Below are positions 1-64,000 of a stretch of 64,000 bases of DNA, piece by piece (position 1 is the stretch's first letter; every line of letters starts with the position of its first letter). The translations under genes were made by a program, and so were the position numbers. Under the pieces are notes generated by a model, which ran no database searches, was not told where the DNA came from, and saw only the letters and a list, made by a program, of their open reading frames with translations. Source of the DNA: Chloroflexota bacterium (GTDB lineage: Bacteria; Chloroflexota; Anaerolineae; DTLA01); the NCBI GenBank assembly GCA_014874485.1, contig JADBJK010000024.1:186001-250000 (forward strand). The letters run 5' to 3'.

Positions 1-304
1 GAACGGACATCCAGACGCCGATGAGAAACCCCTCGCGCGACAGGCGCAGGAACCCCCATTGCAGGTCTCGTTCCCCCAGGAGCAGGGCCGATAGCGCCAC
101 AATGGAAGCCACCGTAATCCAGAAGCGCCCGCGCGTGAGAATCCGCAGCCCGCGCCCCCCGGACAAGGCCCCCACGCCGAGGACCGCAGCCAGCAGAAGC
201 CCGGCACGGTCGTCCGGCAGCAACGCCACCAGCGCGAGACTCCACGCCAGAAACGCCAGGTAACTGACCGGGTTCAGGCGGAACCCACCCACCGCCATGG
301 ACAT
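1..304 (-). CDS. ECF transporter T-component-like membrane protein (EcfT/CbiQ type), partial
   Basis: The reading frame runs open to the window edge, so only the first ~101 residues are seen. It starts 4 bases after the stop of the S-component-like gene. Two in-frame ATGs (304 and 298) are possible. The protein is rich in Leu/Ala with hydrophobic stretches at about residues 13-32 and 60-80, then a GFLRLSREGFLIGV-like segment typical of the start of EcfT/CbiQ proteins. T components form the membrane scaffold that couples the paired ATPases to the substrate-binding S component. The assignment rests on this hydrophobic pattern plus context: the same operon encodes a fused double ATPase and an S-like protein, which together make a full ECF importer. 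The substrate is unknown. Confidence 0.6.
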   Translation of the reverse strand, partial: MSMAVGGFRLNPVSYLAFLAWSLALVALLPDDRAGLLLAAVLGVGALSGGRGLRILTRGRFWITVASIVALSALLLGERDLQWGFLRLSREGFLIGVWMSV

Positions 305-308
305 GCGA

Positions 309-920
309 TTAGCCGCGTGCAAGGCGACGCCCCACGAGCCGTCCCAAATCCCAGCCGATCCACCCGGCCACCGCGCCGACCACGACGCGGAACAGGAACA
401 GGATCACGATGATGGCGACGGCATAGGCCACGTCTATGCCCAGCACCTTGCTGCCTTCCTTCACCATTTGCGTATACACCTGCACGATGCTCTTCCCGTA
501 CAGGAGGCGCATCATGATGAACTTGTGGAAGAAGTTCCAACTGACGGCCAAGGCGCCCGCCAGGATGTAGAGTCCCCTGGTCGGCACAGGCCGCAGCCAC
601 AGCGCCAACTCCATGAGCACGACCTCCGCCAGGATGGCCACAATCGGGCCGACCACGACCCCGCCCAGGCTGAAGGCCTTCAGAATCGCGGTAACGACGC
701 CGATGGCCAGCACCGCGCCCCGCTTGGGCACGAACCACCGCCCCACCAGCGCGATGATCGCCCCGATGCCCGCCATGATGAGCCCGACAACGAACGTATC
801 GGCCAGCGGCGGGAACAGCACATGCAGATAGGAACCCAGCGTGATCTCAAGAATGCCCCACAGCGCACCAAATACGGCCACATAAATCCAATCGCGCACG
901 GTCCATTTGGAGTTTCCCAT
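309..920 (-). CDS. ECF transporter S-component-like membrane protein
   Basis: This is a 203-residue, very hydrophobic protein with about six membrane segments. The start at 920 (MGNSKWTVRDW) has a clear AGGAGGG ribosome site; longer in-frame starts run into the upstream gene. The N-terminal pattern of one basic/aromatic turn, then a helix ending in GxLEITLGSYLH, and conserved Gly and charged residues between helices resemble the substrate-binding S components of ECF vitamin or metal importers. It sits directly before an EcfT-like gene and in the same operon as a double ABC ATPase, which supports the role. The operon also carries MOT1 and XdhC genes, so a cargo linked to molybdenum cofactor supply is a reasonable guess, but no ligand motif was recognised. 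Confidence 0.55.
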   Translation of the reverse strand: MGNSKWTVRDWIYVAVFGALWGILEITLGSYLHVLFPPLADTFVVGLIMAGIGAIIALVGRWFVPKRGAVLAIGVVTAILKAFSLGGVVVGPIVAILAEVVLMELALWLRPVPTRGLYILAGALAVSWNFFHKFIMMRLLYGKSIVQVYTQMVKEGSKVLGIDVAYAVAIIVILFLFRVVVGAVAGWIGWDLGRLVGRRLARG

Positions 921-970
921 GTTGACCCTCCTAAGTATGAGATGTTTCGTCGATACAGAACGACTCGCCA

Positions 971-2188
971 TCAAGAATTCGTGGGACGCAGTGCTAGCCC
1001 TCTCCAGACCTGCTCTAGCAGGATGCCGAGGCCAAACCCCAGCGCCAGGTTCTGCGTCGCGTATCCGACGGCCGCGATGGTCGCCACAATGCCCCATTCC
1101 CGCCAAGAACGCACGTCGCGCGCCAGCATACCGTGCTGGATGCCCACGAAGGCCAGCATCCCGCCCAGCACCGGATACGGAATGAGAGCCAGGATGGGCA
1201 ACACATTGCCGTCCACAAAGAGCGCCAGACCCAGACATGCGCTCCCCAGCAGGATGGGCGCCAGACCCGAACGCGCACCGAACTTGTAGTGCGCGGTGAG
1301 GCCACCGCAACCGTGGCAGACGGGAACACCGCCTACGAATGCCGCCAGCAACTGGAATCCCCCCATGGTCCTCAGCAGGTTGCGCGGCGTAACACGTGCG
1401 GCGCCGTCCCCAAAGTACTGCTTCGCCGTATCCACCGTGGCGAACACGGCATTGCCCAAAGTCAAGGGGATCTGGGGCAGGACTAGCAGGACGAGGGCGC
1501 TTCCCAGGTCCGACAGCCGAGGCAGCACGGGTTTCGGAAGGCTAATCCCCGCATGCAAGTCGCCGATGAGGCGTCCCAAGCTCCCACTGGCCGCGACGGC
1601 GACCAGCCCGAGCAGAATGGCAAAGACAGCCCCTGGCCATCGGTGCCGCCTCCACGCTGCCCAGGCCAGAATAAGCCCCACAACTCCTGCTAGAAGCCAT
1701 CCCAGAGGAATCGTGCACTCGGCCACGCGCAGCACGGCATCGGGGCCTCCCATCACAATCTGCGGACGCGAGACCAGTGCCAGCCCACTCCGAACGAGCA
1801 ACAGCCCCACGCCCACCTGGATGCCACGGATCACGGGGCGCGTGAACAGCCTCCCGATGTACACGTGCAGACCGGTGAATGCCAGCACCAGCAGCAGCAG
1901 CCCCATCCACCAACCCGCCGCCATCACAGCGCCCGCCCCCAGCCCTCGCGCGATGGCAATGGCAGCCACCGCCTTCAGCGGTTGCACCGGCAACGGAAGA
2001 CGGTAGAACAGCCCCGTTACGACATAGGCAACGCCGACGCCGAAGAAGACGCTCGTTGCTGAAAGCCCATTCACCGTGATCAACGCGGCAGCCAAAGGCA
2101 GCAGGACGCCCAGGTCGCCCAGCGCTCCGTTGATCTCGGACCACGTCAGACGGAACGATGCAAACTTCTGCTGTGAACCGCCCGCCAT
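971..2188 (-). CDS. MOT1-family molybdate/sulfate transporter
   Basis: This 405-residue polytopic membrane protein starts at 2188, preceded by a GGAAAGGG ribosome site; a longer in-frame start is less likely. Near the N-terminus it has the signature of the MOT1 family: a GALGDLG-VLLPL stretch, and later LPLPVQPLKAVAAIAIA, matching the family's PxPVQPxKxIAA motif. A second related half follows (GNAVFATVDTAKQYFG, then VCHGCGGLTAHYKFGARSG). MOT1 proteins import molybdate with high affinity. The neighbour upstream encodes an XdhC-type molybdenum cofactor maturation factor, and molybdenum hydroxylase genes lie downstream at 8.9-12.6 kb, so molybdate uptake is the most sensible role. Sulfate transport remains possible because the fold is shared with SulP proteins. 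Confidence 0.8.
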   Translation of the reverse strand: MAGGSQQKFASFRLTWSEINGALGDLGVLLPLAAALITVNGLSATSVFFGVGVAYVVTGLFYRLPLPVQPLKAVAAIAIARGLGAGAVMAAGWWMGLLLLVLAFTGLHVYIGRLFTRPVIRGIQVGVGLLLVRSGLALVSRPQIVMGGPDAVLRVAECTIPLGWLLAGVVGLILAWAAWRRHRWPGAVFAILLGLVAVAASGSLGRLIGDLHAGISLPKPVLPRLSDLGSALVLLVLPQIPLTLGNAVFATVDTAKQYFGDGAARVTPRNLLRTMGGFQLLAAFVGGVPVCHGCGGLTAHYKFGARSGLAPILLGSACLGLALFVDGNVLPILALIPYPVLGGMLAFVGIQHGMLARDVRSWREWGIVATIAAVGYATQNLALGFGLGILLEQVWRGLALRPTNS

Positions 2189-2242
2189 AGAAATTCGGCC
2201 CTTTCCGCAGTCATGAGGTCTTTCGTCGCCTGTCGCATCCAA

Positions 2243-3070
2243 CTACTCGTGAACCGCAAGCTTCATACTCTGGTGTTTGCGCTGCCTCACCTCCTCTCCC
2301 ACGTGTGCCGTATTCCGTTCCTGGATAATCTCGGCCATGATGCTCACGGCGATCTCCATAGGCGTCTCGGCACCGATGTCCAGGCCGATGGGCGCGTGAA
2401 CCTTTGCCAGCGCGTCGTCCGACACGCCTTGCTCGCGCAAAGCCTGGAACGTCTGCTCCACCTTGCGGCGGCTACCGATCATCCCCAGGTAGGCCAGCGG
2501 CACGCCCACCAACTGGGCCAAAGTCTCCCGATCTCCCATGTGATTCGGCGTCATGATGACCGCGTAGGTGCGCGCGTCAAACCACTCCATCGGCAGCGCC
2601 TCGTACGATTCCACCTGCACCAGTTGTGCAGACTCCGGGAACAGGGAGCGGTCAAGGTCGCGGGTGTCCATCACAACCACACGGAAGTCCAGCAGCGTGG
2701 CCAGGTGGCAGAGGGCTCGCCCCACGTGCCCACCGCCCACGATGACCAGCCGCGGCTTGGCGAGGACCGGTTCCACGAAGACCTCGGCATCGCCGCCGCA
2801 TATCCCCGCGTCGCCAGGGTTGCGCAGGGAGAACTCCAGACGCACGGGCTGGCCCTTTGCGAACACCTCGTGCGCGGCAGCCAGGACGCGGCGTTCCAGT
2901 TCGCCCCCGCCCACGCTCCCCAGCGTGCGCCCGTCCTCCCAGATGACCATCTTCGCGCCCATGTTCCGGGGCGTGGAGCCGCGCGCGCCCACCACCGTCG
3001 CCACGCACACGCTCTCGCCCTTCTGAACCGACTCGTAGATGGCCCTGTACAGATCCTCGGTATTGTCCAT
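2243..3070 (-). CDS. xdhC: XdhC/CoxI-family molybdenum cofactor maturation protein
   Basis: This 275-residue protein binds molybdenum cofactor, supports its sulfuration and inserts it into xanthine-dehydrogenase-type enzymes. The N-terminal XdhC/CoxI domain has VVGARGSTPRNMGAKM, the glycine run GSVGGGELE, and a conserved cysteine in GICGGDAEVFVEP. The C-terminal half is a Rossmann domain starting at LVIVGGGHVGRAL and containing PNHMGDRE and YLGMIGSRRK, both usual in the family. The ATG at 3070 was chosen because GAGGAGGG lies six bases upstream; the upstream ATG at 3076 would abut that site. Its likely client is the molybdenum hydroxylase encoded at 8931-12622. Confidence 0.9.
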   Translation of the reverse strand: MDNTEDLYRAIYESVQKGESVCVATVVGARGSTPRNMGAKMVIWEDGRTLGSVGGGELERRVLAAAHEVFAKGQPVRLEFSLRNPGDAGICGGDAEVFVEPVLAKPRLVIVGGGHVGRALCHLATLLDFRVVVMDTRDLDRSLFPESAQLVQVESYEALPMEWFDARTYAVIMTPNHMGDRETLAQLVGVPLAYLGMIGSRRKVEQTFQALREQGVSDDALAKVHAPIGLDIGAETPMEIAVSIMAEIIQERNTAHVGEEVRQRKHQSMKLAVHE

Positions 3071-3091
3071 CACCATCCCTCCTCAGAAGAA

Positions 3092-4564
3092 TCACATTCG
3101 CACGTAGGCCATTTCCATCGGGCCCACGACCGGAGCGGTGGCCGGCACTGCGCCGTCGGCGACGATGCGCCCCGCGGCCATGCGCACAATCCGCCGCGCA
3201 TATCGGCACACCAGACGGTCATCGTGCGTAATGAGCAGAATCGCCTGCCCGTTATCGTTCAATTGCGTGAGATAATCCATGAGTCTGCTCAAATGTGCCC
3301 AATCCTGCCCCATCGTCGGCTCGTCCAGGATGAGCAGGCGGGGTCGCAGCGCCAGCGCCGCCGCCAGGGCGGTACGCTGTTGCTGACCGGCGCTCAAGTT
3401 CTGCGTGCGCGACCGCCGCAGTTCCGTCAAATCTGCCGCCGCAAACAGCGACGTGAGGTCGGCATCCACGCCGTAGTTCGCCGGCCCGTAGGCTACCTCT
3501 TCTTCTACGTAATCGCACACCAACTGATTCAGCGGGTTTTGGAACAGAAGCCCCACGCGCCGCCCCACCGGCAGTCTCCGGAGCGATGGATGCCACTCCA
3601 CCTTGCCGCGCTCGGCCTGCACGATGTCGGCGAGCACCCGCGCCACGGTGCTCTTGCCCGCGCCGTTCTCGCCCACCAGCGCCACGAATTGCCCCGGATA
3701 GAGCGCCAGGTCCAGCCCGTCCAGGACCCGGTGCTTGCCATATCCCGCCGACACGCCGCGCAGCGCCACCAGCGGCTCGTCGCCGTGAGGCCGCGGCGCA
3801 GGCCCCACAGGATCCACGCGCCGCCCCACGTCGCACCAGGGGTAGCGCAACCCAAGCATCGCCAGCAGCGACCGGTCCGAGAGGATGGCCCCCGGCGCGC
3901 CATCCGCCACGATGCGGCCGCGATCCATCAGCACGACCCGCGTCGCCGCCTGCGCCACCGCGGCAAGCCGATGCTCAATCAGGATGACGGTTACGCCATG
4001 CTCCCGGCGCAGCCGCTCCAGGGCCGCCAGCAACTGCTCCACCCCGCGCCAGTCCAGGTGCGCCGTCGGCTCGTCCAGCACCAGCACCCTGGGCCGCAGC
4101 GACAGGACCGACGCGATGGCCACGCGCTGCTGCTCACCGCCCGACAGCGCCCGCAACTTGCGCCCCCGCAGATGTGGGATGCCGACGGCCTCCAGTGCCT
4201 CGTCCACGCGCGCCTTGACCTCCGCCGCCGATAGCCCGATGTTGCGCGGCGCGAACCCCACTTCCTCCTCTACGGTTACGTTGAACAGTTGGGTCGCGGG
4301 GTTCTGGAACACGATGCCGACCTTGCGGGCCAGCGCGTGCACCGGCGCGCCCTGTGTGTCCAGCCCGTCCACCACGACCCGACCGTAGAGTTGCGCGGGC
4401 ACCGCCTGGGGAATCAGCCCCGCCAGGGCCAGCGCCAGCGTGCTCTTGCCGCACCCCGATGGGCCGCTGACGAGCACGAACTCTCCGGGGCCAACGCGCA
4501 AGGATACATCACTCAAGGCCACGTGGGAATTGTAGGAAACCGAAAGAGACTCTATCTCTACCAT
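3092..4564 (-). CDS. Fused double ATPase of an ECF-type ABC importer
   Basis: This 490-residue cytoplasmic protein carries two complete ABC ATPase domains in one chain. The first (about residues 1-225) has Walker A GPSGCGKST, signature LSGGEQQR and Walker B VLVLDEPTAH. The second (about 265-480) has GENGAGKST, the variant signature LSAGQQQR and LLILDEPTMG. Each half has a Q-loop with the FQNP sequence typical of ECF ATPases (IVFQNPATQLF and LLFQNPLNQLV). The fusion replaces the usual EcfA1/EcfA2 pair. It would energise the S- and T-like membrane proteins at 1-920. The start codon overlaps the stop of the PadR gene, which suggests coupled translation. Confidence 0.9.
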   Translation of the reverse strand: MVEIESLSVSYNSHVALSDVSLRVGPGEFVLVSGPSGCGKSTLALALAGLIPQAVPAQLYGRVVVDGLDTQGAPVHALARKVGIVFQNPATQLFNVTVEEEVGFAPRNIGLSAAEVKARVDEALEAVGIPHLRGRKLRALSGGEQQRVAIASVLSLRPRVLVLDEPTAHLDWRGVEQLLAALERLRREHGVTVILIEHRLAAVAQAATRVVLMDRGRIVADGAPGAILSDRSLLAMLGLRYPWCDVGRRVDPVGPAPRPHGDEPLVALRGVSAGYGKHRVLDGLDLALYPGQFVALVGENGAGKSTVARVLADIVQAERGKVEWHPSLRRLPVGRRVGLLFQNPLNQLVCDYVEEEVAYGPANYGVDADLTSLFAAADLTELRRSRTQNLSAGQQQRTALAAALALRPRLLILDEPTMGQDWAHLSRLMDYLTQLNDNGQAILLITHDDRLVCRYARRIVRMAAGRIVADGAVPATAPVVGPMEMAYVRM

Positions 4565-5082
4565 GGCGTCCCACCGCAGGCATCCAGCCAGTGGATCACG
4601 GCCTCCACCTGCCCTCTGCGGAATTCGTACACCCGTCGCAGGAATGGATCCTCCGCTTCATTCGCCAGGCGCGACAGGGATTCGGCACGCGCCTGGCACA
4701 ATGCTTTCTGGCGGTCTATCAGGTCGCCCAACCCGGGCAGCCCCAGACGGTTGAACAGAAACAGGCGGCTCAGGAACTCCAGCCGAATGCCGCGGATGTG
4801 GGGAGTGGGTTCATGAAGCCACTCCAGGAATCGCTCCCTGCCGAGGTTGGTCAGGCTGTATACCTTGCGAGGCGGACGGTTGGGCTGGACTTCGGTCTGG
4901 CAGGCCACCAGGCCCTCGTCCTCCAGGGCCTTGAGTTGCGCGTACAACTGGCTGAGGCCCACCTGCCACACAGCCCCCAGCGAGTCGGTAAACTCCTGGT
5001 GGAGTTCATACCCGTGCCTGGGCCCCTGGAAAAGCAGCCCCAACAGGACCGGTCCCACCGATTGCGTCCGCTCCCGCGCCAT
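4558..5082 (-). CDS. PadR-family transcriptional regulator
   Basis: This 174-residue DNA-binding protein has an N-terminal winged helix (residues about 10-90), including the PadR-typical LLGLLFQGPRHGYEL and later VGLSQLYAQLKALEDEGLV, PPRKVYSLTNLGRERFLEWL. A helical C-terminal part (about 95-174) resembles the Vir_C dimerisation region. The start at 5082 has an AGAGGAG site; longer upstream starts would place the coding region across the promoter. It is the first gene of the ECF/xdhC/MOT1 operon and its stop overlaps the next start. The inverted repeat TATTCA-N5-TGAATA just downstream of the -10 box (5102-5118) is a good candidate for its own operator, so autoregulation is likely. Confidence 0.88.
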   Translation of the reverse strand: MARERTQSVGPVLLGLLFQGPRHGYELHQEFTDSLGAVWQVGLSQLYAQLKALEDEGLVACQTEVQPNRPPRKVYSLTNLGRERFLEWLHEPTPHIRGIRLEFLSRLFLFNRLGLPGLGDLIDRQKALCQARAESLSRLANEAEDPFLRRVYEFRRGQVEAVIHWLDACGGTPW

Positions 5083-5101
5083 GGGATACTCCTCTTGTGG
5101 A

Positions 5102-5118
5102 TATTCAGATAATGAATA
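5102..5118. promoter_or_regulatory. Inverted repeat, candidate PadR operator
   Basis: TATTCA and TGAATA are separated by five bases and lie between the -10 box at 5126-5131 and the padR ribosome site. This is where the transcript would start, an ideal place for a repressor. The AT-rich dyad resembles known PadR sites in style, not in exact sequence. Confidence 0.55.
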
Positions 5119-5125
5119 CATGCCC

Positions 5126-5154
5126 ATTATAGGCGCGTGCCCCCGTCTTGTCAA
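5126..5154 (-). promoter_or_regulatory. Consensus sigma70-type promoter of the padR-ecf-xdhC-MOT1 operon
   Basis: On the minus strand the -35 box is TTGACA (5154-5149) and the -10 box is TATAAT (5131-5126), exactly 17 bases apart. Both hexamers match the sigma70 consensus fully. The start codon of padR is about 44 bases downstream of the -10 box. A promoter this strong normally needs a repressor, which fits PadR control. Confidence 0.85.
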
Positions 5155-5300
5155 CTTCAAAGGCGGGCCGAGTCTATAAACACACACGGTAGGAGGAGCC
5201 GCATCTCTAGAGGCAGAGGCTGCGTTAGATTGAATAAAGTGCATGCACACCCCTTTTGCGAAGGCCTTCCCGTGCCACACGCCGCACGCAAGACCCCGAC

Positions 5301-5330
5301 TTGTGGGTTGCCCGGCGAATGCGGTATACT
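5301..5330 (+). promoter_or_regulatory. Candidate promoter of the LVIVD-repeat exoprotein gene
   Basis: TTGTGG at 5301-5306 and TATACT at 5325-5330 are 18 bases apart, and the ATG follows at 5357 behind an AGGGGGG ribosome site. The -35 box matches the consensus at three of six positions. Confidence 0.5.
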
Positions 5331-5356
5331 CCGAGAAGACAGGGGGGCTTGAGATA

Positions 5357-7981
5357 ATGCAACAGAACCGTCTCATGCGTGCGATCAGTCTCCTGGCGCT
5401 GGCGGTCGTCTGCATCGCGGGGGGCCTCGGTTCGGCGACCCAGACATCGCCCAGCCTGGCCGATATGCATGTGGCGGCCGGCGGTGCCTGGAACGTGCAG
5501 TCGGTAGGGCAGATGCCATACGGCCGCAAAAGCGCGCTGGTAGTTCGCGGCCAATACGCCTACCTTGCCACCGGCCCAAGTCTTGTCATCGTGGACATTT
5601 CACGCCCGACGACGCCCGAGCCGGTCGGGTGGGCTGGGCCGCTCCAGGATTCGGTTTTGGACATTGCACTGTCGGGTGACTACGCATATCTGGCCATCAG
5701 ATATCACGGACTGCAAATCGTGGACATATCGGACCCCGCCCACCCGTTTGAGGTGGGGTTCTACGATACGCCCGGCAACGCGGTGCAGGTGGCAGTGGCG
5801 GGCGGCTATGCCTATGTGGCAGACGAAAACGGCGGGCTCCGAATCGTAGATGTCTCCAACCCCCACAGCCTTGTGGAGACGAGCTTCCTCTATGTAGGCA
5901 TTCAAACGACGGATGTCGCCGTGCTAGGAAATTACGCGTTTGCGGCGACGTCGGGTTTCATAACCATACGCGGCAACTACGCCTACATGACGGGGACATT
6001 CTCCGTGATAGATGTATCTGACCCTTATGCCCCGCGGGAGATAGGGCCGCTGCCGTTGTCGCTTCCAGGGGGCCTCCACATCGTAGACGTGTCGGATCCC
6101 GCTCACCCTGTAGAAGTGGGCATCTATACACGATATAATGCCTATTACATTAGCGCGGCAGACGCATGGGGAAACCGCGCGTACATCGGATTGAACTACG
6201 GCAGCCCCTTTGATGAGGCAGGACGCCTTGTGGTCTTAGATTTGGACGACATGGCCTCGCCCGTACCGCGCGGAGCCTACAACACCTGGGGCTCAATATC
6301 CGCCGTCTCTGCCATGGGCAACTACGTTTACATCACCGACGCCGAGAAGGGGCTACTGGTGCTGGACGTCAGCAACCCCGACGCTCCCGTTCTAGTCGGA
6401 AAGTACCTCATCCCAGCACGTGTTTCGGACATGATGATTCACCAGGACCATCTTCTCATAACCACAGGCGAAAGCCTGGCTGTTGTGAACATTTCCGACG
6501 CGGGCAACCCAGTGGAACTCAGTTTCTGCGAGTACGACAGCATAGGAGAGGGAGGCCCTCTAGCCACCCTGGGGAATTACGCGTTCGTGGCAATTGACGA
6601 GCACCTTCCCGTTGGAAGGCTAACCGAGATTTTGGTCATAAACCTCGCTGCCCCTGAGTCTCCGGGACTCGTGGGGCGCGGGTATTCCTGGTTAATCCGG
6701 CAGAACGACCTTGCGGCCGCCGGCACCTACGTTTACGTCGTCTCGGGCACCGGCGACGGAGCCCTGCAAATCGTGGATGTCGCCCATCCCGAGGGCCAGT
6801 GGATGAGTAATGTAGTCGGAACCTGCCGCACGCCCGGCGACGGTTATGAAGTGGATGTCAGCCAAGGATATGCCTACGTAGCAGACGGACGGGGTGGGTT
6901 GCGCGTAATAGATGTGTCAGATCCAACCAGTCCCACGGAAGTGGGCTCTTTTGGCACAATTGACACTGCGTACCATGTTGTGAGTGGTGGTTCTTACGCC
7001 TACGTGGCGGCGAGGCGATACCTCCAGATCATAGACGTTTCAGACCCAGCGCTTCCGAGGGAGACCGGGCGATTTGAGACGCTTGGTAACATCTCCGGTC
7101 TCGCTCTCGTGCAGCCATACCTCTACATTGCGGAAGAAACATTCGGGCTACGGGTTCTAGACATCTCCGACCCGGCGCATCCGAGGGAAGCGGGCTTCTA
7201 TGAACTGCCCGGAGGGGCGTCCCGCGTCGCGGTGGATGGCGACATCGTCTACGTCGCCGGCAACTGGTGGAACGACATACTGTGGGTCTTGCGATTCCCA
7301 GGTGAGCCCGAACCCACACCCACCGCCGCGCCTACCGCAACACCTCGCCCGGTGCACAAAATCGCAATGGAAGCAGAGGAAGGGTTTGTCATGAGGCCGG
7401 GAATGGATGTAGGGATTTCCACCGAGGCATCGCAATGTGGCTTCGTGGAGACCAAGTTAGGGAATCAAGGGTCTGTTACACTAACCTTCTACGCCCCAAA
7501 CCTCGGCAACTATGCGATATGGGCGCGCGTAAAAGCGGCCGGCGAGTACACGGGCAACTCGTTCTTCGTTTCCATTGACGGAGCAGAACGCTTTTGGCAC
7601 GAGTTTGTGTCCTATGGCCCCACTCCCCTCACGTGGATATGGAGCAGGGTGCACATGTACGGAAGGCCCACCGAGGAGCGGTACTACTTCAGCCGTGGCG
7701 TTCACACCATACGGTTTGATGGACGTGAGATGGGTGCCCGCCTGGACCGGATTCTCGTAACCAACGACCTGTCCTACACCCCGGGCGACCAGGACATATC
7801 CCCTTGCTCATTGTTCAACACCCCGACCGCCACGCCCACCCGGACGCCCTTGCGCCCAATCCTCCCCACGTTCACGCCCACGCGCACCCGCACGCCGACT
7901 CCTTTGCCCACGCCGACGCCTACCTGCACGTCCGTGCCCCGCGCTAGCGTCCTGCTGCCGGTCATCATGAAGGGCCCCTAG
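5357..7981 (+). CDS. Secreted LVIVD-repeat beta-propeller protein with C-terminal carbohydrate-binding-like domain
   Basis: This 874-residue protein has a Sec signal peptide (basic MQQNRLMR, hydrophobic core to about residue 30, then small residues). Residues about 50-650 contain many LVIVD-type repeats, recognisable by units such as LQIVDISDPAHP and YAYVADGRGGLRVIDVSDP. These are expected to fold as surface beta-propellers. A first Pro/Thr linker follows, then a beta-rich module (about 675-810) with a conserved GNYAIWARVKAAG core, like CBM6/35-type domains. A second PT-rich linker follows, ending in LLPVIMKGP. The start at 5357 was chosen for its ribosome site and signal peptide; a longer in-frame ATG at 5243 lacks both. 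No enzyme motif was seen, so a binding or structural role outside the cell is likely. Confidence 0.85.
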   Translation: MQQNRLMRAISLLALAVVCIAGGLGSATQTSPSLADMHVAAGGAWNVQSVGQMPYGRKSALVVRGQYAYLATGPSLVIVDISRPTTPEPVGWAGPLQDSVLDIALSGDYAYLAIRYHGLQIVDISDPAHPFEVGFYDTPGNAVQVAVAGGYAYVADENGGLRIVDVSNPHSLVETSFLYVGIQTTDVAVLGNYAFAATSGFITIRGNYAYMTGTFSVIDVSDPYAPREIGPLPLSLPGGLHIVDVSDPAHPVEVGIYTRYNAYYISAADAWGNRAYIGLNYGSPFDEAGRLVVLDLDDMASPVPRGAYNTWGSISAVSAMGNYVYITDAEKGLLVLDVSNPDAPVLVGKYLIPARVSDMMIHQDHLLITTGESLAVVNISDAGNPVELSFCEYDSIGEGGPLATLGNYAFVAIDEHLPVGRLTEILVINLAAPESPGLVGRGYSWLIRQNDLAAAGTYVYVVSGTGDGALQIVDVAHPEGQWMSNVVGTCRTPGDGYEVDVSQGYAYVADGRGGLRVIDVSDPTSPTEVGSFGTIDTAYHVVSGGSYAYVAARRYLQIIDVSDPALPRETGRFETLGNISGLALVQPYLYIAEETFGLRVLDISDPAHPREAGFYELPGGASRVAVDGDIVYVAGNWWNDILWVLRFPGEPEPTPTAAPTATPRPVHKIAMEAEEGFVMRPGMDVGISTEASQCGFVETKLGNQGSVTLTFYAPNLGNYAIWARVKAAGEYTGNSFFVSIDGAERFWHEFVSYGPTPLTWIWSRVHMYGRPTEERYYFSRGVHTIRFDGREMGARLDRILVTNDLSYTPGDQDISPCSLFNTPTATPTRTPLRPILPTFTPTRTRTPTPLPTPTPTCTSVPRASVLLPVIMKGP

Positions 7982-8025
7982 CGCCGTCCGTTGAAAGCCC
8001 ATGCACGAAGGCCGCGCAACAAAAC

Positions 8026-8059
8026 GCGGGGCTTGTCGGTGTCGCCTGACAAGCCCCGC
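8026..8059. terminator. Hairpin terminator between convergent genes
   Basis: A perfect 12-bp inverted repeat (GCGGGGCTTGTC / GACAAGCCCCGC, loop of 10) lies between the exoprotein stop and the AmiS-like stop. Read on the minus strand it is followed by GTTTTG, a short U tract, so it should mainly end the AmiS transcript and may serve both directions. Confidence 0.75.
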
Positions 8060-8132
8060 CAACGTTCGGGTGCTACGATTGCAACACAGACCGGGGAGAG
8101 GCCAATCCGTGCTCCTTCGGCGCGCTTCCGAA

Positions 8133-8648
8133 CTAGGCCGGCCAGCCACCCGTGATGAGAAGGTAGGCGGGGATTAGCAGCGTAACGATAGAGCCAATGG
8201 CCAGAATCCATTTGACGAGGAAGCCCGCCCACTTGGTCCCAAACGACAGGTTCAGCCAAGCCATCGCGAACAGCGTGGCCCAGATCAACCCGAAGACACC
8301 GAGGATCGTGTTGCCCGTGGTGCCCAGGCCGAAGAAGAACGTCGCCGACAGGAGCGTGAACAGCGCCGCGCCCAGGCAATGCCATCCCAAAGCCTTCAGG
8401 TCGTAGCCAGCCAGCAGGCACCAGCCCAGGATGATGTAGAACAGGCTGAAGGCCATGGTCAGGCCGCACAGGATCATGAGGAACGAGTCGCCCCCGGCGG
8501 TGAAGCCCAGTTGCAGCCCGCAGACGTTCATGACCACGCCCACGGCCACGTTGGCCACGCCGGTGCCCTTGGGGTCAGCCTTACCGAACAGGAACGCTGC
8601 GTCCACGATGAAGATGAACGCCGCCAGTAGCAGGATAATCGGACCCAT
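8133..8648 (-). CDS. AmiS/UreI-family membrane channel protein
   Basis: This 171-residue protein is almost entirely hydrophobic, with about six membrane helices. The N-terminal region with LFGKADPKGTGVANVAVGVV resembles the AmiS/UreI family (Gly-x-x-Asp-Pro-Lys then a helix), whose members let urea or short-chain amides cross the membrane. It has a good ribosome site (GTGAGGAGGG) before the ATG at 8648. No urease or amidase gene is adjacent in the window, so the substrate cannot be inferred from neighbours. A roughly 180-base leader with several short complementary stretches precedes it. Confidence 0.75.
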   Translation of the reverse strand: MGPIILLLAAFIFIVDAAFLFGKADPKGTGVANVAVGVVMNVCGLQLGFTAGGDSFLMILCGLTMAFSLFYIILGWCLLAGYDLKALGWHCLGAALFTLLSATFFFGLGTTGNTILGVFGLIWATLFAMAWLNLSFGTKWAGFLVKWILAIGSIVTLLIPAYLLITGGWPA

Positions 8649-8930
8649 CTGTTTCCCTCCTCACAGTTTCAATCAGTCGGATACCGAACGATTTGGATTC
8701 ACCCGAGCGACTTGGCCACGGCTCTCGCCGTCCGCACCGACTGCCTCTCCCAGAAGCCGGCGCACCCGAAACCTGTGGGTTCCCCCTTCTAGTAACCCCG
8801 AACCCTCGGAAAAGTTTCTAACGTTGGAAGAATGGCCTGTTATACGCCGCCTGCAATTTGCGGCAAATTCCGAGAGAATTCATCCCATCGGGGGCCTGGC
8901 GTGAACCAAGCCCCCGATGACCTACAAGCA
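8649..8930. other. Intergenic leader upstream of the AmiS-like gene
   Basis: Apart from the hairpin at 8887-8918, this stretch holds no supported gene. On the minus strand it reads as a structured leader with GGGGGAACCCAC (8786-8775) and GGGTGAATCC (8704-8695), whose ACCC/GGGT parts can pair. These strings resemble hallmark pieces of the ydaO (c-di-AMP) riboswitch, but the other conserved parts are not clear. Confidence 0.3.
8887..8918 (-). terminator. Hairpin at the end of the AOR/Mo-hydroxylase operon
   Basis: ATCGGGGGC and GCCCCCGAT form a perfect 9-bp stem with a 14-base loop, starting about 12 bases after the stop of the last operon gene. No clear U tract follows, so it may be a rho-dependent end or a 3' stabiliser. 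Confidence 0.55.
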
Positions 8931-9923
8931 TTAGCCCTTCGCCTGCAGTGCGCGAAGCACTTTCTCCGGCGTTACCGGCAGTTCGTCAATCCAGACGCCG
9001 ATGGCGTCGTGAATCGCAGCGACGATGGCCGGCGCGGGCGCGTTGGCAGTCATCTCGCCGATGCCCTTCGCGCCGAAGGGCCCATTGGTGGATGGGCACT
9101 CGTAGATGACCGTGCGGATGTCCGGGACATCCATGGCCGTGGGAATCACGTAATCGCCGAACGTCTCGGCGGGGAATTTCACGGGCGACTTGTACGGGTA
9201 CAGTTGCTCCATCAGAGCCGCCCCGACTCCCATGCCGGCACCACCCTCAATCTGCCCTTCAACCAGGAGCGGGTTCACCGCCCGGCCCACGTCGTAGGCG
9301 CAGTCCAGGCGCAGCACGGTAACCTCGCCGGTATCCGTGTCCACCTCCACCTCTGCCTGAACCGCAGCCCAGGCCAGCGTGGCAAACGGGTCGGTCTTGC
9401 CGGTAGCGGGGTCGGGTGCCGACGGCGTGCGCATGTAGTGGCCCCGACCCACGATGACCTTCCGCAGGCCGAAGGTGGCCTCGCCGGCGATGGCCCCGAT
9501 GTCCACCGAGCGCTCAGGCGCGCCTTTCACGTAGATTTTGCCGTTGGCCGCTTCCAGGTCTTCGGGCGAAGCCTCCAGTTTGTCTGCGGCGATGCTGAAG
9601 AGAATCTGCTTCGCCTCACGGGCGGCTTCTTTGGTGGCATTGCCCGCCACGAACGTAACGCGGCTGGCGAACGTGCCGAAGCAGAGCGGGCCGGTGTCCG
9701 TGTCATCGTTCACCACGTCCACCCGGTCGTAGGGCACGCCCAGTTCCTCGGCAGCGATCTGGGCCAGCACCGTCTTGCAGCCCTGGCCGATGTCCACCGA
9801 GGTCAGGATCAGGTCCACGCTGCCATCGGGCTTCACCTTCACCACCGCCTGGCTGGAGTCGCCGCCGCCGCTCATGCCGGTAGGATAGAGCCCAACAGCC
9901 AGTCCAACTCCTCTCTTCTTCAT
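8931..9923 (-). CDS. Molybdenum hydroxylase, C-terminal half of the Mo subunit (MoCoBD_2 type)
   Basis: This 330-residue subunit carries the second molybdopterin-binding region of a xanthine-oxidase-family enzyme. Visible motifs are VDIGQGCKTVLAQIAAEELG (residues ~43-62, cofactor-contacting GQG), RVTFVAGNA, AYDVGRAVNP, EGQIEGGAGMGVG and GAKGIGEMTANAPAPAI, where Glu290 matches the family's catalytic base. It begins two bases after the stop of the gene for the N-terminal half, and its ribosome site (GGGAGGGG) is embedded in the last codons of that gene, so the two are co-translated. The junction lies between domains and both parts have normal starts and stops. This argues for a true two-protein Mo subunit as in nicotinate dehydrogenase, not a frameshift. 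Confidence 0.88.
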   Translation of the reverse strand: MKKRGVGLAVGLYPTGMSGGGDSSQAVVKVKPDGSVDLILTSVDIGQGCKTVLAQIAAEELGVPYDRVDVVNDDTDTGPLCFGTFASRVTFVAGNATKEAAREAKQILFSIAADKLEASPEDLEAANGKIYVKGAPERSVDIGAIAGEATFGLRKVIVGRGHYMRTPSAPDPATGKTDPFATLAWAAVQAEVEVDTDTGEVTVLRLDCAYDVGRAVNPLLVEGQIEGGAGMGVGAALMEQLYPYKSPVKFPAETFGDYVIPTAMDVPDIRTVIYECPSTNGPFGAKGIGEMTANAPAPAIVAAIHDAIGVWIDELPVTPEKVLRALQAKG

Positions 9924-9925
9924 CT

Positions 9926-11230
9926 CTACCCCTCCCTCTTCTGCGTTGAGGCCATGGCCTTCAAGTGAGGCGGCAGTTCCTTGCCCACCAACCCGGCCAA
10001 CGCCTGCATCGTCTCAATCAGGGCCACCGAGTCCAGCACGCGCTGCGTCGCCGTCATCTCGCCCTCACGGAACGCGTTCTTGAAGCGCAGTTCCCACGGG
10101 TCCATGCCCAGGGCTTCCGCGATCTTGTTCATCTGCATCTCGCCCGCGTAGGTGGCCGGCGTGATTCCGAAGCCGCGCATGGAACTGGCCGGCGGCTTGT
10201 TGGTGTACACGCAGTACCCTTCCACATAGACGTTGGGGATGAAGTAGGGCCCCGCCACCAGGAAGCAGTGTTTGTCCACCACGTAGGCGTTGAGCGAGGT
10301 GTACGCGCCAGAGTCGCGGATGCTCTTGACCTGCCGTGCGACAAGCCGCCCGTCTTTCGTAACGCCGTCCTTGAACTCCATATCCCACGAGCCGCGGAAG
10401 GTGGAGAACAGCAGGTCCTCCTCGCGGGTCCAGCGCCACTTGACCGGCCGTCCGGTCTTCAGCGCCAGGAGCGCCGCGATGTGGTCGGCGTGCACGTCGT
10501 TCTTGGCGCCAAAGCCGCCGCCGACGGTCCCGCCGATCATCCGCACCTTGCTCATGGGCAGGCCCACGATGTTGCAGACCCACGTCAGGTGGAAGTACAT
10601 GGCCTGGCTGACCGTGTAGATGGTCAACCGGCCGGTGGCCTCGGGCACCGCCAGCGACACGTGCGGCTCCATCTGAGCGTGCTTCAGGCCCTGATGGTGA
10701 TACTTGCCTTCCACGATGATGTCGGCCTTCTTGAAGCCCTCGTTGACGTCGCCGAAGATGATCTTGCGGCATGGGCTGTCGCCGTACATGAAGATGTTGC
10801 CCTCGGGCCGGACCTTGGGAGCGCCGGGTTTCATCGCCTCCAGCGGGTCAAACACCGGCTCCTGCTCCTCAATCTCCAACTTCATCTTGTCCACGGCTTC
10901 CAGCGCCGCATCCTCATTCTCGGCGGCCACGACGGCGATCAACTCGCCTCTGTAGCGCACGTGGTCTTCCGCCAGGACGTACTGGTCGCCGCCCCAGCCG
11001 TAGCGGTTGTTGGGAACGTCCTTGTGGGTCATGACGGCTACTACGCCGGGGACTTTCTCCGCGGCGCTCACATCCAGGGACTTGATCTTGCCCTTCGGCA
11101 CCGGGCTGCGGAGGCCCTTGACCACGAGCGTGCCGGGGACGATGACGTCATCTACGAACCGCGTCTCGCCCGCCACGTGGGCCAGGCCGTCGTACCGCTT
11201 GACTCTTTGTCCAACTACATTCAGCGCCAT
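9926..11230 (-). CDS. Molybdenum hydroxylase, N-terminal half of the Mo subunit
   Basis: This 434-residue protein starts with the a/b hammerhead domain (VVGQRVKRYDGLAHVAGETRFVDD, residues about 5-115). It continues with the first molybdopterin-binding domain, containing QMEPHVSLA, GGTVGGGFGAKND and the arginine-containing MRGFGITPA motif that contacts substrate in this family. It ends where a fused Mo subunit would pass into its C-terminal domain, which the next gene supplies. Ribosome site GGAGAGGATCC precedes the ATG. Known relatives with this split include the large and medium subunits of Eubacterium barkeri nicotinate dehydrogenase. The substrate here could be an N-heterocycle or an aldehyde; sequence alone does not decide. 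Confidence 0.88.
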   Translation of the reverse strand: MALNVVGQRVKRYDGLAHVAGETRFVDDVIVPGTLVVKGLRSPVPKGKIKSLDVSAAEKVPGVVAVMTHKDVPNNRYGWGGDQYVLAEDHVRYRGELIAVVAAENEDAALEAVDKMKLEIEEQEPVFDPLEAMKPGAPKVRPEGNIFMYGDSPCRKIIFGDVNEGFKKADIIVEGKYHHQGLKHAQMEPHVSLAVPEATGRLTIYTVSQAMYFHLTWVCNIVGLPMSKVRMIGGTVGGGFGAKNDVHADHIAALLALKTGRPVKWRWTREEDLLFSTFRGSWDMEFKDGVTKDGRLVARQVKSIRDSGAYTSLNAYVVDKHCFLVAGPYFIPNVYVEGYCVYTNKPPASSMRGFGITPATYAGEMQMNKIAEALGMDPWELRFKNAFREGEMTATQRVLDSVALIETMQALAGLVGKELPPHLKAMASTQKREG

Positions 11231-11245
11231 TGGATCCTCTCCTTT

Positions 11246-11710
11246 CTAGGCCTTCTCGCCCGCTGCGGCCATGATGGCGTCCACGATCTTGACGTAGCCC
11301 GTGCAGCGGCAGAGGTTGCCGGATAGGGCCTCTTTCACCTCATCGCGGGTCGGCTTCGGGTTCTCGTCCAGCAGCGCCTTTGCCGCCATGAGCATGCCCG
11401 GCGTGCAGAAGCCGCACTGGGCCGCGTAGTGCTCGTGGAAGGCCAACTGCAGAGGATGGAACGCCCCAGGCCGTCCAAGCCCCTCAACCGTCAGCACTTC
11501 CTTGCCGTGCACGGTCAGCGCGTTGGTGATGCACGCCTTGACGAGTTTGCCATTGACCAGCACCGAGCACGCGCCGCAATCGCCCGTCTCGCAGCCGACC
11601 TTCGGGCCGGTGATGCCCAACTTCTCCCGCAGCACCTGCAGCAGGGTCGTCGTGGCCTTCACCTCTACCTTGTAAGCCCGACCGTTGACTTTCAATTCCA
11701 ATGTGTACAT
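11246..11710 (-). CDS. Molybdenum hydroxylase [2Fe-2S] subunit
   Basis: This 154-residue electron-transfer subunit has both iron-sulfur domains of the family. The plant-ferredoxin-like one has Cys40, Cys45, Cys48 and Cys60 (VGCETGDCGACSVLV and KACIT). The helical one has Cys99, Cys102, Cys134 and Cys136 (QCGFCTPGM and LCRCTGYVKI). It passes electrons from the molybdenum site to the FAD subunit. The ATG at 11710 is preferred because AAGGGGTGG lies at proper distance; a GTG at 11719 would add three residues but sits on that site. The gene lies between those for the FAD and Mo subunits, with gaps of 15 bases on each side when the 11710 start is used. Confidence 0.93.
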   Translation of the reverse strand: MYTLELKVNGRAYKVEVKATTTLLQVLREKLGITGPKVGCETGDCGACSVLVNGKLVKACITNALTVHGKEVLTVEGLGRPGAFHPLQLAFHEHYAAQCGFCTPGMLMAAKALLDENPKPTRDEVKEALSGNLCRCTGYVKIVDAIMAAAGEKA

Positions 11711-11725
11711 GGAAGCCACCCCTTT

Positions 11726-12622
11726 CTACGCTACAATCCGCTCAAGGAGGCTCTTGACAAGCCCCTCGCTGGCCTGACGCCGATACCACGCGGAAGCGCG
11801 CACGTCGTCAATGGGCGATGTCTCCTCGGCGGCGGTCTTGGCGACCTTGGCGATCAGTTCGGCATCCAACGCGCTCCCTTCCAGCAGCGCCGACGCCTTC
11901 TTGGCCACAAGCGGCGTGGGTGCCACCGCATTGAGCACGACGCGCGCCTGCGAGCATTTCTCAAAGTAGCAGGCCTGGTCGCGCGCGATGGCCGTGCCGC
12001 GCGGCGCTCCGCCTTCCGCCTTGAAGATGACGGCCCCCGCAACCACCGACAGCGTCCCGGCTTTCCGGCGCCCGATCTTGTGGTACGCGAACTTCACGTC
12101 CTTGTCGGGCACGGGGATAATCACTTCCACCAGCAACTCGTCCGGTTTCCGCACGGTCTCGCCCGGGCCCTTGAAGAACGCCTCCAACGGCACCACGCGC
12201 TCGCCCGACTTGGATGCCAGTTTCACCGAAGCGCCCAGCGCCAGGAGCGGTACCGAGGAGTCAGCCGCGGGCGAAGCGGTTACCAGGTTGCCGCCGATGG
12301 TGCCCACGTTGCGGATGGCGGGGGTTCCGATGTGCTTCACCGCCTCGGCCAACAGAGGCAGTTTCTGCTTCACGACATCGGAGCGGAGTATCTCGGCGAA
12401 GGGAGTCGCGCCCCCGATCACGACTTTGTCCCCCAGGTCCTTGATGTAGTTGAGGCCACACTCGCCAATGTACACGAGGACTTCGGGGGCAAGTTGGCGG
12501 CGGTTGACCTTGACCATGATGTCGGTCCCGCCGGCCAGGACATGGGCCTTTGCCCCGTACTTGGCGAGCAGGTCTAGGGCCTCTTGCACACTGCTTGCAC
12601 GATAGAACTCGCCTCCAGACAT
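11726..12622 (-). CDS. Molybdenum hydroxylase FAD-binding subunit
   Basis: This 298-residue subunit belongs to the CoxM/XdhB FAD family. It has the two flavin-binding signatures VLAGGTDIMVKV (about residue 30) and NVGTIGGNLVTASPAADS (about 105-123), followed by the LxExxxPxP strand and the CO-dehydrogenase-flavoprotein C-terminal domain from about residue 175. It takes electrons from the [2Fe-2S] subunit. The gene order FAD, FeS, Mo-N and Mo-C matches a full four-polypeptide enzyme. A 122-base gap separates it from the dehydratase gene upstream, the largest gap in this operon; no convincing promoter was seen there. Confidence 0.92.
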   Translation of the reverse strand: MSGGEFYRASSVQEALDLLAKYGAKAHVLAGGTDIMVKVNRRQLAPEVLVYIGECGLNYIKDLGDKVVIGGATPFAEILRSDVVKQKLPLLAEAVKHIGTPAIRNVGTIGGNLVTASPAADSSVPLLALGASVKLASKSGERVVPLEAFFKGPGETVRKPDELLVEVIIPVPDKDVKFAYHKIGRRKAGTLSVVAGAVIFKAEGGAPRGTAIARDQACYFEKCSQARVVLNAVAPTPLVAKKASALLEGSALDAELIAKVAKTAAEETSPIDDVRASAWYRRQASEGLVKSLLERIVA

Positions 12623-12744
12623 ACCTTGTCACCTTCCTTTCGCTTGAATAATCCTTGCTCAAGTTACCGACGAAGGTTCAGCCTACTGGAATCCTATCAC
12701 CTCCCTTCTAATCGCATGCAAACCCCAACCGCACAGACAGAACG

Positions 12745-14397
12745 CTAGAGCCAGACAGCGCCCGTTTCCGCGCCGCGCACCCGCTCACGGTACGCAGCCA
12801 GCACACCGGGAGCCGGATGATCCGGACGGGCGGGCGGCGACTTCTGCCTATCCCGCAGTTCCTCGTCCGAGATCAGCACGCTCAACCGGCTCTCGGGCAC
12901 ATTGATCTCAATCATGTCGCCGTCGCGGACATAGGCCAGCGGGCCGCCATCCCACGCCTCCGGGCAGACATGCCCCACGCACGGGCCGCGCGTCGCGCCC
13001 GAGAAGCGGCCATCGGTAACCATGGCCACCGACGTGTGCAGCCCCATTCCCACCAGCATCGCCGCAGGGATGGACAGTTCCCGCATCCCCGGCCCGCCTT
13101 TCGGCCCCTCGTATCGCACCACGAGCACAGACCCAGGGCGGACCTCCTTGGTCAGCATGAACTCGCGCACATCCTCCTCGGAGTCAAAGACGACCGCCGG
13201 GCCACGGTGCACCAGCATGCTCGGCTCCACACCCGTCTTCTTGACCACCGCCCCCAGCGGGGCCAGGTTGCCGCGCAGAATCCCAAAGCACCCGTTGGGC
13301 GCGAGAGGCTCTGCCGCGGGCCGAATCACCACGCCGTCGGGCCGGGGCGCGGCGCGAAGCGCATCTCCCAGGGTGCCGCCCGTCGCCATCGGCACGCTCA
13401 AATCCAGCCAGTCGCGGATGGTGCCCAGCAGCGCGCGCACCCCTCCCGCCATGTGATAGTCGTCCATGTTGTACTGCGCCGAGGGCTTGAACTTCGCCAC
13501 CACCGGCACCGACGCCTGCAGCCGGTCAAACGCCGCCAGGTCCAGGTCCACGCCCATCAGCGACGCGAAGGCCAGCGTGTGCAGGATGGCGTTGGTGGAG
13601 CCTCCCGACGCCGAGATGTACTTGATGCCATTCTCCAGATTGGCCCGCGTGAAGAACTCGCCGAAGGGCCTGCGCTCGCGCACCAGCGCGACGATACGCT
13701 CGCCCACGTCCCGCGCCTGGCGCAACTTCGCCGAGTCAAAGGTCAGCATGGTCGCCGACCCGAACGGCGCCAGGCCAGTCGCCTCCAGGAAGCAGCCCAT
13801 GGTGTTCGCCGTGCCCATCATGGAGCACGTGCCACACGATGCGCAGAAGTGTTCCTGCCAGTCCTCAAAGGTGGCATCGTCTATCTCGCCCGTGCGCCGC
13901 TTCCCGATGGCTTCCTTCAGGTCCGACGTAACCACGGTGCGGTTGCCCATGCGGTAGGGCATCATGGCCCCCGCCGTCAGGAACAGCGTCGGGATGTTCA
14001 GGCGGATGGCCGCCATGACCATGCCGGGGATGATCTTGTCGCACGAGGCCAGCATCACCATCCCCTGGAACCCATGCGCTCGCACCATCGCCTCTATGGA
14101 CCCTGCGATGAGGTCGCGTTGCGGCAGGATGAAGTGCTGGCCCGGCCCCTGGGCCATGCCGTCGCACGGCGCGGGCACGTTGAACTCCCCTGGCGAGCCG
14201 CCCGCCGCCCAGATGCCCTCTTTCACCCGCTGGCTCAAATCCTTCAGCGGCAGGTGGCCGGGGTTCACGTCGGTCCACGAGTTCACGACGGCGATCTGCG
14301 GCTTGTCCAGGTCCTTCTTGCGGTAGCCCACCGCGTGCATCAGCCCACGGTAGTAGGCTTCGGTAATCTCTTCTGGTCGGCCTCGGTGCTCTGCCAT
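12745..14397 (-). CDS. IlvD/Edd-family dehydratase, substrate unassigned
   Basis: This 550-residue protein is an iron-sulfur dehydratase of the family that includes dihydroxy-acid, phosphogluconate and sugar-acid dehydratases, which turn a 2,3-dihydroxy acid into a 2-keto acid. The three cluster cysteines are visible in [19 protein letters not shown] and [13 protein letters not shown]. The substrate-side [21 protein letters not shown] motif near residue 460 is typical. It is distinct in sequence from the second IlvD-family protein in the window (24885-26546). The start lies three bases after the reductase stop, with GAAGGGGT as ribosome site. Its place between a reductase and a molybdenum hydroxylase suggests a catabolic sugar-acid or hydroxy-acid step, not branched-chain amino acid synthesis. 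Confidence 0.85.
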
Positions 14398-14400
14398 GCG

Positions 14401-15294
14401 CTACCCCTTCTTCCGGAATTCCACGCCCAGGATGCGCTCAAAGACTTTGATCATCGCGCCCTTGTCCTCGTCCCCCAGACCCTGGGCCAGCGCCATCTGG
14501 TACGTTGTCGTCGCCGCATGCACCATCGGCAGCGGAATCTTCTGGTGCGCGCTGATCTCTGCCGCGCTGATCATGTCCTTGTAGGCATGTTTGAGCGGAT
14601 ACCCCTCGTCAAACTTGTTCTCCAGGATGCGCGGCGTGAAGAACTCCACGGCGAAACTGCGCCCGGTGCCGGTTACGATGACCTGCGCGATCTTCTCCGG
14701 GTCCAGGCCCAGTTTCACCGCCATCGGCAGAATTTCGGCCATCGCGGCGCAGGCGGTGTTGAACAGCAACTGGTTGATGAGTTTCGCCAACTGGCCGCAG
14801 CCGATCTTGCCCATGTGGATAATGGTATTGCCGATGGCCTGGAAGACCGGATACACCGTCTGGAACACCGCCTCGTCGCCGCCGAACATCACCGTCAGCG
14901 TGCCGTCCTTCGCCCGCGCCTCCATGCCCGAAACCGGCGCGTCCACGAAGACCACGCCCTGTTGGGCCAGGCGCTCGGCGAACCCCAGCGTCGCCATGTA
15001 GCCGATGGTGCTCAGGTCCACGACGATCAGCCCGGACTTAGCACCCTCCGCAATCCCGTCGGGGCCGAACAGCACGCTCTCCACCACCTGGGTGTTCGGC
15101 AGGCTCAGGAATATCCAGTCTACCTGGCCCGCCATCTCCTTGGGCGAACGCGCCGCTTTCGCGCCCGCCTCCTTCAGGGCGCTGACCGCCGCCTCGCTGA
15201 TGTCGTACACGGTCAGGTCAAACCCTGCCTTCAGGACATTCAGGGCCATCCACTTGCCCATCTGTCCCAGACCGATGAATCCAACCTTTGCCAT
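14401..15294 (-). CDS. 3-Hydroxyisobutyrate-dehydrogenase-family NAD(P)-dependent reductase
   Basis: This 297-residue protein has the N-terminal Rossmann signature VGFIGLGQMGKWMALNVLKAG, the DAPVSGMEARAKDGTLTVM substrate loop, and the catalytic lysine in GCGQLAKLINQLL (about residue 170). This is the beta-hydroxyacid dehydrogenase family: tartronate semialdehyde reductase, 3-hydroxyisobutyrate dehydrogenase, and 2-(hydroxymethyl)glutarate dehydrogenase of nicotinate fermentation. Members reduce a semialdehyde to a 3-hydroxy acid or do the reverse. The last of these is notable because the neighbouring four-subunit Mo hydroxylase is organised like nicotinate dehydrogenase, but the other nicotinate pathway genes are absent. 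GAGGGGG precedes the ATG. Confidence 0.88.
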   Translation of the reverse strand: MAKVGFIGLGQMGKWMALNVLKAGFDLTVYDISEAAVSALKEAGAKAARSPKEMAGQVDWIFLSLPNTQVVESVLFGPDGIAEGAKSGLIVVDLSTIGYMATLGFAERLAQQGVVFVDAPVSGMEARAKDGTLTVMFGGDEAVFQTVYPVFQAIGNTIIHMGKIGCGQLAKLINQLLFNTACAAMAEILPMAVKLGLDPEKIAQVIVTGTGRSFAVEFFTPRILENKFDEGYPLKHAYKDMISAAEISAHQKIPLPMVHAATTTYQMALAQGLGDEDKGAMIKVFERILGVEFRKKG

Positions 15295-15324
15295 AGTCCC
15301 CCTCGTCTCGTATTGATCGTCCGG

Positions 15325-16209
15325 CTACAGGCCCAACGCCCGCGCCGGGTTGTCGGCCACCATGGTGCGGATGTCCCGCTCCGACAGACCGAGGTTCAGC
15401 ATATCTTTTATGTAAATCCCCATCTGCTGGGCCGGAACGGGATTGAGCCACTGGCCGGAATCCGTGGACATGATGCAGTGTTGCGCGCCGATGGCCTTGA
15501 TGGCGTTGTACAAATCCGCCACCTTGATGGGATGGGCCACCTGCCGCGTGGTGTCGTTGTACACATGCTCCAGGTACGTCGCGCCCGCGTCCAGGATCGC
15601 CTTCATGTCGTCCACGCTGTAGGCCACGAAACTGGCGCACGGGTGCGTAACCACGATCTTGCGCACGCCCCGCTCGGCCGCCGCCCGCACCAGAACCATC
15701 GCCTCCTGGATGGTAATGTGGCCCGTGGCGAGCATCACGTCCCACTTGGCGATGAGGTCCAGAATGGGATACACCTCATCCTTCAGTTCGCCGTTCGGCT
15801 TCAGGATGTAGATGCCCTGGATGTCCTCGCCCAACTGCGCCGCCAGGTTCGCCACGTGGCTCTTGTTCTCAATGAACTTCTGCGCGTGGAGCGTGGGCAT
15901 CCACACCACCTTGGCACCCAGTTTCAGCGCCACATCCACCGCGTGGTGATTCAGCCCGCCCACCGTGAGGTTCAGTGCGATGCCGCCGAACACCGGGAAA
16001 TCTGCCACTTCCGACGCCACCTGTGCCCGGCTTGCCGTCTCCACGAAGTGGTTCTTGACCAGAATCGCCCGCATCCCCATCTCTTTGGCCTGCTGGGCCA
16101 GTTCCACGTCGTTGAGGATGCGCGGGTACACGTCCGGGGCCGAATGGATGTGCAGGTCAATGGCCCCTTCCAGCAAACCCATCACCTTGCTGTCAAACCG
16201 AAGTCTCAT
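15325..16209 (-). CDS. DUF6282-type amidohydrolase-fold protein
   Basis: This 294-residue predicted metal-dependent hydrolase starts its core with DLHIHSAPDVYPRILND, the His-x-His metal motif seen in DUF6282 proteins. Later it shows VKNHFVETASRA, GLNHHAVDVAL, ATGHITIQEAM, VTHPCASFV and TDSGQ, all of which fit the TIM-barrel metallohydrolase pattern of ligands on strands 1, 5, 6 and 8. The start at 16209 was chosen because GAGGAGCGG lies just upstream; the upstream ATG at 16221 forms part of that site. No substrate is known for this family. In the operon it follows the LarA-like gene by 46 bases, and it could open a cyclic amide or lactone. Confidence 0.72.
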   Translation of the reverse strand: MRLRFDSKVMGLLEGAIDLHIHSAPDVYPRILNDVELAQQAKEMGMRAILVKNHFVETASRAQVASEVADFPVFGGIALNLTVGGLNHHAVDVALKLGAKVVWMPTLHAQKFIENKSHVANLAAQLGEDIQGIYILKPNGELKDEVYPILDLIAKWDVMLATGHITIQEAMVLVRAAAERGVRKIVVTHPCASFVAYSVDDMKAILDAGATYLEHVYNDTTRQVAHPIKVADLYNAIKAIGAQHCIMSTDSGQWLNPVPAQQMGIYIKDMLNLGLSERDIRTMVADNPARALGL

Positions 16210-16255
16210 TCCGCTCCTCATGCCCGCAGTCTGCCACCCACATGGGCGTAGGCTG

Positions 16256-17548
16256 CTAGAGTTTCCCGTCCGCGCCCCGGCCGGTAACAATCCATTTGCC
16301 GTAGGGGAAGTGCCCCACCTTCACATCGGGGCCGTACTTGGCCCTGACGCGCTCCCAAGCCTCCTGCAGCGAAGTAACCGCCGGTATCTTCACAATCTCA
16401 AAGTCGGGCAGGCGCTCCGGCTCCGTAACGACGATGACTTCCTTGCGCGCCATGACCTCAATCACCGGCAGCCACAGGCAGGCATGCCACAGCGCCTGCT
16501 TGCCGTAGAACACATCGTCGTACAGGCGGCGCATGGCCTCCTTCGTCGGCGGCATGTAGTCCTTGGCGTAGGCGTAGTGGGCCAACCCGCCCGGCACCGG
16601 CGTCGCCACGATGATGGTGCCCCCGTCCCGGACGAACGGGTCCAGGTTGGCGATGGGCCAGCACGCGTGGGCGAAGAAGCGGTCGCCCGGGAACGATCCG
16701 CTGATGCCCACATCCAGCGACCCGCCCGGAATCTTGGCGGGGTCAAAGGCGTAGCGGGCGTTGTACTTCTTGACCGAGGCGCGGTGCGCGGCCAGCGTGT
16801 CGCCAGCCGTCAGGTCTATCAGTTCCATCTTGGGGTTGAAGATCGCCAGCAGCGACATGTCCAGGCGGGCCAGCGCCATCGCCTCCTCAATGTCCTCGCG
16901 GAAGCGGTTCAGCGGCGGCTCGTACCCCACTTTCATCGTGGGCGAGGTCATCAGCCGATGGTGCCACTCAATGGTCTCAAAGGAACTCACGCCCGGCAGA
17001 ATCATGCTCCCGCCGCCGCCGTAGCCCCACAGCGTCGCCTGCGTCATGGTTACGGCCAGCCGGAAGTCCGCCGCCAGGAATCGCTTGTGCACGTTGATGG
17101 GCGAGCCGTAACTCGTAACGCCCACGAACTCAAAGTCCCACGTCTCGCGGGCTTTGCTGACAATGATGGGAATCCCAGAGTTGAGGATTTCCTTGCCCAG
17201 TTTGCGCTCCAGTTCGGTCTCGCTCATCTCGCGGAGCGCCCCGCTGGCGATGAGGATTTCCACGTACTTGCCCGCCTGCTTGATCCTCTCCAGGATGGGC
17301 GGCAGGAGTTTGTACGCAGGGGTCAAGCGGGCGAAGTTGTCCACGAGGATGACGACGCGGTTGGCTTTGCGCAGTCGCTCGGAGAAGGGCGGCCCTGCCA
17401 CCGGGTTCTCCAGCGCCGCCAGGATGGCGTCGTTGAGGTTCGGCATCTCGCCGGGAAACGGCACGTCGGTGTTCAGGACCAGGTTCTTGTCTGGAACCTC
17501 CAGGTCCAGCATCCCTTTCACGCCATAGGGTACGTGGATGACTGCCAT
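16256..17548 (-). CDS. LarA-like protein (DUF2088/lactate racemase family) lacking cofactor residues
   Basis: This 430-residue protein aligns with nickel-pincer lactate racemase LarA along the N-terminal DUF2088 domain. Landmarks are VVILVDNFARLTP, ILIASGALREMSE, WGYGGGGSMILPGVSSFETI and the later GDRFFAHACWP region. LarA needs two catalytic His residues, a Lys that holds the nickel cofactor and a His nickel ligand. At the equivalent places this protein has Leu105, Ala171 and Ser181; only the last position, His197 (EWHH), is kept. So it is unlikely to racemise lactate with the usual cofactor. The start at 17548 has AAAGGAGATGG; an upstream in-frame start is weaker. It lies between MoaD-like and DUF6282 genes in the AOR operon and probably acts on a hydroxy acid in that route, by another mechanism or as a binding protein. 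Confidence 0.82.
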   Translation of the reverse strand: MAVIHVPYGVKGMLDLEVPDKNLVLNTDVPFPGEMPNLNDAILAALENPVAGPPFSERLRKANRVVILVDNFARLTPAYKLLPPILERIKQAGKYVEILIASGALREMSETELERKLGKEILNSGIPIIVSKARETWDFEFVGVTSYGSPINVHKRFLAADFRLAVTMTQATLWGYGGGGSMILPGVSSFETIEWHHRLMTSPTMKVGYEPPLNRFREDIEEAMALARLDMSLLAIFNPKMELIDLTAGDTLAAHRASVKKYNARYAFDPAKIPGGSLDVGISGSFPGDRFFAHACWPIANLDPFVRDGGTIIVATPVPGGLAHYAYAKDYMPPTKEAMRRLYDDVFYGKQALWHACLWLPVIEVMARKEVIVVTEPERLPDFEIVKIPAVTSLQEAWERVRAKYGPDVKVGHFPYGKWIVTGRGADGKL

Positions 17549-17607
17549 TGTCCATCTCCTTTCGTTTCGCACCTGCTGCGGTGCACACGGACGCTGCTAT
17601 GGAATTG

Positions 17608-17919
17608 TTATCCGCCGGCCAGATTCAGAATCAACGCGAGTTCATCTCCGTCGCTGACCGGCGTCTGGAGCGCCTCATCGCGGTTCAACTGCACCGGCAC
17701 ATCGTTGACGAAAGCCGTCCACGCCGGCACAACCGTGTCGCCGTCGCCGTACAGGTAGCGGCGCATCTCGGCCCCGTATCGCGCCACCAGCGCCTCCAGC
17801 GCGTCGCCCACCGTGGCCGGTGCGTCCAGCGCGATCTGCACCCGGTCGCTGCCTGCCGCGCTGTTGAGCGGCGGGTACAGGTGAACCGACAGGTTTACCG
17901 CGCGTCGCTGCTCACTCAA
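17608..17919 (-). CDS. MoaD/ThiS-like small sulfur-carrier protein
   Basis: This ~103-residue protein ends in the LNLAGG tail, the Gly-Gly end that MoaD/ThiS proteins use to carry sulfur. The middle matches the ubiquitin-like fold: a PATVGDALEALVARYG helix, then AFVNDVPVQL and PVSDGDELALI. MoaD supplies sulfur to make the pterin dithiolene that binds Mo or W. AOR gene clusters often hold a dedicated copy, and this one overlaps the AOR stop codon. The start is uncertain. I chose TTG at 17919, in the TTGAGTGAG overlap with the AOR stop, because no ATG is closer; the ATG at 17979 would lie well inside AOR. Confidence 0.78.
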   Translation of the reverse strand: MSEQRRAVNLSVHLYPPLNSAAGSDRVQIALDAPATVGDALEALVARYGAEMRRYLYGDGDTVVPAWTAFVNDVPVQLNRDEALQTPVSDGDELALILNLAGG

Positions 17920-19864
17920 CTTTGCCGCAGTCCGATACCGGCAGTTTGCCGCGGGCTTCCAGATCGTCGGCGATCGCATTCAGGCCCAGGCGCTCCAGGC
18001 CGGCGCGCGTGGGCAGGCCCGTGTCCGGATCCCACCGGCGGTCCTCGTAGTATTCGGTCAGGATGGCGTCAAACTTCTCCAGGTCCACAACGGCCCCGCC
18101 GCTCGGCCCGCCGCCCAGCAGCGGCTCCTCAAAGAAGCGGCGCGGGATCACGTCGTCGGCGCGGGTCGCACCGCACCGCGTGTTGTATGCCTTCTCCACG
18201 TTGAAGGCACGCTCGCCCGCCATCAGCATCTCTTCTTCGCTCAGGTCGCGGCCCGTGCAGGCGTTGTAGAACCGCGTGGCCAGGTGCACGCCCTTGCGGT
18301 AGAGGTACGGGAATGTCGCCGAGCGGTAGTACGCGAACTTGCACAGCCCCAGGATGTCGCCGATGGTAACGAAATCCTCGCTGAACTTCAGCATCTTGCC
18401 CTTGCCGCGCACCCCGTGCTTGATGTCAGCAGCCTCTTCTGTGCCGAACCACTGGAGCGCCTCCTCCGGCCGCATGATCTCCTCAATGTACGGGTTGGAG
18501 CGCAGGTGGTCGCTGCCGCGCGTGGACGTGGCGTAGGAAACCGCACGCACGGGCATCCCGCGCGGGTCGCCCGCCGTCATCTCCCCGCCCTTCACGTGCA
18601 TGGCGAATCGCTCGCTGCCGCGCCCGATCTTCTCGGCGGCGCGCTTGGTGCCTTCGGCCAGGATGTTCGCCAGTTCACCCTGGCGCAGGGCGATGCGCCG
18701 GGTCATTTCCAGCCAGGCCGCCTCGTTGCCGAACTCCAGCACGAGGCCCTCGGTCTCCTTCTCGGTCAGAATCCCGTTCTCAAAGCATTCCATGGCGAAG
18801 GCGATGGTATCGCCGGTGCCTTCCGTGTCCAGGCCGTAGTGGTTGCACTGGTTTGACCAGGCGATGACGGCCTCCGGGTTGGTAACGCCGCAGGTCATGG
18901 AGCGGGCGATGGTCTCCCACTCCAATTTGGCCGTAACGCCCGCGTAGGGGCCGGTGCGCACGCGGTAGTCGCGGCGACAACGCACCGGGCACGCCAGACA
19001 CGCCCCCGCCTTCACCTGATAGTCCGAGCGGAAAATCTCCGGATCCAGCGTCTCCCAGGGATACGCGCCGTACCGCCAGTTCTCCGCCCCGTGGATGCCG
19101 AACTTCACGCGATGGCCCATGAAGCGGCAGGTGCCGTACTTGGTCGCCGGCGGGACGTAGGGATCCACCGCGATAGTATCCAGGTAGTCCTTGTACGCCG
19201 CCTTCAGCGCGGCGATGTCGGCCACGCCGATGTCGCCCGTGCCCCGCGTTACGATAGCCTTCAGGTTCTTGGAGCCCATGACCGCGCCCAGGCCGCACCG
19301 CGCGCTCACGCCCTTGTCGGCGCCATTGTGGTACACGCCCGCAAGCCGCACCAGGTTCTCGCCCGCCGGGCCGATGCTCACGGTGCAGACATCCGGACCG
19401 AACGTCTTGCGCGCCCAACTGTGCACGCCCGACGTGAACTGCCCGCGCAGGTGGGCCGCGTCGCGAATCTCCACGGTATCGTTGTCAATGTACAGGTACA
19501 CCGGCCTCTCGGCCTTGCCCTGGAAAATGAGCACATCGTACCCCGCCCGCTTCAGTTCAGCGCCCCACGACGCCCCCGAATGCCCGTCGCCGTGCATGTT
19601 GGTCAGGGGCGACCGCGCGGCGACCGTCGTGCGGCTGGCTGCAGGCACGCCCGTGCCGATGAGCGCGCCGGGCGAGAAGATCAGCCGGTTGGCGGGATCA
19701 AAAGGCTCCACCTCTGGTGGAACCTCTTCGTACAGAATCTTGGATGCGATGCCGCGGCCGCCAAGGAATAGGTCAATGTACTCGGAGCCGAGTTCCTCGG
19801 TGGTGATGGCTCCGGTGGTCAAATCCACGCGCAGAATCTTGCCCGCATACGAGTTCTTCGCCAT
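17912..19864 (-). CDS. aor: Aldehyde:ferredoxin oxidoreductase family tungsten enzyme
   Basis: This 650-residue protein belongs to the AOR family, which uses a tungsten bis-pterin cofactor and one [4Fe-4S] cluster to oxidise aldehydes to acids, passing electrons to ferredoxin (or the reverse). The N-terminal cofactor domain begins with YAGKILRVDLTTGAI and includes LGGRGIASKIL and PLTNMHGDGHSG. Cluster cysteines are in ACLACPVRC (about residue 294-300) and in GLCKFAYYRS near residue 520. Family motifs GDPRGMPVRAVSYATSTRGSDH and DTEGTGDTIAFAMECFENG are intact. Length and motifs suggest an active enzyme, but AOR paralogues with other aldehyde substrates or benzoyl-CoA reductase (BamB) roles exist. 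The partner ferredoxin is encoded just upstream. Confidence 0.92.
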   Translation of the reverse strand: MAKNSYAGKILRVDLTTGAITTEELGSEYIDLFLGGRGIASKILYEEVPPEVEPFDPANRLIFSPGALIGTGVPAASRTTVAARSPLTNMHGDGHSGASWGAELKRAGYDVLIFQGKAERPVYLYIDNDTVEIRDAAHLRGQFTSGVHSWARKTFGPDVCTVSIGPAGENLVRLAGVYHNGADKGVSARCGLGAVMGSKNLKAIVTRGTGDIGVADIAALKAAYKDYLDTIAVDPYVPPATKYGTCRFMGHRVKFGIHGAENWRYGAYPWETLDPEIFRSDYQVKAGACLACPVRCRRDYRVRTGPYAGVTAKLEWETIARSMTCGVTNPEAVIAWSNQCNHYGLDTEGTGDTIAFAMECFENGILTEKETEGLVLEFGNEAAWLEMTRRIALRQGELANILAEGTKRAAEKIGRGSERFAMHVKGGEMTAGDPRGMPVRAVSYATSTRGSDHLRSNPYIEEIMRPEEALQWFGTEEAADIKHGVRGKGKMLKFSEDFVTIGDILGLCKFAYYRSATFPYLYRKGVHLATRFYNACTGRDLSEEEMLMAGERAFNVEKAYNTRCGATRADDVIPRRFFEEPLLGGGPSGGAVVDLEKFDAILTEYYEDRRWDPDTGLPTRAGLERLGLNAIADDLEARGKLPVSDCGKVE

Positions 19865-19869
19865 GGTGT

Positions 19870-20424
19870 CTAACCCCTCTTCTCCAGTCTCTTCAGGACG
19901 GGCCCTTCGCCGCTGGGGGTGCTGCGCCGCAGTTCATCGCTGGCGGCCAGCAGCGCGGCAAAGCGCAGGCGGTTGTGCTCCGACACCTGCTCGTCATCCA
20001 GTGCACCCAGCACGTGCGACGGGCAGATGTCCACGCACGCCGGCGACTCGCCGCCGCACAGATCGCATTTGATGGCCTTGTTGGTTACGGGGTCCAGCGT
20101 GATGATGCCGTAGGGGCACGCCCCCACGCATGCCCCGCACGACGTGCACTTCGTCTCGTCCACGACAACGATTTGCAGTTTCTTGTTCAGTACGATGGCG
20201 TCAAACTTGCAGGCCGCCTGGCATGCGGGGTCCTGGCACTGCTGGCAGGTAACCGGTACATCTATGCCGGTGGAGAGTTCCGCCACGCGGATGCACGCCC
20301 GATAGGGGTTGAACGCGCCGACGTGCTGCAGCGAGCAGTACAACTCGCACAGATGGCACCCGCTGCAAATCCCCGTCGCCTCCCAGGGGTGATTGGTGTA
20401 AACAATCCGCTTCTTCTTTGCCAT
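19870..20424 (-). CDS. Multi-cluster ferredoxin, electron partner of the AOR
   Basis: This 184-residue iron-sulfur protein has four cysteine groups like the HycB/DmsB-type electron-transfer subunits: CSGCHLCELYCSLQH near the N-terminus, CQQCQDPACQAAC, CTSCGACVGACPYG, and CDLCGGESPACVDICP. That predicts four [4Fe-4S] clusters. The gene starts the long operon, and its stop lies five bases from the AOR start. Such AOR-linked ferredoxins carry electrons away from the tungsten site to soluble or membrane carriers. No twin-arginine or other signal is visible, so it should be cytoplasmic. GGGAGAGAA precedes the ATG. Confidence 0.9.
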   Translation of the reverse strand: MAKKKRIVYTNHPWEATGICSGCHLCELYCSLQHVGAFNPYRACIRVAELSTGIDVPVTCQQCQDPACQAACKFDAIVLNKKLQIVVVDETKCTSCGACVGACPYGIITLDPVTNKAIKCDLCGGESPACVDICPSHVLGALDDEQVSEHNRLRFAALLAASDELRRSTPSGEGPVLKRLEKRG

Positions 20425-20590
20425 GAGATTCTCTCCCGATTGGATTTGGCAGCAGAGAGGGACTTCGGGTGGGATAGACTGTTTAGCCTATCATAACACG
20501 GAAATCCACCCTGGAACCTTGTAGTTGCGTTGCAACAATGTTGCGCGAAAGTTACCGGACAGGGGACTGCGATGAGGCAGCGAAGAACGA

Positions 20591-21415
20591 CTACGAAGGC
20601 GAGTACAGATACCCCTTGCCGCGTATGGTCCGAATCAGGCGGGGTTTGGCTGGGTTGGGCTCCACCTTGCGCCGCAGGCGCGAGATGTGCGGGCGAATGA
20701 TCTCCGCGGCCTCCCGCTCCGAGACATCATAGCCGAGGGCCGTTCTGGCCAGGTGGCGGCACGAGAAGACCGTGTCGGGATTGCGAAGGAACTGCGCCAT
20801 GAGCGCCATCTCGTTGCCCGTCAGCGCCACCGTGCGGGCCTCCCGTCCATCCGTCGCGCCCACCAGCAGCAACCCCTTGGCCTGGTCCAGCGTCAGGCCA
20901 CCGGCGCGGACGAACCGCTCTACTCCCGTGTCCGTCGGCTGGGCCGCAGCCTTCTCCTCGTCCTGCAGCGCCGACAGGGCATCGGCCATCACGCGGATGA
21001 GGTGCTGACGGCGCAGGCGCTCCTGGCGCTGCTGCAGGGCGCGAGCCACCGCCTCGCCGATCTCGCGGATGCTGCACGGCTTCAGCAGGTAGTCGGTCGC
21101 GCCGGACTTCACGGCCACCACCGCGCTTTCCAGCGTCGCGTGGGCCGTCAGGATGATGATGAGCGTGTTCGGGTAACTCTCGCGCACGCGCTTCATCACC
21201 TCCACACCGTCCAGTCCGGGCATCCGCAGGTCCAAAAGCACGAGGTCATACGGCGATGCCGCCAGCCGCTCCAGCGCCTGGGTGCCCGACGCGGCGGCAT
21301 CGGCCTTGTATCCCATCAGGTTCAGCGCCCGCGTGATGGCCATGCGCGGGGTCGCCTCGTCATCCACCACCAGGATTCGCGCTTCAGGAATCGGCGGATA
21401 AGCAGGGTCCGGCAA
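20591..21415 (-). CDS. Response regulator with winged-helix output domain
   Basis: This 274-residue protein has an N-terminal receiver domain (about residues 12-125) with LVVDDE acidic pocket, phospho-acceptor in LVLLDLRMPG, Thr in IIILTAHA and Lys in YLLKPCS. After a linker, the C-terminal part (about 175-272) looks like an OmpR-type winged helix, ending RRKVEPNPAKPRLIRTIRGKGYLY. The start was set at the TTG at 21415, because a near-perfect AGGAGGTGGACC site precedes it; longer ATG frames run deep into the kinase gene. The gene overlaps the kinase by about 32 bases, so the pair is co-translated. It probably controls the catabolic operon it closes, or the AOR operon immediately downstream. 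Confidence 0.9.
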   Translation of the reverse strand: MPDPAYPPIPEARILVVDDEATPRMAITRALNLMGYKADAAASGTQALERLAASPYDLVLLDLRMPGLDGVEVMKRVRESYPNTLIIILTAHATLESAVVAVKSGATDYLLKPCSIREIGEAVARALQQRQERLRRQHLIRVMADALSALQDEEKAAAQPTDTGVERFVRAGGLTLDQAKGLLLVGATDGREARTVALTGNEMALMAQFLRNPDTVFSCRHLARTALGYDVSEREAAEIIRPHISRLRRKVEPNPAKPRLIRTIRGKGYLYSPS

Positions 21416-23726
21416 GGTCCACCTCCTGCGACTCGCGGCGAATTTCCGGCGCCAGCGGAAGCGACACGATGAACGTCGCGCCTCCGCCCTGCGCGTTCCG
21501 GGCCGTGATGGAGCCTCCGTGCCCTTGGATGATGCTGTGGCTGATGGCCAGGCCCAGGCCCGTACCGTCCTCCTTCGTCGTGTAGAACGGCTCAAACATC
21601 ATGCTCATGGCTTCGGGTGCAATGCCGGGGCCGGTGTCTGAAAACGCCAGTTCCATCTGGCCCTCGCACACCCGCGCCGCGATGTCCAGCGAGCCGCCAT
21701 CGGGCATCGCCTCAATGGCGTTGATGATCAGGTTCAGAAACACCTGCGACAGGTGGTCGGCGGAAGCCATCACGGGCGGCAGGTCTGCGGGCATATCCAA
21801 CGTAACCGCGATGCCCCGCTGCTGCAACTGGTTCGCGGCCAAGTCCAGGGCGTGGCGCACCAGCGGCGGCACCAGCGTGGGGCGGCGCTCAATCTGCGGC
21901 GGGCGCGCGAAGTCCAGCACCCGCTCGCTCAAGGCCATGAGCCGCTCAATCTCACGCTGCACGGCCAGCAGGTACTCGTGGCGCTCCTCCGGCCCCAGCG
22001 GAAAGTCCAGCACCAACTCCAGGCTGTTGCCGATGCCCTGGAGTGGGTTGTTGATCTCGTGGGCCAGGGCTGCCGCCAGCCGCCCCATGGCCGCCAGGCG
22101 CTCCGTGCGGAGCATGTACTGCTCCATGCGCTTGCGCTCCGTGATGTCGCGGATCAGCGCCACCCAGCCGATATGCCGGTGTTGCTCGTCCTCCAGCGGC
22201 ACGACGCTGTGCTCCGTCGTGAACACGCGCCCGCTCTTGTGCTTCATCTGGAACTCCGGCAAGAACAGGAAGCCCTTCTCGGCCAGCGCATCGCGCAGGT
22301 GCCGATTGAACTCCTCCACGGCGGCCCCGTCCACGTGCAGCAGCCCGATCTCCCGTTCCAGCATCTCCTCGCGCCTGTAGCCGAATATCTCCGTGGCGGC
22401 TGGGTTGCAGTCCAGAATCCGCATGTCCAGGTCTATGATAAACGCGGCGTCGCGCAGGCTCGCGAACGTCTTTTCCAGCAGCCGACGGGACTTGCCCAGC
22501 GCCTCCTCGGCCTCGCGGCGCTTGGTGATGTCGCGGACGTACTCAATGACCCCGATGCACGTGCCGTTGTTGTCGTACATGGGGAAGGCGTACAGTTCCA
22601 GCCAGCCCTCCACGCCCTTGGGGCCGGTCAGTGGAATCTCATCCATCTGCGGCGTGCCCTTCTCCATGGCGCGCCGCGTTGGGCAGATGACGCACGGCTC
22701 GCTCCGCAGGTGATACGCCTGGTAGCACAGTTTGCCCACGAGGGGCGTCGCATGGGCATACCATCGCTCCATGGCGTTGTTGACGCGCAGGATACGCATG
22801 TTCGTATCCAGGACGCTGATGCCGTCCTGAATCCCATCAAACACCGCCTGGAGAAACCACTCGTCGTAGCGAATCTTTTCCTCGGCGCGCTTGCGTTCGG
22901 TGATGTCGCGAACGTACTCAATGGCGCCCACGGGCCTGCCGTCGTCGCCCAGCATCGGGAATGCGTAGAGTTCCAGCCAGCCCCACACCCCATCCTTGCC
23001 CGTCAGGGGCACCTCGTCCATCTGGGGAGCCCCCGTCTCCATGGCGCGAATGGTGGGGCAAACGGTACATGGCGCGGAGCGGCCATGATACGCATGGAAA
23101 CACTTCTTGCCGACCAGCGGAACCATATGGGCGTACCACTTCTCCATGGCCTGGTTCACGCTGACGATGTTGAGGTCCCTGTCCAGGACGCTGATGCCGT
23201 CCTGAATCCCGTCAAACACCGCCTTCAGGAACCGCTCGTCTCGGCGAATCTTGTCCTCGGCCCACTTGCGCTCCGTGGCGTCGCGGACGCAGGCCACCAG
23301 ATACGGCTCGCCCTCCAGGAGCACCCGCCGCAGCGTAACCTCGGCGGGGAAGACAACCCCCGACCGCCGCTTGCACGTCAGCGTGAGAGACGCCGCGCCC
23401 GACTGCAAAGCATCCCGCACGAGCCGCCGGGCAGCGTGCGCCGACTCTGGCGCGACCAGGTCGCACACATCCGCGCCGATGAGGTCGCTGCGCGGGCAGG
23501 CGAAAATCTCGCACGCCGAGGGATTGCAATCCAGAACAATGCCGTCGGACGTCTGCAACACAATCGCCTCGGCAGCCGCCTCAAACAGCGCCCGATAGCG
23601 TGCCTCGCCTACCTCACGCCGATCTGCGATGACGCGGGACTTCGTCCGCTCCACCTTGCCTCGCCCATCCTTGCAGGGCGGCCCGAAGTGGCCGACGAAG
23701 GCCTTGTCCGCCGGCCACTTCGGCAC
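21384..23726 (-). CDS. Multi-PAS sensor histidine kinase
   Basis: This 780-residue protein has no clear membrane segment, so it is likely cytoplasmic. It carries four PAS domains (about 45-160, 165-285, 290-405 and 410-530). Two contain a Cys-rich loop (CFHAYHGRSAPCTVCP and CYQAYHLRSEPCVICP), a pattern often seen in redox- or metal-responsive PAS sensors of anaerobes. The HisKA domain has the H-box ALAHEINNPLQG and the ATPase domain follows with NAIEAMPDGG (N-box) and DTGPGIAPEA, GTGLGLAI. The start is a GTG at 23726, 12 bases from the stop of the metallohydrolase gene. It belongs to the second catabolic operon, suggesting it senses a pathway metabolite or redox state. Confidence 0.9.
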   Translation of the reverse strand: MPKWPADKAFVGHFGPPCKDGRGKVERTKSRVIADRREVGEARYRALFEAAAEAIVLQTSDGIVLDCNPSACEIFACPRSDLIGADVCDLVAPESAHAARRLVRDALQSGAASLTLTCKRRSGVVFPAEVTLRRVLLEGEPYLVACVRDATERKWAEDKIRRDERFLKAVFDGIQDGISVLDRDLNIVSVNQAMEKWYAHMVPLVGKKCFHAYHGRSAPCTVCPTIRAMETGAPQMDEVPLTGKDGVWGWLELYAFPMLGDDGRPVGAIEYVRDITERKRAEEKIRYDEWFLQAVFDGIQDGISVLDTNMRILRVNNAMERWYAHATPLVGKLCYQAYHLRSEPCVICPTRRAMEKGTPQMDEIPLTGPKGVEGWLELYAFPMYDNNGTCIGVIEYVRDITKRREAEEALGKSRRLLEKTFASLRDAAFIIDLDMRILDCNPAATEIFGYRREEMLEREIGLLHVDGAAVEEFNRHLRDALAEKGFLFLPEFQMKHKSGRVFTTEHSVVPLEDEQHRHIGWVALIRDITERKRMEQYMLRTERLAAMGRLAAALAHEINNPLQGIGNSLELVLDFPLGPEERHEYLLAVQREIERLMALSERVLDFARPPQIERRPTLVPPLVRHALDLAANQLQQRGIAVTLDMPADLPPVMASADHLSQVFLNLIINAIEAMPDGGSLDIAARVCEGQMELAFSDTGPGIAPEAMSMMFEPFYTTKEDGTGLGLAISHSIIQGHGGSITARNAQGGGATFIVSLPLAPEIRRESQEVDLAGPCLSADS

Positions 23727-23738
23727 GCCTAGTTCTGG

Positions 23739-24818
23739 CTACCAGCGATCCGGTCCGTACTCCACACTCTTGCGCCAGTTGGTGCGCTCGCGCCAGTCGG
23801 GGTACACGTACCGGCCGATGTTCATGTCGGTCGGGTGCTCGTACCGCGCGCCGGGGAGCAACACCACGGTACGCATGTCCAGCCGCTTCTCCTTCGCCTT
23901 GCGGCTGACGATGTACTCCAGGTACGACGGGTCCTCGTAGCAGTTGGCCCAGTTGTCATGGTGCGCGGGGATCACCACCTTGGCGTTCATGGCCTCGGCC
24001 ACCCGCCACACATCCCACGGCGACATCTTGTCGGTGTAGCCGGGGGCATTGTTCCCCATGTCCATGGTTACCATGTCAATCTTGTAGGTCTCGCCCACCA
24101 TGCGATAGCCGTTGTGGTACAGCGTGTCGCCAAGGAAGGCCATGTTCCCGCCCTCGGTGTTGAAGATGAAACTCACGGCGACTTCCTCAAACGGCCTGGG
24201 CGTGTCAAAGCCGGTCTTCGTGGCGATCACGTCAAAGTTGGGGGCGAAGTCAATCTTCATGTCGGCAATCTGCACGCTCTTGCCCACTTCCGCCACGATG
24301 AGCCGGTCATCGGGCACGCCCATGTTCTTCTTCATGCGGCGGGCGGCCTCGGGCGGCGCGATGAACTTGCAGTTCGTCGTCTGCAGTGCCGCGCTGATGG
24401 TGTAGAAGTCCATGTGGTCCTGGTGGTGATGCGTGATGCAGACCGCATCCAGCCGGTTGAACTTCCACGGGTCTATCACGTGCGGGTTCAGGCGCATCCA
24501 CCACAGTTTGTCCGCGCCGCTGGTGCGGCAGACGCCGCAGTACGAGTAGTCGGTGAACAGGCTGGGGCCCGCGTACAGGTCCACCAGGAACACCGCACCC
24601 GCCTGCGACTTCAGCGCCCACGACGGCCCGCCGAAATACCACAGGACGCCCGTCCCCGGCTTCACCTGGAAGTGCTCAATCTCGTAGTTCAGGTACGTGC
24701 CCCACTCCGGGAAGACTTCCTGCAGCCAGATTTCCCGGGTCATCTTGCGAGGCAGGCCGATGGTCGCCCCGTCCATGACGCCCATTTCGTCGTACTTCAC
24801 AACACTCTCGTCGCTCAT
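23739..24818 (-). CDS. UlaG-like metallo-beta-lactamase-fold hydrolase
   Basis: This 359-residue protein resembles L-ascorbate-6-phosphate lactonase UlaG. Metal-binding motifs are visible: CITHHHQDHMDFY (HxHxDH-like), FLGDTLYHNGY with the Asp ligand, and VVIPAHHDNWAN with a late His. UlaG opens a sugar-acid lactone, and relatives hydrolyse other lactones or phosphate esters. It starts at 24818 behind AAAGGAGTGG and lies between a dehydratase gene and a sensor kinase gene. A lactonase followed by an IlvD-type dehydratase is a common pair in non-phosphorylating sugar-acid breakdown, which fits this operon. The N-terminal ~55 residues have no recognised motif. Confidence 0.82.
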   Translation of the reverse strand: MSDESVVKYDEMGVMDGATIGLPRKMTREIWLQEVFPEWGTYLNYEIEHFQVKPGTGVLWYFGGPSWALKSQAGAVFLVDLYAGPSLFTDYSYCGVCRTSGADKLWWMRLNPHVIDPWKFNRLDAVCITHHHQDHMDFYTISAALQTTNCKFIAPPEAARRMKKNMGVPDDRLIVAEVGKSVQIADMKIDFAPNFDVIATKTGFDTPRPFEEVAVSFIFNTEGGNMAFLGDTLYHNGYRMVGETYKIDMVTMDMGNNAPGYTDKMSPWDVWRVAEAMNAKVVIPAHHDNWANCYEDPSYLEYIVSRKAKEKRLDMRTVVLLPGARYEHPTDMNIGRYVYPDWRERTNWRKSVEYGPDRW

Positions 24819-24884
24819 GGTTCCACTCCTTTCACAAATGTTGGGGAAAATCGGATGTCCACATGCGTCGGTCGTTGTTCCTGC

Positions 24885-26546
24885 CTACACGCGCAGGATT
24901 GCGCCTGTACTGGCCGAAGTTACCATCTTGGCATATCGGTACAGATACCCCTCCTTGATCTTTGGCTCAGGCGGAACCCAACGGGCCCGCCGCTCGGATA
25001 ACTCCTGTTCAGATACCTCAAGCGTCAGCGTGCGGTTGGGGATGTCAATCCAAATGCTGTCGCCCTCTTGAACCAACGCAATCGGGCCGCCTTCGGCTGC
25101 CTCGGGAGAGATGTGGCCGATAGCCGCGCCGCGGGTTACGCCGCTGAACCGCCCGTCGGTGATGAGCGCCACCGACTCGCCCAGCCCCATGCCCACGATG
25201 GCCGAGGTCGGCGCAAGCATCTCGCGCATGCCCGGCCCGCCCTTCGGCCCCTCGTAGCGCACGACGACCACGTCGCCCGGCACGATGCGCCCGCCCAGGA
25301 TGGCGTCCACGGCGTCCTCCTCGCAGTCAAACACACGCGCGCGCCCTCGCCGCTGGCGCATGGATGGCGCTACCGCCACCTGCTTGACCACCGCACCATC
25401 CGGGGCCAGGTTGCCCTTCAGGATGGCCAACCCGCCCTGCGGATGCACCGGCCGATCCAGCGGGCGGATGATCTCGGCGTCTCGGATTTCCACGCTCTGC
25501 AGGTTCTCGCCCAGCGTCCTGCCCGTAACGGTCATCACCGACAGGTCCACCAGCCCCTTCTCTGCGAGCCGCTTCATCACGCCCTGCACGCCCCCCGCGC
25601 GATCCAGGTCATCCAGGTGGTGCGGCCCCGCCGGACTCATGTTGCAGATGTGAGGGACGCGATCCGCCACCTCCTGGAACAGGTCCAGCGGGATGGTCAG
25701 GTGTGCCTCGTTGGCGATGGCGGGCACGTGGAGCACGGTGTTCGTGGAGCAGCCCAGGGCCATGTCCACGGCGATCGCATTGAGGAACGCCTCGGGGATA
25801 GCGATGTCCCGGGGGCGAATCCCGCGGCGGAGCAGCTCCATGACCTTCGCGCCGGCCGCCTTCGCCAGGCGGAGCCGGGCCCCGCTCACCGCCGGAACGG
25901 TCCCGTTCCCCGGCAGCCCCAGCCCCAGCGCCTCGGTCAGGCAGTTCATGGAGTTGGCGGTGAACATCCCCGCGCACGAGCCACACCCCGGACAGCACAC
26001 CTCCTCCAGTTCGGCCAGTTCCGCCTCGGTCATGCTGCCCGCAGAGACCTGCCCCACGCCCTCCCAGACGGTGGTCAGGTCGGTCTCGCGCCCACGCCAC
26101 AGGCCCGCCAGCATCGGCCCGCCGCTCACAACAACTGCGGGGATGTTGAGCCGCAGGGCTGCCATCAGCATCCCGGGGGTAATCTTGTCGCAGTTCGTTA
26201 CCAGGACAAGGGCGTCAAAGGGGTGGGCCATCGCCATCACTTCCACCGAGTCGGCGATGAGTTCGCGGCTGGCCAGGACGTACTTCATCCCCTCGTGCCC
26301 CATCGCCAGCCCATCGCAGATGCCGATGGACGGGAAGACCACCGGCGTGCCGCCTGCCGACGCCACCCCGCGCACCACCGCTTCGGTTACGGCGTTGAGG
26401 TGAAAGTGCCCGGGCACGATCTCGTTGAAGGCGTTGACCACCCCGACGATGGGGCCGTCAATCTCTTGGCGGGTGTAGCCCATGGAGTACAAGAGCGCCC
26501 GGTGCTGCGCCCGTTTGAGTCCCTTCTTCATCGCATCGCTTCGCAT
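24885..26546 (-). CDS. ilvD: Dihydroxy-acid dehydratase (IlvD) family
   Basis: This 553-residue dehydratase carries the cysteines for an iron-sulfur cluster in [25 protein letters not shown] and [19 protein letters not shown]. It also has [19 protein letters not shown] and [21 protein letters not shown], very close to true IlvD proteins of archaea and clostridia. IlvD makes 2-keto acids for valine, leucine and isoleucine; some relatives also take sugar acids. The ATG at 26546 is preferred since AGGGGGG sits at proper distance; the GTG at 26552 abuts it. Context is catabolic (BKACE, UlaG-like, hydroxyacyl-CoA dehydrogenase) and no other ilv gene is near, so a role in sugar-acid use is as likely as biosynthesis. 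Confidence 0.88.
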
Positions 26547-26576
26547 CGGCACCCCCCTTGTGCAGATTGTCCGTTG

Positions 26577-26731
26577 TCATTGCGAGCGAAGCGAAGCAAT
26601 CCCCCGCTCCATCTGTCATGCTGAGCGAAGCATCTCGGTTGCCGAGATTCTTCGGCGCTCCGCGCCTTCGCGCCTCCGTAAGGACAATTCATGAATTGTC
26701 CCTACGGACGCCCCCCGCACTCTCGCAATGA
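26577..26731. repeat. Palindromic MITE-like intergenic repeat element
   Basis: A ~155-base element fills the gap between the IlvD and BKACE genes. Its ends are inverted copies of TCATTGCGAG (26577-26586) and CTCGCAATGA (26722-26731). Inside are ATCTCGG/CCGAGAT (26632-26648) and a perfect 20-base palindrome at 26682-26701, extended to a 32-base imperfect one (26676-26707). Motifs such as GAGCGAAGC recur. No protein is encoded. It looks like a mobile, non-autonomous repeat that the operon tolerates. Confidence 0.75.
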
Positions 26732-26761
26732 CGAACCGTCAAGAGTCCCTGTGGCAAAGTA

Positions 26762-27640
26762 CTACCCGGCCGGCCTCGCCGGAAGGTGGAGAATCGCCCG
26801 CGCCTCGTCGGGCGATGCCGGCTCGCGCCCCGCCATCCGCGCGATCTGAACCGCCTTCTCCACCTGATCCCAGTTGCCCCGCGATTTCGTCTTCGTAGTT
26901 ATGTCAATATAGATGTTGTCTTCCAAGCCAACCCGAATGTGCCCCCCGAAGATGGCACCTGCCATCGCCACCGGGAAGCACAGCGGCCCCACGCCCACGC
27001 CCTGCCACGTGGACCCAGGCGGCACCGCGTGGATGTAACTGTTCAGGATGTCGGAGTTGAATCGCGTACCCCCCATCACCCCGAACACAAAGGAGAAGTG
27101 CAGCGGCGGAGCCAGAAAGTCGTAGTACTCGGTGAAAAACAACACGTTGTGCACGTGGCCCAGGTCAAAGCACTCTATCTCCGGCTTGATGCCCTTCTCT
27201 TTCATCAGCGTGCCGAATTCAATGGTGGCCTGCAGCGGGTTGTAGTAGGTCTTGTCGGCGATGATGGAGCCGTCGCGGTAACTCACCGTGCAGAAGTTCA
27301 TCGTGCCCGGGTTCAGCGAGGCCAGTTCCGGCGTATGGTACACGATGGGCCGCTTCCGCTCCTCCAGCGTGGAATCCAGACTCACGCCGGTGCTGAGGTT
27401 CAACAGCACGCGGCTGTTCTCGCGGATGGCCTGCACCACCTCGGCCATGATGGTGGGATCGGTGGTCGGCTTGCCGGTGATGGGGTCGCGGAAATGCACG
27501 TGCACGATGGCCGCGCCCGCCTCCTCGGCCCGCTTCGCCTCGCGGGCGAACTCCTCGGGCGTGTAGGGCACGTTGGGGTTGTGCTCCTTCATCGTAACGC
27601 TGCCGGCCAGCGCAGCCGTGATGATAACCTTGTCCGCCAT
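26762..27640 (-). CDS. Beta-keto acid cleavage enzyme (BKACE, DUF849)
   Basis: This 292-residue protein belongs to the BKACE family, which condenses a beta-keto acid with acetyl-CoA and splits it to acetoacetate plus a new CoA thioester. It shows the starting strand VIITAALAGSVT, the zinc-binding AAIVHVHFRDPITGKPTTD motif (His-x-His), NLSTGVSLD, ECFDLGHVHNV, and the C-terminal GGHIRVGLEDNIYI, where the family's Glu metal ligand lies. The exact beta-keto substrate varies between family members and cannot be read here. It follows the hydroxyacyl-CoA dehydrogenase gene by 14 bases. Together they suggest oxidation of a 3-hydroxy acid to a 3-keto acid and its cleavage. Confidence 0.9.
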   Translation of the reverse strand: MADKVIITAALAGSVTMKEHNPNVPYTPEEFAREAKRAEEAGAAIVHVHFRDPITGKPTTDPTIMAEVVQAIRENSRVLLNLSTGVSLDSTLEERKRPIVYHTPELASLNPGTMNFCTVSYRDGSIIADKTYYNPLQATIEFGTLMKEKGIKPEIECFDLGHVHNVLFFTEYYDFLAPPLHFSFVFGVMGGTRFNSDILNSYIHAVPPGSTWQGVGVGPLCFPVAMAGAIFGGHIRVGLEDNIYIDITTKTKSRGNWDQVEKAVQIARMAGREPASPDEARAILHLPARPAG

Positions 27641-27654
27641 CTCTTACCCTCGTC

Positions 27655-28614
27655 TCAGTCCATCTCCTGTACTTCGCGCAAGAGTTTCAGTTGCCGCAGG
27701 AAGTACAGGTCGCGCTTCCGCAGAATCTGCTCGCGCGACTTGCCCGTGTAGTCGTAGAACCCGCGCCCCGTCTTGATGCCGTAGTTGCCGCCCTGGACGA
27801 TCTCGTCAAAGAACGCGGGCGTCTTCGTCATCGTGCTCAATTCCTTGAACAGGTACTGGCAAATGGTGTGGAACACATCCAGGCCGCCCAGGTCTGCCGT
27901 CTCCAACGGCCCCAGCCACGGATAGCGGAAGCCGACCCCGTTCTTCAGGGTGCGATCCACGTCCTCCACGGTTACGACGCCTTCCTGCACCAGGTGGAGC
28001 GCCTCGCGGAGCAGGGCATACTGCAGGCGGTTGCTGGCGAATCCGGGGATGTCCTTCTGGACGCGCACGGGCACCTTGCCCAGCCGCTCGGACAGGCCGT
28101 AGATGAGGTCCATGGTCTCGTCCGAGGTCTGCTCGCCGCGGATCACCTCCACCAGCGGCACGATTTCCGGCGGATTGGCCCAGTGCATCCCGCCCACCCG
28201 CTGGGGATAGCGACACGCCGACGCAATGGCGGTGATGCTCAGGCCGGAGGTGTTGGTGGCGAGGATGGTGTCGGGTGGACACAGCGATTCCATCTCGCGG
28301 AAGAGGTCTTGCTTGAGGGCCAGGTTCTCGGGCACCGATTCCAACACGTACTGGACGCCCCGCAGCGCGTCGGCGAGGGAATCCGCCCCGCGGATGCGTG
28401 CTCGCGCAGCCTCCGCCTCCGACCGGGAAATGAGACCCTCCTGGATGAAGACCTCCTGGCTGTGTCTCACGCGGTTCAGCGCGCGCTGGATGCCTTCGGC
28501 GCTGCGGCTGTAGAGGGCGACCTCGTAACCCGCCTGGGCGAAGCACATGCTGATGCCGGAGCCCATAGTCCCCGCCCCGATCATGGCGACCCTGCGGATA
28601 TCCTCAAGTCTCAC
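27655..28614 (-). CDS. 3-Hydroxyacyl-CoA dehydrogenase-family protein
   Basis: This 319-residue dehydrogenase has an N-terminal Rossmann motif IGAGTMGSGISMCFAQAGYEV, catalytic-region GMHWANPPEIVPLVEVIRG (His-x-x-Asn-Pro as in HACD) and a C-terminal dimerisation domain with GFASNRLQYALLREALHLVQEG and GPLETADLGGLDVF. This small form occurs in enzymes for free hydroxy acids (L-gulonate dehydrogenase-like) as well as for CoA esters. The GTG start at 28614 was selected because AAGGAGGAT sits just upstream. Upstream in-frame codons run across the promoter region. It heads the operon that goes on to BKACE, IlvD, the UlaG-like gene and the two-component pair. Confidence 0.88.
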   Translation of the reverse strand: MRLEDIRRVAMIGAGTMGSGISMCFAQAGYEVALYSRSAEGIQRALNRVRHSQEVFIQEGLISRSEAEAARARIRGADSLADALRGVQYVLESVPENLALKQDLFREMESLCPPDTILATNTSGLSITAIASACRYPQRVGGMHWANPPEIVPLVEVIRGEQTSDETMDLIYGLSERLGKVPVRVQKDIPGFASNRLQYALLREALHLVQEGVVTVEDVDRTLKNGVGFRYPWLGPLETADLGGLDVFHTICQYLFKELSTMTKTPAFFDEIVQGGNYGIKTGRGFYDYTGKSREQILRKRDLYFLRQLKLLREVQEMD

Positions 28615-28683
28615 GGCGATCCTCCTTGTGGCGAGAAGGTGCGATCTGTGGCAGGTGCGAATTCTAACGTTTACCCAAGCCCT

Positions 28684-28712
28684 ATTATACCACAACTTCG
28701 GGCCAGTGGCAC
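28684..28712 (-). promoter_or_regulatory. Extended -10 promoter candidate, proximal, for the hydroxyacyl-CoA dehydrogenase operon
   Basis: TATAAT (28689-28684, minus) is preceded by TGG to make an extended -10, with GTGCCA at -35 spacing 17. The 14-base string AGTTGTGGTATAAT is identical to that of the fchA promoter at 44013. Confidence 0.6.
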
Positions 28713-28755
28713 AGTCTCTTGCAGCGCCGGGGAACAATTCTCAACGCCCGCGCCA

Positions 28756-28771
28756 TTATCGATTATCGATA
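28756..28771. promoter_or_regulatory. Tandem TTATCGAT repeats, candidate operator
   Basis: Two overlapping copies of TTATCGAT (28756-28763 and 28763-28770) include the 8-base palindrome TATCGATA. They lie just downstream of the distal promoter, near its expected start site, in otherwise GC-rich DNA. Confidence 0.45.
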
Positions 28772-28782
28772 GGCACAGCTTG

Positions 28783-28810
28783 ATTATACGCGCCTCGCGC
28801 CGCGTGTCAA
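28783..28810 (-). promoter_or_regulatory. Distal sigma70-type promoter of the hydroxyacyl-CoA dehydrogenase operon
   Basis: TTGACA (28810-28805) and TATAAT (28788-28783) on the minus strand are both perfect, with 16 bases between them. The operon start codon is about 170 bases downstream. This and the candidate at 28684 would form a tandem pair. The rest of the 28615-28961 gap holds no supported gene. Confidence 0.78.
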
Positions 28811-28906
28811 GGCCAGCGGATGCACCGTGCAGGCTGCTGCCCGGGTTTCGCCCCCACATGGCAGAAGCCAACACGCGCGGGGCACCGGTGGGCATGGGGT
28901 ATGAGC

Positions 28907-28940
28907 GCCCTCCCGCAGGTCCAGAAGCCCGCGGGAGGGC
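28907..28940 (-). terminator. Hairpin after acsE
   Basis: GCCCTCCCGC and GCGGGAGGGC form a perfect 10-bp stem with a 14-base loop, starting about 20 bases beyond the acsE stop on the minus strand. There is no U tract. It probably marks the 3' end of the long acs transcript. Confidence 0.6.
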
Positions 28941-28961
28941 AGAGGGTTCTGGGACGTGAGA

Positions 28962-29882
28962 TTACATCTTCAGGTACGAGTCGGCGAAGATGATCTCGTT
29001 CTTCAGGATGCGCACCGTCTTGTAGATGGCCACCTGCTCCGGGTCATTCATGTCCACCACAGACGGATCAAACGGCTCCATGGCCTGGGTCGTATCGTAC
29101 AGGTGCAGCAACAGCCGCCCGACGGGGGTGCTGTCATCGCGGGTCTCAACGATGCGCATGAACCGCATCAGTTCGCGGTCCAGCGGGTCGGCGATGGCCG
29201 CATCCAACCCCGCCGCCATCAGCATCACCAGGTAGGTCCGGTTGATGAGGCTGCGATTCTCGTGGGACACCTGGTTGGACACGTTGGACAGTCCCACCAC
29301 CGTGTTGAGCGGCGGGTCCCACAACTTCATCAGCCGCACCGCCTCCACCGCGTTGGGAACGTACTCCTGCGACCCCGCCACCGTCAGCACCAGCGGGTCA
29401 AAGTAGATGTTCTCCACCGGAACGCCCGCCTCGGTCAGTTTGGGCAGGAGAATGTCGGTGGCAATGCTGAATCGGTCCTCGGCAGCCACGGGAATGCCCG
29501 ACTTCGTCATGGTCAGCGCGATGATCTTGGCCCCGTACTTCGCCGCCAGTGGAGCCATCGCGGCCAGGCGCTCTTCCTCGGCCGACGTGGAGTTGATGAA
29601 CGGCTTGTTCTTGCACTTCTTCAGCCCCGCCTCAATCGCCGCGGCGTTGGTCGTGTCCAGCGACAGGACAACGTCGGGGATCGCCGTCTGGACGGCATCC
29701 ACGATCCATTCCATGACCTCCACACCGGTTTTCTTCTGAGGGCCGATGTTCAGGTCAATCACCTGGGCGCCCGCATTCCACTGGGCAAGGGCCACCTTCT
29801 GGATGTACGCCGTGTCGCGGTTGTTGACGGCCTCCTTGATCTTGGGCGCGATGATGTGGATGTTCTCGCCGATAATCAGCAT
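28962..29882 (-). CDS. acsE: Methyltetrahydrofolate:corrinoid iron-sulfur protein methyltransferase
   Basis: This 306-residue pterin-binding TIM-barrel protein moves the methyl group from methyl-tetrahydrofolate to the cobalt of the corrinoid protein AcsCD in the Wood-Ljungdahl pathway. Family features include the start MLIIGENIHI, VIDLNIGP near residue 45 (pterin-binding Asp/Asn), LDTTN, PFINSTSAEEER, DPLVLTVAGSQ and the GLSNVSNQVS Asn loop. It is somewhat longer than the ~260-residue Moorella protein, mostly at the C-terminus. It is the last gene in the acs cluster, after the RACo gene with a 118-base gap. GAGGAGGTGCAGGA gives a strong ribosome site. Confidence 0.92.
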   Translation of the reverse strand: MLIIGENIHIIAPKIKEAVNNRDTAYIQKVALAQWNAGAQVIDLNIGPQKKTGVEVMEWIVDAVQTAIPDVVLSLDTTNAAAIEAGLKKCKNKPFINSTSAEEERLAAMAPLAAKYGAKIIALTMTKSGIPVAAEDRFSIATDILLPKLTEAGVPVENIYFDPLVLTVAGSQEYVPNAVEAVRLMKLWDPPLNTVVGLSNVSNQVSHENRSLINRTYLVMLMAAGLDAAIADPLDRELMRFMRIVETRDDSTPVGRLLLHLYDTTQAMEPFDPSVVDMNDPEQVAIYKTVRILKNEIIFADSYLKM

Positions 29883-30000
29883 TCCTGCACCTCCTCGTGT
29901 TCTTGTGCGCTTGCGCGCGTTTGAAAACGCCGATTGGAAACCCCGAACCCCGCGAGCGTGGGCGGATGCCCTATGCCGTCATCCGCTTCCGCCTCGCGGC

Positions 30001-31956
30001 CTACTGCGTCTCCTGGCTCCGGCGACCTACGCTCTGGAGCAGGCGCATCACGGACGGGAAACTCGCCGTGTCGGTGTGCGGCAAGAACAGCGCCGACGTG
30101 AACTGATCCATGAACGTGTTGTCCGCGCTCAACTCCAGGTAGGTCATCTTGTTGGCGATTTCCACGACGGCCTGGCGCATGTCCGCGCACAGCAGCGCCG
30201 CATACGCGCCCAGGGCCGACGTGTTGCCCAGATAATGGAACCGATCCCAGGGCATGTCGGGCAGAAGCCCGATTTGGATGGCCTTCTCCACGTCAATGTA
30301 CTTGCCGAAGGCCCCGCCGATGAGCACCTGCTCCACGTCGGCCAGTTCAATGCCCACGCTGCGGGTGAGCACCGAGAACCCGGCGTAGATGGCCGCCTTG
30401 GCCCGGATGAGGTTGGCGATGTCCACCTCGGTGATGACGATGTCGTTCTTCTTCCCGCGCGTCTCGGAAGCCCACGCCACCACGTACTCCGGCCCGTGCT
30501 CGCCCATGCGGATGCGCGGCGTGTTCAGCGTTCGGTTCAGTTTGCCCGCCTTGTCCATCACGCCGGAGATGAACATCTCGGCCAGGAGCGAGATCATGCC
30601 CGACCCACAGATGCCCTCAGGCGGGGCATCGCCGATGGTGCGGTACGTCGGCTCGTAGGTCTTGGCGCTGATCCACACCTCCTCAATCGCGCCAACCGTT
30701 GCCCGCATCCCGGACTGCACGCCCGCGCCCTCAAACGCAGGCCCGGCCGAGCACGCGCACGAAATCAACCAGTCGGCGTTGCCCAGCACGATCTCGCCGT
30801 TGGTGCCCACGTCTATGAACAGGCTCAACTTGTCGGTGGTGTACAGTTTGGAACTCAACACCCCTGCCGTGATGTCGCCGCCCACGTAGGCCCCCACCCC
30901 GGGCAAGCAGTCCACCGTCGCGTCGGGGTTGATGTGGATGCCCAGTTCGTGCGCCCGCACCGGGGACGGGTGGGTGATGGTGGGGATGTACGGCTCCAGG
31001 CGGATCGCCTCGGGATCCAGGCCCAGGAACAGGTGGGTCATCGTGGTGTTGCCTGCCACCGTCATCTTGTGAATCTCAGTGCCGGCGATGTTGTTCCGGG
31101 CGCACAGTTCCTCAATGAGGCCGTTGATGGTCTGCACCACCAACCGCTGCAGGTGCTCCAGCCCCCCGGGCTTCTTCGCGTAGATGATGCGCGAAATGAC
31201 ATCCTCGCCGCACGAGATCTGCAGGTTGTACGCCGAGGCGGTATCCACCACCCGCCCTGCGACCATGTCCACGAGATAGACGACGTTGGACGTGGTCCCG
31301 ATGTCCACGGCGATGCCGTACAACGTCTGCGTCTGATCGCCAGGGGCCACGTCCAGCAGGCGGGGCGGGCCGTCGGGGCTTGTCCACGTGCTCATCTCTA
31401 GCGTGAGGGTAACGTCCCAGTCGGCGTCGCGGAGCGCCCGCGCCAGCCTGCGAAGCGTGGGCAGCGCCACCGTCAGGTTGCGGATGTCGTATTGGCGCGC
31501 CAGTTCGCGGGACACGCGCTCAAAGTCGGTCGTGTTGTCCAGCAGGCTCGGCGGCTCAATCTGCAGGTGAACCTTGCGCAGGGTGGGCTTGGCGGCCCAG
31601 TCGCACGCCGCGGGCAGTTCGTAGGCGCGCTCGGCACCCCTCTCCGTGGGCAGACGGCGGACGATGACCTCCTCAATCGGCGGGACGAACACCTCCAAGT
31701 CGCCCTGCACGCGCGTCTGGCAAGCCAGGGCGTACCCCTGCTCCAGTTCGGTCGCGGTGAGGCGGACGGTCGTCTTGCGCTCCGCCTCGCCTCGTGTGAT
31801 GACGACCTTGCAGCGCCCGCAACGCCCCTGCCCACCGCAGGGCAGGCTGATGGGAACGCCGGCCGCAAGGGCCACGTCGGACAAAATCTCGCCGGCGCGC
31901 GCCTGGGCGACGACGCCCGACGGCTGAAAGGTTACGGTGAATGTATTCTCGGACAT
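30001..31956 (-). CDS. RACo-type reductive activator of the corrinoid iron-sulfur protein
   Basis: This 651-residue protein reactivates the corrinoid protein when cobalt drifts to the inactive Co(II) state, using ATP. The N-terminal [2Fe-2S] domain has Cys40, Cys46, Cys49 and Cys79 (LPCGGQGRCGRCK and ALACQT). A linker domain follows, then a C-terminal ASKHA-fold ATPase with IAVDIGTTSNVVYLVD, GNTTMTHLFLG, FIDVGTNGEIVLG, SAGPAFEGAGVQSGM and IGGAFGKYID. This is the arrangement of Moorella/Carboxydothermus RACo (orf7). It lies between acsC and acsE, as in acetogen clusters. The ribosome site is weak (AGGAACCCGTC), so expression may depend on coupling or a modest need for this repair protein. Confidence 0.92.
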   Translation of the reverse strand: MSENTFTVTFQPSGVVAQARAGEILSDVALAAGVPISLPCGGQGRCGRCKVVITRGEAERKTTVRLTATELEQGYALACQTRVQGDLEVFVPPIEEVIVRRLPTERGAERAYELPAACDWAAKPTLRKVHLQIEPPSLLDNTTDFERVSRELARQYDIRNLTVALPTLRRLARALRDADWDVTLTLEMSTWTSPDGPPRLLDVAPGDQTQTLYGIAVDIGTTSNVVYLVDMVAGRVVDTASAYNLQISCGEDVISRIIYAKKPGGLEHLQRLVVQTINGLIEELCARNNIAGTEIHKMTVAGNTTMTHLFLGLDPEAIRLEPYIPTITHPSPVRAHELGIHINPDATVDCLPGVGAYVGGDITAGVLSSKLYTTDKLSLFIDVGTNGEIVLGNADWLISCACSAGPAFEGAGVQSGMRATVGAIEEVWISAKTYEPTYRTIGDAPPEGICGSGMISLLAEMFISGVMDKAGKLNRTLNTPRIRMGEHGPEYVVAWASETRGKKNDIVITEVDIANLIRAKAAIYAGFSVLTRSVGIELADVEQVLIGGAFGKYIDVEKAIQIGLLPDMPWDRFHYLGNTSALGAYAALLCADMRQAVVEIANKMTYLELSADNTFMDQFTSALFLPHTDTASFPSVMRLLQSVGRRSQETQ

Positions 31957-31970
31957 GACGGGTTCCTAAA

Positions 31971-32012
31971 GCAGGGGCGAACCCTCGCTTCGCGCCATCG
32001 GTCCGCCCCTGC
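31971..32012. repeat. Intercistronic hairpin between acsC and the RACo gene
   Basis: GCAGGGGCG (31971-31979) and CGCCCCTGC (32004-32012) make a perfect 9-bp stem in the 63-base gap; inner ACC/GGT can extend it past one mismatch. With no U tract it may protect the upstream mRNA or lower readthrough into the repair gene. Confidence 0.6.
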
Positions 32013-32019
32013 AGGGTCG

Positions 32020-33369
32020 CTATTTCCAGACGTTCTTCAGGTAGGACGGGATGTCCACTGCCTCACGCGGTCCCACGCGCACGTCCCATCCGGGCAGTTC
32101 CTCTTCCAGTTCGCCCGAGATGGTGGCCACGAGGCCGGGGATGACGATTTTCTTGTGGTTGATGCGGTCGGGCACGTTGAACGCCTTGACCGCCTTGGCG
32201 ATGCGCTCGGCGTCAAACTTGCCGGCGGCCCAGGCCGTCAGAACCGACATGCCCTCGGCGTCGGTGATGAGCAACCACGCGGGCAGACCGCTGGCCTCCA
32301 CCTCGCCCGCCACGCTGAAGTAGGTCAGCGAGAAGTTGGTGGTAACCAGCAGCGGCGATTCGGGCTTGGGCGCGTTGAATTCGTACACGCCCGGGCTGAC
32401 CTGGATGGGCTTCTGCGGGTCGGTGTAGATGTTCAGCCGCAGCGTCAGCAGGATGTACATGGCAGCCGGGTCAAAGTGGTCCAGCACCACGATACCGCCG
32501 TACTTGGCAACGGCCTGCGCCGCCGCCACGACTTCCTCCTCAAACGAGCCGGCCCCCTCGCCCGGGAACGCCGCCAGCGGATAACCCAGCGGGCGGAAGT
32601 TCTTCTTCAGGGCCAGTCGGCGCAACTGGGTGAACAGCGCCAGATTGCCGTAGAGGGTGCGGGCACCCGGGTCCAGCACGATGCTCTCCACGCCTGCGGC
32701 CTTCACGTTCTCGGCCAACTCGGCCAGGGCGCTGAGGTCGCCGTCGGCCCGCACGAGGATGGACGCGTTGGCAGCCTTGGCGGCTTTGGCCATCTCCTGC
32801 CAGTTCTGGGCCGTGGCAGGCCCCACCAGCGGCGCAAGGCCACCTTCCTTCGCCAGGCCCGCCGCGATGGCCGCCGGATTCTCGGACAGCAGAATCATGG
32901 GCCGCTTGGTCTTGGCGCGCACGGTCGCCACCGCCTGCGCGAACGTGTCGGCGTTGCCCGAAACGTTCTGCACCGCGATGCCGTCCACGAACAGGTCCAT
33001 GCCCACGCGCTCGGTCTTGAACGCGACGATCTCACCGACCTTGGCCTCCAGTTCGGCGGCGGGCAGATTATCGGGCACGCGCACGAACACGCCCGGCTGG
33101 TGGAAGAAGGTCTTCTCATGGCGGAAGAGCACGGTCTCGTTGCCGACCTCCACCTTGTGATCCGCCCCGCCCAGAGTTACCAGGCGGATGGGCGGAGCGG
33201 AGGCCGCCTCCAGCGCCTGCTTGGCCTCCTCCGAGACGTAGGGGCACGCCGAGAGGTCAGCCTGCTTGGCCGCCAGTTTCATGGCGAAAGCAAGGCACGT
33301 GGGGAACCCGCACTCCTTGCAGTTGGTTTTCGGGAGCAGTTTGTAGATTTCAAGTCCGCTCAGTGGCAT
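32020..33369 (-). CDS. acsC: Corrinoid iron-sulfur protein large (gamma) subunit
   Basis: This 449-residue protein is the iron-sulfur and B12-carrying large subunit of the acetyl-CoA synthase corrinoid protein. The N-terminal Fe4S domain has Cys17, Cys20, Cys25 and Cys42 (LPKTNCKECGFPTC, then ACPYVS), which hold the cluster that reduces cobalt. A TIM-barrel domain follows, and the C-terminal domain from about residue 320 carries the corrinoid (LLVTTNFSLTYFSVAGEVE onward). It accepts methyl from AcsE and gives it to AcsB. AAGGAGGAC precedes the ATG. A 25-base gap separates it from a small membrane protein gene upstream. Confidence 0.95.
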   Translation of the reverse strand: MPLSGLEIYKLLPKTNCKECGFPTCLAFAMKLAAKQADLSACPYVSEEAKQALEAASAPPIRLVTLGGADHKVEVGNETVLFRHEKTFFHQPGVFVRVPDNLPAAELEAKVGEIVAFKTERVGMDLFVDGIAVQNVSGNADTFAQAVATVRAKTKRPMILLSENPAAIAAGLAKEGGLAPLVGPATAQNWQEMAKAAKAANASILVRADGDLSALAELAENVKAAGVESIVLDPGARTLYGNLALFTQLRRLALKKNFRPLGYPLAAFPGEGAGSFEEEVVAAAQAVAKYGGIVVLDHFDPAAMYILLTLRLNIYTDPQKPIQVSPGVYEFNAPKPESPLLVTTNFSLTYFSVAGEVEASGLPAWLLITDAEGMSVLTAWAAGKFDAERIAKAVKAFNVPDRINHKKIVIPGLVATISGELEEELPGWDVRVGPREAVDIPSYLKNVWK

Positions 33370-33394
33370 CTTGTCCTCCTTGTTATGTAAACGT

Positions 33395-33610
33395 CTATCG
33401 TGCGCTCAGAAGCAGCAGGGCCGCGCCGGCGATGAAGAAGACCACGGTCCCGATCTGTCGGCGGCGGTACAGGCGGTACAATCGCTCTGGCGGCAGGCGA
33501 CGGGGCCTCGGATCGCCCCACACCAGATTGGGGCGGAATGCACTCAGAACGCTGATGACCAGCAACACAAGCCCCGCACCCGCCGTAAGCCAGTTCACCT
33601 GCTGAAACAC
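33395..33610 (-). CDS. Small membrane protein inside the acs operon
   Basis: This 71-residue protein has two likely membrane helices (about residues 9-25 and 52-70) joined by a basic loop rich in Arg and Pro (RPRRLPPERLYRLYRRRQ). It begins with GTG at 33610 and GAGGTG upstream, 17 bases from the acsD stop. I do not recognise a family. Its position between the two corrinoid protein subunit genes, in the same direction with tight gaps, supports it being a real gene. It might tether the complex or a partner to the membrane, but that is only a guess. Confidence 0.62.
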   Translation of the reverse strand: MFQQVNWLTAGAGLVLLVISVLSAFRPNLVWGDPRPRRLPPERLYRLYRRRQIGTVVFFIAGAALLLLSAR

Positions 33611-33627
33611 GCTACACCTCGTCGGTG

Positions 33628-34596
33628 CTAATGAGCCATCAGTTGCTCAATGGCCTTGCGAACGATGGGGACCGAATCGGGGTGGCGCAGCGTAACGATG
33701 TCCGCGCCCGCTTCCAGCAGGGCCACAGCCGTTACAGCCTCCCACAGGATGCCGCGCCGCGTCCAATCACCCCACGCGGCAGGCACGCCCTCGCCGACCT
33801 TGGACTCCTTCTGCCGCCAGGACTCCTCGCCGGTGAAGCAGATCATCGGCATCTGGGTCATGCTGTCGCCGGTGAGGGCGGCGATCCGCAGGCGCTCCAT
33901 GACGGAGTACGTGTACTCCAAGCCGTAGCCCAGCGCGCCGGTGGTGGGGTCCATCAGGATGCGGTCGGGTTCCATCTGCATGTCGCTGACCAAGATGTTC
34001 AGTTGCTTGGCCAGGTTCACGTCAATGGGCGTGGAGTTGATGACAAGATGGCCGTGGGCCAGGGCCGCCGCCACGATGGTGCGGTAGTTCTTGTCCTCGC
34101 ACAAGCCCAGCGCCAGGCGCTCGCCCGCTGCCGCCTCGGCCACAGCCACCAGCAACTCGTTGTCCTTTTCGGCCTGGCCAGGGCCGCGCACAATGAGCGG
34201 CAGGCCGGTCGCCTGGAGAACCGCCTTCGTAACGGCGGCTGCCTGGGCACCGGTGGTCTCGCTCCCATCGCCGTTGACGCCGCGCAACCTGAGCATAATC
34301 AGGTCTGCCCCCAGCGCCTCGGCCTTTTTCGCCCACTCGGCGGGATCCTTGAGCGTATCGCCCCAGGCATTGAGGAGAACCGGAGACCAATCGGATGGGT
34401 ACGAGTCCTGAATCTCAATGGCAATGACGGGTGGATGCGGGATGCTGCCCTCAAAGTGCAGGAACGGCAGCGTGGTCTCCCCGCCCACCGTTACGGTCTT
34501 GGAACGGGTTCCCTTCTGGTCGCGTGTGGCTCCGAGAGTTACTTCGCGGACCTTGCCGGTCCATTTCTCCAGCGGTGTCTCTACGGTAACTGGCAT
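33628..34596 (-). CDS. acsD: Corrinoid iron-sulfur protein small (delta) subunit
   Basis: This 322-residue protein is the small subunit that pairs with AcsC to cradle the corrinoid. Family features are the N-terminal KVREVTLGAT with TVGGETTLPFLHFEG, then the TIM-barrel landmarks DLIMLRLRGVNGDG, LPLIVRGPGQAEKDNE, HLVINSTPIDVNLAKQLNIL, DPTTGALGYGLEYTYSVMER and the C-terminal GADIVTLRHPDSV. Length is normal for bacterial AcsD. AAAGGAGAGTAG precedes the ATG. It sits just after a CBS-domain gene with only five bases between them. Confidence 0.95.
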   Translation of the reverse strand: MPVTVETPLEKWTGKVREVTLGATRDQKGTRSKTVTVGGETTLPFLHFEGSIPHPPVIAIEIQDSYPSDWSPVLLNAWGDTLKDPAEWAKKAEALGADLIMLRLRGVNGDGSETTGAQAAAVTKAVLQATGLPLIVRGPGQAEKDNELLVAVAEAAAGERLALGLCEDKNYRTIVAAALAHGHLVINSTPIDVNLAKQLNILVSDMQMEPDRILMDPTTGALGYGLEYTYSVMERLRIAALTGDSMTQMPMICFTGEESWRQKESKVGEGVPAAWGDWTRRGILWEAVTAVALLEAGADIVTLRHPDSVPIVRKAIEQLMAH

Positions 34597-34601
34597 GGAT
34601 T

Positions 34602-35015
34602 CTACTCTCCTTTCTCTGAATCTGGCAGGTTGGCCATGTCTTTGACGATGTCATCCATGGTAAGGATTCCCACAGGCCGCTGAGGCGCGGGGCGGGCGTG
34701 CAGGATGATGAGTTGGTGCACGCCGCGGTCCAGCATGATCTGGACTGCGGCGCGAACCGGAATATCCGGGATAATGGTGGCGACTTGGGTCGTCATGATG
34801 TCCTCGGCGCGGAGGTCGGCAAAGGGCTTGAGATACGCTCGCACCATGTCGGTGCGCGAGATGATGCCGATGAGTTCGCCGTTGGGGTTCACGACGGCGA
34901 CGGCACTGGCGCGGTCGCGGGCCATCAGGGCGGCGACCTCGGTCAATGGCGTATCCGGGGCACACGTAGTTACGCCAAGGCGCATCACATCCCGAACGTA
35001 ACGCACGTTGGGCAA
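34602..35015 (-). CDS. Tandem CBS-domain protein
   Basis: This 137-residue protein has two CBS domains, about residues 8-65 (VRDVMRLGVTTCAPDTPLTEVAALMARD ... GIISRTDMV) and 75-130 (AEDIMTTQVATIIPDIPVRAAVQIML ... GILTMDDIV). Such pairs bind adenine nucleotides, S-adenosylmethionine or metals and act as sensors. It begins with a TTG at 35015 behind GAGGAGGCG. Its location between acsB and acsD, close to the latter, suggests it adjusts CODH/ACS activity or assembly to energy charge, though that is inference. Confidence 0.85.
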   Translation of the reverse strand: MPNVRYVRDVMRLGVTTCAPDTPLTEVAALMARDRASAVAVVNPNGELIGIISRTDMVRAYLKPFADLRAEDIMTTQVATIIPDIPVRAAVQIMLDRGVHQLIILHARPAPQRPVGILTMDDIVKDMANLPDSEKGE

Positions 35016-35144
35016 CTATCGCCTCCTCAGCAACAGATACAGTTCAAGTCTGCACAAGGATAGCCTGGGAGACGCCGTCCGTCAAACACGGCGCAACCCA
35101 GGCTCGGCGCGAGGCGGTCGTCCGCGACACGCCGTTGGAGCGGC

Positions 35145-35194
35145 CAGCCGTCCGCATCCGCGGTTTGCACCCAACCGCCCGATGCCGACGGCTG
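35145..35194. repeat. Long interrupted hairpin between acsB and the CBS gene
   Basis: Three matched arms stack with short mismatches: CAGCCGTC/GACGGCTG, GCATC/GATGC and GCGGTT/AACCGC, with loop TGCACCC. It begins 13 bases beyond the acsB stop in the 192-base gap. No U tract. Probable mRNA 3' stabiliser or partial terminator separating acsAB from the corrinoid genes. Confidence 0.65.
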
Positions 35195-35207
35195 ACCGCC
35201 TTCGCTT

Positions 35208-37496
35208 TTAGAACAACGGCGGCATGGTCAGCGCCGGGTGTCCCTTCTCCTCAAGGTATGGCAGCAACTCGTCCACGGTCGTGGCGACGCGCTCGTCGGC
35301 GATCTTGTCCAGCAGGTCGGGATCGCCTTCGCGGGCCGCCGCCGCCTTCAGTTCCTCCGCCATGGTCTCTTTCAGGAGAGAGGACATCCAGACGATGCGC
35401 TTCAGGCCGCCATCGGCGGCGATGAACTTGCGGCTCACCAGGAAGTACTTGCCGACGCCCATCACGCCCGGCGTCTGCAGGCCGCCGCCCGCGACGCCCG
35501 CCAGCGTGGAGAACGTCATCCCCGCAGGCGTCATGCTCGGGTCCTCACGCGATACCACCATGAACCCGTTCGCCTCGGGGATCACCATCATGATCGCCTC
35601 AAAGCAGCCACAGGCCGTCATCGGGTTCTCCATGATGGAGTACATGGAGACTTCCTGCACGCTGCCGTGCGAGGCGCTCTGGACGAACTCGTTCACCTTG
35701 TCAAAGTATCCCTTGACCGGATCCAGGCACTTCCCCTTGAGGATAGGCTGGTTCGGGCCGGTGGGGTTGATCTGGTAGGACGCCTTGCAGTCCAGCCAGT
35801 TGTACGCCCCGCACAAGCCCAGGCGCTCGGGCGACACCACGCACACGTGGTTCGGCGCGAAGCTCTGGCACAGCGTGCAGGAGTAGAACTCCTCCACCGA
35901 CTCGTCGGTCATGTCGGCCAGGCGCTGGTTGCGGTAGTTGTACGCCTCGCGCGCCTTGGCCAGCCACTCTTCTATCTTCTTGGGGTCGGTGTAGATGGTT
36001 ACCTGAATCTTGTCCACGATGGCGCCGAAGTCGGCGTGGAAGCGGGCCACGAGAATCTTGCCGAAGTGCTCCAGGTTGAACCCCTTCTCGGCAGCCGCCT
36101 TGCTGATGCGAATCCACGCGATGTCGCGCTGGCCGATGTGCTGGATGCCCGACGCGCCGTTGATGAAGTAGTGAATCTGGCGCTCCAGCACCGGCTCAAA
36201 GTCCTCCTGCATCTTGCGGCCGGCCACTTCCACCACGATGCCCATGTCCATCGCGCCGCCCTCGGGCACGGTCTCAATCCCAGGGCCGACGACGGTTACC
36301 TTGCCGTCTTCCACCTCGTCAAAATTCGCCATGCGCAGGTACTCAAAGCAGCGGGTCTTCTTGCCGCCGAACTCAATGCGCATGTCCTCGCGGCGGACGC
36401 GCTCGCCCTCAAAGGCCGAGCCGTAGGGCACCGGGATGGGCACCTCGGTAACCTTGATCTTGACGCCGCGCACCTCAATGCACCGCTGAACGAGCCGCTT
36501 GGCCCGCTCCAGGTCGTTCTCGCCCGGAATCTCGTCAAACGGCATGGAGATGACGTGCTCGTAGGACGTGATGCCGGTGGGCAGAATCTGCGGGATGACG
36601 GTATCGGCGATGACGGGGAACCCGTAGTTGATGGCCCCTGCCGCCGCCGCGTACTTCAGGTCGTCCACCTCGCCCAGCGCCAGGACGAACGCGAACACGC
36701 GGTACTTGTTGTACAGCAGAATGTCGCGGGCCATGCCGCCCTTCATGCCGCCGAACGTCAGCGCCGAGCGGGTTGCGAACCCCAGGGCGTAGATGGCCGA
36801 GAGGGTATCCGTGCCGAAGGGGACGGTGTAAGTGTCGTATCCGAGTTCCACGCCCTCTTCCATCAACTGGTGGATGATGCTGCGCCCGTTGACGTTGCCG
36901 CTCAGGAACACCAAGATGTTCCGCTGCTGCAACTGGCGGACGATCTCCACCGCGACCTCGTTGGACTTGGCGCACCCGACGATGGCCGCGAACCCAGGCA
37001 TGCGCCCGTCCACCAGTTGGATGCCCCAGGCGCGCAGTTGGATGTCGTCAATGGGGCCGTTGAGTGTGCCGCCGTTGCCCCCCTCGCCCTCAAACTCCGG
37101 CGACGTGAAACTGCCGCCCTTGGCGATCTTGCCGCCCCAGGTGATCTTCTCCGGCTGCTCGCCGTAGGCGAAGCGGATACCCTCAATCAGTTCGGCGGCA
37201 AACAGCGTTGCGATGCCCGAGTCCAGCGTCTCGCCCAGGTAGGGCAGCCAGACCTGGTCCTTGGGGATGGGATGCAGCAACGCCTTCGCACGCTCCAGCA
37301 CCTTGGGCATATCGCCCAGTTTGGCAACCTCAATTCCCGTGAGGCCCAGGATGACGGGCAGGTAGTAGGCGGTATTGGTGAACTGCACCGGCGTGTCCGG
37401 CCCAAGTTCCTTGAGCGCCTTGTTGAGCAGTTGCTCCGCCTCGTAGACCAGCGCCGTGGCCCCGCGGATGGCTCGTGTGGCTATGTATCTGGACAT
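35208..37496 (-). CDS. acsB: Acetyl-CoA synthase catalytic subunit
   Basis: This 762-residue enzyme builds acetyl-CoA from a methyl group, CO and CoA at the nickel A-cluster. All A-cluster ligands are present: Cys540, Cys543, Cys552 and Cys562 (CTLCQSFAPNHVC ... GLC) hold the cubane, and Cys629-Gly-Cys631 holds the distal nickel. Each is offset by 34 from the Moorella enzyme (506, 509, 518, 528, 595, 597), so no residue is missing and the N-terminal domain is longer or differently counted by 34. The long N-terminal domain marks the bacterial form, not the short archaeal CdhC. AAGGAGGAATC precedes the ATG, 39 bases after cooS. Confidence 0.97.
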   Translation of the reverse strand: MSRYIATRAIRGATALVYEAEQLLNKALKELGPDTPVQFTNTAYYLPVILGLTGIEVAKLGDMPKVLERAKALLHPIPKDQVWLPYLGETLDSGIATLFAAELIEGIRFAYGEQPEKITWGGKIAKGGSFTSPEFEGEGGNGGTLNGPIDDIQLRAWGIQLVDGRMPGFAAIVGCAKSNEVAVEIVRQLQQRNILVFLSGNVNGRSIIHQLMEEGVELGYDTYTVPFGTDTLSAIYALGFATRSALTFGGMKGGMARDILLYNKYRVFAFVLALGEVDDLKYAAAAGAINYGFPVIADTVIPQILPTGITSYEHVISMPFDEIPGENDLERAKRLVQRCIEVRGVKIKVTEVPIPVPYGSAFEGERVRREDMRIEFGGKKTRCFEYLRMANFDEVEDGKVTVVGPGIETVPEGGAMDMGIVVEVAGRKMQEDFEPVLERQIHYFINGASGIQHIGQRDIAWIRISKAAAEKGFNLEHFGKILVARFHADFGAIVDKIQVTIYTDPKKIEEWLAKAREAYNYRNQRLADMTDESVEEFYSCTLCQSFAPNHVCVVSPERLGLCGAYNWLDCKASYQINPTGPNQPILKGKCLDPVKGYFDKVNEFVQSASHGSVQEVSMYSIMENPMTACGCFEAIMMVIPEANGFMVVSREDPSMTPAGMTFSTLAGVAGGGLQTPGVMGVGKYFLVSRKFIAADGGLKRIVWMSSLLKETMAEELKAAAAREGDPDLLDKIADERVATTVDELLPYLEEKGHPALTMPPLF

Positions 37497-37535
37497 GTGA
37501 TTCCTCCTTGAAGGGTGCAGGTCTTGTGTCGGCGG

Positions 37536-39479
37536 CTACTTGGAAGCGGCCACGGTCTTCAGGTACTCCATCATGACCGCGTCGCCGCTCTTGCCGAACC
37601 GATTCGGATCCCACGGGACAAGGCCCAACTTCTCGCGCTTCTTGTCAATGTGCGCCAGCGATTTCTCCAGAATCTTGCGCCAATCGGGTTCAAACTCCAG
37701 TTTGCCGCCCACCTGCGACTCCCACCCCTCGGTCATGAGGCGCGTAACTACGTCGCTGGCGGAAACCGGCGAGTGGACGCCGAACAGCACATAAGCGCCG
37801 GACGCTACGAAGTACGTCCCGATAGCGATGGCCTTCTCGCACATGTACTCGGGGCAGATGCCGACGGCCGGCAGGTCGTCAATATCCTCGCCCAGGCCAC
37901 CCTCGGTCGCCATCTGGGTCAGCACCGTCAGGATGCGCGAGTTGTCCACGCACGAGCCGAGGTGCAACACCGGCGGCACGCCCACGGCCTCGCACACCTC
38001 GCGCAGCCCCTTGCCGGTCGCCGCCCAGATTTCGGGAGACAGCAGGCCGTACTTGGCCGAGCCGGTCGCCGCGCACCCCGTTACCACCACCAGCACGTCG
38101 TTGGCGACGAATTCCTTCACCAAGTTGTAGATGCCCTCATCCTGCGGGACGCGAGCGTTGTTGCACCCCACGACGCCCGCAGCGCCGCGGATGCGCCCCT
38201 GCACGATGGCATCGTTGAGCGGGCGGAACGAGCCACGGTAGATGCCGCCCTGCATGTAGTTCAGGTACTCGTGCGAGAACCCAGCCACCAGCCGGTTCTT
38301 GATGGGCGGGATGCGGGTCTTGCCGCGGTTCGGGTAATTGTCAATGGCCGTGCGGACGATTTCCTTCGCCGAATCCAGAGCGCGGCTCTCGTCAAACTCA
38401 ATGTGCGTCGCGCCCGGGATCTTGGCCTTCGGCGACGTGGTGATGAGTTTGGTGTGGTAGTTCTCGGCCAGCGACGCCAGCGCCTGCATGATGCACTGCA
38501 CGTCCACGATCATGGCCTCCACCGCACCGGTGATGATGGCCAACTCCTGGTGCAGGAAGTTGCCCGCCGGCGAGATGCCATGCCGCATCAGGATTTCGTT
38601 GCCCGTGCAGCAGATGCCCGCCAGGTTGATGCCCTTCGCCCCCTTGGACTTGGCATAGGCGATCAGTTCGGGGTCCTGGGCCGCCGCGACGATCATCTCC
38701 GACAGGGTCGGCTCGTGGCCGTGGACGATGATGTTGACCTGGTCTTCCTTCAGGACGCCCAGGTTGATTTCGGTGCTGATGGGAGCCGGCGTGCCGAACA
38801 GGATGTCGCCGATGTCGGTGGCCAGCATGGAGCCGCCCCACCCGTCGGCCAGCGAGGTGCGCAGCGCATGCCGCAGGATGTTCTCCGGGTCCAGGTCCAC
38901 GCCCTCGTGGGTGCGGTGCAGCGTCTCCACCACCTCGCGGTCCACACCACGCGGCACGATGCCCAGTTTCTTCCAAATCTCCTGGCGCTTCTTGGTGGCG
39001 CGGGTTACGTAGGTAACTTGCCCCGTCTGCCGCCCGAAGTTGGCCAGGGCCTCCGTCGCCACGTCCAGCGCGATCTCTTCTTTCGTGCGCCCATCGGTGG
39101 GGATGCCCATGTACCGCGCGACGGCGTGGAGTTTCGCCACGTCGCGGATGCGATAGCCCTGCCCTTCGCCCTTGGCCACGTGGAGCAGCGTCATGGCCAG
39201 GTCGCGGCCATGGTCCGAGTGAGCCGAAGCGCCGCCGGCCACCATGCGGGCGAAGTTGCGGGCCGCCACCGTATGCACGTCGGCACCGCAGACGCCGCGG
39301 GTGGTCTTGCCAACTAGCCGGCACGGGCCCATAAAGCAAATCTTGCAGCACGCGCCCGTCTCGCCGATGGGACACGGCTTGACCTCTTCGGCGCGGCTGA
39401 ACGCGGTGGAGATGTTCTCCTCCGCAGCGATCTTCAGCATCTCAACCGCTGCGGGGTCTATGGTTTTGAACTCTGTCAT
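37536..39479 (-). CDS. acsA: Nickel carbon monoxide dehydrogenase catalytic subunit
   Basis: This 647-residue CooS-type enzyme interconverts CO2 and CO at the Ni-Fe-S C-cluster and hands CO to AcsB. Cluster cysteines at the N-terminus are Cys36, Cys44, Cys45, Cys48, Cys53 and Cys64, covering the B and D clusters (GACCKICFMGPCR). C-cluster landmarks include HGHEPTLSEMI, GICCTGNEILMRHG, GVVGCNNARVP, VVTGCAATGSAKYG and MCEKAIAIGTYFVASG. Length is normal. GGAGGAAGACCC precedes the ATG. No CooC-type nickel insertase is near, an unusual absence for a CODH locus. Confidence 0.97.
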   Translation of the reverse strand: MTEFKTIDPAAVEMLKIAAEENISTAFSRAEEVKPCPIGETGACCKICFMGPCRLVGKTTRGVCGADVHTVAARNFARMVAGGASAHSDHGRDLAMTLLHVAKGEGQGYRIRDVAKLHAVARYMGIPTDGRTKEEIALDVATEALANFGRQTGQVTYVTRATKKRQEIWKKLGIVPRGVDREVVETLHRTHEGVDLDPENILRHALRTSLADGWGGSMLATDIGDILFGTPAPISTEINLGVLKEDQVNIIVHGHEPTLSEMIVAAAQDPELIAYAKSKGAKGINLAGICCTGNEILMRHGISPAGNFLHQELAIITGAVEAMIVDVQCIMQALASLAENYHTKLITTSPKAKIPGATHIEFDESRALDSAKEIVRTAIDNYPNRGKTRIPPIKNRLVAGFSHEYLNYMQGGIYRGSFRPLNDAIVQGRIRGAAGVVGCNNARVPQDEGIYNLVKEFVANDVLVVVTGCAATGSAKYGLLSPEIWAATGKGLREVCEAVGVPPVLHLGSCVDNSRILTVLTQMATEGGLGEDIDDLPAVGICPEYMCEKAIAIGTYFVASGAYVLFGVHSPVSASDVVTRLMTEGWESQVGGKLEFEPDWRKILEKSLAHIDKKREKLGLVPWDPNRFGKSGDAVMMEYLKTVAASK

Positions 39480-39512
39480 GGGTCTTCCTCCTGGTTTCCC
39501 GCTGGTGCCCGG

Positions 39513-39845
39513 TTAGTACTTCCGATGGTCGCCCGACATCTTGAGGTCGGCCAAGTTGGTCTCGGTCATGCGGCCGGCCAAGGTGTACCACATGGCGTTG
39601 TCCTTGGTCTGCTCCGGATACGTCGGGAGTTCCAATTCCACGCCAACGGGGTACCCGGCGTCGGCCAGGGCCTTCTCAAGGGCGTCGGGGTTCACGCGGG
39701 TTGGATCGTAGGTGATGCGGACGGTCTTCCATGCCGAACTGGCGTAGACATCTTCCACACCGGGGATGCCGAGGAGCGCCTTTCGGACGATGGGCACGTG
39801 GTGGTCTGCCCACATGCGTGGGACACTGAACTCAACATGTTCCAT
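39513..39845 (-). CDS. HMA-like domain protein lacking the CxxC metal motif
   Basis: This 110-residue protein has a ferredoxin-like fold of the heavy-metal-associated type: EFSVPRMWADHHVPIVRKALLGIPGVEDVYASSAWKTVRITYDPTRVNPDALEKALADAGYPV spans residues ~5-68 and matches the beta-alpha-beta-beta-alpha-beta pattern, shown here by its ends and core only. Where copper chaperones have MxCxxC, it has MWADHH, so two histidines replace the thiols. A ~40-residue tail follows (DNAMWYTLAGRMTETNLADL). It is the first gene of the CODH/ACS operon, 33 bases before cooS. Nickel handling for CODH/ACS is a fair guess given the His pair and the missing CooC. The start at 39845 has a GAGGGAAGAG site. Confidence 0.75.
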   Translation of the reverse strand: MEHVEFSVPRMWADHHVPIVRKALLGIPGVEDVYASSAWKTVRITYDPTRVNPDALEKALADAGYPVGVELELPTYPEQTKDNAMWYTLAGRMTETNLADLKMSGDHRKY

Positions 39846-39918
39846 GTTCTCTTCCCTCGCTTGATTGTGGATGGTACAGGTTGTTCGCCGACTTGTGCCC
39901 GCCAAGGGGTACGCGCCC

Positions 39919-39947
39919 ATTATAATGATTTCGGCGCGAGCCCACAA
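39919..39947 (-). promoter_or_regulatory. Promoter candidate of the HMA-cooS-acsB operon
   Basis: TTGTGG (39947-39942) and TATAAT (39924-39919) on the minus strand are 17 bases apart. The first gene starts about 75 bases downstream. The -35 box is part of the inverted repeat at 39939-39963. Confidence 0.65.
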
Positions 39948-39963
39948 ATTGATTATGTGGGCT
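39939..39963. promoter_or_regulatory. Inverted repeat overlapping the acs promoter -35 box, candidate operator
   Basis: AGCCCACA and TGTGGGCT form a perfect 8-bp dyad with a 9-base AT-rich spacer. One arm covers the -35 hexamer, so a dimeric regulator here would block or help RNA polymerase. Confidence 0.5.
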
Positions 39964-40020
39964 TATCTACCAGGAAACCCTGTGTAGATTCCTACCAAGC
40001 AAAGTTGGCATTATGACACG

Positions 40021-40055
40021 GCCTGCTGGACGGGCTTGTGGCCCGCCCAGCAGGC
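40021..40055 (-). terminator. Hairpin after fhs
   Basis: GCCTGCTGG/CCAGCAGGC and CGGGC/GCCCG stack into a 14-bp stem with one A-C mismatch and a TTGTG loop, 12 bases after the fhs stop. No U tract follows. It separates the methyl-branch operon from the CODH/ACS operon. Confidence 0.65.
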
Positions 40056-40066
40056 AAGGGTTCGGA

Positions 40067-41941
40067 CTAGAACAGGCCCACCACCCGGCCGGTCTCCAGG
40101 TCCAGGTCCACGTCGGTGAAAGCGGGACGGGTCGGCAGGCCGGGCATCGTGCGGATGGTGCCGCACAACGGATACAGGAAGCCAGCCCCAACGCTCGCGC
40201 GGATGTCCACCACCGGCAGCGTCCAGCCGCGAGGCGCGCCCTTCAACGTCGGGTCATGGGTGAACGACAGGTGCGTCTTCGCCATGCAGATCGGCAGGCG
40301 GCTGTAGCCCAGTTTGGTAAACAGTTCAATCTTCTCGTTGGCTTCCTGCGTGTACGTAACGCCGTCCGCGCGGTAGATTTCGCGCGCGATGGTCTCAATT
40401 TTCTCCTTGATGGACATATCGTCCGGGTACAGGAAGTGGAAGTTGGACGGTTTCTCGCACGCTGCGATGACGGCCTCGGCCAGTTCCGCGCCGCCTTCGC
40501 CACCCTTGGCCCAGACCTCGCTCACGTAAGCGCCCTCGGCGCCGGCCTGAACTGCGGCTTGCTTGATGAGGTTAATCTCGGCATCGGTGTCGGTTACAAA
40601 CCGGTTGATGGCGACAACAACCGGCACGCCGAACTTGCGGGCATTCTCAATGTGCTGAATCAGGTTGGGCAGGCCCGCCTCAAGAAGTTGCAGGTTCTCC
40701 TCCTTGTAGGCCCTGTCCAGCGGCTTGCCGGGCACGACGGCCGGACCACCGCCGTGCATCTTGAGGGCGCGCACGCTGGCGACCATGACCACGCAGTTGG
40801 GCACCAGACCCGAGACGCGGCACTTGATGTCCATGAACTTCTCCATGCCGCAGTCCGCGCCGAAGCCGCTCTCTGTGACCACATAGTCCGCCAGTTTGAG
40901 CGCAATACGGTCGGCGATGATGGAATTGTTGCCCTGGGCGATGTTGGCGAAGGGGCCGCAGTGTACAAACGCCGGGCTACCTTGCAGGGTCTGCAGCAAG
41001 TTGGGCATCACAGCATCCTTCAGCAAGACGGTCATGGCGCCGGCCACGTTCAGGTCCTCGGCCGTGATAGGCTCGCCCTTCTTGCTGGTGCCGATGACAA
41101 TGCGCCCCATGCGCTCGCGCAGGTCCGCCAGGTCGCTGCACAGGGCCAGCGCCGCCATGATCTCGGACGCCACCGTGATGTCATAGCCGGTCGCCCGCGG
41201 CGGGCCGTCGTTGACGGTGCCAAGGCCGACCACGATGTTCCGCAGCGCCGCATCGCTGACGTCCACCACACGCCGCCACTGGATGGAGTATGGGTCAATA
41301 TCCAGACGGAACATGCGCTCGCGGTCCGCATCGCTCAGGTCCGAGGGGCGCTCCGACTGGATGCCCAACTTCGCCAGGCGCTTGCGCATGGAGGGCGTGT
41401 ACTGGTCGTCAGGGCACAGCGCCTTGGCCAGGAAGTTGGTGCTCCAGCGCGACTCTTTCTGGATGCGGTTGTCAATGGCCGCCGCCAGCAGGTTGTTGGC
41501 TGCGCCCACAGCGTGGATGTCGCCCGTCAGGTGCAGGTTGAAATCCTCCATGGGGACAACCTGGGCATAGCCGCCGCCCGCCGCGCCGCCCTTGATGCCG
41601 AAGGTGGGGCCCTGCGACGGCTGGCGGATGCACGTGAAGACCTTCTTCCCCAGGTAGGCCAGGCCCTGGCTCACGCCGATGGTGGTTACCGTCTTGCCTT
41701 CGCCCAACGGCGTCGGGGTGATCGCCGTAACGTCAATGTACTTGCCGTTGGGGCGATCTTTCAGCCGCTCCAGGACGCTCAGATGCACCTTGGCCTTGTA
41801 CTTCCCGTACAGGTCCACCTCGTCGGGGAGCAGGCCGATTTCCTCCATGATCTCGGTGATGGGCCGGAGTTTTGCTTCTTGCGCGATCTCAATGTCGCTG
41901 GGTACGGGGTTCCTGCGTTCTACGTTGAGTTGCTTTCCCAT
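40067..41941 (-). CDS. fhs: Formate--tetrahydrofolate ligase
   Basis: This 624-residue enzyme activates formate with ATP onto tetrahydrofolate, an early step of the methyl branch. It has the P-loop TPTPLGEGKTVTTIG, QPSQGPTFGIKGGAAGGGYAQV, FNLHLTGDIHAV, GGGPAVVPG and the C-terminal end GTIRTMPGLPTRPAFTDVDLD. It is about 65 residues longer than the clostridial ~557-residue form. Part of the extra length is a segment around residues 165-215 (SRWSTNFLAKALCPDDQYTP onward) before the conserved RVVDVSDAALRNI. Such longer forms are known. AGGAGGCAGAAGG precedes the ATG. It is the third gene after fchA and folD. Confidence 0.96.
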   Translation of the reverse strand: MGKQLNVERRNPVPSDIEIAQEAKLRPITEIMEEIGLLPDEVDLYGKYKAKVHLSVLERLKDRPNGKYIDVTAITPTPLGEGKTVTTIGVSQGLAYLGKKVFTCIRQPSQGPTFGIKGGAAGGGYAQVVPMEDFNLHLTGDIHAVGAANNLLAAAIDNRIQKESRWSTNFLAKALCPDDQYTPSMRKRLAKLGIQSERPSDLSDADRERMFRLDIDPYSIQWRRVVDVSDAALRNIVVGLGTVNDGPPRATGYDITVASEIMAALALCSDLADLRERMGRIVIGTSKKGEPITAEDLNVAGAMTVLLKDAVMPNLLQTLQGSPAFVHCGPFANIAQGNNSIIADRIALKLADYVVTESGFGADCGMEKFMDIKCRVSGLVPNCVVMVASVRALKMHGGGPAVVPGKPLDRAYKEENLQLLEAGLPNLIQHIENARKFGVPVVVAINRFVTDTDAEINLIKQAAVQAGAEGAYVSEVWAKGGEGGAELAEAVIAACEKPSNFHFLYPDDMSIKEKIETIAREIYRADGVTYTQEANEKIELFTKLGYSRLPICMAKTHLSFTHDPTLKGAPRGWTLPVVDIRASVGAGFLYPLCGTIRTMPGLPTRPAFTDVDLDLETGRVVGLF

Positions 41942-42011
41942 AGGTTCCTTCTGCCTCCTTGTGTTTTGGTTGGTTTGCGTCCAAATATCGCTATTGTCCG
42001 TGCAGGAAGGT

Positions 42012-42890
42012 CTAGCGCACGAGCAGACGGGCCGCCTGCAGGACGTTGAGCATCAGCATGATGTTGGTCATCGGGCCGGTGCCGCCGGGCACGGGCGTGA
42101 TGGCCCCCGCCACCTCCACCGCCGACGCGAAGTCCACATCGCCGACCATTTTACCCTCCACGAAGTTGACGCCAAAATCAATGACCACGGCGCCGGGCTT
42201 GATCCAATCGCCCTTGATGAGCCCCGCCTTGCCCACCGCCGCGCACAGGATGTCGGCCTGGCGGCAGACGCCCGCGAGGTCCGCCGTGCGCGAATGGGCC
42301 AGCGTAACGGTGGCGTTCTCGCGCAGCAGCAGCAGCGCCATGGGCTTGCCCACGATGTTGGAGCGACCCACGACCACGGCGTGCTTGCCCGCCAGTTCCA
42401 CCTTGTACCGCTTCAGAATCTCCATCCCGCCCGCGGGCGTGGCCGGGACGAAGAAATCCAGCACGCCGGCGGGCCTGCCTGCGGGAGCCACCTGGGCCAG
42501 TCGCCCCGTGTTCACCGGATGCACGCCGTCCACGTCCTTCTGCGGCGCGATGGCCTCCTTGACCACGGCCTCGTCAATGCCCTTGGGCAGCGGCTCCTGC
42601 ACCATGATGCCGTGCACGTTGGGGTCGGCCGACAGGCCCGCCACCACGCGCACGATCTCCTCCTGCGATGCCGACTCGGGCAGCGCGTGCAGCGCAAAGC
42701 CCATGCCAGCGCCCTCAAACGTCTTGCGGATGGCGTTGGCGTAGGAGACCGAGGCCGGGTCCTCGCCCGCCCGCACGATAGCCACCGACGGCGCGTAGCC
42801 GTGCGCGGCCTTGAACTCGGCTACGGCAGCCAGGACTTCTTCCTTCATGGTTTTGGCCAGTTCTTTTCCATCCAGAATCAGCGCGGACAT
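42012..42890 (-). CDS. folD: Bifunctional methylene-THF dehydrogenase/methenyl-THF cyclohydrolase
   Basis: This 292-residue protein is FolD. Motifs include YAPSVAIVRAGEDPASVSYANAIRKTFEGAGM with the catalytic Tyr-x3-Lys region (Tyr and Lys in SYANAIRK), GIMVQEPLPKGIDE, KDVDGVHPVNTGRL, VVVGRSNIVGKPMALLLL (NAD(P) loop) and GAVVIDFGVN ... DVDFASAVEVAGAITPVPGGTGPMT. The start at 42890 has TAGGAGAAGACAGA; the longer upstream frame overlaps fchA and is rejected. A separate cyclohydrolase gene (fchA) lies 11 bases upstream, so the two may share work, with FolD mainly acting as the dehydrogenase here. Confidence 0.95.
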   Translation of the reverse strand: MSALILDGKELAKTMKEEVLAAVAEFKAAHGYAPSVAIVRAGEDPASVSYANAIRKTFEGAGMGFALHALPESASQEEIVRVVAGLSADPNVHGIMVQEPLPKGIDEAVVKEAIAPQKDVDGVHPVNTGRLAQVAPAGRPAGVLDFFVPATPAGGMEILKRYKVELAGKHAVVVGRSNIVGKPMALLLLRENATVTLAHSRTADLAGVCRQADILCAAVGKAGLIKGDWIKPGAVVIDFGVNFVEGKMVGDVDFASAVEVAGAITPVPGGTGPMTNIMLMLNVLQAARLLVR

Positions 42891-42901
42891 TCTGTCTTCT
42901 C

Positions 42902-43534
42902 CTATAGTTTTGAGACCACGAGGTCGTAGATTTCCTCTTTCAACTGCGCCTTGCCAGACAGCAGACCGTCCAGCGCAGCACGCTCGCGGGCGACAAATTC
43001 CGCGTCCTTGATGGCGGCCAGGTTGATGAGCACGTTGAGCGCCGCCGACCGCAGCGCCGCTTCCGCCAGCAGCGCCGCCACACCCGCGTCGGACACCGCG
43101 CCCACATTCCCCTTCTCCGCGATGGGCTTGCAGAGATGCAGAACCTGGACGCACGCTTCGGCGATCTGCATGGGAACTTTCGTGGCGTCGCGGAGGATGT
43201 CCTGAATGGCGGCGGTGCGGGCGGCCTTCTGTTCGTCGGTATCCTTGGGCATCTTGTACGCAGAGGAGAGGCGGTAGTACACGGCAATGTCTTCGTCAAT
43301 CAGGGCGGTGAGGCGGGCGCGGAGCGCTTCGGTCTGGGCCAGGAGCGCCTGAATGTCCTCCTGCACGTCGGCGTACTTGGGCTTGCCGACGGTCAGGTTG
43401 CATACCATGCTGGCCAGCGCGGCGCCCAAAGCCCCCACGAGGGCCGCCCCGCTTCCTCCCCCGGGCACGGGCGCTTGGGATGCAAGTTCATCCAGGAACT
43501 GGGCAACGGTCTTCTGGCTGAATGACTCAGGCAT
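42902..43534 (-). CDS. fchA: Methenyl-THF cyclohydrolase (FTCD_C family)
   Basis: This 210-residue helical protein matches the formiminotransferase-cyclodeaminase C-terminal family that FchA belongs to. Features are FLDELASQAPVPGGGSGAALVGALGAALASMVCNLTVGKPKY near the start (only part cited: PVPGGGSGAALVGALG), DEDIAVYYRLSSAYKMP and a C-terminal NVLINLAAIKD helix. In acetogens FchA works between Fhs and FolD. The start at 43534 was chosen because GGAAGGAGG lies directly before it; longer frames lack a site. It is the first gene of the fchA-folD-fhs operon and has a long leader with a terminator-like hairpin. Confidence 0.88.
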   Translation of the reverse strand: MPESFSQKTVAQFLDELASQAPVPGGGSGAALVGALGAALASMVCNLTVGKPKYADVQEDIQALLAQTEALRARLTALIDEDIAVYYRLSSAYKMPKDTDEQKAARTAAIQDILRDATKVPMQIAEACVQVLHLCKPIAEKGNVGAVSDAGVAALLAEAALRSAALNVLINLAAIKDAEFVARERAALDGLLSGKAQLKEEIYDLVVSKL

Positions 43535-43566
43535 GTCCTTGCCTCCTTCCGGTAGACTGATGCAAC

Positions 43567-43602
43567 AAAAAACTCGCTGCACGGCGAGCAGGAAGCACAG
43601 CG
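43567..43602 (-). terminator. Attenuator-like hairpin and U6 tract upstream of fchA
   Basis: On the minus strand CTCGC-CGTGCA-GCGAG (43588-43573) is followed by TTTTTT (43572-43567), a classical intrinsic terminator about 33 bases before the fchA start codon. A competing pairing of CGCTGTGC (43602-43595) with GTGCAGCG (43582-43575) would break it, so it looks like a switchable attenuator. Confidence 0.6.
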
Positions 43603-44012
43603 CGGCCTGGCCGCCACTTGCGCGAAGGGGTAGATGGGCCTACCGACCGGCGTCGGTGAAGCGCCCCCTCGGTCAGGGCTTGACGGTAGCCTCCATGCTC
43701 CACGTGTCACCGTTGACAGTTTTTCAAGTCCGCCGATGGCGGTTTCAACATCCCAGTTTCAAAGACGTCGCGCAGCCGTGTAGGCCTGCGTGGGTGCCAA
43801 GTCTGTAGTCAGGGGGACAGGATTTTCCACCGAGCACGTCCGGCGGGCCGTGGAGGCGGCGAGACAATCGCCCGTCCGCGCGCGGCCGTACGTGCGCGCT
43901 GCGGCAGAGCGGACAGTGCCGAGTTCCGAGACGTCATGCGCTGGCTCTGGCAGCCGGGTCATAGTCCTCTGCTCTCGGAGCGATGGACGTGGGGTTCGTT
44001 CCCACTTTCACC

Positions 44013-44041
44013 ATTATACCACAACTCTCAAAAGTAGGCAA
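44013..44041 (-). promoter_or_regulatory. Promoter candidate of the fchA-folD-fhs operon
   Basis: TTGCCT (44041-44036) and TATAAT (44018-44013) are 17 bases apart on the minus strand, and TGG before the -10 box makes an extended -10. The leader to fchA would be about 470 bases. The 14-base core AGTTGTGGTATAAT is shared with the promoter at 28684. Confidence 0.65.
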
Positions 44042-44303
44042 CATGCACCCGCCGCTTTTTGAACTCCAACCCACACGCTCTTCGGACACGCACCACAAAT
44101 GGCGCTGTCCAAACCCCGACCATCCCCACGGCAAATCCCAGCCGTCTGTCAGTCCAGTGTCAGTCGGCTAATTTATACTGTTGGTGTTGGTGAAATCCGA
44201 AGGGGTCCGCCTTATTACGGCACGTTTCCGCCTGCGCTACACCACGAACTGCAGGACTTGCGGCATCGGACCGGAGGTTCAGAACCCGCCCGAGGAGGTC
44301 AAA

Positions 44304-47300
44304 ATGCGCACTCGGACACGTTTTCTGACTCTGCCAATCGCGGTTTTGGCGATTGTTACTCTCGCTTCCACGTGGATCATCTCGGCACAAGAGCCGACAC
44401 CCGCGCAGACTCCGCCCATTCTGTTCACCACATCGGCACCTGTGTTTGAGAACGATCCTCTGGTTGCACAACTGCTGGAAACGACAGGCGGCGAGATGCG
44501 CATCTCGTACCACGCCTACACCGGCAAGGTACGCTTCATAGGCACCGACCCCTCCCGCCCCATCCCCCGCCCCGAAGCCCTCGCCCCCGACACCCCGCCG
44601 GACAAGACCGCTGTCGCATTCCTGCGCACCTACGGGCCGCTGTTCGGCATCGCGGACGCCGACGCGGAACTCGCCGTCATGCGCATCAAGCAGGACGAGC
44701 GCAACCGCGCCTTCGTACGATTCCAGCAGAAACACCGGGGCGTGCCCGTCCTCGGAGGCGAACTCATTGTCCAACTGGACGGCGACGGCAATGTTGTCTC
44801 CGCAGGCGGCGAGACAATCCCCGCGCCCGACTTTGACCTGACCCCCGTCGTGTCCGCCGAACAAGCCCAGGCCCGCGCCCTGGAGATGGTCGCCCGGGAA
44901 TACGAACTGTCCCCAGAAGCCCTGACAACAACCACGCCCGAACTCTGGCTCTACAACCCCGCGCTTCTCGGCGCGCCCGGCCCGCAGATAACAACCCTCG
45001 TCTGGCGCATGGACGTGGAACCGAGGGAGTTATTGCCCATCCGCGAACTGGTACTGGTGGAAGCGCGCACGGGGCTCATCGCCCTGCACTTCAACCAGAT
45101 TGACGCCGCCCGCGACCGCCGCACCTATGACGCGCAGAGCAAACCCAACCTGCCCGGCGTCCTGCGCCGCACCGAAGGCCAAGGCCCCACCGGCGACGCC
45201 GAAGTGGACCACGCCCACGACTATGCCGGAGACACCTACGACTTCTACAAGAACATCCACGGGCGCGATAGCATTGACAACGCCGGCATGACGATCATCT
45301 CCAGCGTTCGGTACTGTGCGGAAGGCAAACCGTGCCCGTACCAAAACGCATTTTGGAATGGCCAGCAAATGGTGTACGGCGAAGGCTTCACCTCCGCCGA
45401 TGACGTCGTCGCCCATGAGATGACCCACGGCGTAACCAGTCACGAATCCAATCTCTACTACTACATGCAGTCCGGTGCCATCAACGAGGGCTTTTCGGAC
45501 ATCTGGGGCGAGTTTGTAGACCTCACCAACGGCAAGGGCAACGATTCGGCTGGGGTGCGATGGCTGATGGGCGAAGATCTGCCCATCGGCTGGGGGCGCA
45601 GCATGAGTAACCCGCCGCTCAAGAATCAGCCCGACAAGATGACCAGTTCGTACTACTACTGCGGCTTGCAGGACAACGGCGGCGTCCACTACAACAGCGG
45701 GGTTGCCAACAAGGCCGCCTATCTCATGGTGGACGGCGACACGTTCAATGGCAGGACCGTAACCGGCATCGGCATCACGAAGACGGCCAAAATCTGGTAC
45801 GAAGTGCAGACCAACCTCTTGACTTCCGGGGCCGACCACCAAGACCTGTACGACCGCCTGATACAAGCCTGCGCCAACCTGATCGGGACCTCCGGCATCA
45901 CCGCCGCCGACTGCCAGCAGGTCAAGAACGCCGTGGATGCCACCGAGATGGACAAGCAGCCGCCCTCATGTCCCGCTCCCGAGGCCCCGGTGTGCAGCGC
46001 AGGCCAGTCGCCCGCCACCATCTGGTTTGATGACCTGGAAAACCCCTCGGCCGGGCGCTGGACATCCGGTGCGATTATCGGCCAGAGCACGTGGTACTAT
46101 CCCATGAACAGCAACCCGTTTCAACTTGACTATATTTACGCTACCAGTGGCGTCTGCAACTTCTGGGGTTTTGACCAGCCCCAGCGTGGGGACTACTACA
46201 TGGCGATGACGTCCAGCGTGCCCCTACCCACAGGCAGCCAACCGTACTTGCACTTCAAACATGCCTTTGACTTTGAATTGGACGCAAATGGCAAGTACGA
46301 CGGCGGCTTGGTGGAATACAGCACCGACGGTGGCGCTTCCTGGAATGACGCAGGCCCCCTGTTTATCAACAACGGGTACAACGGCACGATATTCAATAAT
46401 GCGGACAACCCATTGAAGGGACGTCAGGCGTTCGTCGGCGTGAGTTTCGGATACATCTCCAGCAGAGTGAACTTGTCATCTCTGGCCGGCCGGAGCGTCC
46501 GCTTCCGCTTTCGCATCGGCACCGACTCCAACTATTGGTCCTGGGGTTGGTTCGTGGATGACATCCATATTTACACCTGCACGGCCGGTGTAACCTCAAC
46601 GCCCACGAGTACACCCACGCGCGCCGCAAGCCCCACGCCGAGCCGGTCGCCCACCCGCACGCTGAGCCCGACGCGAACCCGCACCCCGACCAAGACTTTG
46701 ACGCCCTCGCACACGCCCACGCGCACGAATACGCCCACACGCACGCTCACGCCCACGCGGACCTACACCCGTCGCCCCACCAACACGCCCGGTCCGTCGC
46801 CCACTTGGGTGCCCGGCGCTGTGCGGCGAGGGCTGCTGCCCCTCGTTGCAAACGCCTACGTCCTGGCCGAACCCCCTACTGCCACGCCCACCCGCACCCC
46901 AACGCGCACCGCCACGCGCGCCGCCACCGCGACTCCAACCCCGACCGCGACGCCACAGCCCACAGCAACACCGACCCACACTGCGACGCCTCAGCCAACC
47001 GCCACCCCCACCCGCACGGCAACGCGGACGTCCACGCCTACGTGCTGGGTTACCATCAAGGGCGAGAACTTTGAGGGCTCCTTCCCTGGAAACTGGACTG
47101 TACTTGACAATGATCCCAACTGGGGCCTCTTCTACTGGGGCAAGCGCAACTGTCGTGCGGCAAGCGGGTCCTACAGCGGCTGGGCCGTGGGCGGGGGCAA
47201 TGGAGCAGCCCTCCAGTGCGGCAGCACCTATCCGCCCAACGTGCAATCCTGGATGATCTACGGCCCCTTCAGCCTCGCCGATGCCAAAGCCGCGGACATG

Positions 47301-47678
47301 ACGTTGAAAGTGTGGCTCAACTCCGAACCGGGAGCCGACACCCTGCTGTGGGGCGCATCCGTGGACGGCGGGTGGTTCTTCGGATACCAGGCCACGGGCA
47401 GCAGTGGCTGGACCACCAAGTCGCTGGATTTCAGCAACGTCCCGTACTTGGGCGACTTGAGAGGCCAGTCGCAAGTCTGGGTGGGCATCCGCTTCCTGAG
47501 CGACTGGGGCACCGAGTACCCCGAAGGCGCATACGTGGACGACATCCTGATTCGCAAGAACATATGCGCCACATACGCCAACGATGTCGCCCTTCCGGTT
47601 GACCCCGGTGGCATCCCGGCATCCGCGAGGTTGCCCGCAATCTCGGAGACACAAAGGCCACGCGCCGACCGGGAGTAG
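44304..47678 (+). CDS. Secreted M4-family (thermolysin-like) metalloprotease with C-terminal modules
   Basis: This 1124-residue exoprotein has a signal peptide (MRTRTRF then a hydrophobic run), an FTP/PepSY-type propeptide to about residue 290, and an M4 catalytic domain. The zinc site is His371-Glu372-x-x-His375 ([10 protein letters not shown]) and Glu395 in [12 protein letters not shown]. The His for transition-state binding is in [10 protein letters not shown]. After the peptidase (from about 560) comes a beta-sandwich, a Thr/Pro-rich linker with an LLPLVANAY insert, a second linker, and a second beta-sandwich (about 915-1090). ATG at 44304 follows GAGGAGGTCAAA; an upstream frame lacks a site. 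It likely degrades proteins outside the cell. Confidence 0.92.
46590..46806 (+). repeat. Low-complexity Pro-Thr linker repeat in the M4 protease gene
   Basis: Hexanucleotide-like units of the ACGCCCAC(G/C) type code for repeated Thr-Pro-Thr/Arg-Thr. A second tract lies at about 46879-47040. Such tracts vary in length by slippage and mark flexible extracellular linkers. Confidence 0.75.
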
Positions 47679-47694
47679 CGTGGGAGCGCGCCGC

Positions 47695-50600
47695 CTACGG
47701 GCTGGCCTCGTGGCGCTGCCAAAAGGCCGGCCCGATGTCGGCGTTCACCAGCACGTAGGTGCTCCCCTCAGCATGGAGCAGCCAGCCGTGCTCAAACCGC
47801 TGCGCCTGCGCGATAACGCCACGCTCGGGCTCCACCGCCCACCCCAGGCGCTCGCGCAGCCACGGGTTTTCGCGCCACACCTTGCCAAAGCCGCGGGTCG
47901 GCTGGAACCGCCCGGTCGGCGGCACGATGGCCGGGTCGCTTTCCGGCTGGTCCGGGGTCCACGTGTCGGTGATGGCGTACCAGTCTCCGCCGGGGAAGAG
48001 CACATACACCTCACCCACATCCTGCCGCCACATCATGAGGCCGCCCTCCAGCGCCTCCAGGGCCGCGGCGGTCTCATGAGCAGACTCGTCCACGGCCCAG
48101 CCCAGCGCCTGGCGCACCACCTCGTCCGAGCGCCACAGCGCCGCGAAGATGCCGTCGGGCCAGTGCAGCCCTGCGGGAGGCGACAGGAATACCAGAGGTG
48201 TTGGCGTGGGCACCGGTGTGGGCGGAGGCGGCGGCGTGAACGTCGGAGTGGGAGCGGGCGCCTCAGCCCACGAGAGGCGCGCCAGGGGCAGCGACTCCAC
48301 ACGCCCGTCCGTCGTGCCTGCCCAGAGACGCCCGTCGGGCCCCAGCGCGATGCACGCGATGCCAGCCGCGCCGCTCGCCTCCTCCCAGTTCAGGCCCCCG
48401 TCGGTGGAACGCAGCAGGCGCTGCTGCTCGCGCCCGCCGTAGAACATCTCCGAGGTCAACGCGTACACCGTGCGGCTCGTCGCGAAGTCGGCCGCGAAGA
48501 CAAACGCGAATCGGCTGGTGAGGGATGCCAGGGGCGGCCCCACCGGCTCCCACGTCCGCCCACCGTCCTGCGACAGGAACATGCCCCCGTTCTCGGCCGC
48601 AACCAGGGCCACGCCGTCCTCGGCGAAGCGCGGCGATAGGGCAAGCGCCTTGACGAAGTACGGCGACACGGGGATCGCGCCCACCCGCTCCAAGATGCCA
48701 TCGGAGCCATGAGTCCGGTAGACCTCCGTTCGGCTGTACTCGGCCCCGGATGCTAGCACCATGAACACAGGCCCTGCCGAAGCGGCGGCGCGGAACCCGA
48801 CGATGTCCGAAACGTGCTCCCAGGTCTGCCCCCCATCCGTAGAGCCAAACACGCCTGTTTCGCCCGCCAGGAGAAGCGCCGCGCCGTCAGACGAGAAGCC
48901 CGGCGACAACGCCAGGTCGCGGATGTAGAAATCCGTCAGGCCGCGCGCGGAGACCCGCCAGGTTCGTCCGCCGTCCGTCGTGCGGTGCAACCCGCCGGGG
49001 CTGAATGACCCCTCGCCGGGGAACGCGAAGAACGTCGCGGGTTCCCCGGGTGCCGTCGCCACGCGGAGCACGACGCCCTCTGCAAACCACCCCTGCACCC
49101 GCACCCAGCCGCCTGCCTCGCTTCGGTACAGCGATGTGCCTCCCATCTCGCTCACCACGGCCAGCATGGAGCCATCGCCGCCGATGGCCACCTCGCGCAC
49201 CAGCCGCGGCGGCAAACCACCCGGGGAATCCGCCGCCACCGACGATGGCTCCGGCTCCACGGCCTGCACGGTCGCGCCGTTGGACGAGGCGACATAGAAT
49301 CGCCCCGTGCGCCCATCCAGCACCGCCACGTCCGGGAACCGCACCGAAAGCGGGCGGAACCCCACCACTTCGCCCAACGCCGCGTCCACTGCCACCAGCC
49401 CGCCCCACGCCCGCGCATACAATCGCCCACGCGCCTTGTCCAGGAACAGCCGCCCGCCCACCCCCTGGACCTGAGCCAGCAGCCGGCCATCGGGTGCCCA
49501 CGCCGTGAGTGTGGCGCGTGGGTAACTGGCGGCAACCCAGATGCGCCCCGCCTGCTCGTCCAGCACCAGACCATCCACGAACCGCTGGGGGCTTTGGATG
49601 GGCGTTTCCACCCGCGCCAGCGTCTTGGCATCGTAGATGTCCAGCCACGTGCGCGCCCCCGAGCCGGCCGCGTTGTTGGTCATGGTAACGAATAGCCAGT
49701 CCCGCGCCGCATCGTACACAGCCTCTATCGCGCCCGGCGAATACAGTTGCCCGTCCTGGCGAATCGTGCCGTCAATGGAGCCGATGAGCCGGTGCGTGGT
49801 CATGTCGGCGATGAACACGCCCTGATTCGTTACGAACAGGCGGTTGCGCGACTTGTCCGCGCTCACCTGGCCAGCCTTCGGAATCTCCGCGACCTTCTCG
49901 CCTGTGGCGGCGTCCAGGACAAGCGTCCGGTCGGCCCGCGCGTCGGCCACGTACAGCCGCCCGTCGTACAGCGTCATCTGCCCTCCGTTCAGCGGCTCCA
50001 ACCCCGTGTCCAAGACTTGCCAGGTGTGGACGCGCGTCATGGTGGCGGTATCCACAACGTGCAGCGCGCCGGTGGAGTCCAGCGCGAACAGAAGGCCCGC
50101 GCTCTCATCCAGAACCATCTGCACCACGTTCACGCCCAGGTGCAGAGGCTTACCCATCTCGCCCGTCGCCAAGTCCACAGGGAGCAGGACATCGGACAGC
50201 CGCAGCAACGTGCCCTTGTACACCAACGGCGCGGAGTACACCAGATTCGCATAGGGTAGCGTCAGCGACTTGATCACTGCGCCCGTATTCGCATCCAGCG
50301 CCAGGATGTGCGACCCAGACACGTCGTCCTGGACGCCGTCCCGGAGCAGGAAAACCTGCCCCTGGTCGTCCAGCACAACGCGCCCTGTGGGAGGATACGG
50401 TTCGCCGAAATCCCACTGGCGGGCGATGAAATCGCCCTGGATGACGGCCACGCGGCCCACAGGCTGCTGGCGCGTAAACGCCTGCACGGTGGCGTATACT
50501 TCGGGGCCTGTGGGACTGGACACGAGGCCATAGACCTGGGCGCCGGGTTCCAGCGTCCCGACGAAACCGAGATCGTCGGCGCGGTACACGAATATTACGT

Positions 50601-51294
50601 TCCCGCCCGAATCGCAGATGTACACGCGCCCCGCGCGAGGGTTGACCGTCAGCAAGATGGTCGGCGCAAGCGTGCCCGGCAGATCGGTCACCGCCCGTTG
50701 CTCCAGGGACACCGCATCCAACCGCCGCAGCCGCTCCTGGTCGGCGACGTACAGGCGGCCGCCCGCCGCGTCCAGCGCCAGCGCCCGCACGCCCGCGACC
50801 GTCCCCAGCACCTCGCCCAGGGGCCGGTCGCCTGCGCCAGTGGCCACCACCGCGGCAATCTCCCGCTCGTCCGCACTGCGCCCGGCGACGTAGAGGCGTG
50901 TTCCATCGGCCGAAAGCGCCGCCGACGACATCCAGTCCACAATGACGGGCACGGGGACTGTGGCCCGCACCTGGTTGGTCGCCAGGTCAATTATGGACAG
51001 CACGCCGGCATCGGTGCGCGCATCGCCTTCGTTGGCGACCGCATACACGAGGCCGCGCGCGGCGTCCAGTGCGCCCGCCGAGACGTTGTACACGTCGCCC
51101 GCAGGCACGCCCAGATCCAGCGACGTGCGCTTGGGCACAGACGTGGCGGATGGCGACGGTGCGGGAGAAGCGGTCGCCTTGGGGGTTGGGCTGGGCGAGG
51201 GCGCGGGCGAGGATGTTGGCGTGGTGCAACTGGCAAGCAGCATCGCGGCGAGAACAACGGTCATCGCCGCGCGAAGCAGGCGAGCACGTTTCAT
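47695..51294 (-). CDS. Large lipoprotein with beta-propeller and BNR/sortilin-like repeats
   Basis: This 1199-residue protein has a lipoprotein signal ending in the lipobox LLAS-Cys (residues about 18-22), followed by a Ser/Pro/Ala linker. Residues ~60-650 hold YVTN-like propeller repeats (GLVYAVANEGD, GRLYVADQERL, RLYVADARADRTLVLDAATGE). Residues ~720-1010 hold BNR/photosystem-assembly-type units with SxDGGxTW (STDGGQTWEHV, SQDGGRTWEPV, STDGGLNWEEA). A proline-rich linker leads to a C-terminal domain with two repeats of a GWAV/RFEHGWLL-type fold (LGWAVDESAHET..., LGWAVEPERGVI...). The start at 51294 has GGAGGCACC. Function is probably extracellular binding or sensing; no catalytic motif seen. 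Confidence 0.85.
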   Translation of the reverse strand: MKRARLLRAAMTVVLAAMLLASCTTPTSSPAPSPSPTPKATASPAPSPSATSVPKRTSLDLGVPAGDVYNVSAGALDAARGLVYAVANEGDARTDAGVLSIIDLATNQVRATVPVPVIVDWMSSAALSADGTRLYVAGRSADEREIAAVVATGAGDRPLGEVLGTVAGVRALALDAAGGRLYVADQERLRRLDAVSLEQRAVTDLPGTLAPTILLTVNPRAGRVYICDSGGNVIFVYRADDLGFVGTLEPGAQVYGLVSSPTGPEVYATVQAFTRQQPVGRVAVIQGDFIARQWDFGEPYPPTGRVVLDDQGQVFLLRDGVQDDVSGSHILALDANTGAVIKSLTLPYANLVYSAPLVYKGTLLRLSDVLLPVDLATGEMGKPLHLGVNVVQMVLDESAGLLFALDSTGALHVVDTATMTRVHTWQVLDTGLEPLNGGQMTLYDGRLYVADARADRTLVLDAATGEKVAEIPKAGQVSADKSRNRLFVTNQGVFIADMTTHRLIGSIDGTIRQDGQLYSPGAIEAVYDAARDWLFVTMTNNAAGSGARTWLDIYDAKTLARVETPIQSPQRFVDGLVLDEQAGRIWVAASYPRATLTAWAPDGRLLAQVQGVGGRLFLDKARGRLYARAWGGLVAVDAALGEVVGFRPLSVRFPDVAVLDGRTGRFYVASSNGATVQAVEPEPSSVAADSPGGLPPRLVREVAIGGDGSMLAVVSEMGGTSLYRSEAGGWVRVQGWFAEGVVLRVATAPGEPATFFAFPGEGSFSPGGLHRTTDGGRTWRVSARGLTDFYIRDLALSPGFSSDGAALLLAGETGVFGSTDGGQTWEHVSDIVGFRAAASAGPVFMVLASGAEYSRTEVYRTHGSDGILERVGAIPVSPYFVKALALSPRFAEDGVALVAAENGGMFLSQDGGRTWEPVGPPLASLTSRFAFVFAADFATSRTVYALTSEMFYGGREQQRLLRSTDGGLNWEEASGAAGIACIALGPDGRLWAGTTDGRVESLPLARLSWAEAPAPTPTFTPPPPPTPVPTPTPLVFLSPPAGLHWPDGIFAALWRSDEVVRQALGWAVDESAHETAAALEALEGGLMMWRQDVGEVYVLFPGGDWYAITDTWTPDQPESDPAIVPPTGRFQPTRGFGKVWRENPWLRERLGWAVEPERGVIAQAQRFEHGWLLHAEGSTYVLVNADIGPAFWQRHEASP

Positions 51295-51424
51295 TCGGTG
51301 CCTCCGTTCCGCAGCCGCCACGCCCCGCGCGTCAGCGGCGGGTGGTCTCTACTGATAGACGCAGGCTTCTCCACGCAGGTTCCGAGCCACGGACAGCCGA
51401 ACGCTCGGCACCTGCAAGTGAGCA

Positions 51425-52321
51425 TCACCCAGCGGGCGTAGAAGCCCGGTCGCCACCCAGCACCCGCTGCCACCACGGCTTTCGGGCGGTCAGCCGCCGG
51501 GCCAGTTCCGCGCGGGCGGTGATGTACCCCTGCGCCATCAGTTCCTCGCTCTGGGAGAAGTCCCAGCCCTGCACCGGCTCGCGTCCCATCAGGCTGATGT
51601 GCCAGACCTCCACGCCGCGTTCGGCGGCCAGCGCCATCTCCAAATCCGTTTGCCGCTGCTCCACCGTGCGCATCAGTTTGGCGAGGAACGGCCCAAACCG
51701 CTCGTCGCCGATGGGCACGCAGCGCGGGTCTGCCAGATCCAGCGCAATGATGGACCGTGCCCCCTGGCTCAATGCCGGCTCCACAGGCAGGTTACTCACC
51801 ACGCCCCCGTCCATCAGCAGTTGGTCCCCCTTCTCCATAGGCCGCACCCACGGCGGCAGCGCCGTGCTCGCCAAGAGGCCCTCCAACACCAAATCGTCAG
51901 GGTTGGCCCCGTACAGCACCGGGCGACCCGAGTTCAAGTCGGCCGCGACCAGAATCAGCCGCACGCCCTGGATGTCGCCGAAGCGCATGTCGGGCGAAAT
52001 ACCGTGGCTGACGAAGAACTCGCGCATGCGGTGGTAGGGCCGCCATCCCGTGCGGTTGAACAGCACCCGCAGCGTGAGCCACAGGTAGTTCGCGGGCATG
52101 AGGTCTGCCTGAGCCGCATCGCGCCACGTCTCGGCGAGACCGTCCAGGCTGGCGAGGCTCACCCCCCGCAACGCGAGATACGTCGCGTTCGCCGCCCCGA
52201 TGGACGTCCCCACGAGGATGTCCGGCCGGAACCCCGCTTCCAGCAGCGCCCGAATCGCCCCGACTTGCAACGCACCGCGCGCCCCACCACCGCTCAGCGC
52301 AAAAGCGAGAGGTCTACGCAT
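51425..52321 (-). CDS. Patatin-like phospholipase
   Basis: This 298-residue enzyme is a RssA/NTE-like patatin. The oxyanion loop GGGARGALQVGAI, nucleophile motif GTSIG (Ser in G-x-S-x-G at about residue 40) and Asp of DGGVVSNLP (about residue 170) are all present, so the catalytic dyad is intact. Patatins hydrolyse acyl esters in lipids. The start at 52321 has GAAAGGAGGCAAGG. It sits between genes for a DUF2804 protein and the large lipoprotein, with gaps of 39 and 130 bases. No transmembrane segment is obvious, so it is probably cytoplasmic or peripheral. Confidence 0.9.
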   Translation of the reverse strand: MRRPLAFALSGGGARGALQVGAIRALLEAGFRPDILVGTSIGAANATYLALRGVSLASLDGLAETWRDAAQADLMPANYLWLTLRVLFNRTGWRPYHRMREFFVSHGISPDMRFGDIQGVRLILVAADLNSGRPVLYGANPDDLVLEGLLASTALPPWVRPMEKGDQLLMDGGVVSNLPVEPALSQGARSIIALDLADPRCVPIGDERFGPFLAKLMRTVEQRQTDLEMALAAERGVEVWHISLMGREPVQGWDFSQSEELMAQGYITARAELARRLTARKPWWQRVLGGDRASTPAG

Positions 52322-52360
52322 TCGCCTTGCCTCCTTTCGGGCCTTCCCTACGTGCACAAC

Positions 52361-53395
52361 CTACCATCGCGCGTGATGCTCCTCGGCGAACCCGATGAGG
52401 TCCGCGATGGCAATCTCCTCACCGTCGTCGGCCACAGCCCTCCCGTTGTATCGTCCGAACATTTGATGCACCTCGCTGAAGATGATGCCCAGATTGGTGC
52501 GGGCCGTACGTTCCAGGAACGGCGTGAACGTCAGGTCTAGCCGCCCCTCGTTGTCGGTAAACCGCCAGGGCTTCATGTAATCGCCGGAGACATAGCCGAA
52601 GTGCACCTTGTCCAGTTTGTGAATCCGATTGGCAAGGATGAGGGCGTTCTCGGTCGCCGCGGACAGGTCGCCGAAGCCGCACCCCAGGTTCAGGCCGACC
52701 GTGCGCCCATCGGGCAGGAATCCCGACGCGCTGGCCCAGTTCCAGAAGGAGCGGTACTCCCACACGCCACGCCCCCAGTCCAGCGAGCCGATGCAGGTCA
52801 CCGGATCCAGGCTCTCGCGCACATCGCCGTAGCGCAGGCTCCCGGACGCGGGCAGGCAGTTGATCTTGCGGTTGTAGTAGAAGCGCCGCTTGCCGATGGG
52901 GATGACGATGGTCATGGACTCGTACCCTGGCGGCGCGGCGAGGGTGATGTCGGCCTCTATGCCGCGCCCGTCGTGGAACTTGGGCCACGAGACGAGGACG
53001 CGGCGGTTGCCATCGCGCACCTGGAACTCCAGCCGGACGCCGCTCCCCTCAAAGAGGCTGTCGCCTTCGGTGCTGTTGCGCGGCAGCACGATGCCTTTGC
53101 TCAAGGGGACGACAAGCCCCTCCTCGTGCAATTCGCGAGTCTGGAAGTCCACCGTGTACACGAAGATGTTGCCCGCGTAGCCCAAATCGGCGATGGTGGC
53201 CGAGAAGAAGCGGCGTGGCGTGAACACGGCGTAGTAGTCCCAGCGCTTGATGCGGAACCGCTGCAGGGCCCGCAGGGCGTAGAATCGCGCGGCCTCCAGA
53301 TTGCAGTCCAGCAGGGGCTGGCGGGCCCAACCCACCTGGGCCAACTCGCCGGCCGGACTCAGCAGCGGCCCTGGTTGTGTGAGTTCTCGTTGCAT
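52361..53395 (-). CDS. DUF2804 family protein
   Basis: This 344-residue protein matches DUF2804, a family with a lipocalin-like beta-barrel feel. Visible landmarks are the N-terminal QPGPLLSPAGELAQVGWARQPLLDCN region, RIKRWDYYAVFTPRRFF, YYNRKINCLPASG, DWGRGVWEYRSFWNWASASGFLPDGRTVGLNLGCGFGD (shortened here) and a final EVHQMFGRYNG. No reaction is known for the family. It starts at 53395 behind ACGGAGGGAC, 55 bases after the YgfK-like gene. The adjacent patatin gene hints at a lipid link, but this is only context. Confidence 0.82.
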   Translation of the reverse strand: MQRELTQPGPLLSPAGELAQVGWARQPLLDCNLEAARFYALRALQRFRIKRWDYYAVFTPRRFFSATIADLGYAGNIFVYTVDFQTRELHEEGLVVPLSKGIVLPRNSTEGDSLFEGSGVRLEFQVRDGNRRVLVSWPKFHDGRGIEADITLAAPPGYESMTIVIPIGKRRFYYNRKINCLPASGSLRYGDVRESLDPVTCIGSLDWGRGVWEYRSFWNWASASGFLPDGRTVGLNLGCGFGDLSAATENALILANRIHKLDKVHFGYVSGDYMKPWRFTDNEGRLDLTFTPFLERTARTNLGIIFSEVHQMFGRYNGRAVADDGEEIAIADLIGFAEEHHARW

Positions 53396-53450
53396 GGTGT
53401 GTGTCCCTCCGTAAACAGGATTTCGCGCCAACGCGACACCGCAGAATTCG

Positions 53451-56400
53451 CTACTGCGGATCACGTTCCCCCACAAACGGCAGCGCCTCGGCGACGCCAC
53501 GGAGAATCACCGCCATCTCCGCTGCGGACGCCAGCGACAACTCACCCTCAAACGGCTGCTTCAGCGCCATGTCCTTCACCGCCAAACGGGGCGAGAGCGA
53601 CACCCTCACGTGCGCGTCCTCGTACACCATCCCACCGGGGCCCACCGTCAGGGCAGACTCGCGCCCACCCTCGCGACGGCGGACAGTCCTCCCCACGATG
53701 CGGAACGCGTTGTCGGCCTCCCGCTGGAAGTCGGCTTCGTTCAGGAACAGCCGTGGCTTGTCCAGGTATGGCTTGCCCTGATGCACGCAGAAGGTGGCGC
53801 AGTTGCCGCACTCGTTGCAGAAGTCGTCCACATGCACGATTTGGCGCGCCTGCGCGATTTCAATCACCTCTTCGCGCACAGATACCAGTTTCCCGTCGCG
53901 GCACGCCAGCACGGGCAGCGTCCAGCGTCCGGGCGCGATGGCGTAGGCGTAGTTCGCGCGGTTCGGGCACACTTCCACGCATTTGTCGCACAAAACCGAG
54001 CATTGCAGGCAGCGGGCAGCCTCCGCGCGGGCGGCGTCCTCGTCCAGCGACTGCTCCACCAGGTCAAACCCCGCCCGCCGGTCCACCGGCAGCATCTCCG
54101 GCTTGTGCTGAGGCTCCTTGCGGGCGCGCGCGCGCTTGACCGCCAGAACCTCCTCGGCGGACAGTTTCGGCAGGCGCGGGGCCAGCGTCCGGAACGGCAC
54201 GCCCAGCTCGGCGCAGATGGCCTCCGCCGCGCGCCGCCCGTCGGCGCACGCCTGGATGATGATCGCCGGGCCGCGCACGGCATCCCCGCCCGCGTACACC
54301 CGCTTCGGGCCAGCGCACCCCGTCTGCGGGTCCACGCCGATGGAACCGTCCCCGCGCAGCGACACCGCGCTGCCACTCAGGAACGTGATGTCCGGCTTCT
54401 GGCCGATGGCAACGATGATGGAGTCAGCCTCCAGCCGGAATTCGCTCCCGGGGACGGGCACAGGCTTCCGGCGACCGTCGGCGTCCGGCTCGCCCAGTTG
54501 ATTGCGCACGCACTCCAGCGCGGCCACGCGGCCATCCTCCAACACGATCCGCACAGGCGACGCCAGTTCCAGCACCGTGTTCCCCTCGTCCAGCAAATCC
54601 CGGATTTCCTCCGGCTCCGCGGGCATCTCTCGGCGGGTGCGGCGGTACACGACCGTAACGGGCCGCCCCGTCAGCCGCTGGGCCGTGCGCGCGGCGTCCA
54701 TGGCCGTGTTCCCGCCGCCGATGACCAGCACGCGCTCGCCCAATTCCGGAGCCTTCCCGCGCGCCACCCGCGCCAGAAAGTCCAGCGCCGAGTACACGCC
54801 CTCGCCGTCCTCGCCCTCTATGCCTAACCGCGCGTCCCGGGGCCATCCGGTCGCCACGTACACGGCGTCGTAGCCGTCCTGCAGCAACTGCTCCGGCGGC
54901 TCCGTGATGGGATGCGAAAGCACAATCTCCGCGCCCAGGGCCTTGACGAACTCAATGTCCTCCTCCACGATCTCCTTCGGCACGCGGAACTCCGGCGCGA
55001 GCGCCAGCATCCCGCCGGGCACGTCCTTCGCCTCAAAGATGGTGGCCTGGACGCCGCTGAGCACCAGGAAGTACGCCGCCGCCAACCCCGACGGCCCACT
55101 GCCGATGATGGCAACCTCATAGCCGGTCGGCTCCGGCACGTTCACGGTGATTTCGCCGTTCTCGTTGGCGAAGCGCTTCAGGGCGCGGATGGCCACCGGC
55201 TCGTCGTAGTTGTTGCGGGTGCAGCGCGTCTGGCACAGGTGCGTGCACACGTAACCCGTTACGCCCGGCAGCGGGTTGCGCGCCAGGATAACCTCCAGCG
55301 CGCGGTCGTAGTCGCCCTGCGCAATCATGCGCGCATATTCGGGCACATCCTGACGCACCGCGCACTGCTCCACGCACGGCGCGGCGATGCAATCAAAGCG
55401 ACCCAGCGGGCTGTCCACCTTGGGCAGGCCGTAGGGATGGTAGTCCTTCTTGTACCGCGGGTGCGTCAGCGCCTCGGCGGCAGCGCGGTCCAGGTTCGCC
55501 ATGCGGTCCTTCGCCAGTTCGGCCAGGCTCCCCGCCGACCGCGCGCGCATCTCGGCCTCCAGGTTCTCCAGGTACTGCAGGAACCGCGAGTACCCGCCCG
55601 GCTTCAGGATGTCCGAGACGGCCGTAACCGGCAGCGCCCCGCACGACAGGATCGTGGCGACGTTCAGCGCGTCCGCGCCGGCGGAGTACGACACGTGCAA
55701 ATCCCCGTTGAACTCGTGCGCCAGTTTGCGGAACAGGCTCATGGTGATGGGATACAGCGCGCGGCCCGACATGTACATCTCGCCGCCCGGCAGGTAGCCC
55801 TTGTGATTGGCCATCGCCAGCGTGTTGCTCAATTTCACGCCGAAGGTCAGCCCGCACTCCTGCGCGGTTTCCTTCAACGCGCGGATGAGTTGCACCGCGC
55901 GCGGATATTGCAGATCGTGCTCAAACACGGCGTCGGGGATGTCAATCTCGGTGAAGCCCAGGTCGTCGTGCAGGATGCGCATCACCGTGTCCTTGCCCAG
56001 AAGCGTGGGGTTCAGTTTCACCATCGTGTGCAGCCCGCGCTCCTCCATCAGGTAGCGGGCGATGCGCTCAATCTCGTCGGGCGGGCACCCGTGCATCGTG
56101 GACAGCGTTACGTTGTCCGTGAGCCGCGTGGGGATGTCCACGTCGGCGTACTCCGGGAACTCGGCCTCCAGCACCGCGCGAATCTCCGCGATCTCCTGCG
56201 ATGCGTCCGTCAGCCGGTCCATGAAGCGGGTCATGGGCGCGCTCTGGATGCCCTCCAGGTTGTAGCCGACGCTCATGTTGAACACCGTGCCGAATGGAAC
56301 GTGGTCAAACCCCAGCGCGCGCCGCAGGACATGGAGCAGCGCCCATGCCTTGATGTACTCTGCCGCCGACTGCTCCAGTTTCAACTCCTGCGACCACTCC

Positions 56401-56726
56401 ACGTTGTACCCCTCGTCGGCCATGTCAATGCACGGGCGGTCTATCTTCAACTCGTCCATGATCTGGACGGTCTTGAGTTCAATGAACCGCCCGCCCGACA
56501 GCCAGGCGCAGACGATGTTCTGGGCCAGTTGCGTGTGGGGGCCGGCGCCCGGGCCGATGGGCGTCGCCAGCGCGTGGCCGAAAATCTCGCTGGCGTAGGG
56601 CGCGGCGGCGCGGGGCCGGTAGAACAGCGCGCGCGGGATGCCGAAGATGGAGTCGTTGTGCTCCAGTTCGCCGAGAACCCAGCGAAGCAGGACGTCAAAC
56701 GGTTGGGGCCGCATGATGTCGGACAT
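53451..56726 (-). CDS. ygfK: YgfK-like multidomain iron-sulfur flavoprotein (putative selenate reductase family)
   Basis: This 1091-residue protein has three parts. A TIM-barrel domain (about 1-440), related to the pyrimidine-binding part of dihydropyrimidine dehydrogenase, contains LSTMHGCPPDEIE and the family's VKLNPTLLG. Then a GltD-like region has an Fe-S helical domain (CIAAPCVEQCAVRQD, CTHLCQTRC) and FAD and NAD(P) sites (IIGSGPSGLAAAYFL; VLVIGGGNTAMDAART). Last, two ferredoxin-type cysteine groups (CLQCSVLCDKCVEVCP; CNECGNCATFC). In other bacteria ygfK sits with purine catabolic genes and molybdenum hydroxylases, but here no such partner is next to it. Start at 56726 behind AGGAGGCG. 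Confidence 0.9.
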   Translation of the reverse strand: MSDIMRPQPFDVLLRWVLGELEHNDSIFGIPRALFYRPRAAAPYASEIFGHALATPIGPGAGPHTQLAQNIVCAWLSGGRFIELKTVQIMDELKIDRPCIDMADEGYNVEWSQELKLEQSAAEYIKAWALLHVLRRALGFDHVPFGTVFNMSVGYNLEGIQSAPMTRFMDRLTDASQEIAEIRAVLEAEFPEYADVDIPTRLTDNVTLSTMHGCPPDEIERIARYLMEERGLHTMVKLNPTLLGKDTVMRILHDDLGFTEIDIPDAVFEHDLQYPRAVQLIRALKETAQECGLTFGVKLSNTLAMANHKGYLPGGEMYMSGRALYPITMSLFRKLAHEFNGDLHVSYSAGADALNVATILSCGALPVTAVSDILKPGGYSRFLQYLENLEAEMRARSAGSLAELAKDRMANLDRAAAEALTHPRYKKDYHPYGLPKVDSPLGRFDCIAAPCVEQCAVRQDVPEYARMIAQGDYDRALEVILARNPLPGVTGYVCTHLCQTRCTRNNYDEPVAIRALKRFANENGEITVNVPEPTGYEVAIIGSGPSGLAAAYFLVLSGVQATIFEAKDVPGGMLALAPEFRVPKEIVEEDIEFVKALGAEIVLSHPITEPPEQLLQDGYDAVYVATGWPRDARLGIEGEDGEGVYSALDFLARVARGKAPELGERVLVIGGGNTAMDAARTAQRLTGRPVTVVYRRTRREMPAEPEEIRDLLDEGNTVLELASPVRIVLEDGRVAALECVRNQLGEPDADGRRKPVPVPGSEFRLEADSIIVAIGQKPDITFLSGSAVSLRGDGSIGVDPQTGCAGPKRVYAGGDAVRGPAIIIQACADGRRAAEAICAELGVPFRTLAPRLPKLSAEEVLAVKRARARKEPQHKPEMLPVDRRAGFDLVEQSLDEDAARAEAARCLQCSVLCDKCVEVCPNRANYAYAIAPGRWTLPVLACRDGKLVSVREEVIEIAQARQIVHVDDFCNECGNCATFCVHQGKPYLDKPRLFLNEADFQREADNAFRIVGRTVRRREGGRESALTVGPGGMVYEDAHVRVSLSPRLAVKDMALKQPFEGELSLASAAEMAVILRGVAEALPFVGERDPQ

Positions 56727-56786
56727 GGTTGTCGCCTCCTGATGGGATTCGGGCCGATGGCCGGCGCGGATGGCGTGCGCAGGGGA

Positions 56787-56815
56787 ATTGTAGCCACACA
56801 CAGGACCGCGGTCAA
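56787..56815 (-). promoter_or_regulatory. Promoter of the ygfK-like operon
   Basis: TTGACC (56815-56810) and TACAAT (56792-56787) on the minus strand are 17 bases apart; the start codon is about 60 bases downstream. Both boxes match the consensus at five of six positions. Confidence 0.75.
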
Positions 56816-56888
56816 GCGGCGTGTTTCGGAAACCCTGGGTCGGCCCCGCGCTTCTGCGCAGAGACAAGTACCCGCAGGGGGCGGGCCG

Positions 56889-56917
56889 TTGACTGCGAAC
56901 ACGAAATGTCTTATACT
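56889..56917 (+). promoter_or_regulatory. Promoter of the type III restriction-modification operon
   Basis: TTGACT (56889-56894) and TATACT (56912-56917) on the plus strand are 17 bases apart, 61 bases before the mod start codon. Confidence 0.72.
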
Positions 56918-56977
56918 TGTAATTGACAACTCATTGCACGGATTGGCAGACTGCAGCAAGTCCACACGGAGGGCTTT

Positions 56978-59860
56978 ATGGCACGCAAGAGAAGCCCAGG
57001 GGGCAATCGCCCTATTGAATCCTACGAACACCGCGACAAAGAACGCCTCAACAACCCGCCGGTCGGGCTGGTTACGCCAGATACCGACCCCGACGCCGGC
57101 CAGCAGAAAAAGACCTACGCCTACGACCCGCACCTGGACCCGCAACTGGTCTGGGCGGGCAAGGCCGAGCACACCTCGTTTGAAGTGCCGACGGTCTCGC
57201 TCCACGTCCACGAGCGCATCGAACCGCGCACCATCATTGAGGCCGTGCGCAAGAAGAGCGGCCAGCCGCAGCCGGTGCAGTTGGGGCTGTTTGAGGAGGA
57301 GCGCCGCGAGCCGCTGCGCCAGGCCATTGAGTTCTATCAGCACCGCCACGGCTGGAGCAACCGCCTGATCGCCGGCGATTCGCTCCTGGTGATGAACTCG
57401 CTCTTGGAAAAAGAGGGCATGGCGGGCAAGGTGCAGATGATCTACATTGACCCGCCCTACGGCATCAAGTACGGCTCCAACTTCCAGCCCTTCGTCAACA
57501 AGCGCGACGTGAAGGACGGCAGGGACGAGGACCTGACCGCCGAGCCTGAGCAGATCCGCGCCTTCCGCGACACCTGGGAACTGGGCATCCACTCTTACCT
57601 CACGTATCTCCGCGACCGGCTGCTGCTGGCGCGGGAACTCCTCACCGAGAGCGGCAGCATCTTCGTGCAGATCAGCGACGAGAACGTCCACCACGTGCGG
57701 GAGTTGATGGATGAGGTGTTTGGGAGTGGCAATTTCCTTGCCCTGATCACATTCACAACCAGCGTGCCCTTGGGCGCGACCTATGTACCTGGCGTCACCA
57801 ACTATCTTCTGTGGTATGGCAAGGATGTGAAGCTGACGAAGTTCCGCAGGCTGTATGTCGATAAAGCAACGGGTGGAGGTACGGCCTATAATTCTGTTGA
57901 GTTGCCCGATGGTTATCGACGTGGAATGACTAATCGAGAGCGAGAGAACCCATCGCTTCTGCCTGATGGTTGCCGTTACTTCTTCAATCTTTCACTACTT
58001 TCTGCGGGTACAACCAAGAGTTGTGTGTACGACTTCGAGTATGTCGGCAGGATATTCTCGCCAGGTGGAGGTAGGTCCTGGAAGACGACAAAAGAGGGGA
58101 TGCAGCGGCTTGGTTTGGCGAACCGTATCTTCGTCACGGGGAATACTCCGCGTTATGTTCTTTATGCCGCCGACTACCCAGTTTCCGAGCTTACAAACAA
58201 CTGGACTGACACCGCTGGCGCGACTGACAAAGTCTATGTCGTTCAAACAATGACGAAAGTCATCCAACGCTGCCTCCTTATGACGACAGACCCCGGTGAC
58301 CTGGTCTTCGACCCGACCTGCGGCAGCGGCACCACGGCTTACGTGGCCGAGCAGTGGGGCCGGCGCTGGATCACCTGCGACACCTCGCGCGTGGCGCTCA
58401 CCCTGGCCCGCCAGCGCCTGATGACCGCCGTCTTTGACTACTACGAACTGGCGCACCCCGAAGAGGGCGTGGGCAGCGGCTTCAAGTACAAGACCGTGCC
58501 GCACGTGACGCTCAAATCCATCGCCAACAACCCGGAGATTGACGGCATCCACGCGCGCATGCACCCGGCCATTGAAAAGGCTTTGGCCGACCTCAACGCC
58601 GCCCTCAAGGGCAAGCCAGTCAAATTCAAGGTCACGACCGGGGCCCGCGAGGGGCATTTCGTGGATTTCGCCGCACCGGACGAGGCTACTTTCACCATGC
58701 CCTCCGGCCAGGTGGTGAAGGTCAACGAACTCGTGGAATGGGAGGTGCCGTTCGAGTTTCCTGCGGACTGGCCGGCAGAGGCGCGCAGACCCTTTGACGA
58801 ATTTCACGCCGCCCGCCGGGCCATGCAGAAGGCCATAGATGAGGCCATCGCCCGCCACGCCGACCAGGAGACGCTCTACGACCAGCCCTTCGTGGACCGC
58901 AAGAAGGTGCGCGTGACCGGGCCGTTCACGGTGGAGGCCGTCCCGGCGCCGGCGGTGAAATCGCCGGATGAAATCCTGGAAGAGAAGCCTCAACCGGCCG
59001 ATACGTCCGTCGCGCGCTCGGGCGAAACCCTGCGCCAGGCCGAATGGCGCGACGAACTCCTGCGCACCGGCATTCGCGGCAAGGCCGGCCAGTACATCCG
59101 GTTTGCAAGGCTCGAGCCGCTCCCCGGCTGCCGCTTCCTGCACGCCGAGGGCGAAACCAAACCCAGCGACGAGGGCGCTGACTCGGTGCGCGAGCGCGGT
59201 CCCGCCTACGAGCCGATGCGCGTCGTCGTCTCCTTCGGCCCCGAACACGCCCCAATGGAGCCGCGCCAGGTCCAGCGCGCTTGGGAGGAAGCCCAGCATC
59301 TCGTCCCGAAGCCCCAGTTGCTGGTCTTCGCTGCCTTTCAGTTTGACCCGGAAGCAGCCAAGGACATTGACGAGATGAAGCCGGAACTGGCAGGGATGCA
59401 GTTCCTGAAGGTGCAGATGAACGCCGACCTCCTGACCGACGATCTGAAGAAGAAGCGCGCCGGCAACGACTCCTTCTGGCTCATCGGCCAGCCGGATGTG
59501 GAAATGCGGCGGGACAAAGACGGCAGGTACGTTGTCGAAGTCCACGGCTTCGACTACTACAACACCAAAACCGGCCAACTGGAATCCGGCGGCAAGGACA
59601 AAATCGCCCTGTGGATGCTGGATACCGACTACGACGGTCGCAGTCTCTACCCGCGGCAGGTGTTCTTCCCGATGGCAGCTGATGATGAAGGCTGGGCAAA
59701 ACTGGCGCGCAACCTCAAAGCCGAGATTGACGAGGAACTGATCGAGGCCTACCGCGGTACGGTCTCGCTGCCGTTCGAGGCTGGGGAACACAAGCGCATC
59801 GCAGTCAAGATCGTGGACGACCGTGGGATCGAGAGTATGAAGGTGTTGGAGATTGAGTGA
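56978..59860 (+). CDS. mod: Type III restriction-modification DNA methyltransferase (Mod)
   Basis: This 960-residue N6-adenine methyltransferase is a beta-class enzyme: motif IV DPPYG at residues 158-162 comes before the SAM-binding motif I FDPTCGSGTTA near residue 444. The target recognition domain lies between them (about 240-430) and stands out with less GC-rich codons than the flanks. After residue 500 a long C-terminal region of ~450 residues follows, with no recognised motif, typical of the larger Mod proteins that pair with a Res of this kind. It methylates the strand that the restriction partner would otherwise cut, and the stop overlaps the res start in TGATG. Confidence 0.93.
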   Translation: MARKRSPGGNRPIESYEHRDKERLNNPPVGLVTPDTDPDAGQQKKTYAYDPHLDPQLVWAGKAEHTSFEVPTVSLHVHERIEPRTIIEAVRKKSGQPQPVQLGLFEEERREPLRQAIEFYQHRHGWSNRLIAGDSLLVMNSLLEKEGMAGKVQMIYIDPPYGIKYGSNFQPFVNKRDVKDGRDEDLTAEPEQIRAFRDTWELGIHSYLTYLRDRLLLARELLTESGSIFVQISDENVHHVRELMDEVFGSGNFLALITFTTSVPLGATYVPGVTNYLLWYGKDVKLTKFRRLYVDKATGGGTAYNSVELPDGYRRGMTNRERENPSLLPDGCRYFFNLSLLSAGTTKSCVYDFEYVGRIFSPGGGRSWKTTKEGMQRLGLANRIFVTGNTPRYVLYAADYPVSELTNNWTDTAGATDKVYVVQTMTKVIQRCLLMTTDPGDLVFDPTCGSGTTAYVAEQWGRRWITCDTSRVALTLARQRLMTAVFDYYELAHPEEGVGSGFKYKTVPHVTLKSIANNPEIDGIHARMHPAIEKALADLNAALKGKPVKFKVTTGAREGHFVDFAAPDEATFTMPSGQVVKVNELVEWEVPFEFPADWPAEARRPFDEFHAARRAMQKAIDEAIARHADQETLYDQPFVDRKKVRVTGPFTVEAVPAPAVKSPDEILEEKPQPADTSVARSGETLRQAEWRDELLRTGIRGKAGQYIRFARLEPLPGCRFLHAEGETKPSDEGADSVRERGPAYEPMRVVVSFGPEHAPMEPRQVQRAWEEAQHLVPKPQLLVFAAFQFDPEAAKDIDEMKPELAGMQFLKVQMNADLLTDDLKKKRAGNDSFWLIGQPDVEMRRDKDGRYVVEVHGFDYYNTKTGQLESGGKDKIALWMLDTDYDGRSLYPRQVFFPMAADDEGWAKLARNLKAEIDEELIEAYRGTVSLPFEAGEHKRIAVKIVDDRGIESMKVLEIE

Positions 59861-62700
59861 TGGGCAAGACCACCATTGACCGTCTCATCATCAACTCACC
59901 CTATGAGGAGCCGCGCTACCACTGGCGCTACGACCCGGCCACGAAACTGTTTGATTTGGTAGAAGGCCGCCGCCCGGCGGGATACGTGATCGCCACGCCG
60001 GGTTCCAAAGCCTTTGACGACCCCGGCCTGTTCATTGAGATTCCGCTGGTCAACGACATTCGGCCGCGCGTCAAACGATGGCGCGAGGCCGGCTACCCGG
60101 GCGTTACCAGCATCACCAAACGCCTGCTAGAGCACTGGAAGGACCCCGAAAACTTTGACCGGCGGCGTTTCTTCTTCTGCCAGTTGGAGGCGGTAGAGAC
60201 CCTTATCTGGCTGACCGAGGCCGCCCCCTCCGAACGCACCGGCATTGAGATTCCCGGCGATGGCGGCGAGTTCGTCCGTCAGTGCTGCAAGATGGCAACG
60301 GGCTCCGGCAAGACGATTGTGATGGCGATGGTCATCGCGTGGCATATCCTCAACAAGATCGCCAACCCGCAGGACGCCCGTTTCTCGAAAAACGTGCTGG
60401 TCATCGCCCCCGGACTGACGGTCAAGAAGCGGCTGGAGGTGCTGTACCCGTGGGCGGAGGGCAACTACTACGAGGCCTTTGACATCGTCCCCTCGGCGCT
60501 GCTGGACAAACTGCGCCAGGGGCGGGTGCTGGTGCGCAACTGGCACGCCCTGGCATGGGAGAGCGAGGAGCAACTTAAGAAGCGCAAGAGCGTGGACAAG
60601 CGCGGTGTGAAGAGCGACGAAGCCTACACGCGCGAGGTGCTGGGCGAGATGGCGAATGCCCGCAACATCCTGGTCATCAACGACGAGGCGCATCACGCCT
60701 GGCGCGTCAACCCCGAAGCGGTGGGCAAATATCTGCGTCAGCGAGACCTGAAAGACAGCGCCGAGGAGGCCACCGTCTGGATCGGCGGCCTGGATCGCCT
60801 GCACCGTTCACGCGGCATTCTGAAGTGCTACGATTTCTCGGCGACGCCGTTTGCCCCCTCCGGCGGGCGCAGCGGCGAAGAAACGCTCTTCGGCTGGATC
60901 GTGAGCGACTTCGGGCTAAACGACGCCATTGAGTCGGGCCTCGTCAAGACGCCGCGCGTCGTCATCCGCGACGACGCTGTGCCGGACGCCCGCACCTACC
61001 GCTCGCGGCTCTACCACATCTACAACGACCCGGACGTGAAAGCCGACCTGAACCGGCGCGCCGAACCGCACGAGCCGCTGCCGGATCTTGTGCTGAACGC
61101 TTACTACTTGCTCGGCTACGACTGGCGTGAGACGCTCAAGGCCTGGCAGGAGGCCGGTCTGCCCACCCCGCCGGTGATGATCACCGTCGCCAACCGCGTC
61201 GAGACGGCGGCGCGCGTCAAACACGCTTTCGACACAAAGCGCATTCACATTGACGAACTATGCGACCCCGAGCGGATCCTGCATATAGACTCGAAGGTAT
61301 TGGGAGAAGCCGAAGCGAAAGAGGAGTTTTTAGTTTCTAGTAGTCAGTTTTCAGTTGCGGATGAATCGTCAGATAACCTCTCGGACGACACCGACGACTC
61401 AAAACTTGAAACTCAAAACTCAAAACTCACCAAAGCTGAGCAAGCCGAACGCCTGCGCCAGATGGTGGACACCGTAGGCAAAGTCGGTCAGCCGGGTGAG
61501 AAAATTCAGAACGTCATTTCGGTCGGGATGCTTTCCGAAGGCTGGGACGCCAAGACGGTGACGCACATCATGGGGCTACGTGCCTTCACCTCGCAGTTAC
61601 TGTGTGAACAGGTCGTTGGGCGCGGCCTGCGGCGCACCTCTTACGAAGTCAACCCGCAAACCGGGCTGTTCGAGCCGGAGTACGTCAATATCTTCGGCGT
61701 GCCGTTTACCTTTTTGCCGCACGAAAGCACCGAAAGCGGCCCGCCTCCGCCGCCGACCCCTAAGACTCTGGTGCAGGTGGACCCGGCCAAAGCCGCGTAC
61801 GAAATTCGGTGGCCCAATGTTGTGCGCATTGAGCACGTCTTCCAGCCTGTCCTCACCGTAGAGTGGTCACGTGTGCCTGCGCTTGAACTACACGCGGCAC
61901 AAACTGCCCAGGTCGCCGAATTGGCCCCCATCCTGGAGGGGAAGCCGGACGTAACCAAAATTGACCGCATTGAATTGGAGCGCCTGGCCGAACAATTCCG
62001 CACCCAACGCATCATCTTTGAGACGGCGCGCGATGTCTTTGACCAGATGCAAGCCACGTGGAAAGGCAGCCGCGAGTTATTGCTGGCGCAATTGGTGCGG
62101 ATCGTGGAGCAGTTCATCCGCTCCGATCGCATTCGCATCAACCCGCCGCTCTTCTATCAGGACGAGTTGCGTCGCCGCCTCATCATCACCCTCAACATGA
62201 GCCGCGTCATTCAGCATGTGCTGGATGCCGTTCGTCACGAAAACACCGAGCGGCTGACACCGGTATTTGACCGCGACCACCCCGTTCGCTCCACCGGCGA
62301 GATGAACGCCTGGTACACCGGCAAGCCCTGCGCCCGGACGGAGAAATCGCACATTAACGTCTGCGTGTACGACAGCACTTGGGAGGCTTCCGACGCCTAC
62401 ATTCTGGATAATAGCGATGCAGTCGCCGCATGGGCGAAGAATGACCACCTGGGCTTTGAAATCCCCTACCTGTATCAAGGCATCGTGCGCAAGTACCGCC
62501 CGGACTTTCTCGTGCGGCTGACAAGCGGTGATTACCTCATTCTGGAAACCAAAGGGCAAGACACCGAGCAGGATAGGGTCAAGCGGCAGTACTTGGCCGA
62601 GTGGGTTCAGGCCGTCAACGAGCACGGCGGGTTCGGCCGATGGCGATGGGCCGTGGTGACAAGCCCCGGCGAGATCCGGGATGTGTTGATGCAAGCGTGA
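59860..62700 (+). CDS. res: Type III restriction endonuclease subunit (Res)
   Basis: This 946-residue helicase-nuclease has Walker A MATGSGKT (about residue 146), DEAH-box NDEAHHAW, motif III CYDFSATP and motif VI QVVGRGLRRT, then a C-terminal PD-(D/E)xK-like nuclease with PDFLVRLTSG and LILETKGQD. It cuts DNA away from the recognition site after ATP-driven translocation. The chosen ATG overlaps the mod stop (TGATG). An in-frame insert of about 35 codons (61324-61428), rich in Ser/Asp, lies in the helicase region between FDTKRIHIDELCD and the KVGQPGEKIQNVISVGMLSEGWD segment; its DNA is an AT-rich repeat. The frame stays open, so the enzyme may be active. Confidence 0.9.
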   Translation: MGKTTIDRLIINSPYEEPRYHWRYDPATKLFDLVEGRRPAGYVIATPGSKAFDDPGLFIEIPLVNDIRPRVKRWREAGYPGVTSITKRLLEHWKDPENFDRRRFFFCQLEAVETLIWLTEAAPSERTGIEIPGDGGEFVRQCCKMATGSGKTIVMAMVIAWHILNKIANPQDARFSKNVLVIAPGLTVKKRLEVLYPWAEGNYYEAFDIVPSALLDKLRQGRVLVRNWHALAWESEEQLKKRKSVDKRGVKSDEAYTREVLGEMANARNILVINDEAHHAWRVNPEAVGKYLRQRDLKDSAEEATVWIGGLDRLHRSRGILKCYDFSATPFAPSGGRSGEETLFGWIVSDFGLNDAIESGLVKTPRVVIRDDAVPDARTYRSRLYHIYNDPDVKADLNRRAEPHEPLPDLVLNAYYLLGYDWRETLKAWQEAGLPTPPVMITVANRVETAARVKHAFDTKRIHIDELCDPERILHIDSKVLGEAEAKEEFLVSSSQFSVADESSDNLSDDTDDSKLETQNSKLTKAEQAERLRQMVDTVGKVGQPGEKIQNVISVGMLSEGWDAKTVTHIMGLRAFTSQLLCEQVVGRGLRRTSYEVNPQTGLFEPEYVNIFGVPFTFLPHESTESGPPPPPTPKTLVQVDPAKAAYEIRWPNVVRIEHVFQPVLTVEWSRVPALELHAAQTAQVAELAPILEGKPDVTKIDRIELERLAEQFRTQRIIFETARDVFDQMQATWKGSRELLLAQLVRIVEQFIRSDRIRINPPLFYQDELRRRLIITLNMSRVIQHVLDAVRHENTERLTPVFDRDHPVRSTGEMNAWYTGKPCARTEKSHINVCVYDSTWEASDAYILDNSDAVAAWAKNDHLGFEIPYLYQGIVRKYRPDFLVRLTSGDYLILETKGQDTEQDRVKRQYLAEWVQAVNEHGGFGRWRWAVVTSPGEIRDVLMQA
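61324..61428. repeat. AT-rich inverted repeat element inserted in-frame in res
   Basis: The left part has GAGTTTTTAGTTTCTAGTAG and the right part AACTTGAAACTCAAAACTC, an imperfect inverted copy of the same GAGTTTTxAGTTT unit. Base composition differs sharply from the flanks. The 105 bases between these outer ends equal 35 codons, so the reading frame is kept. Confidence 0.65.
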
Positions 62701-62736
62701 AGTCGCCCTACATCTGACCAGCATCGGAGCAATCGC

Positions 62737-63015
62737 ATGTCTTTCCTATTCGCCTTCTTCGCGCTGGGGCCGGGCGTGTGCGGATTCTCGCTCGCCTATC
62801 TCCTGCGCCACCCAGACGAATGGCCCGCGCCGACCCTGATGCTGGCCGTCGGCCTGGCGCTGACGGTAGCCACCCAGACGTGGGGCGCGGCGAAACTCCG
62901 CCGACTCCTGCCCCCGTACCGTGCGCTCCACATCACAGCCACGCGCTGGGGTGGGATCGCCCTGGGAGTCGTCCTCGCCCTGCTCGCCTACTTCGTGCTC
63001 CTCGCCCAGGCGTAG
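62737..63015 (+). CDS. Small membrane protein
   Basis: This 92-residue protein has three hydrophobic stretches (about residues 3-22, 32-50 and 71-90) separated by charged turns (RHPDEW, AKLRRLLPPYRAL), so it should span the membrane three times. It starts 36 bases after res with GGAG upstream and ends 16 bases before the EEP-family gene. I do not recognise a family. Position suggests it is read with its neighbours, but no link to restriction is visible. Confidence 0.68.
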   Translation: MSFLFAFFALGPGVCGFSLAYLLRHPDEWPAPTLMLAVGLALTVATQTWGAAKLRRLLPPYRALHITATRWGGIALGVVLALLAYFVLLAQA

Positions 63016-63031
63016 GAACTGGAGGCAGACC

Positions 63032-63928
63032 ATGCGTCGCCGAAAGCCGAACGCGCGCACGTGGGTGCTCCTGGGCGCGGGGCTTGCGCTCGCGGCGGTC
63101 GCGGCCTTCCTGCTCAACGTCAGCCGCCCCGGCCCGCTGACCCCCGTAGGGGCGCCTGCGGGCGGTTCGCTCCCCGCCACCCTCACCGTCGCCACGCTCA
63201 ACCTCTGGCACGATTACCCGCACTACTCCCGTCAGGCCGAGCGCCTGCAAGCCGCGATCTCGGCCCTGCGCGCCCTGTCGCCCGACCTGCTGTGCCTGCA
63301 AGAGGCGTCGCGCACGCCGATGGTCCCCCACGCGGCGGGCCAACTTGCCGACGCCCTCGGCATGGCCGGCGCCTACGCCCGCGCCAACGGCAACCGCGCC
63401 CTCATCCGGTTTGAGGAAGGCGAGGCCGTGCTGGCCCGCGCCGGGCTGAGCAGCGAGGCATGGCGCGAACTGTCGCCCCGCGCGGGCTTCTTTGAGCACC
63501 GGCTGGCCGTTTGGGGCACGGTGGACACCGAGGCGGGGCCTGTCGTCGTCTTCAGCACCCACATCACCAACAAGCCCGGCGAGGTCAACGCCGCGCAAAT
63601 CCGCGCGCTGGTGGAACTGGTGGAGCGCCAACGGCGCGGCCTGCCCGCAGTCGTCGCAGGCGACTTCAACGCCCACGAGGACGCGCCGCAGATTCGGGGC
63701 CTGCCCGCCCACTGGCGCGACGCCTTCCGCGAGGCCAAGCCCGACGCCCGCGGCGCGACCAGCCTGGACTCGGACAGGCGGATTGACTACATCTTCCTGG
63801 TGGATGGGGACAGCGTGCGCTGGCAGGTCCTGGATGCCGATACCTTCGGCGGCGAGGCCATATCCGACCATCGCGGAGTCTGGGCGCGGGCGCGGCAAAC
63901 ACCGCGCGGGGCTGAACCCCCGCGCTGA
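63032..63928 (+). CDS. Membrane-anchored endonuclease/exonuclease/phosphatase-family protein
   Basis: This 298-residue protein has an N-terminal membrane anchor (VLLGAGLALAAVAAFLL, residues about 11-28) and an EEP domain with TLNLWHDYPHYSRQ, LLCLQEAS (metal-binding Glu), GDFNAHEDAPQ (Asp and Asn of the active site), RRIDYIFL and SDHRGV (late Asp-His pair). All core catalytic residues are there. EEP proteins cleave phosphodiesters in DNA, RNA, lipids or sugars; the anchor places the domain on the outer face. Start at 63032 has GGAGGCAGACC. The substrate is open. Confidence 0.87.
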   Translation: MRRRKPNARTWVLLGAGLALAAVAAFLLNVSRPGPLTPVGAPAGGSLPATLTVATLNLWHDYPHYSRQAERLQAAISALRALSPDLLCLQEASRTPMVPHAAGQLADALGMAGAYARANGNRALIRFEEGEAVLARAGLSSEAWRELSPRAGFFEHRLAVWGTVDTEAGPVVVFSTHITNKPGEVNAAQIRALVELVERQRRGLPAVVAGDFNAHEDAPQIRGLPAHWRDAFREAKPDARGATSLDSDRRIDYIFLVDGDSVRWQVLDADTFGGEAISDHRGVWARARQTPRGAEPPR

Positions 63929-63962
63929 ACGGGCCAAGCCCCGATGATGCTCGCACCAGCCC

Positions 63963-63980
63963 GAAGGGCTTCGCCCCTTC
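63963..63980 (+). terminator. Weak hairpin after the EEP-family gene
   Basis: GAAGGG and CCCTTC can pair around CTTCGC about 35 bases beyond the stop. There is no U tract. The window ends shortly after, so its role is uncertain. Confidence 0.3.
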
Positions 63981-64000
63981 AGCCCGATGCCTTAGCGTCG

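Follow-up and report, generated by a model that had tools for sequence, protein, structure and literature searches.

The window analysed here, meaning the whole stretch of 64,000 nucleotides, carries on its minus strand an operon that includes a LarA-like gene, P0001 (Table 1). Read 5′ to 3′, the operon encodes a 4Fe-4S ferredoxin-like protein, a member of the aldehyde:ferredoxin oxidoreductase (AOR) family, a MoaD-like protein, the LarA-like protein, a DUF6282 protein, a β-hydroxyacid dehydrogenase and an IlvD-like dehydratase. The FAD, FeS and two Mo subunits (Mo-N and Mo-C) of a Mo hydroxylase come next, and then an AmiS/UreI channel. P0001 is a single open reading frame, with its ATG at 17548 and its stop codon included in the end at 16256. 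In comparisons with the PDB, the Mo subunit scored 263 bits with nicotinate dehydrogenase (3hrd) and 177 bits with the next best entry, and the β-hydroxyacid dehydrogenase scored 227 bits with 3cky and 214 bits with a generic relative. The DUF6282 protein, which has an HxH motif, is possibly a metal-dependent hydrolase; a PDB sequence search with it gave no match, and its AlphaFold2 model is of low confidence (pLDDT 66.6), with a weak resemblance to TIM-barrel/amidohydrolase proteins. Elsewhere in the window, the XdhC-family maturation protein and the molybdate transporter near the far end of the operon are consistent with the use of Mo enzymes, and the Wood-Ljungdahl set suggests an acetogenic or CO2-fixing anaerobe.

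Table 1. Features of the window, with positions counted from its first nucleotide; the operon genes are listed in the 5′ to 3′ direction.
Feature	Position	Strand	Basis and remarks
4Fe-4S ferredoxin-like electron-transfer protein	19870..20424	-	Pfam; conserved beside AOR
AOR family, tungsten type by family	17912..19864	-	Pfam AFOR_N/AFOR_C; best PDB match 1aor; conserved neighbour
MoaD/SAMP1-like (ThiS family) small protein	17608..17979	-	Pfam ThiS, E 2.6e-5; PDB match SAMP1; conserved neighbour
P0001, LarA-fold protein without the NPN lysine and catalytic histidines	16256..17548	-	430 aa
DUF6282 protein, HxH motif DLHIHSAPD	15325..16221	-	Pfam, E 5e-68; directly downstream of the LarA-like gene in most loci
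β-Hydroxyacid dehydrogenase (HIBADH-like)	14401..15294	-	Best PDB match 2-hydroxymethylglutarate dehydrogenase, 3cky
IlvD/Edd-family Fe-S dehydratase	12745..14397	-	Family and PDB matches; conserved neighbour
Mo-hydroxylase FAD subunit	11726..12622	-	Pfam FAD_binding_5/CO_deh_flav_C; conserved order
Mo-hydroxylase 2Fe-2S subunit	11246..11719	-	157 aa; named by its place between the FAD and Mo subunits; 52-81% identity outside the genus
Mo-hydroxylase Mo subunit, N-terminal half	9926..11230	-	Best PDB match nicotinate dehydrogenase large subunit, 3hrd
Mo-hydroxylase Mo subunit, C-terminal half (MoCoBD_2)	8931..9923	-	Conserved order
AmiS/UreI family channel	8133..8648	-	After the operon; likewise after the operon in L084
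XdhC-family maturation protein, MFS molybdate transporter	974-3076	-	Near the far end of the operon
PAS histidine kinase, response regulator	20594-23726		Between the operon and the genes at 24888-28737
Second IlvD-type dehydratase, BKACE β-keto acid cleavage enzyme, 3-hydroxyacyl-CoA dehydrogenase	24888-28737	-	Upstream of the operon
Wood-Ljungdahl set	28965-43582	-	Pterin-binding methyltransferase, RACo activator, two CdhD, ACS beta, CODH, FTHFS, FolD

P0001 matches the Pfam family Lar_N (PF09861) with an E-value of 1.6e-33 and 116.1 bits, against a curated cut-off of 23.3, and its closest solved relatives by sequence in the PDB are the malate racemase Mar2 (6d6z) and, after it, lactate racemases. 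An AlphaFold2 model built on a 37-sequence alignment reached a pLDDT of 94.1 and a pTM of 0.92; in a Foldseek search of the PDB with this model, the strong matches were all of the LarA type and full-length, with a TM of 0.83-0.88 for lactate racemases, holo forms included, of 0.84-0.88 for 2yjg, 5huq and 9eia, and of ~0.86 against holo-LarA (5huq/6c1w). As modelled, P0001 is a full-length LarA-fold protein, and structure prediction thus upholds the intact fold that the initial annotation had assumed.

The active-site positions were counted on one alignment of 95 sequences (15 from the clade of P0001 described below, 69 other LarAs and 11 distant relatives), with residue roles in LarA as given in PMC7583248 and PMC11851776. 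The lysine that tethers the nickel-pincer cofactor (NPN), K184, corresponds to S181 of P0001; S or G occupies this column in 15/15 clade members, whereas the lysine is present in 69/69 other LarAs and in 11/11 distant relatives. Catalytic H108 corresponds to L105, in a column that is L or V in 14/14 clade members and H in 68/68 other LarAs. The column of the second catalytic histidine, H174, is T in 15/15 clade members, and among the 69 other LarAs it is H in 63 and S in 6. Loss of the lysine and of both histidines, as claimed in the initial annotation, is thus confirmed and extends across the clade. The gapless spacing (66, 10, 16) on which that claim relied locates Leu105, Ser181 and His197 correctly, whereas MAFFT places a one-residue deletion before G175, so that the equivalent of H174 becomes T172 in place of Ala171; neither residue is a histidine. 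Apart from this choice between A171 and T172, misalignment is ruled out: local MAFFT, genafpair MAFFT and HMMER agree, and the model spans the whole fold.

Three further losses accompany these: D72 (N71 in P0001) and the substrate-carboxylate contacts Q295 (His294) and K298 (Trp297). Y294 corresponds to A293. The Ni-coordinating H200, conserved throughout the alignment, is retained as His197; the initial annotation was right about this residue and wrong in making it the sole survivor, because R75 is also retained, as Arg74. A lysine-histidine pair elsewhere in the pocket, which that annotation had named as evidence against itself, is found by half: H294, at the LarA Q295 position, is the one new invariant histidine, and none of the pocket columns offers a replacement lysine. 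Read from the alignment, the covalent NPN anchor, both proton-relay histidines, D72, Q295 and K298 have all been replaced in the P0001 clade.

What stands in their place is conserved. Of the 430 columns, 75 are invariant within the clade, and the longest invariant run, TQATLWGYGG (T169-G178, 10 residues), is of a length that was reached in 0/20,000 shuffles; in canonical LarAs, the loop that leads from catalytic H174 to the NPN lysine reads EPHxxAGxSGG instead. At further positions that serve the substrate or the cofactor, the clade is invariant for N71, R74, H197, H294, W297 and C357, the last of which aligns with LarA W358, a substrate-specificity position (PMC11770544). This entire set, TQATLWGYGG169-178 included, is fixed across two subclades that are only ~34% identical. 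The pattern, with its geometry taken from the alignment, indicates a pocket that has been rebuilt and not one that has been lost. The substituted positions are those to which work on LarA assigns a role with the substrate or the cofactor (PMC11851776; PMC7583248).

The changes are confined to a small and coherent group. Fifteen sequences from two phyla have them, one of which is a decayed fragment, and the 14 near-complete sequences form a single branch in the phylogeny with support of 100/100. Orthologs of P0001 share 97-98% identity within the genus, 77% in another family of Anaerolineae (L013) and 61-70% in the phylum of L008, which is named Deltaproteobacteria and labelled Myxococcota in the tree. 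A second subclade (L040, L069, L070 and L074) has V/T/G at the three lost sites. The clade is uncommon, being present in 4/396 genomes sampled in the class and 6/395 in the other phylum. Among close orthologs of P0001, dN/dS is 0.033-0.038, and the gene is therefore under strong purifying selection. On the phylogenetic evidence, the P0001 subfamily of the LarA fold has a single origin; its changes are the product of neither chance nor decay, because they define one clade at 100/100 and the dN/dS is 0.03-0.04. Two other sets of LarA variants were noted. One (L002, L016, L018, L020 and L021, with one member in the genome of P0001) has Ser for catalytic H174 within GPSPYAGYSGG and keeps H108, K184 and H200; the other (L017, L103, L104, L109, L110, L118, L134 and L135) keeps H108, H174, K184 and H200 and has a changed or missing C-terminal Q295/K298 motif.

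None of the lar biosynthesis genes lies in the 64,000-nt window, and the initial annotation had taken the missing larB, larC and larE as a sign of cofactor independence. This argument fails: the genome of P0001 encodes larE-larB-larC in a row on a different contig, and larC is present in 11/12 carrier genomes. Every carrier also has several Lar_N genes. The genome of P0001 has six in total, and the NPN lysine, H108 and H200 are intact in all five others, namely L001-L004 and the divergent L006. NPN is therefore available in the cells, and co-occurrence cannot decide whether P0001 uses it. A tethered NPN is disfavoured because K184 has been lost from a position at which it is kept by all other members compared, including groups in which a catalytic histidine is gone; LarA homologs that lack one catalytic His have likewise been reported to keep the Lys (PMC12611868). 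We thus infer with some force that covalent NPN attachment has been lost in P0001. That P0001 has given up every cofactor is less certain, since it retains the equivalents of R75 and of the Ni ligand H200.

It is accordingly conceivable that P0001 still uses NPN non-covalently, with Ni on H197, the phosphate on R74 and the GG loop, and H294 or T172 replacing the histidines in a hydride-type, non-racemisation reaction. The invariance of the H200 and R75 equivalents in the clade, the match of the fold to holo-LarA, the lar genes of the carriers and the finding of Gatreddi et al. (PMC12611868) that NPN is still present in LarA homologs whose active sites are altered all favour this. However, all 80 other sequences in the comparison, even the most divergent, have the lysine K184, other lineages that are missing a catalytic His have retained the Lys, and D72, which contacts the cofactor ribose (PMC12611868), has changed to Asn. 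We regard non-covalent use of NPN as unlikely, while giving it real weight.

The operon itself is conserved across loci. At L084, where the LarA-like protein is 77% identical, the gene order is the same as in the window throughout. L075 and L085 retain the LarA-DUF6282-dehydrogenase-IlvD-hydroxylase part, and L008 retains 4Fe-4S-AOR-MoaD-LarA as far as the contig end. At L078 and L079, the four hydroxylase subunits directly follow the LarA-like gene, and AOR, DUF6282, the dehydrogenase and IlvD are absent. A Mo hydroxylase lies near the P0001-type gene in all loci that are neither cut short nor decayed. In the second subclade a related hydroxylase, with a one-piece large subunit, lies within ~4 kb at 3/4 loci, with a UbiD decarboxylase confirmed at L081. 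At L083, which encodes a 39% identical paralog, no Mo-hydroxylase match was found nearby. By comparison, of the five other larA loci in the genome of P0001, four canonical ones showed no Mo-hydroxylase match in the ~7.5 kb read on either side; the contig of the fifth is just 3.9 kb. P0001 is thus encoded in a conserved operon together with a split Mo hydroxylase of the nicotinate-dehydrogenase type, AOR, MoaD, DUF6282, a hydroxymethylglutarate-dehydrogenase-like enzyme and an IlvD-type dehydratase. Beside the paralog of L083 there is also a 502-aa protein (P0002, 12684-14189) with no Pfam or NCBIfam match, for which a profile comparison with LarA was not significant; a relationship to LarA was rejected. 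It is followed at 14246-17740 by a NadC-like QRPTase, a molybdopterin-binding-domain protein, 2-oxopent-4-enoate hydratase and acetylating acetaldehyde dehydrogenase.

Because L078 and L079 lack the other enzymes, the Mo hydroxylase is the only fixed partner of the LarA-like gene, an arrangement that would also suit a function linked to the hydroxylase. P0001 might then be a non-catalytic pseudoenzyme that serves the adjoining Mo hydroxylase in maturation, assembly or sensing, and the hydroxylase is indeed its most constant neighbour, as well as the sole part of the window operon that accompanies the LarA-like gene in L078 and L079. On the contrary, the longest conserved block and many of the clade invariants fall at pocket positions, the make-up of the operon is catabolic, and the second subclade lies beside different hydroxylases or, in L083, beside none that was detected. 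A non-catalytic role is rather improbable on this evidence.

It is very improbable that P0001 acts as a conventional NPN racemase or epimerase that draws its Lys and His from other positions. Its top matches in sequence and fold are lactate and malate racemases, and H294 provides a new pocket histidine, but the pocket columns contain no substitute lysine, K298, Q295 and D72 are gone as well, and the NCBIfam racemase models score far under their cut-offs (182.5/500 bits at best, then 141.3/540, 140/462 and 137.4/460). That the gene is decaying or an assembly error has a negligible likelihood and is refuted for the copy in the window by its dN/dS and by intact orthologs of 60-98% identity in independent assemblies, even though at L080 (9608-10647, genome G739) a LarA-like gene and its DUF6282 neighbour have both decayed to fragments.

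The proposal that P0001 was recruited to a different job is well supported by its own clade, new invariant pocket, strong purifying selection and an operon quite different from the surroundings of the genome's canonical larA genes. As to what that job may be, we see an even chance that P0001 is an active enzyme without covalently tethered NPN, acting in the anaerobic catabolism of a nicotinate-like N-heteroaromatic acid. Its substrate would be an intermediate formed after ring hydroxylation. In LarA, the counterpart of R74 binds the substrate carboxylate or the phosphate of NPN; in P0001, R74 would continue to anchor the substrate through a carboxylate or phosphate group, and H197, H294, T172, N71 and C357 would perform acid-base or metal chemistry, such as an isomerisation, a hydration or a C-C/C-N lyase reaction. 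Ring reduction could be taken over by AOR, ring opening by DUF6282 and dehydration by IlvD.

The N-heteroaromatic acid is suggested because the Mo subunit is by far closest to that of nicotinate dehydrogenase, which is also split, and the dehydrogenase is closest to 2-hydroxymethylglutarate dehydrogenase. Eubacterium barkeri uses both of these enzymes to degrade nicotinate anaerobically; other dedicated enzymes of its pathway are a ring reductase, an enamidase, 2-(hydroxymethyl)glutarate dehydratase and methyleneglutarate mutase. The hydroxylase of that fermentation (3hrd) is divided into FAD, FeS, Mo and Mo subunits as in the P0001 operon, in the order FAD-FeS-Mo-Mo, and the E. barkeri 2-hydroxymethylglutarate dehydrogenase (3cky) is the best solved relative of the dehydrogenase of the operon, ahead of a generic relative by a small margin (227 against 214 bits). 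To our knowledge, AOR, the IlvD-type dehydratase, DUF6282 and a LarA-like protein have no part in the E. barkeri pathway. Nicotinate as the actual member of the substrate class is only an analogy.

P0001 shares with the NPN racemases and epimerases of the LarA/LarAH type (Mar2, 6d6z; 5huq; LarA_Ip, 9eia) the two-domain fold, Lar_N and the equivalents of R75 and H200. It differs from them in lacking K184, H108, H174, D72, Q295 and K298, in possessing TQATLWGYGG, H294, W297 and C357, and in its operon. The single-histidine LarAH proteins LarA_Sp and LarA_Bw (9q3j, 9q3k; PMC12611868) resemble P0001 in having the fold of LarA but a changed active site. However, they keep His108 and the Lys tether and replace only His174, by Asn, whereas P0001 has neither histidine nor the Lys; covalent NPN has been shown for LarA_Sp (PMC12611868). 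Desguin et al. (2020, PMC7583248) state in one sentence that LarAH groups 12, 13 and 16 do not conserve the residues for catalysis and NPN binding and that these groups probably do not use NPN; they also doubt that the groups are LarA homologs. The P0001 clade, which may or may not correspond to one of these groups, is a clear LarA homolog. As an idea, a cofactor-free relative of LarA is therefore not new, having been mentioned there in 2020; the interest of the P0001 clade is that it is coherent and testable. Our literature search found no paper that links a P0001-like protein to a Mo-hydroxylase operon, nor did it yield anything about DUF6282, about DUF2088 together with AOR or an operon, or about COG3875 together with Mo hydroxylases.

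Members of the LarA superfamily are taken to be NPN enzymes, and it is by their fold that DUF2088 genes receive a racemase annotation. For the P0001 clade this annotation is probably wrong, given the absence of an NPN tether and the different invariant pocket, and TQATLWGYGG (10 residues) together with FxH..W provides a signature by which P0001-type proteins can be flagged in any genome. The full account, which we advance tentatively and at somewhat less than even confidence, is that a branch of the LarA fold without the covalent nickel-pincer cofactor has acquired a new active site (N71, R74, T172, H197, H294, W297 and C357) and carries out a so far undescribed step of anaerobic N-heteroaromatic degradation, within a pathway that is itself undescribed, in uncultured Chloroflexota and Deltaproteobacteria-type bacteria. 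The operon suggests a concrete substrate class, and the clade constitutes a natural test of what the LarA fold may be able to do without a tethered cofactor.
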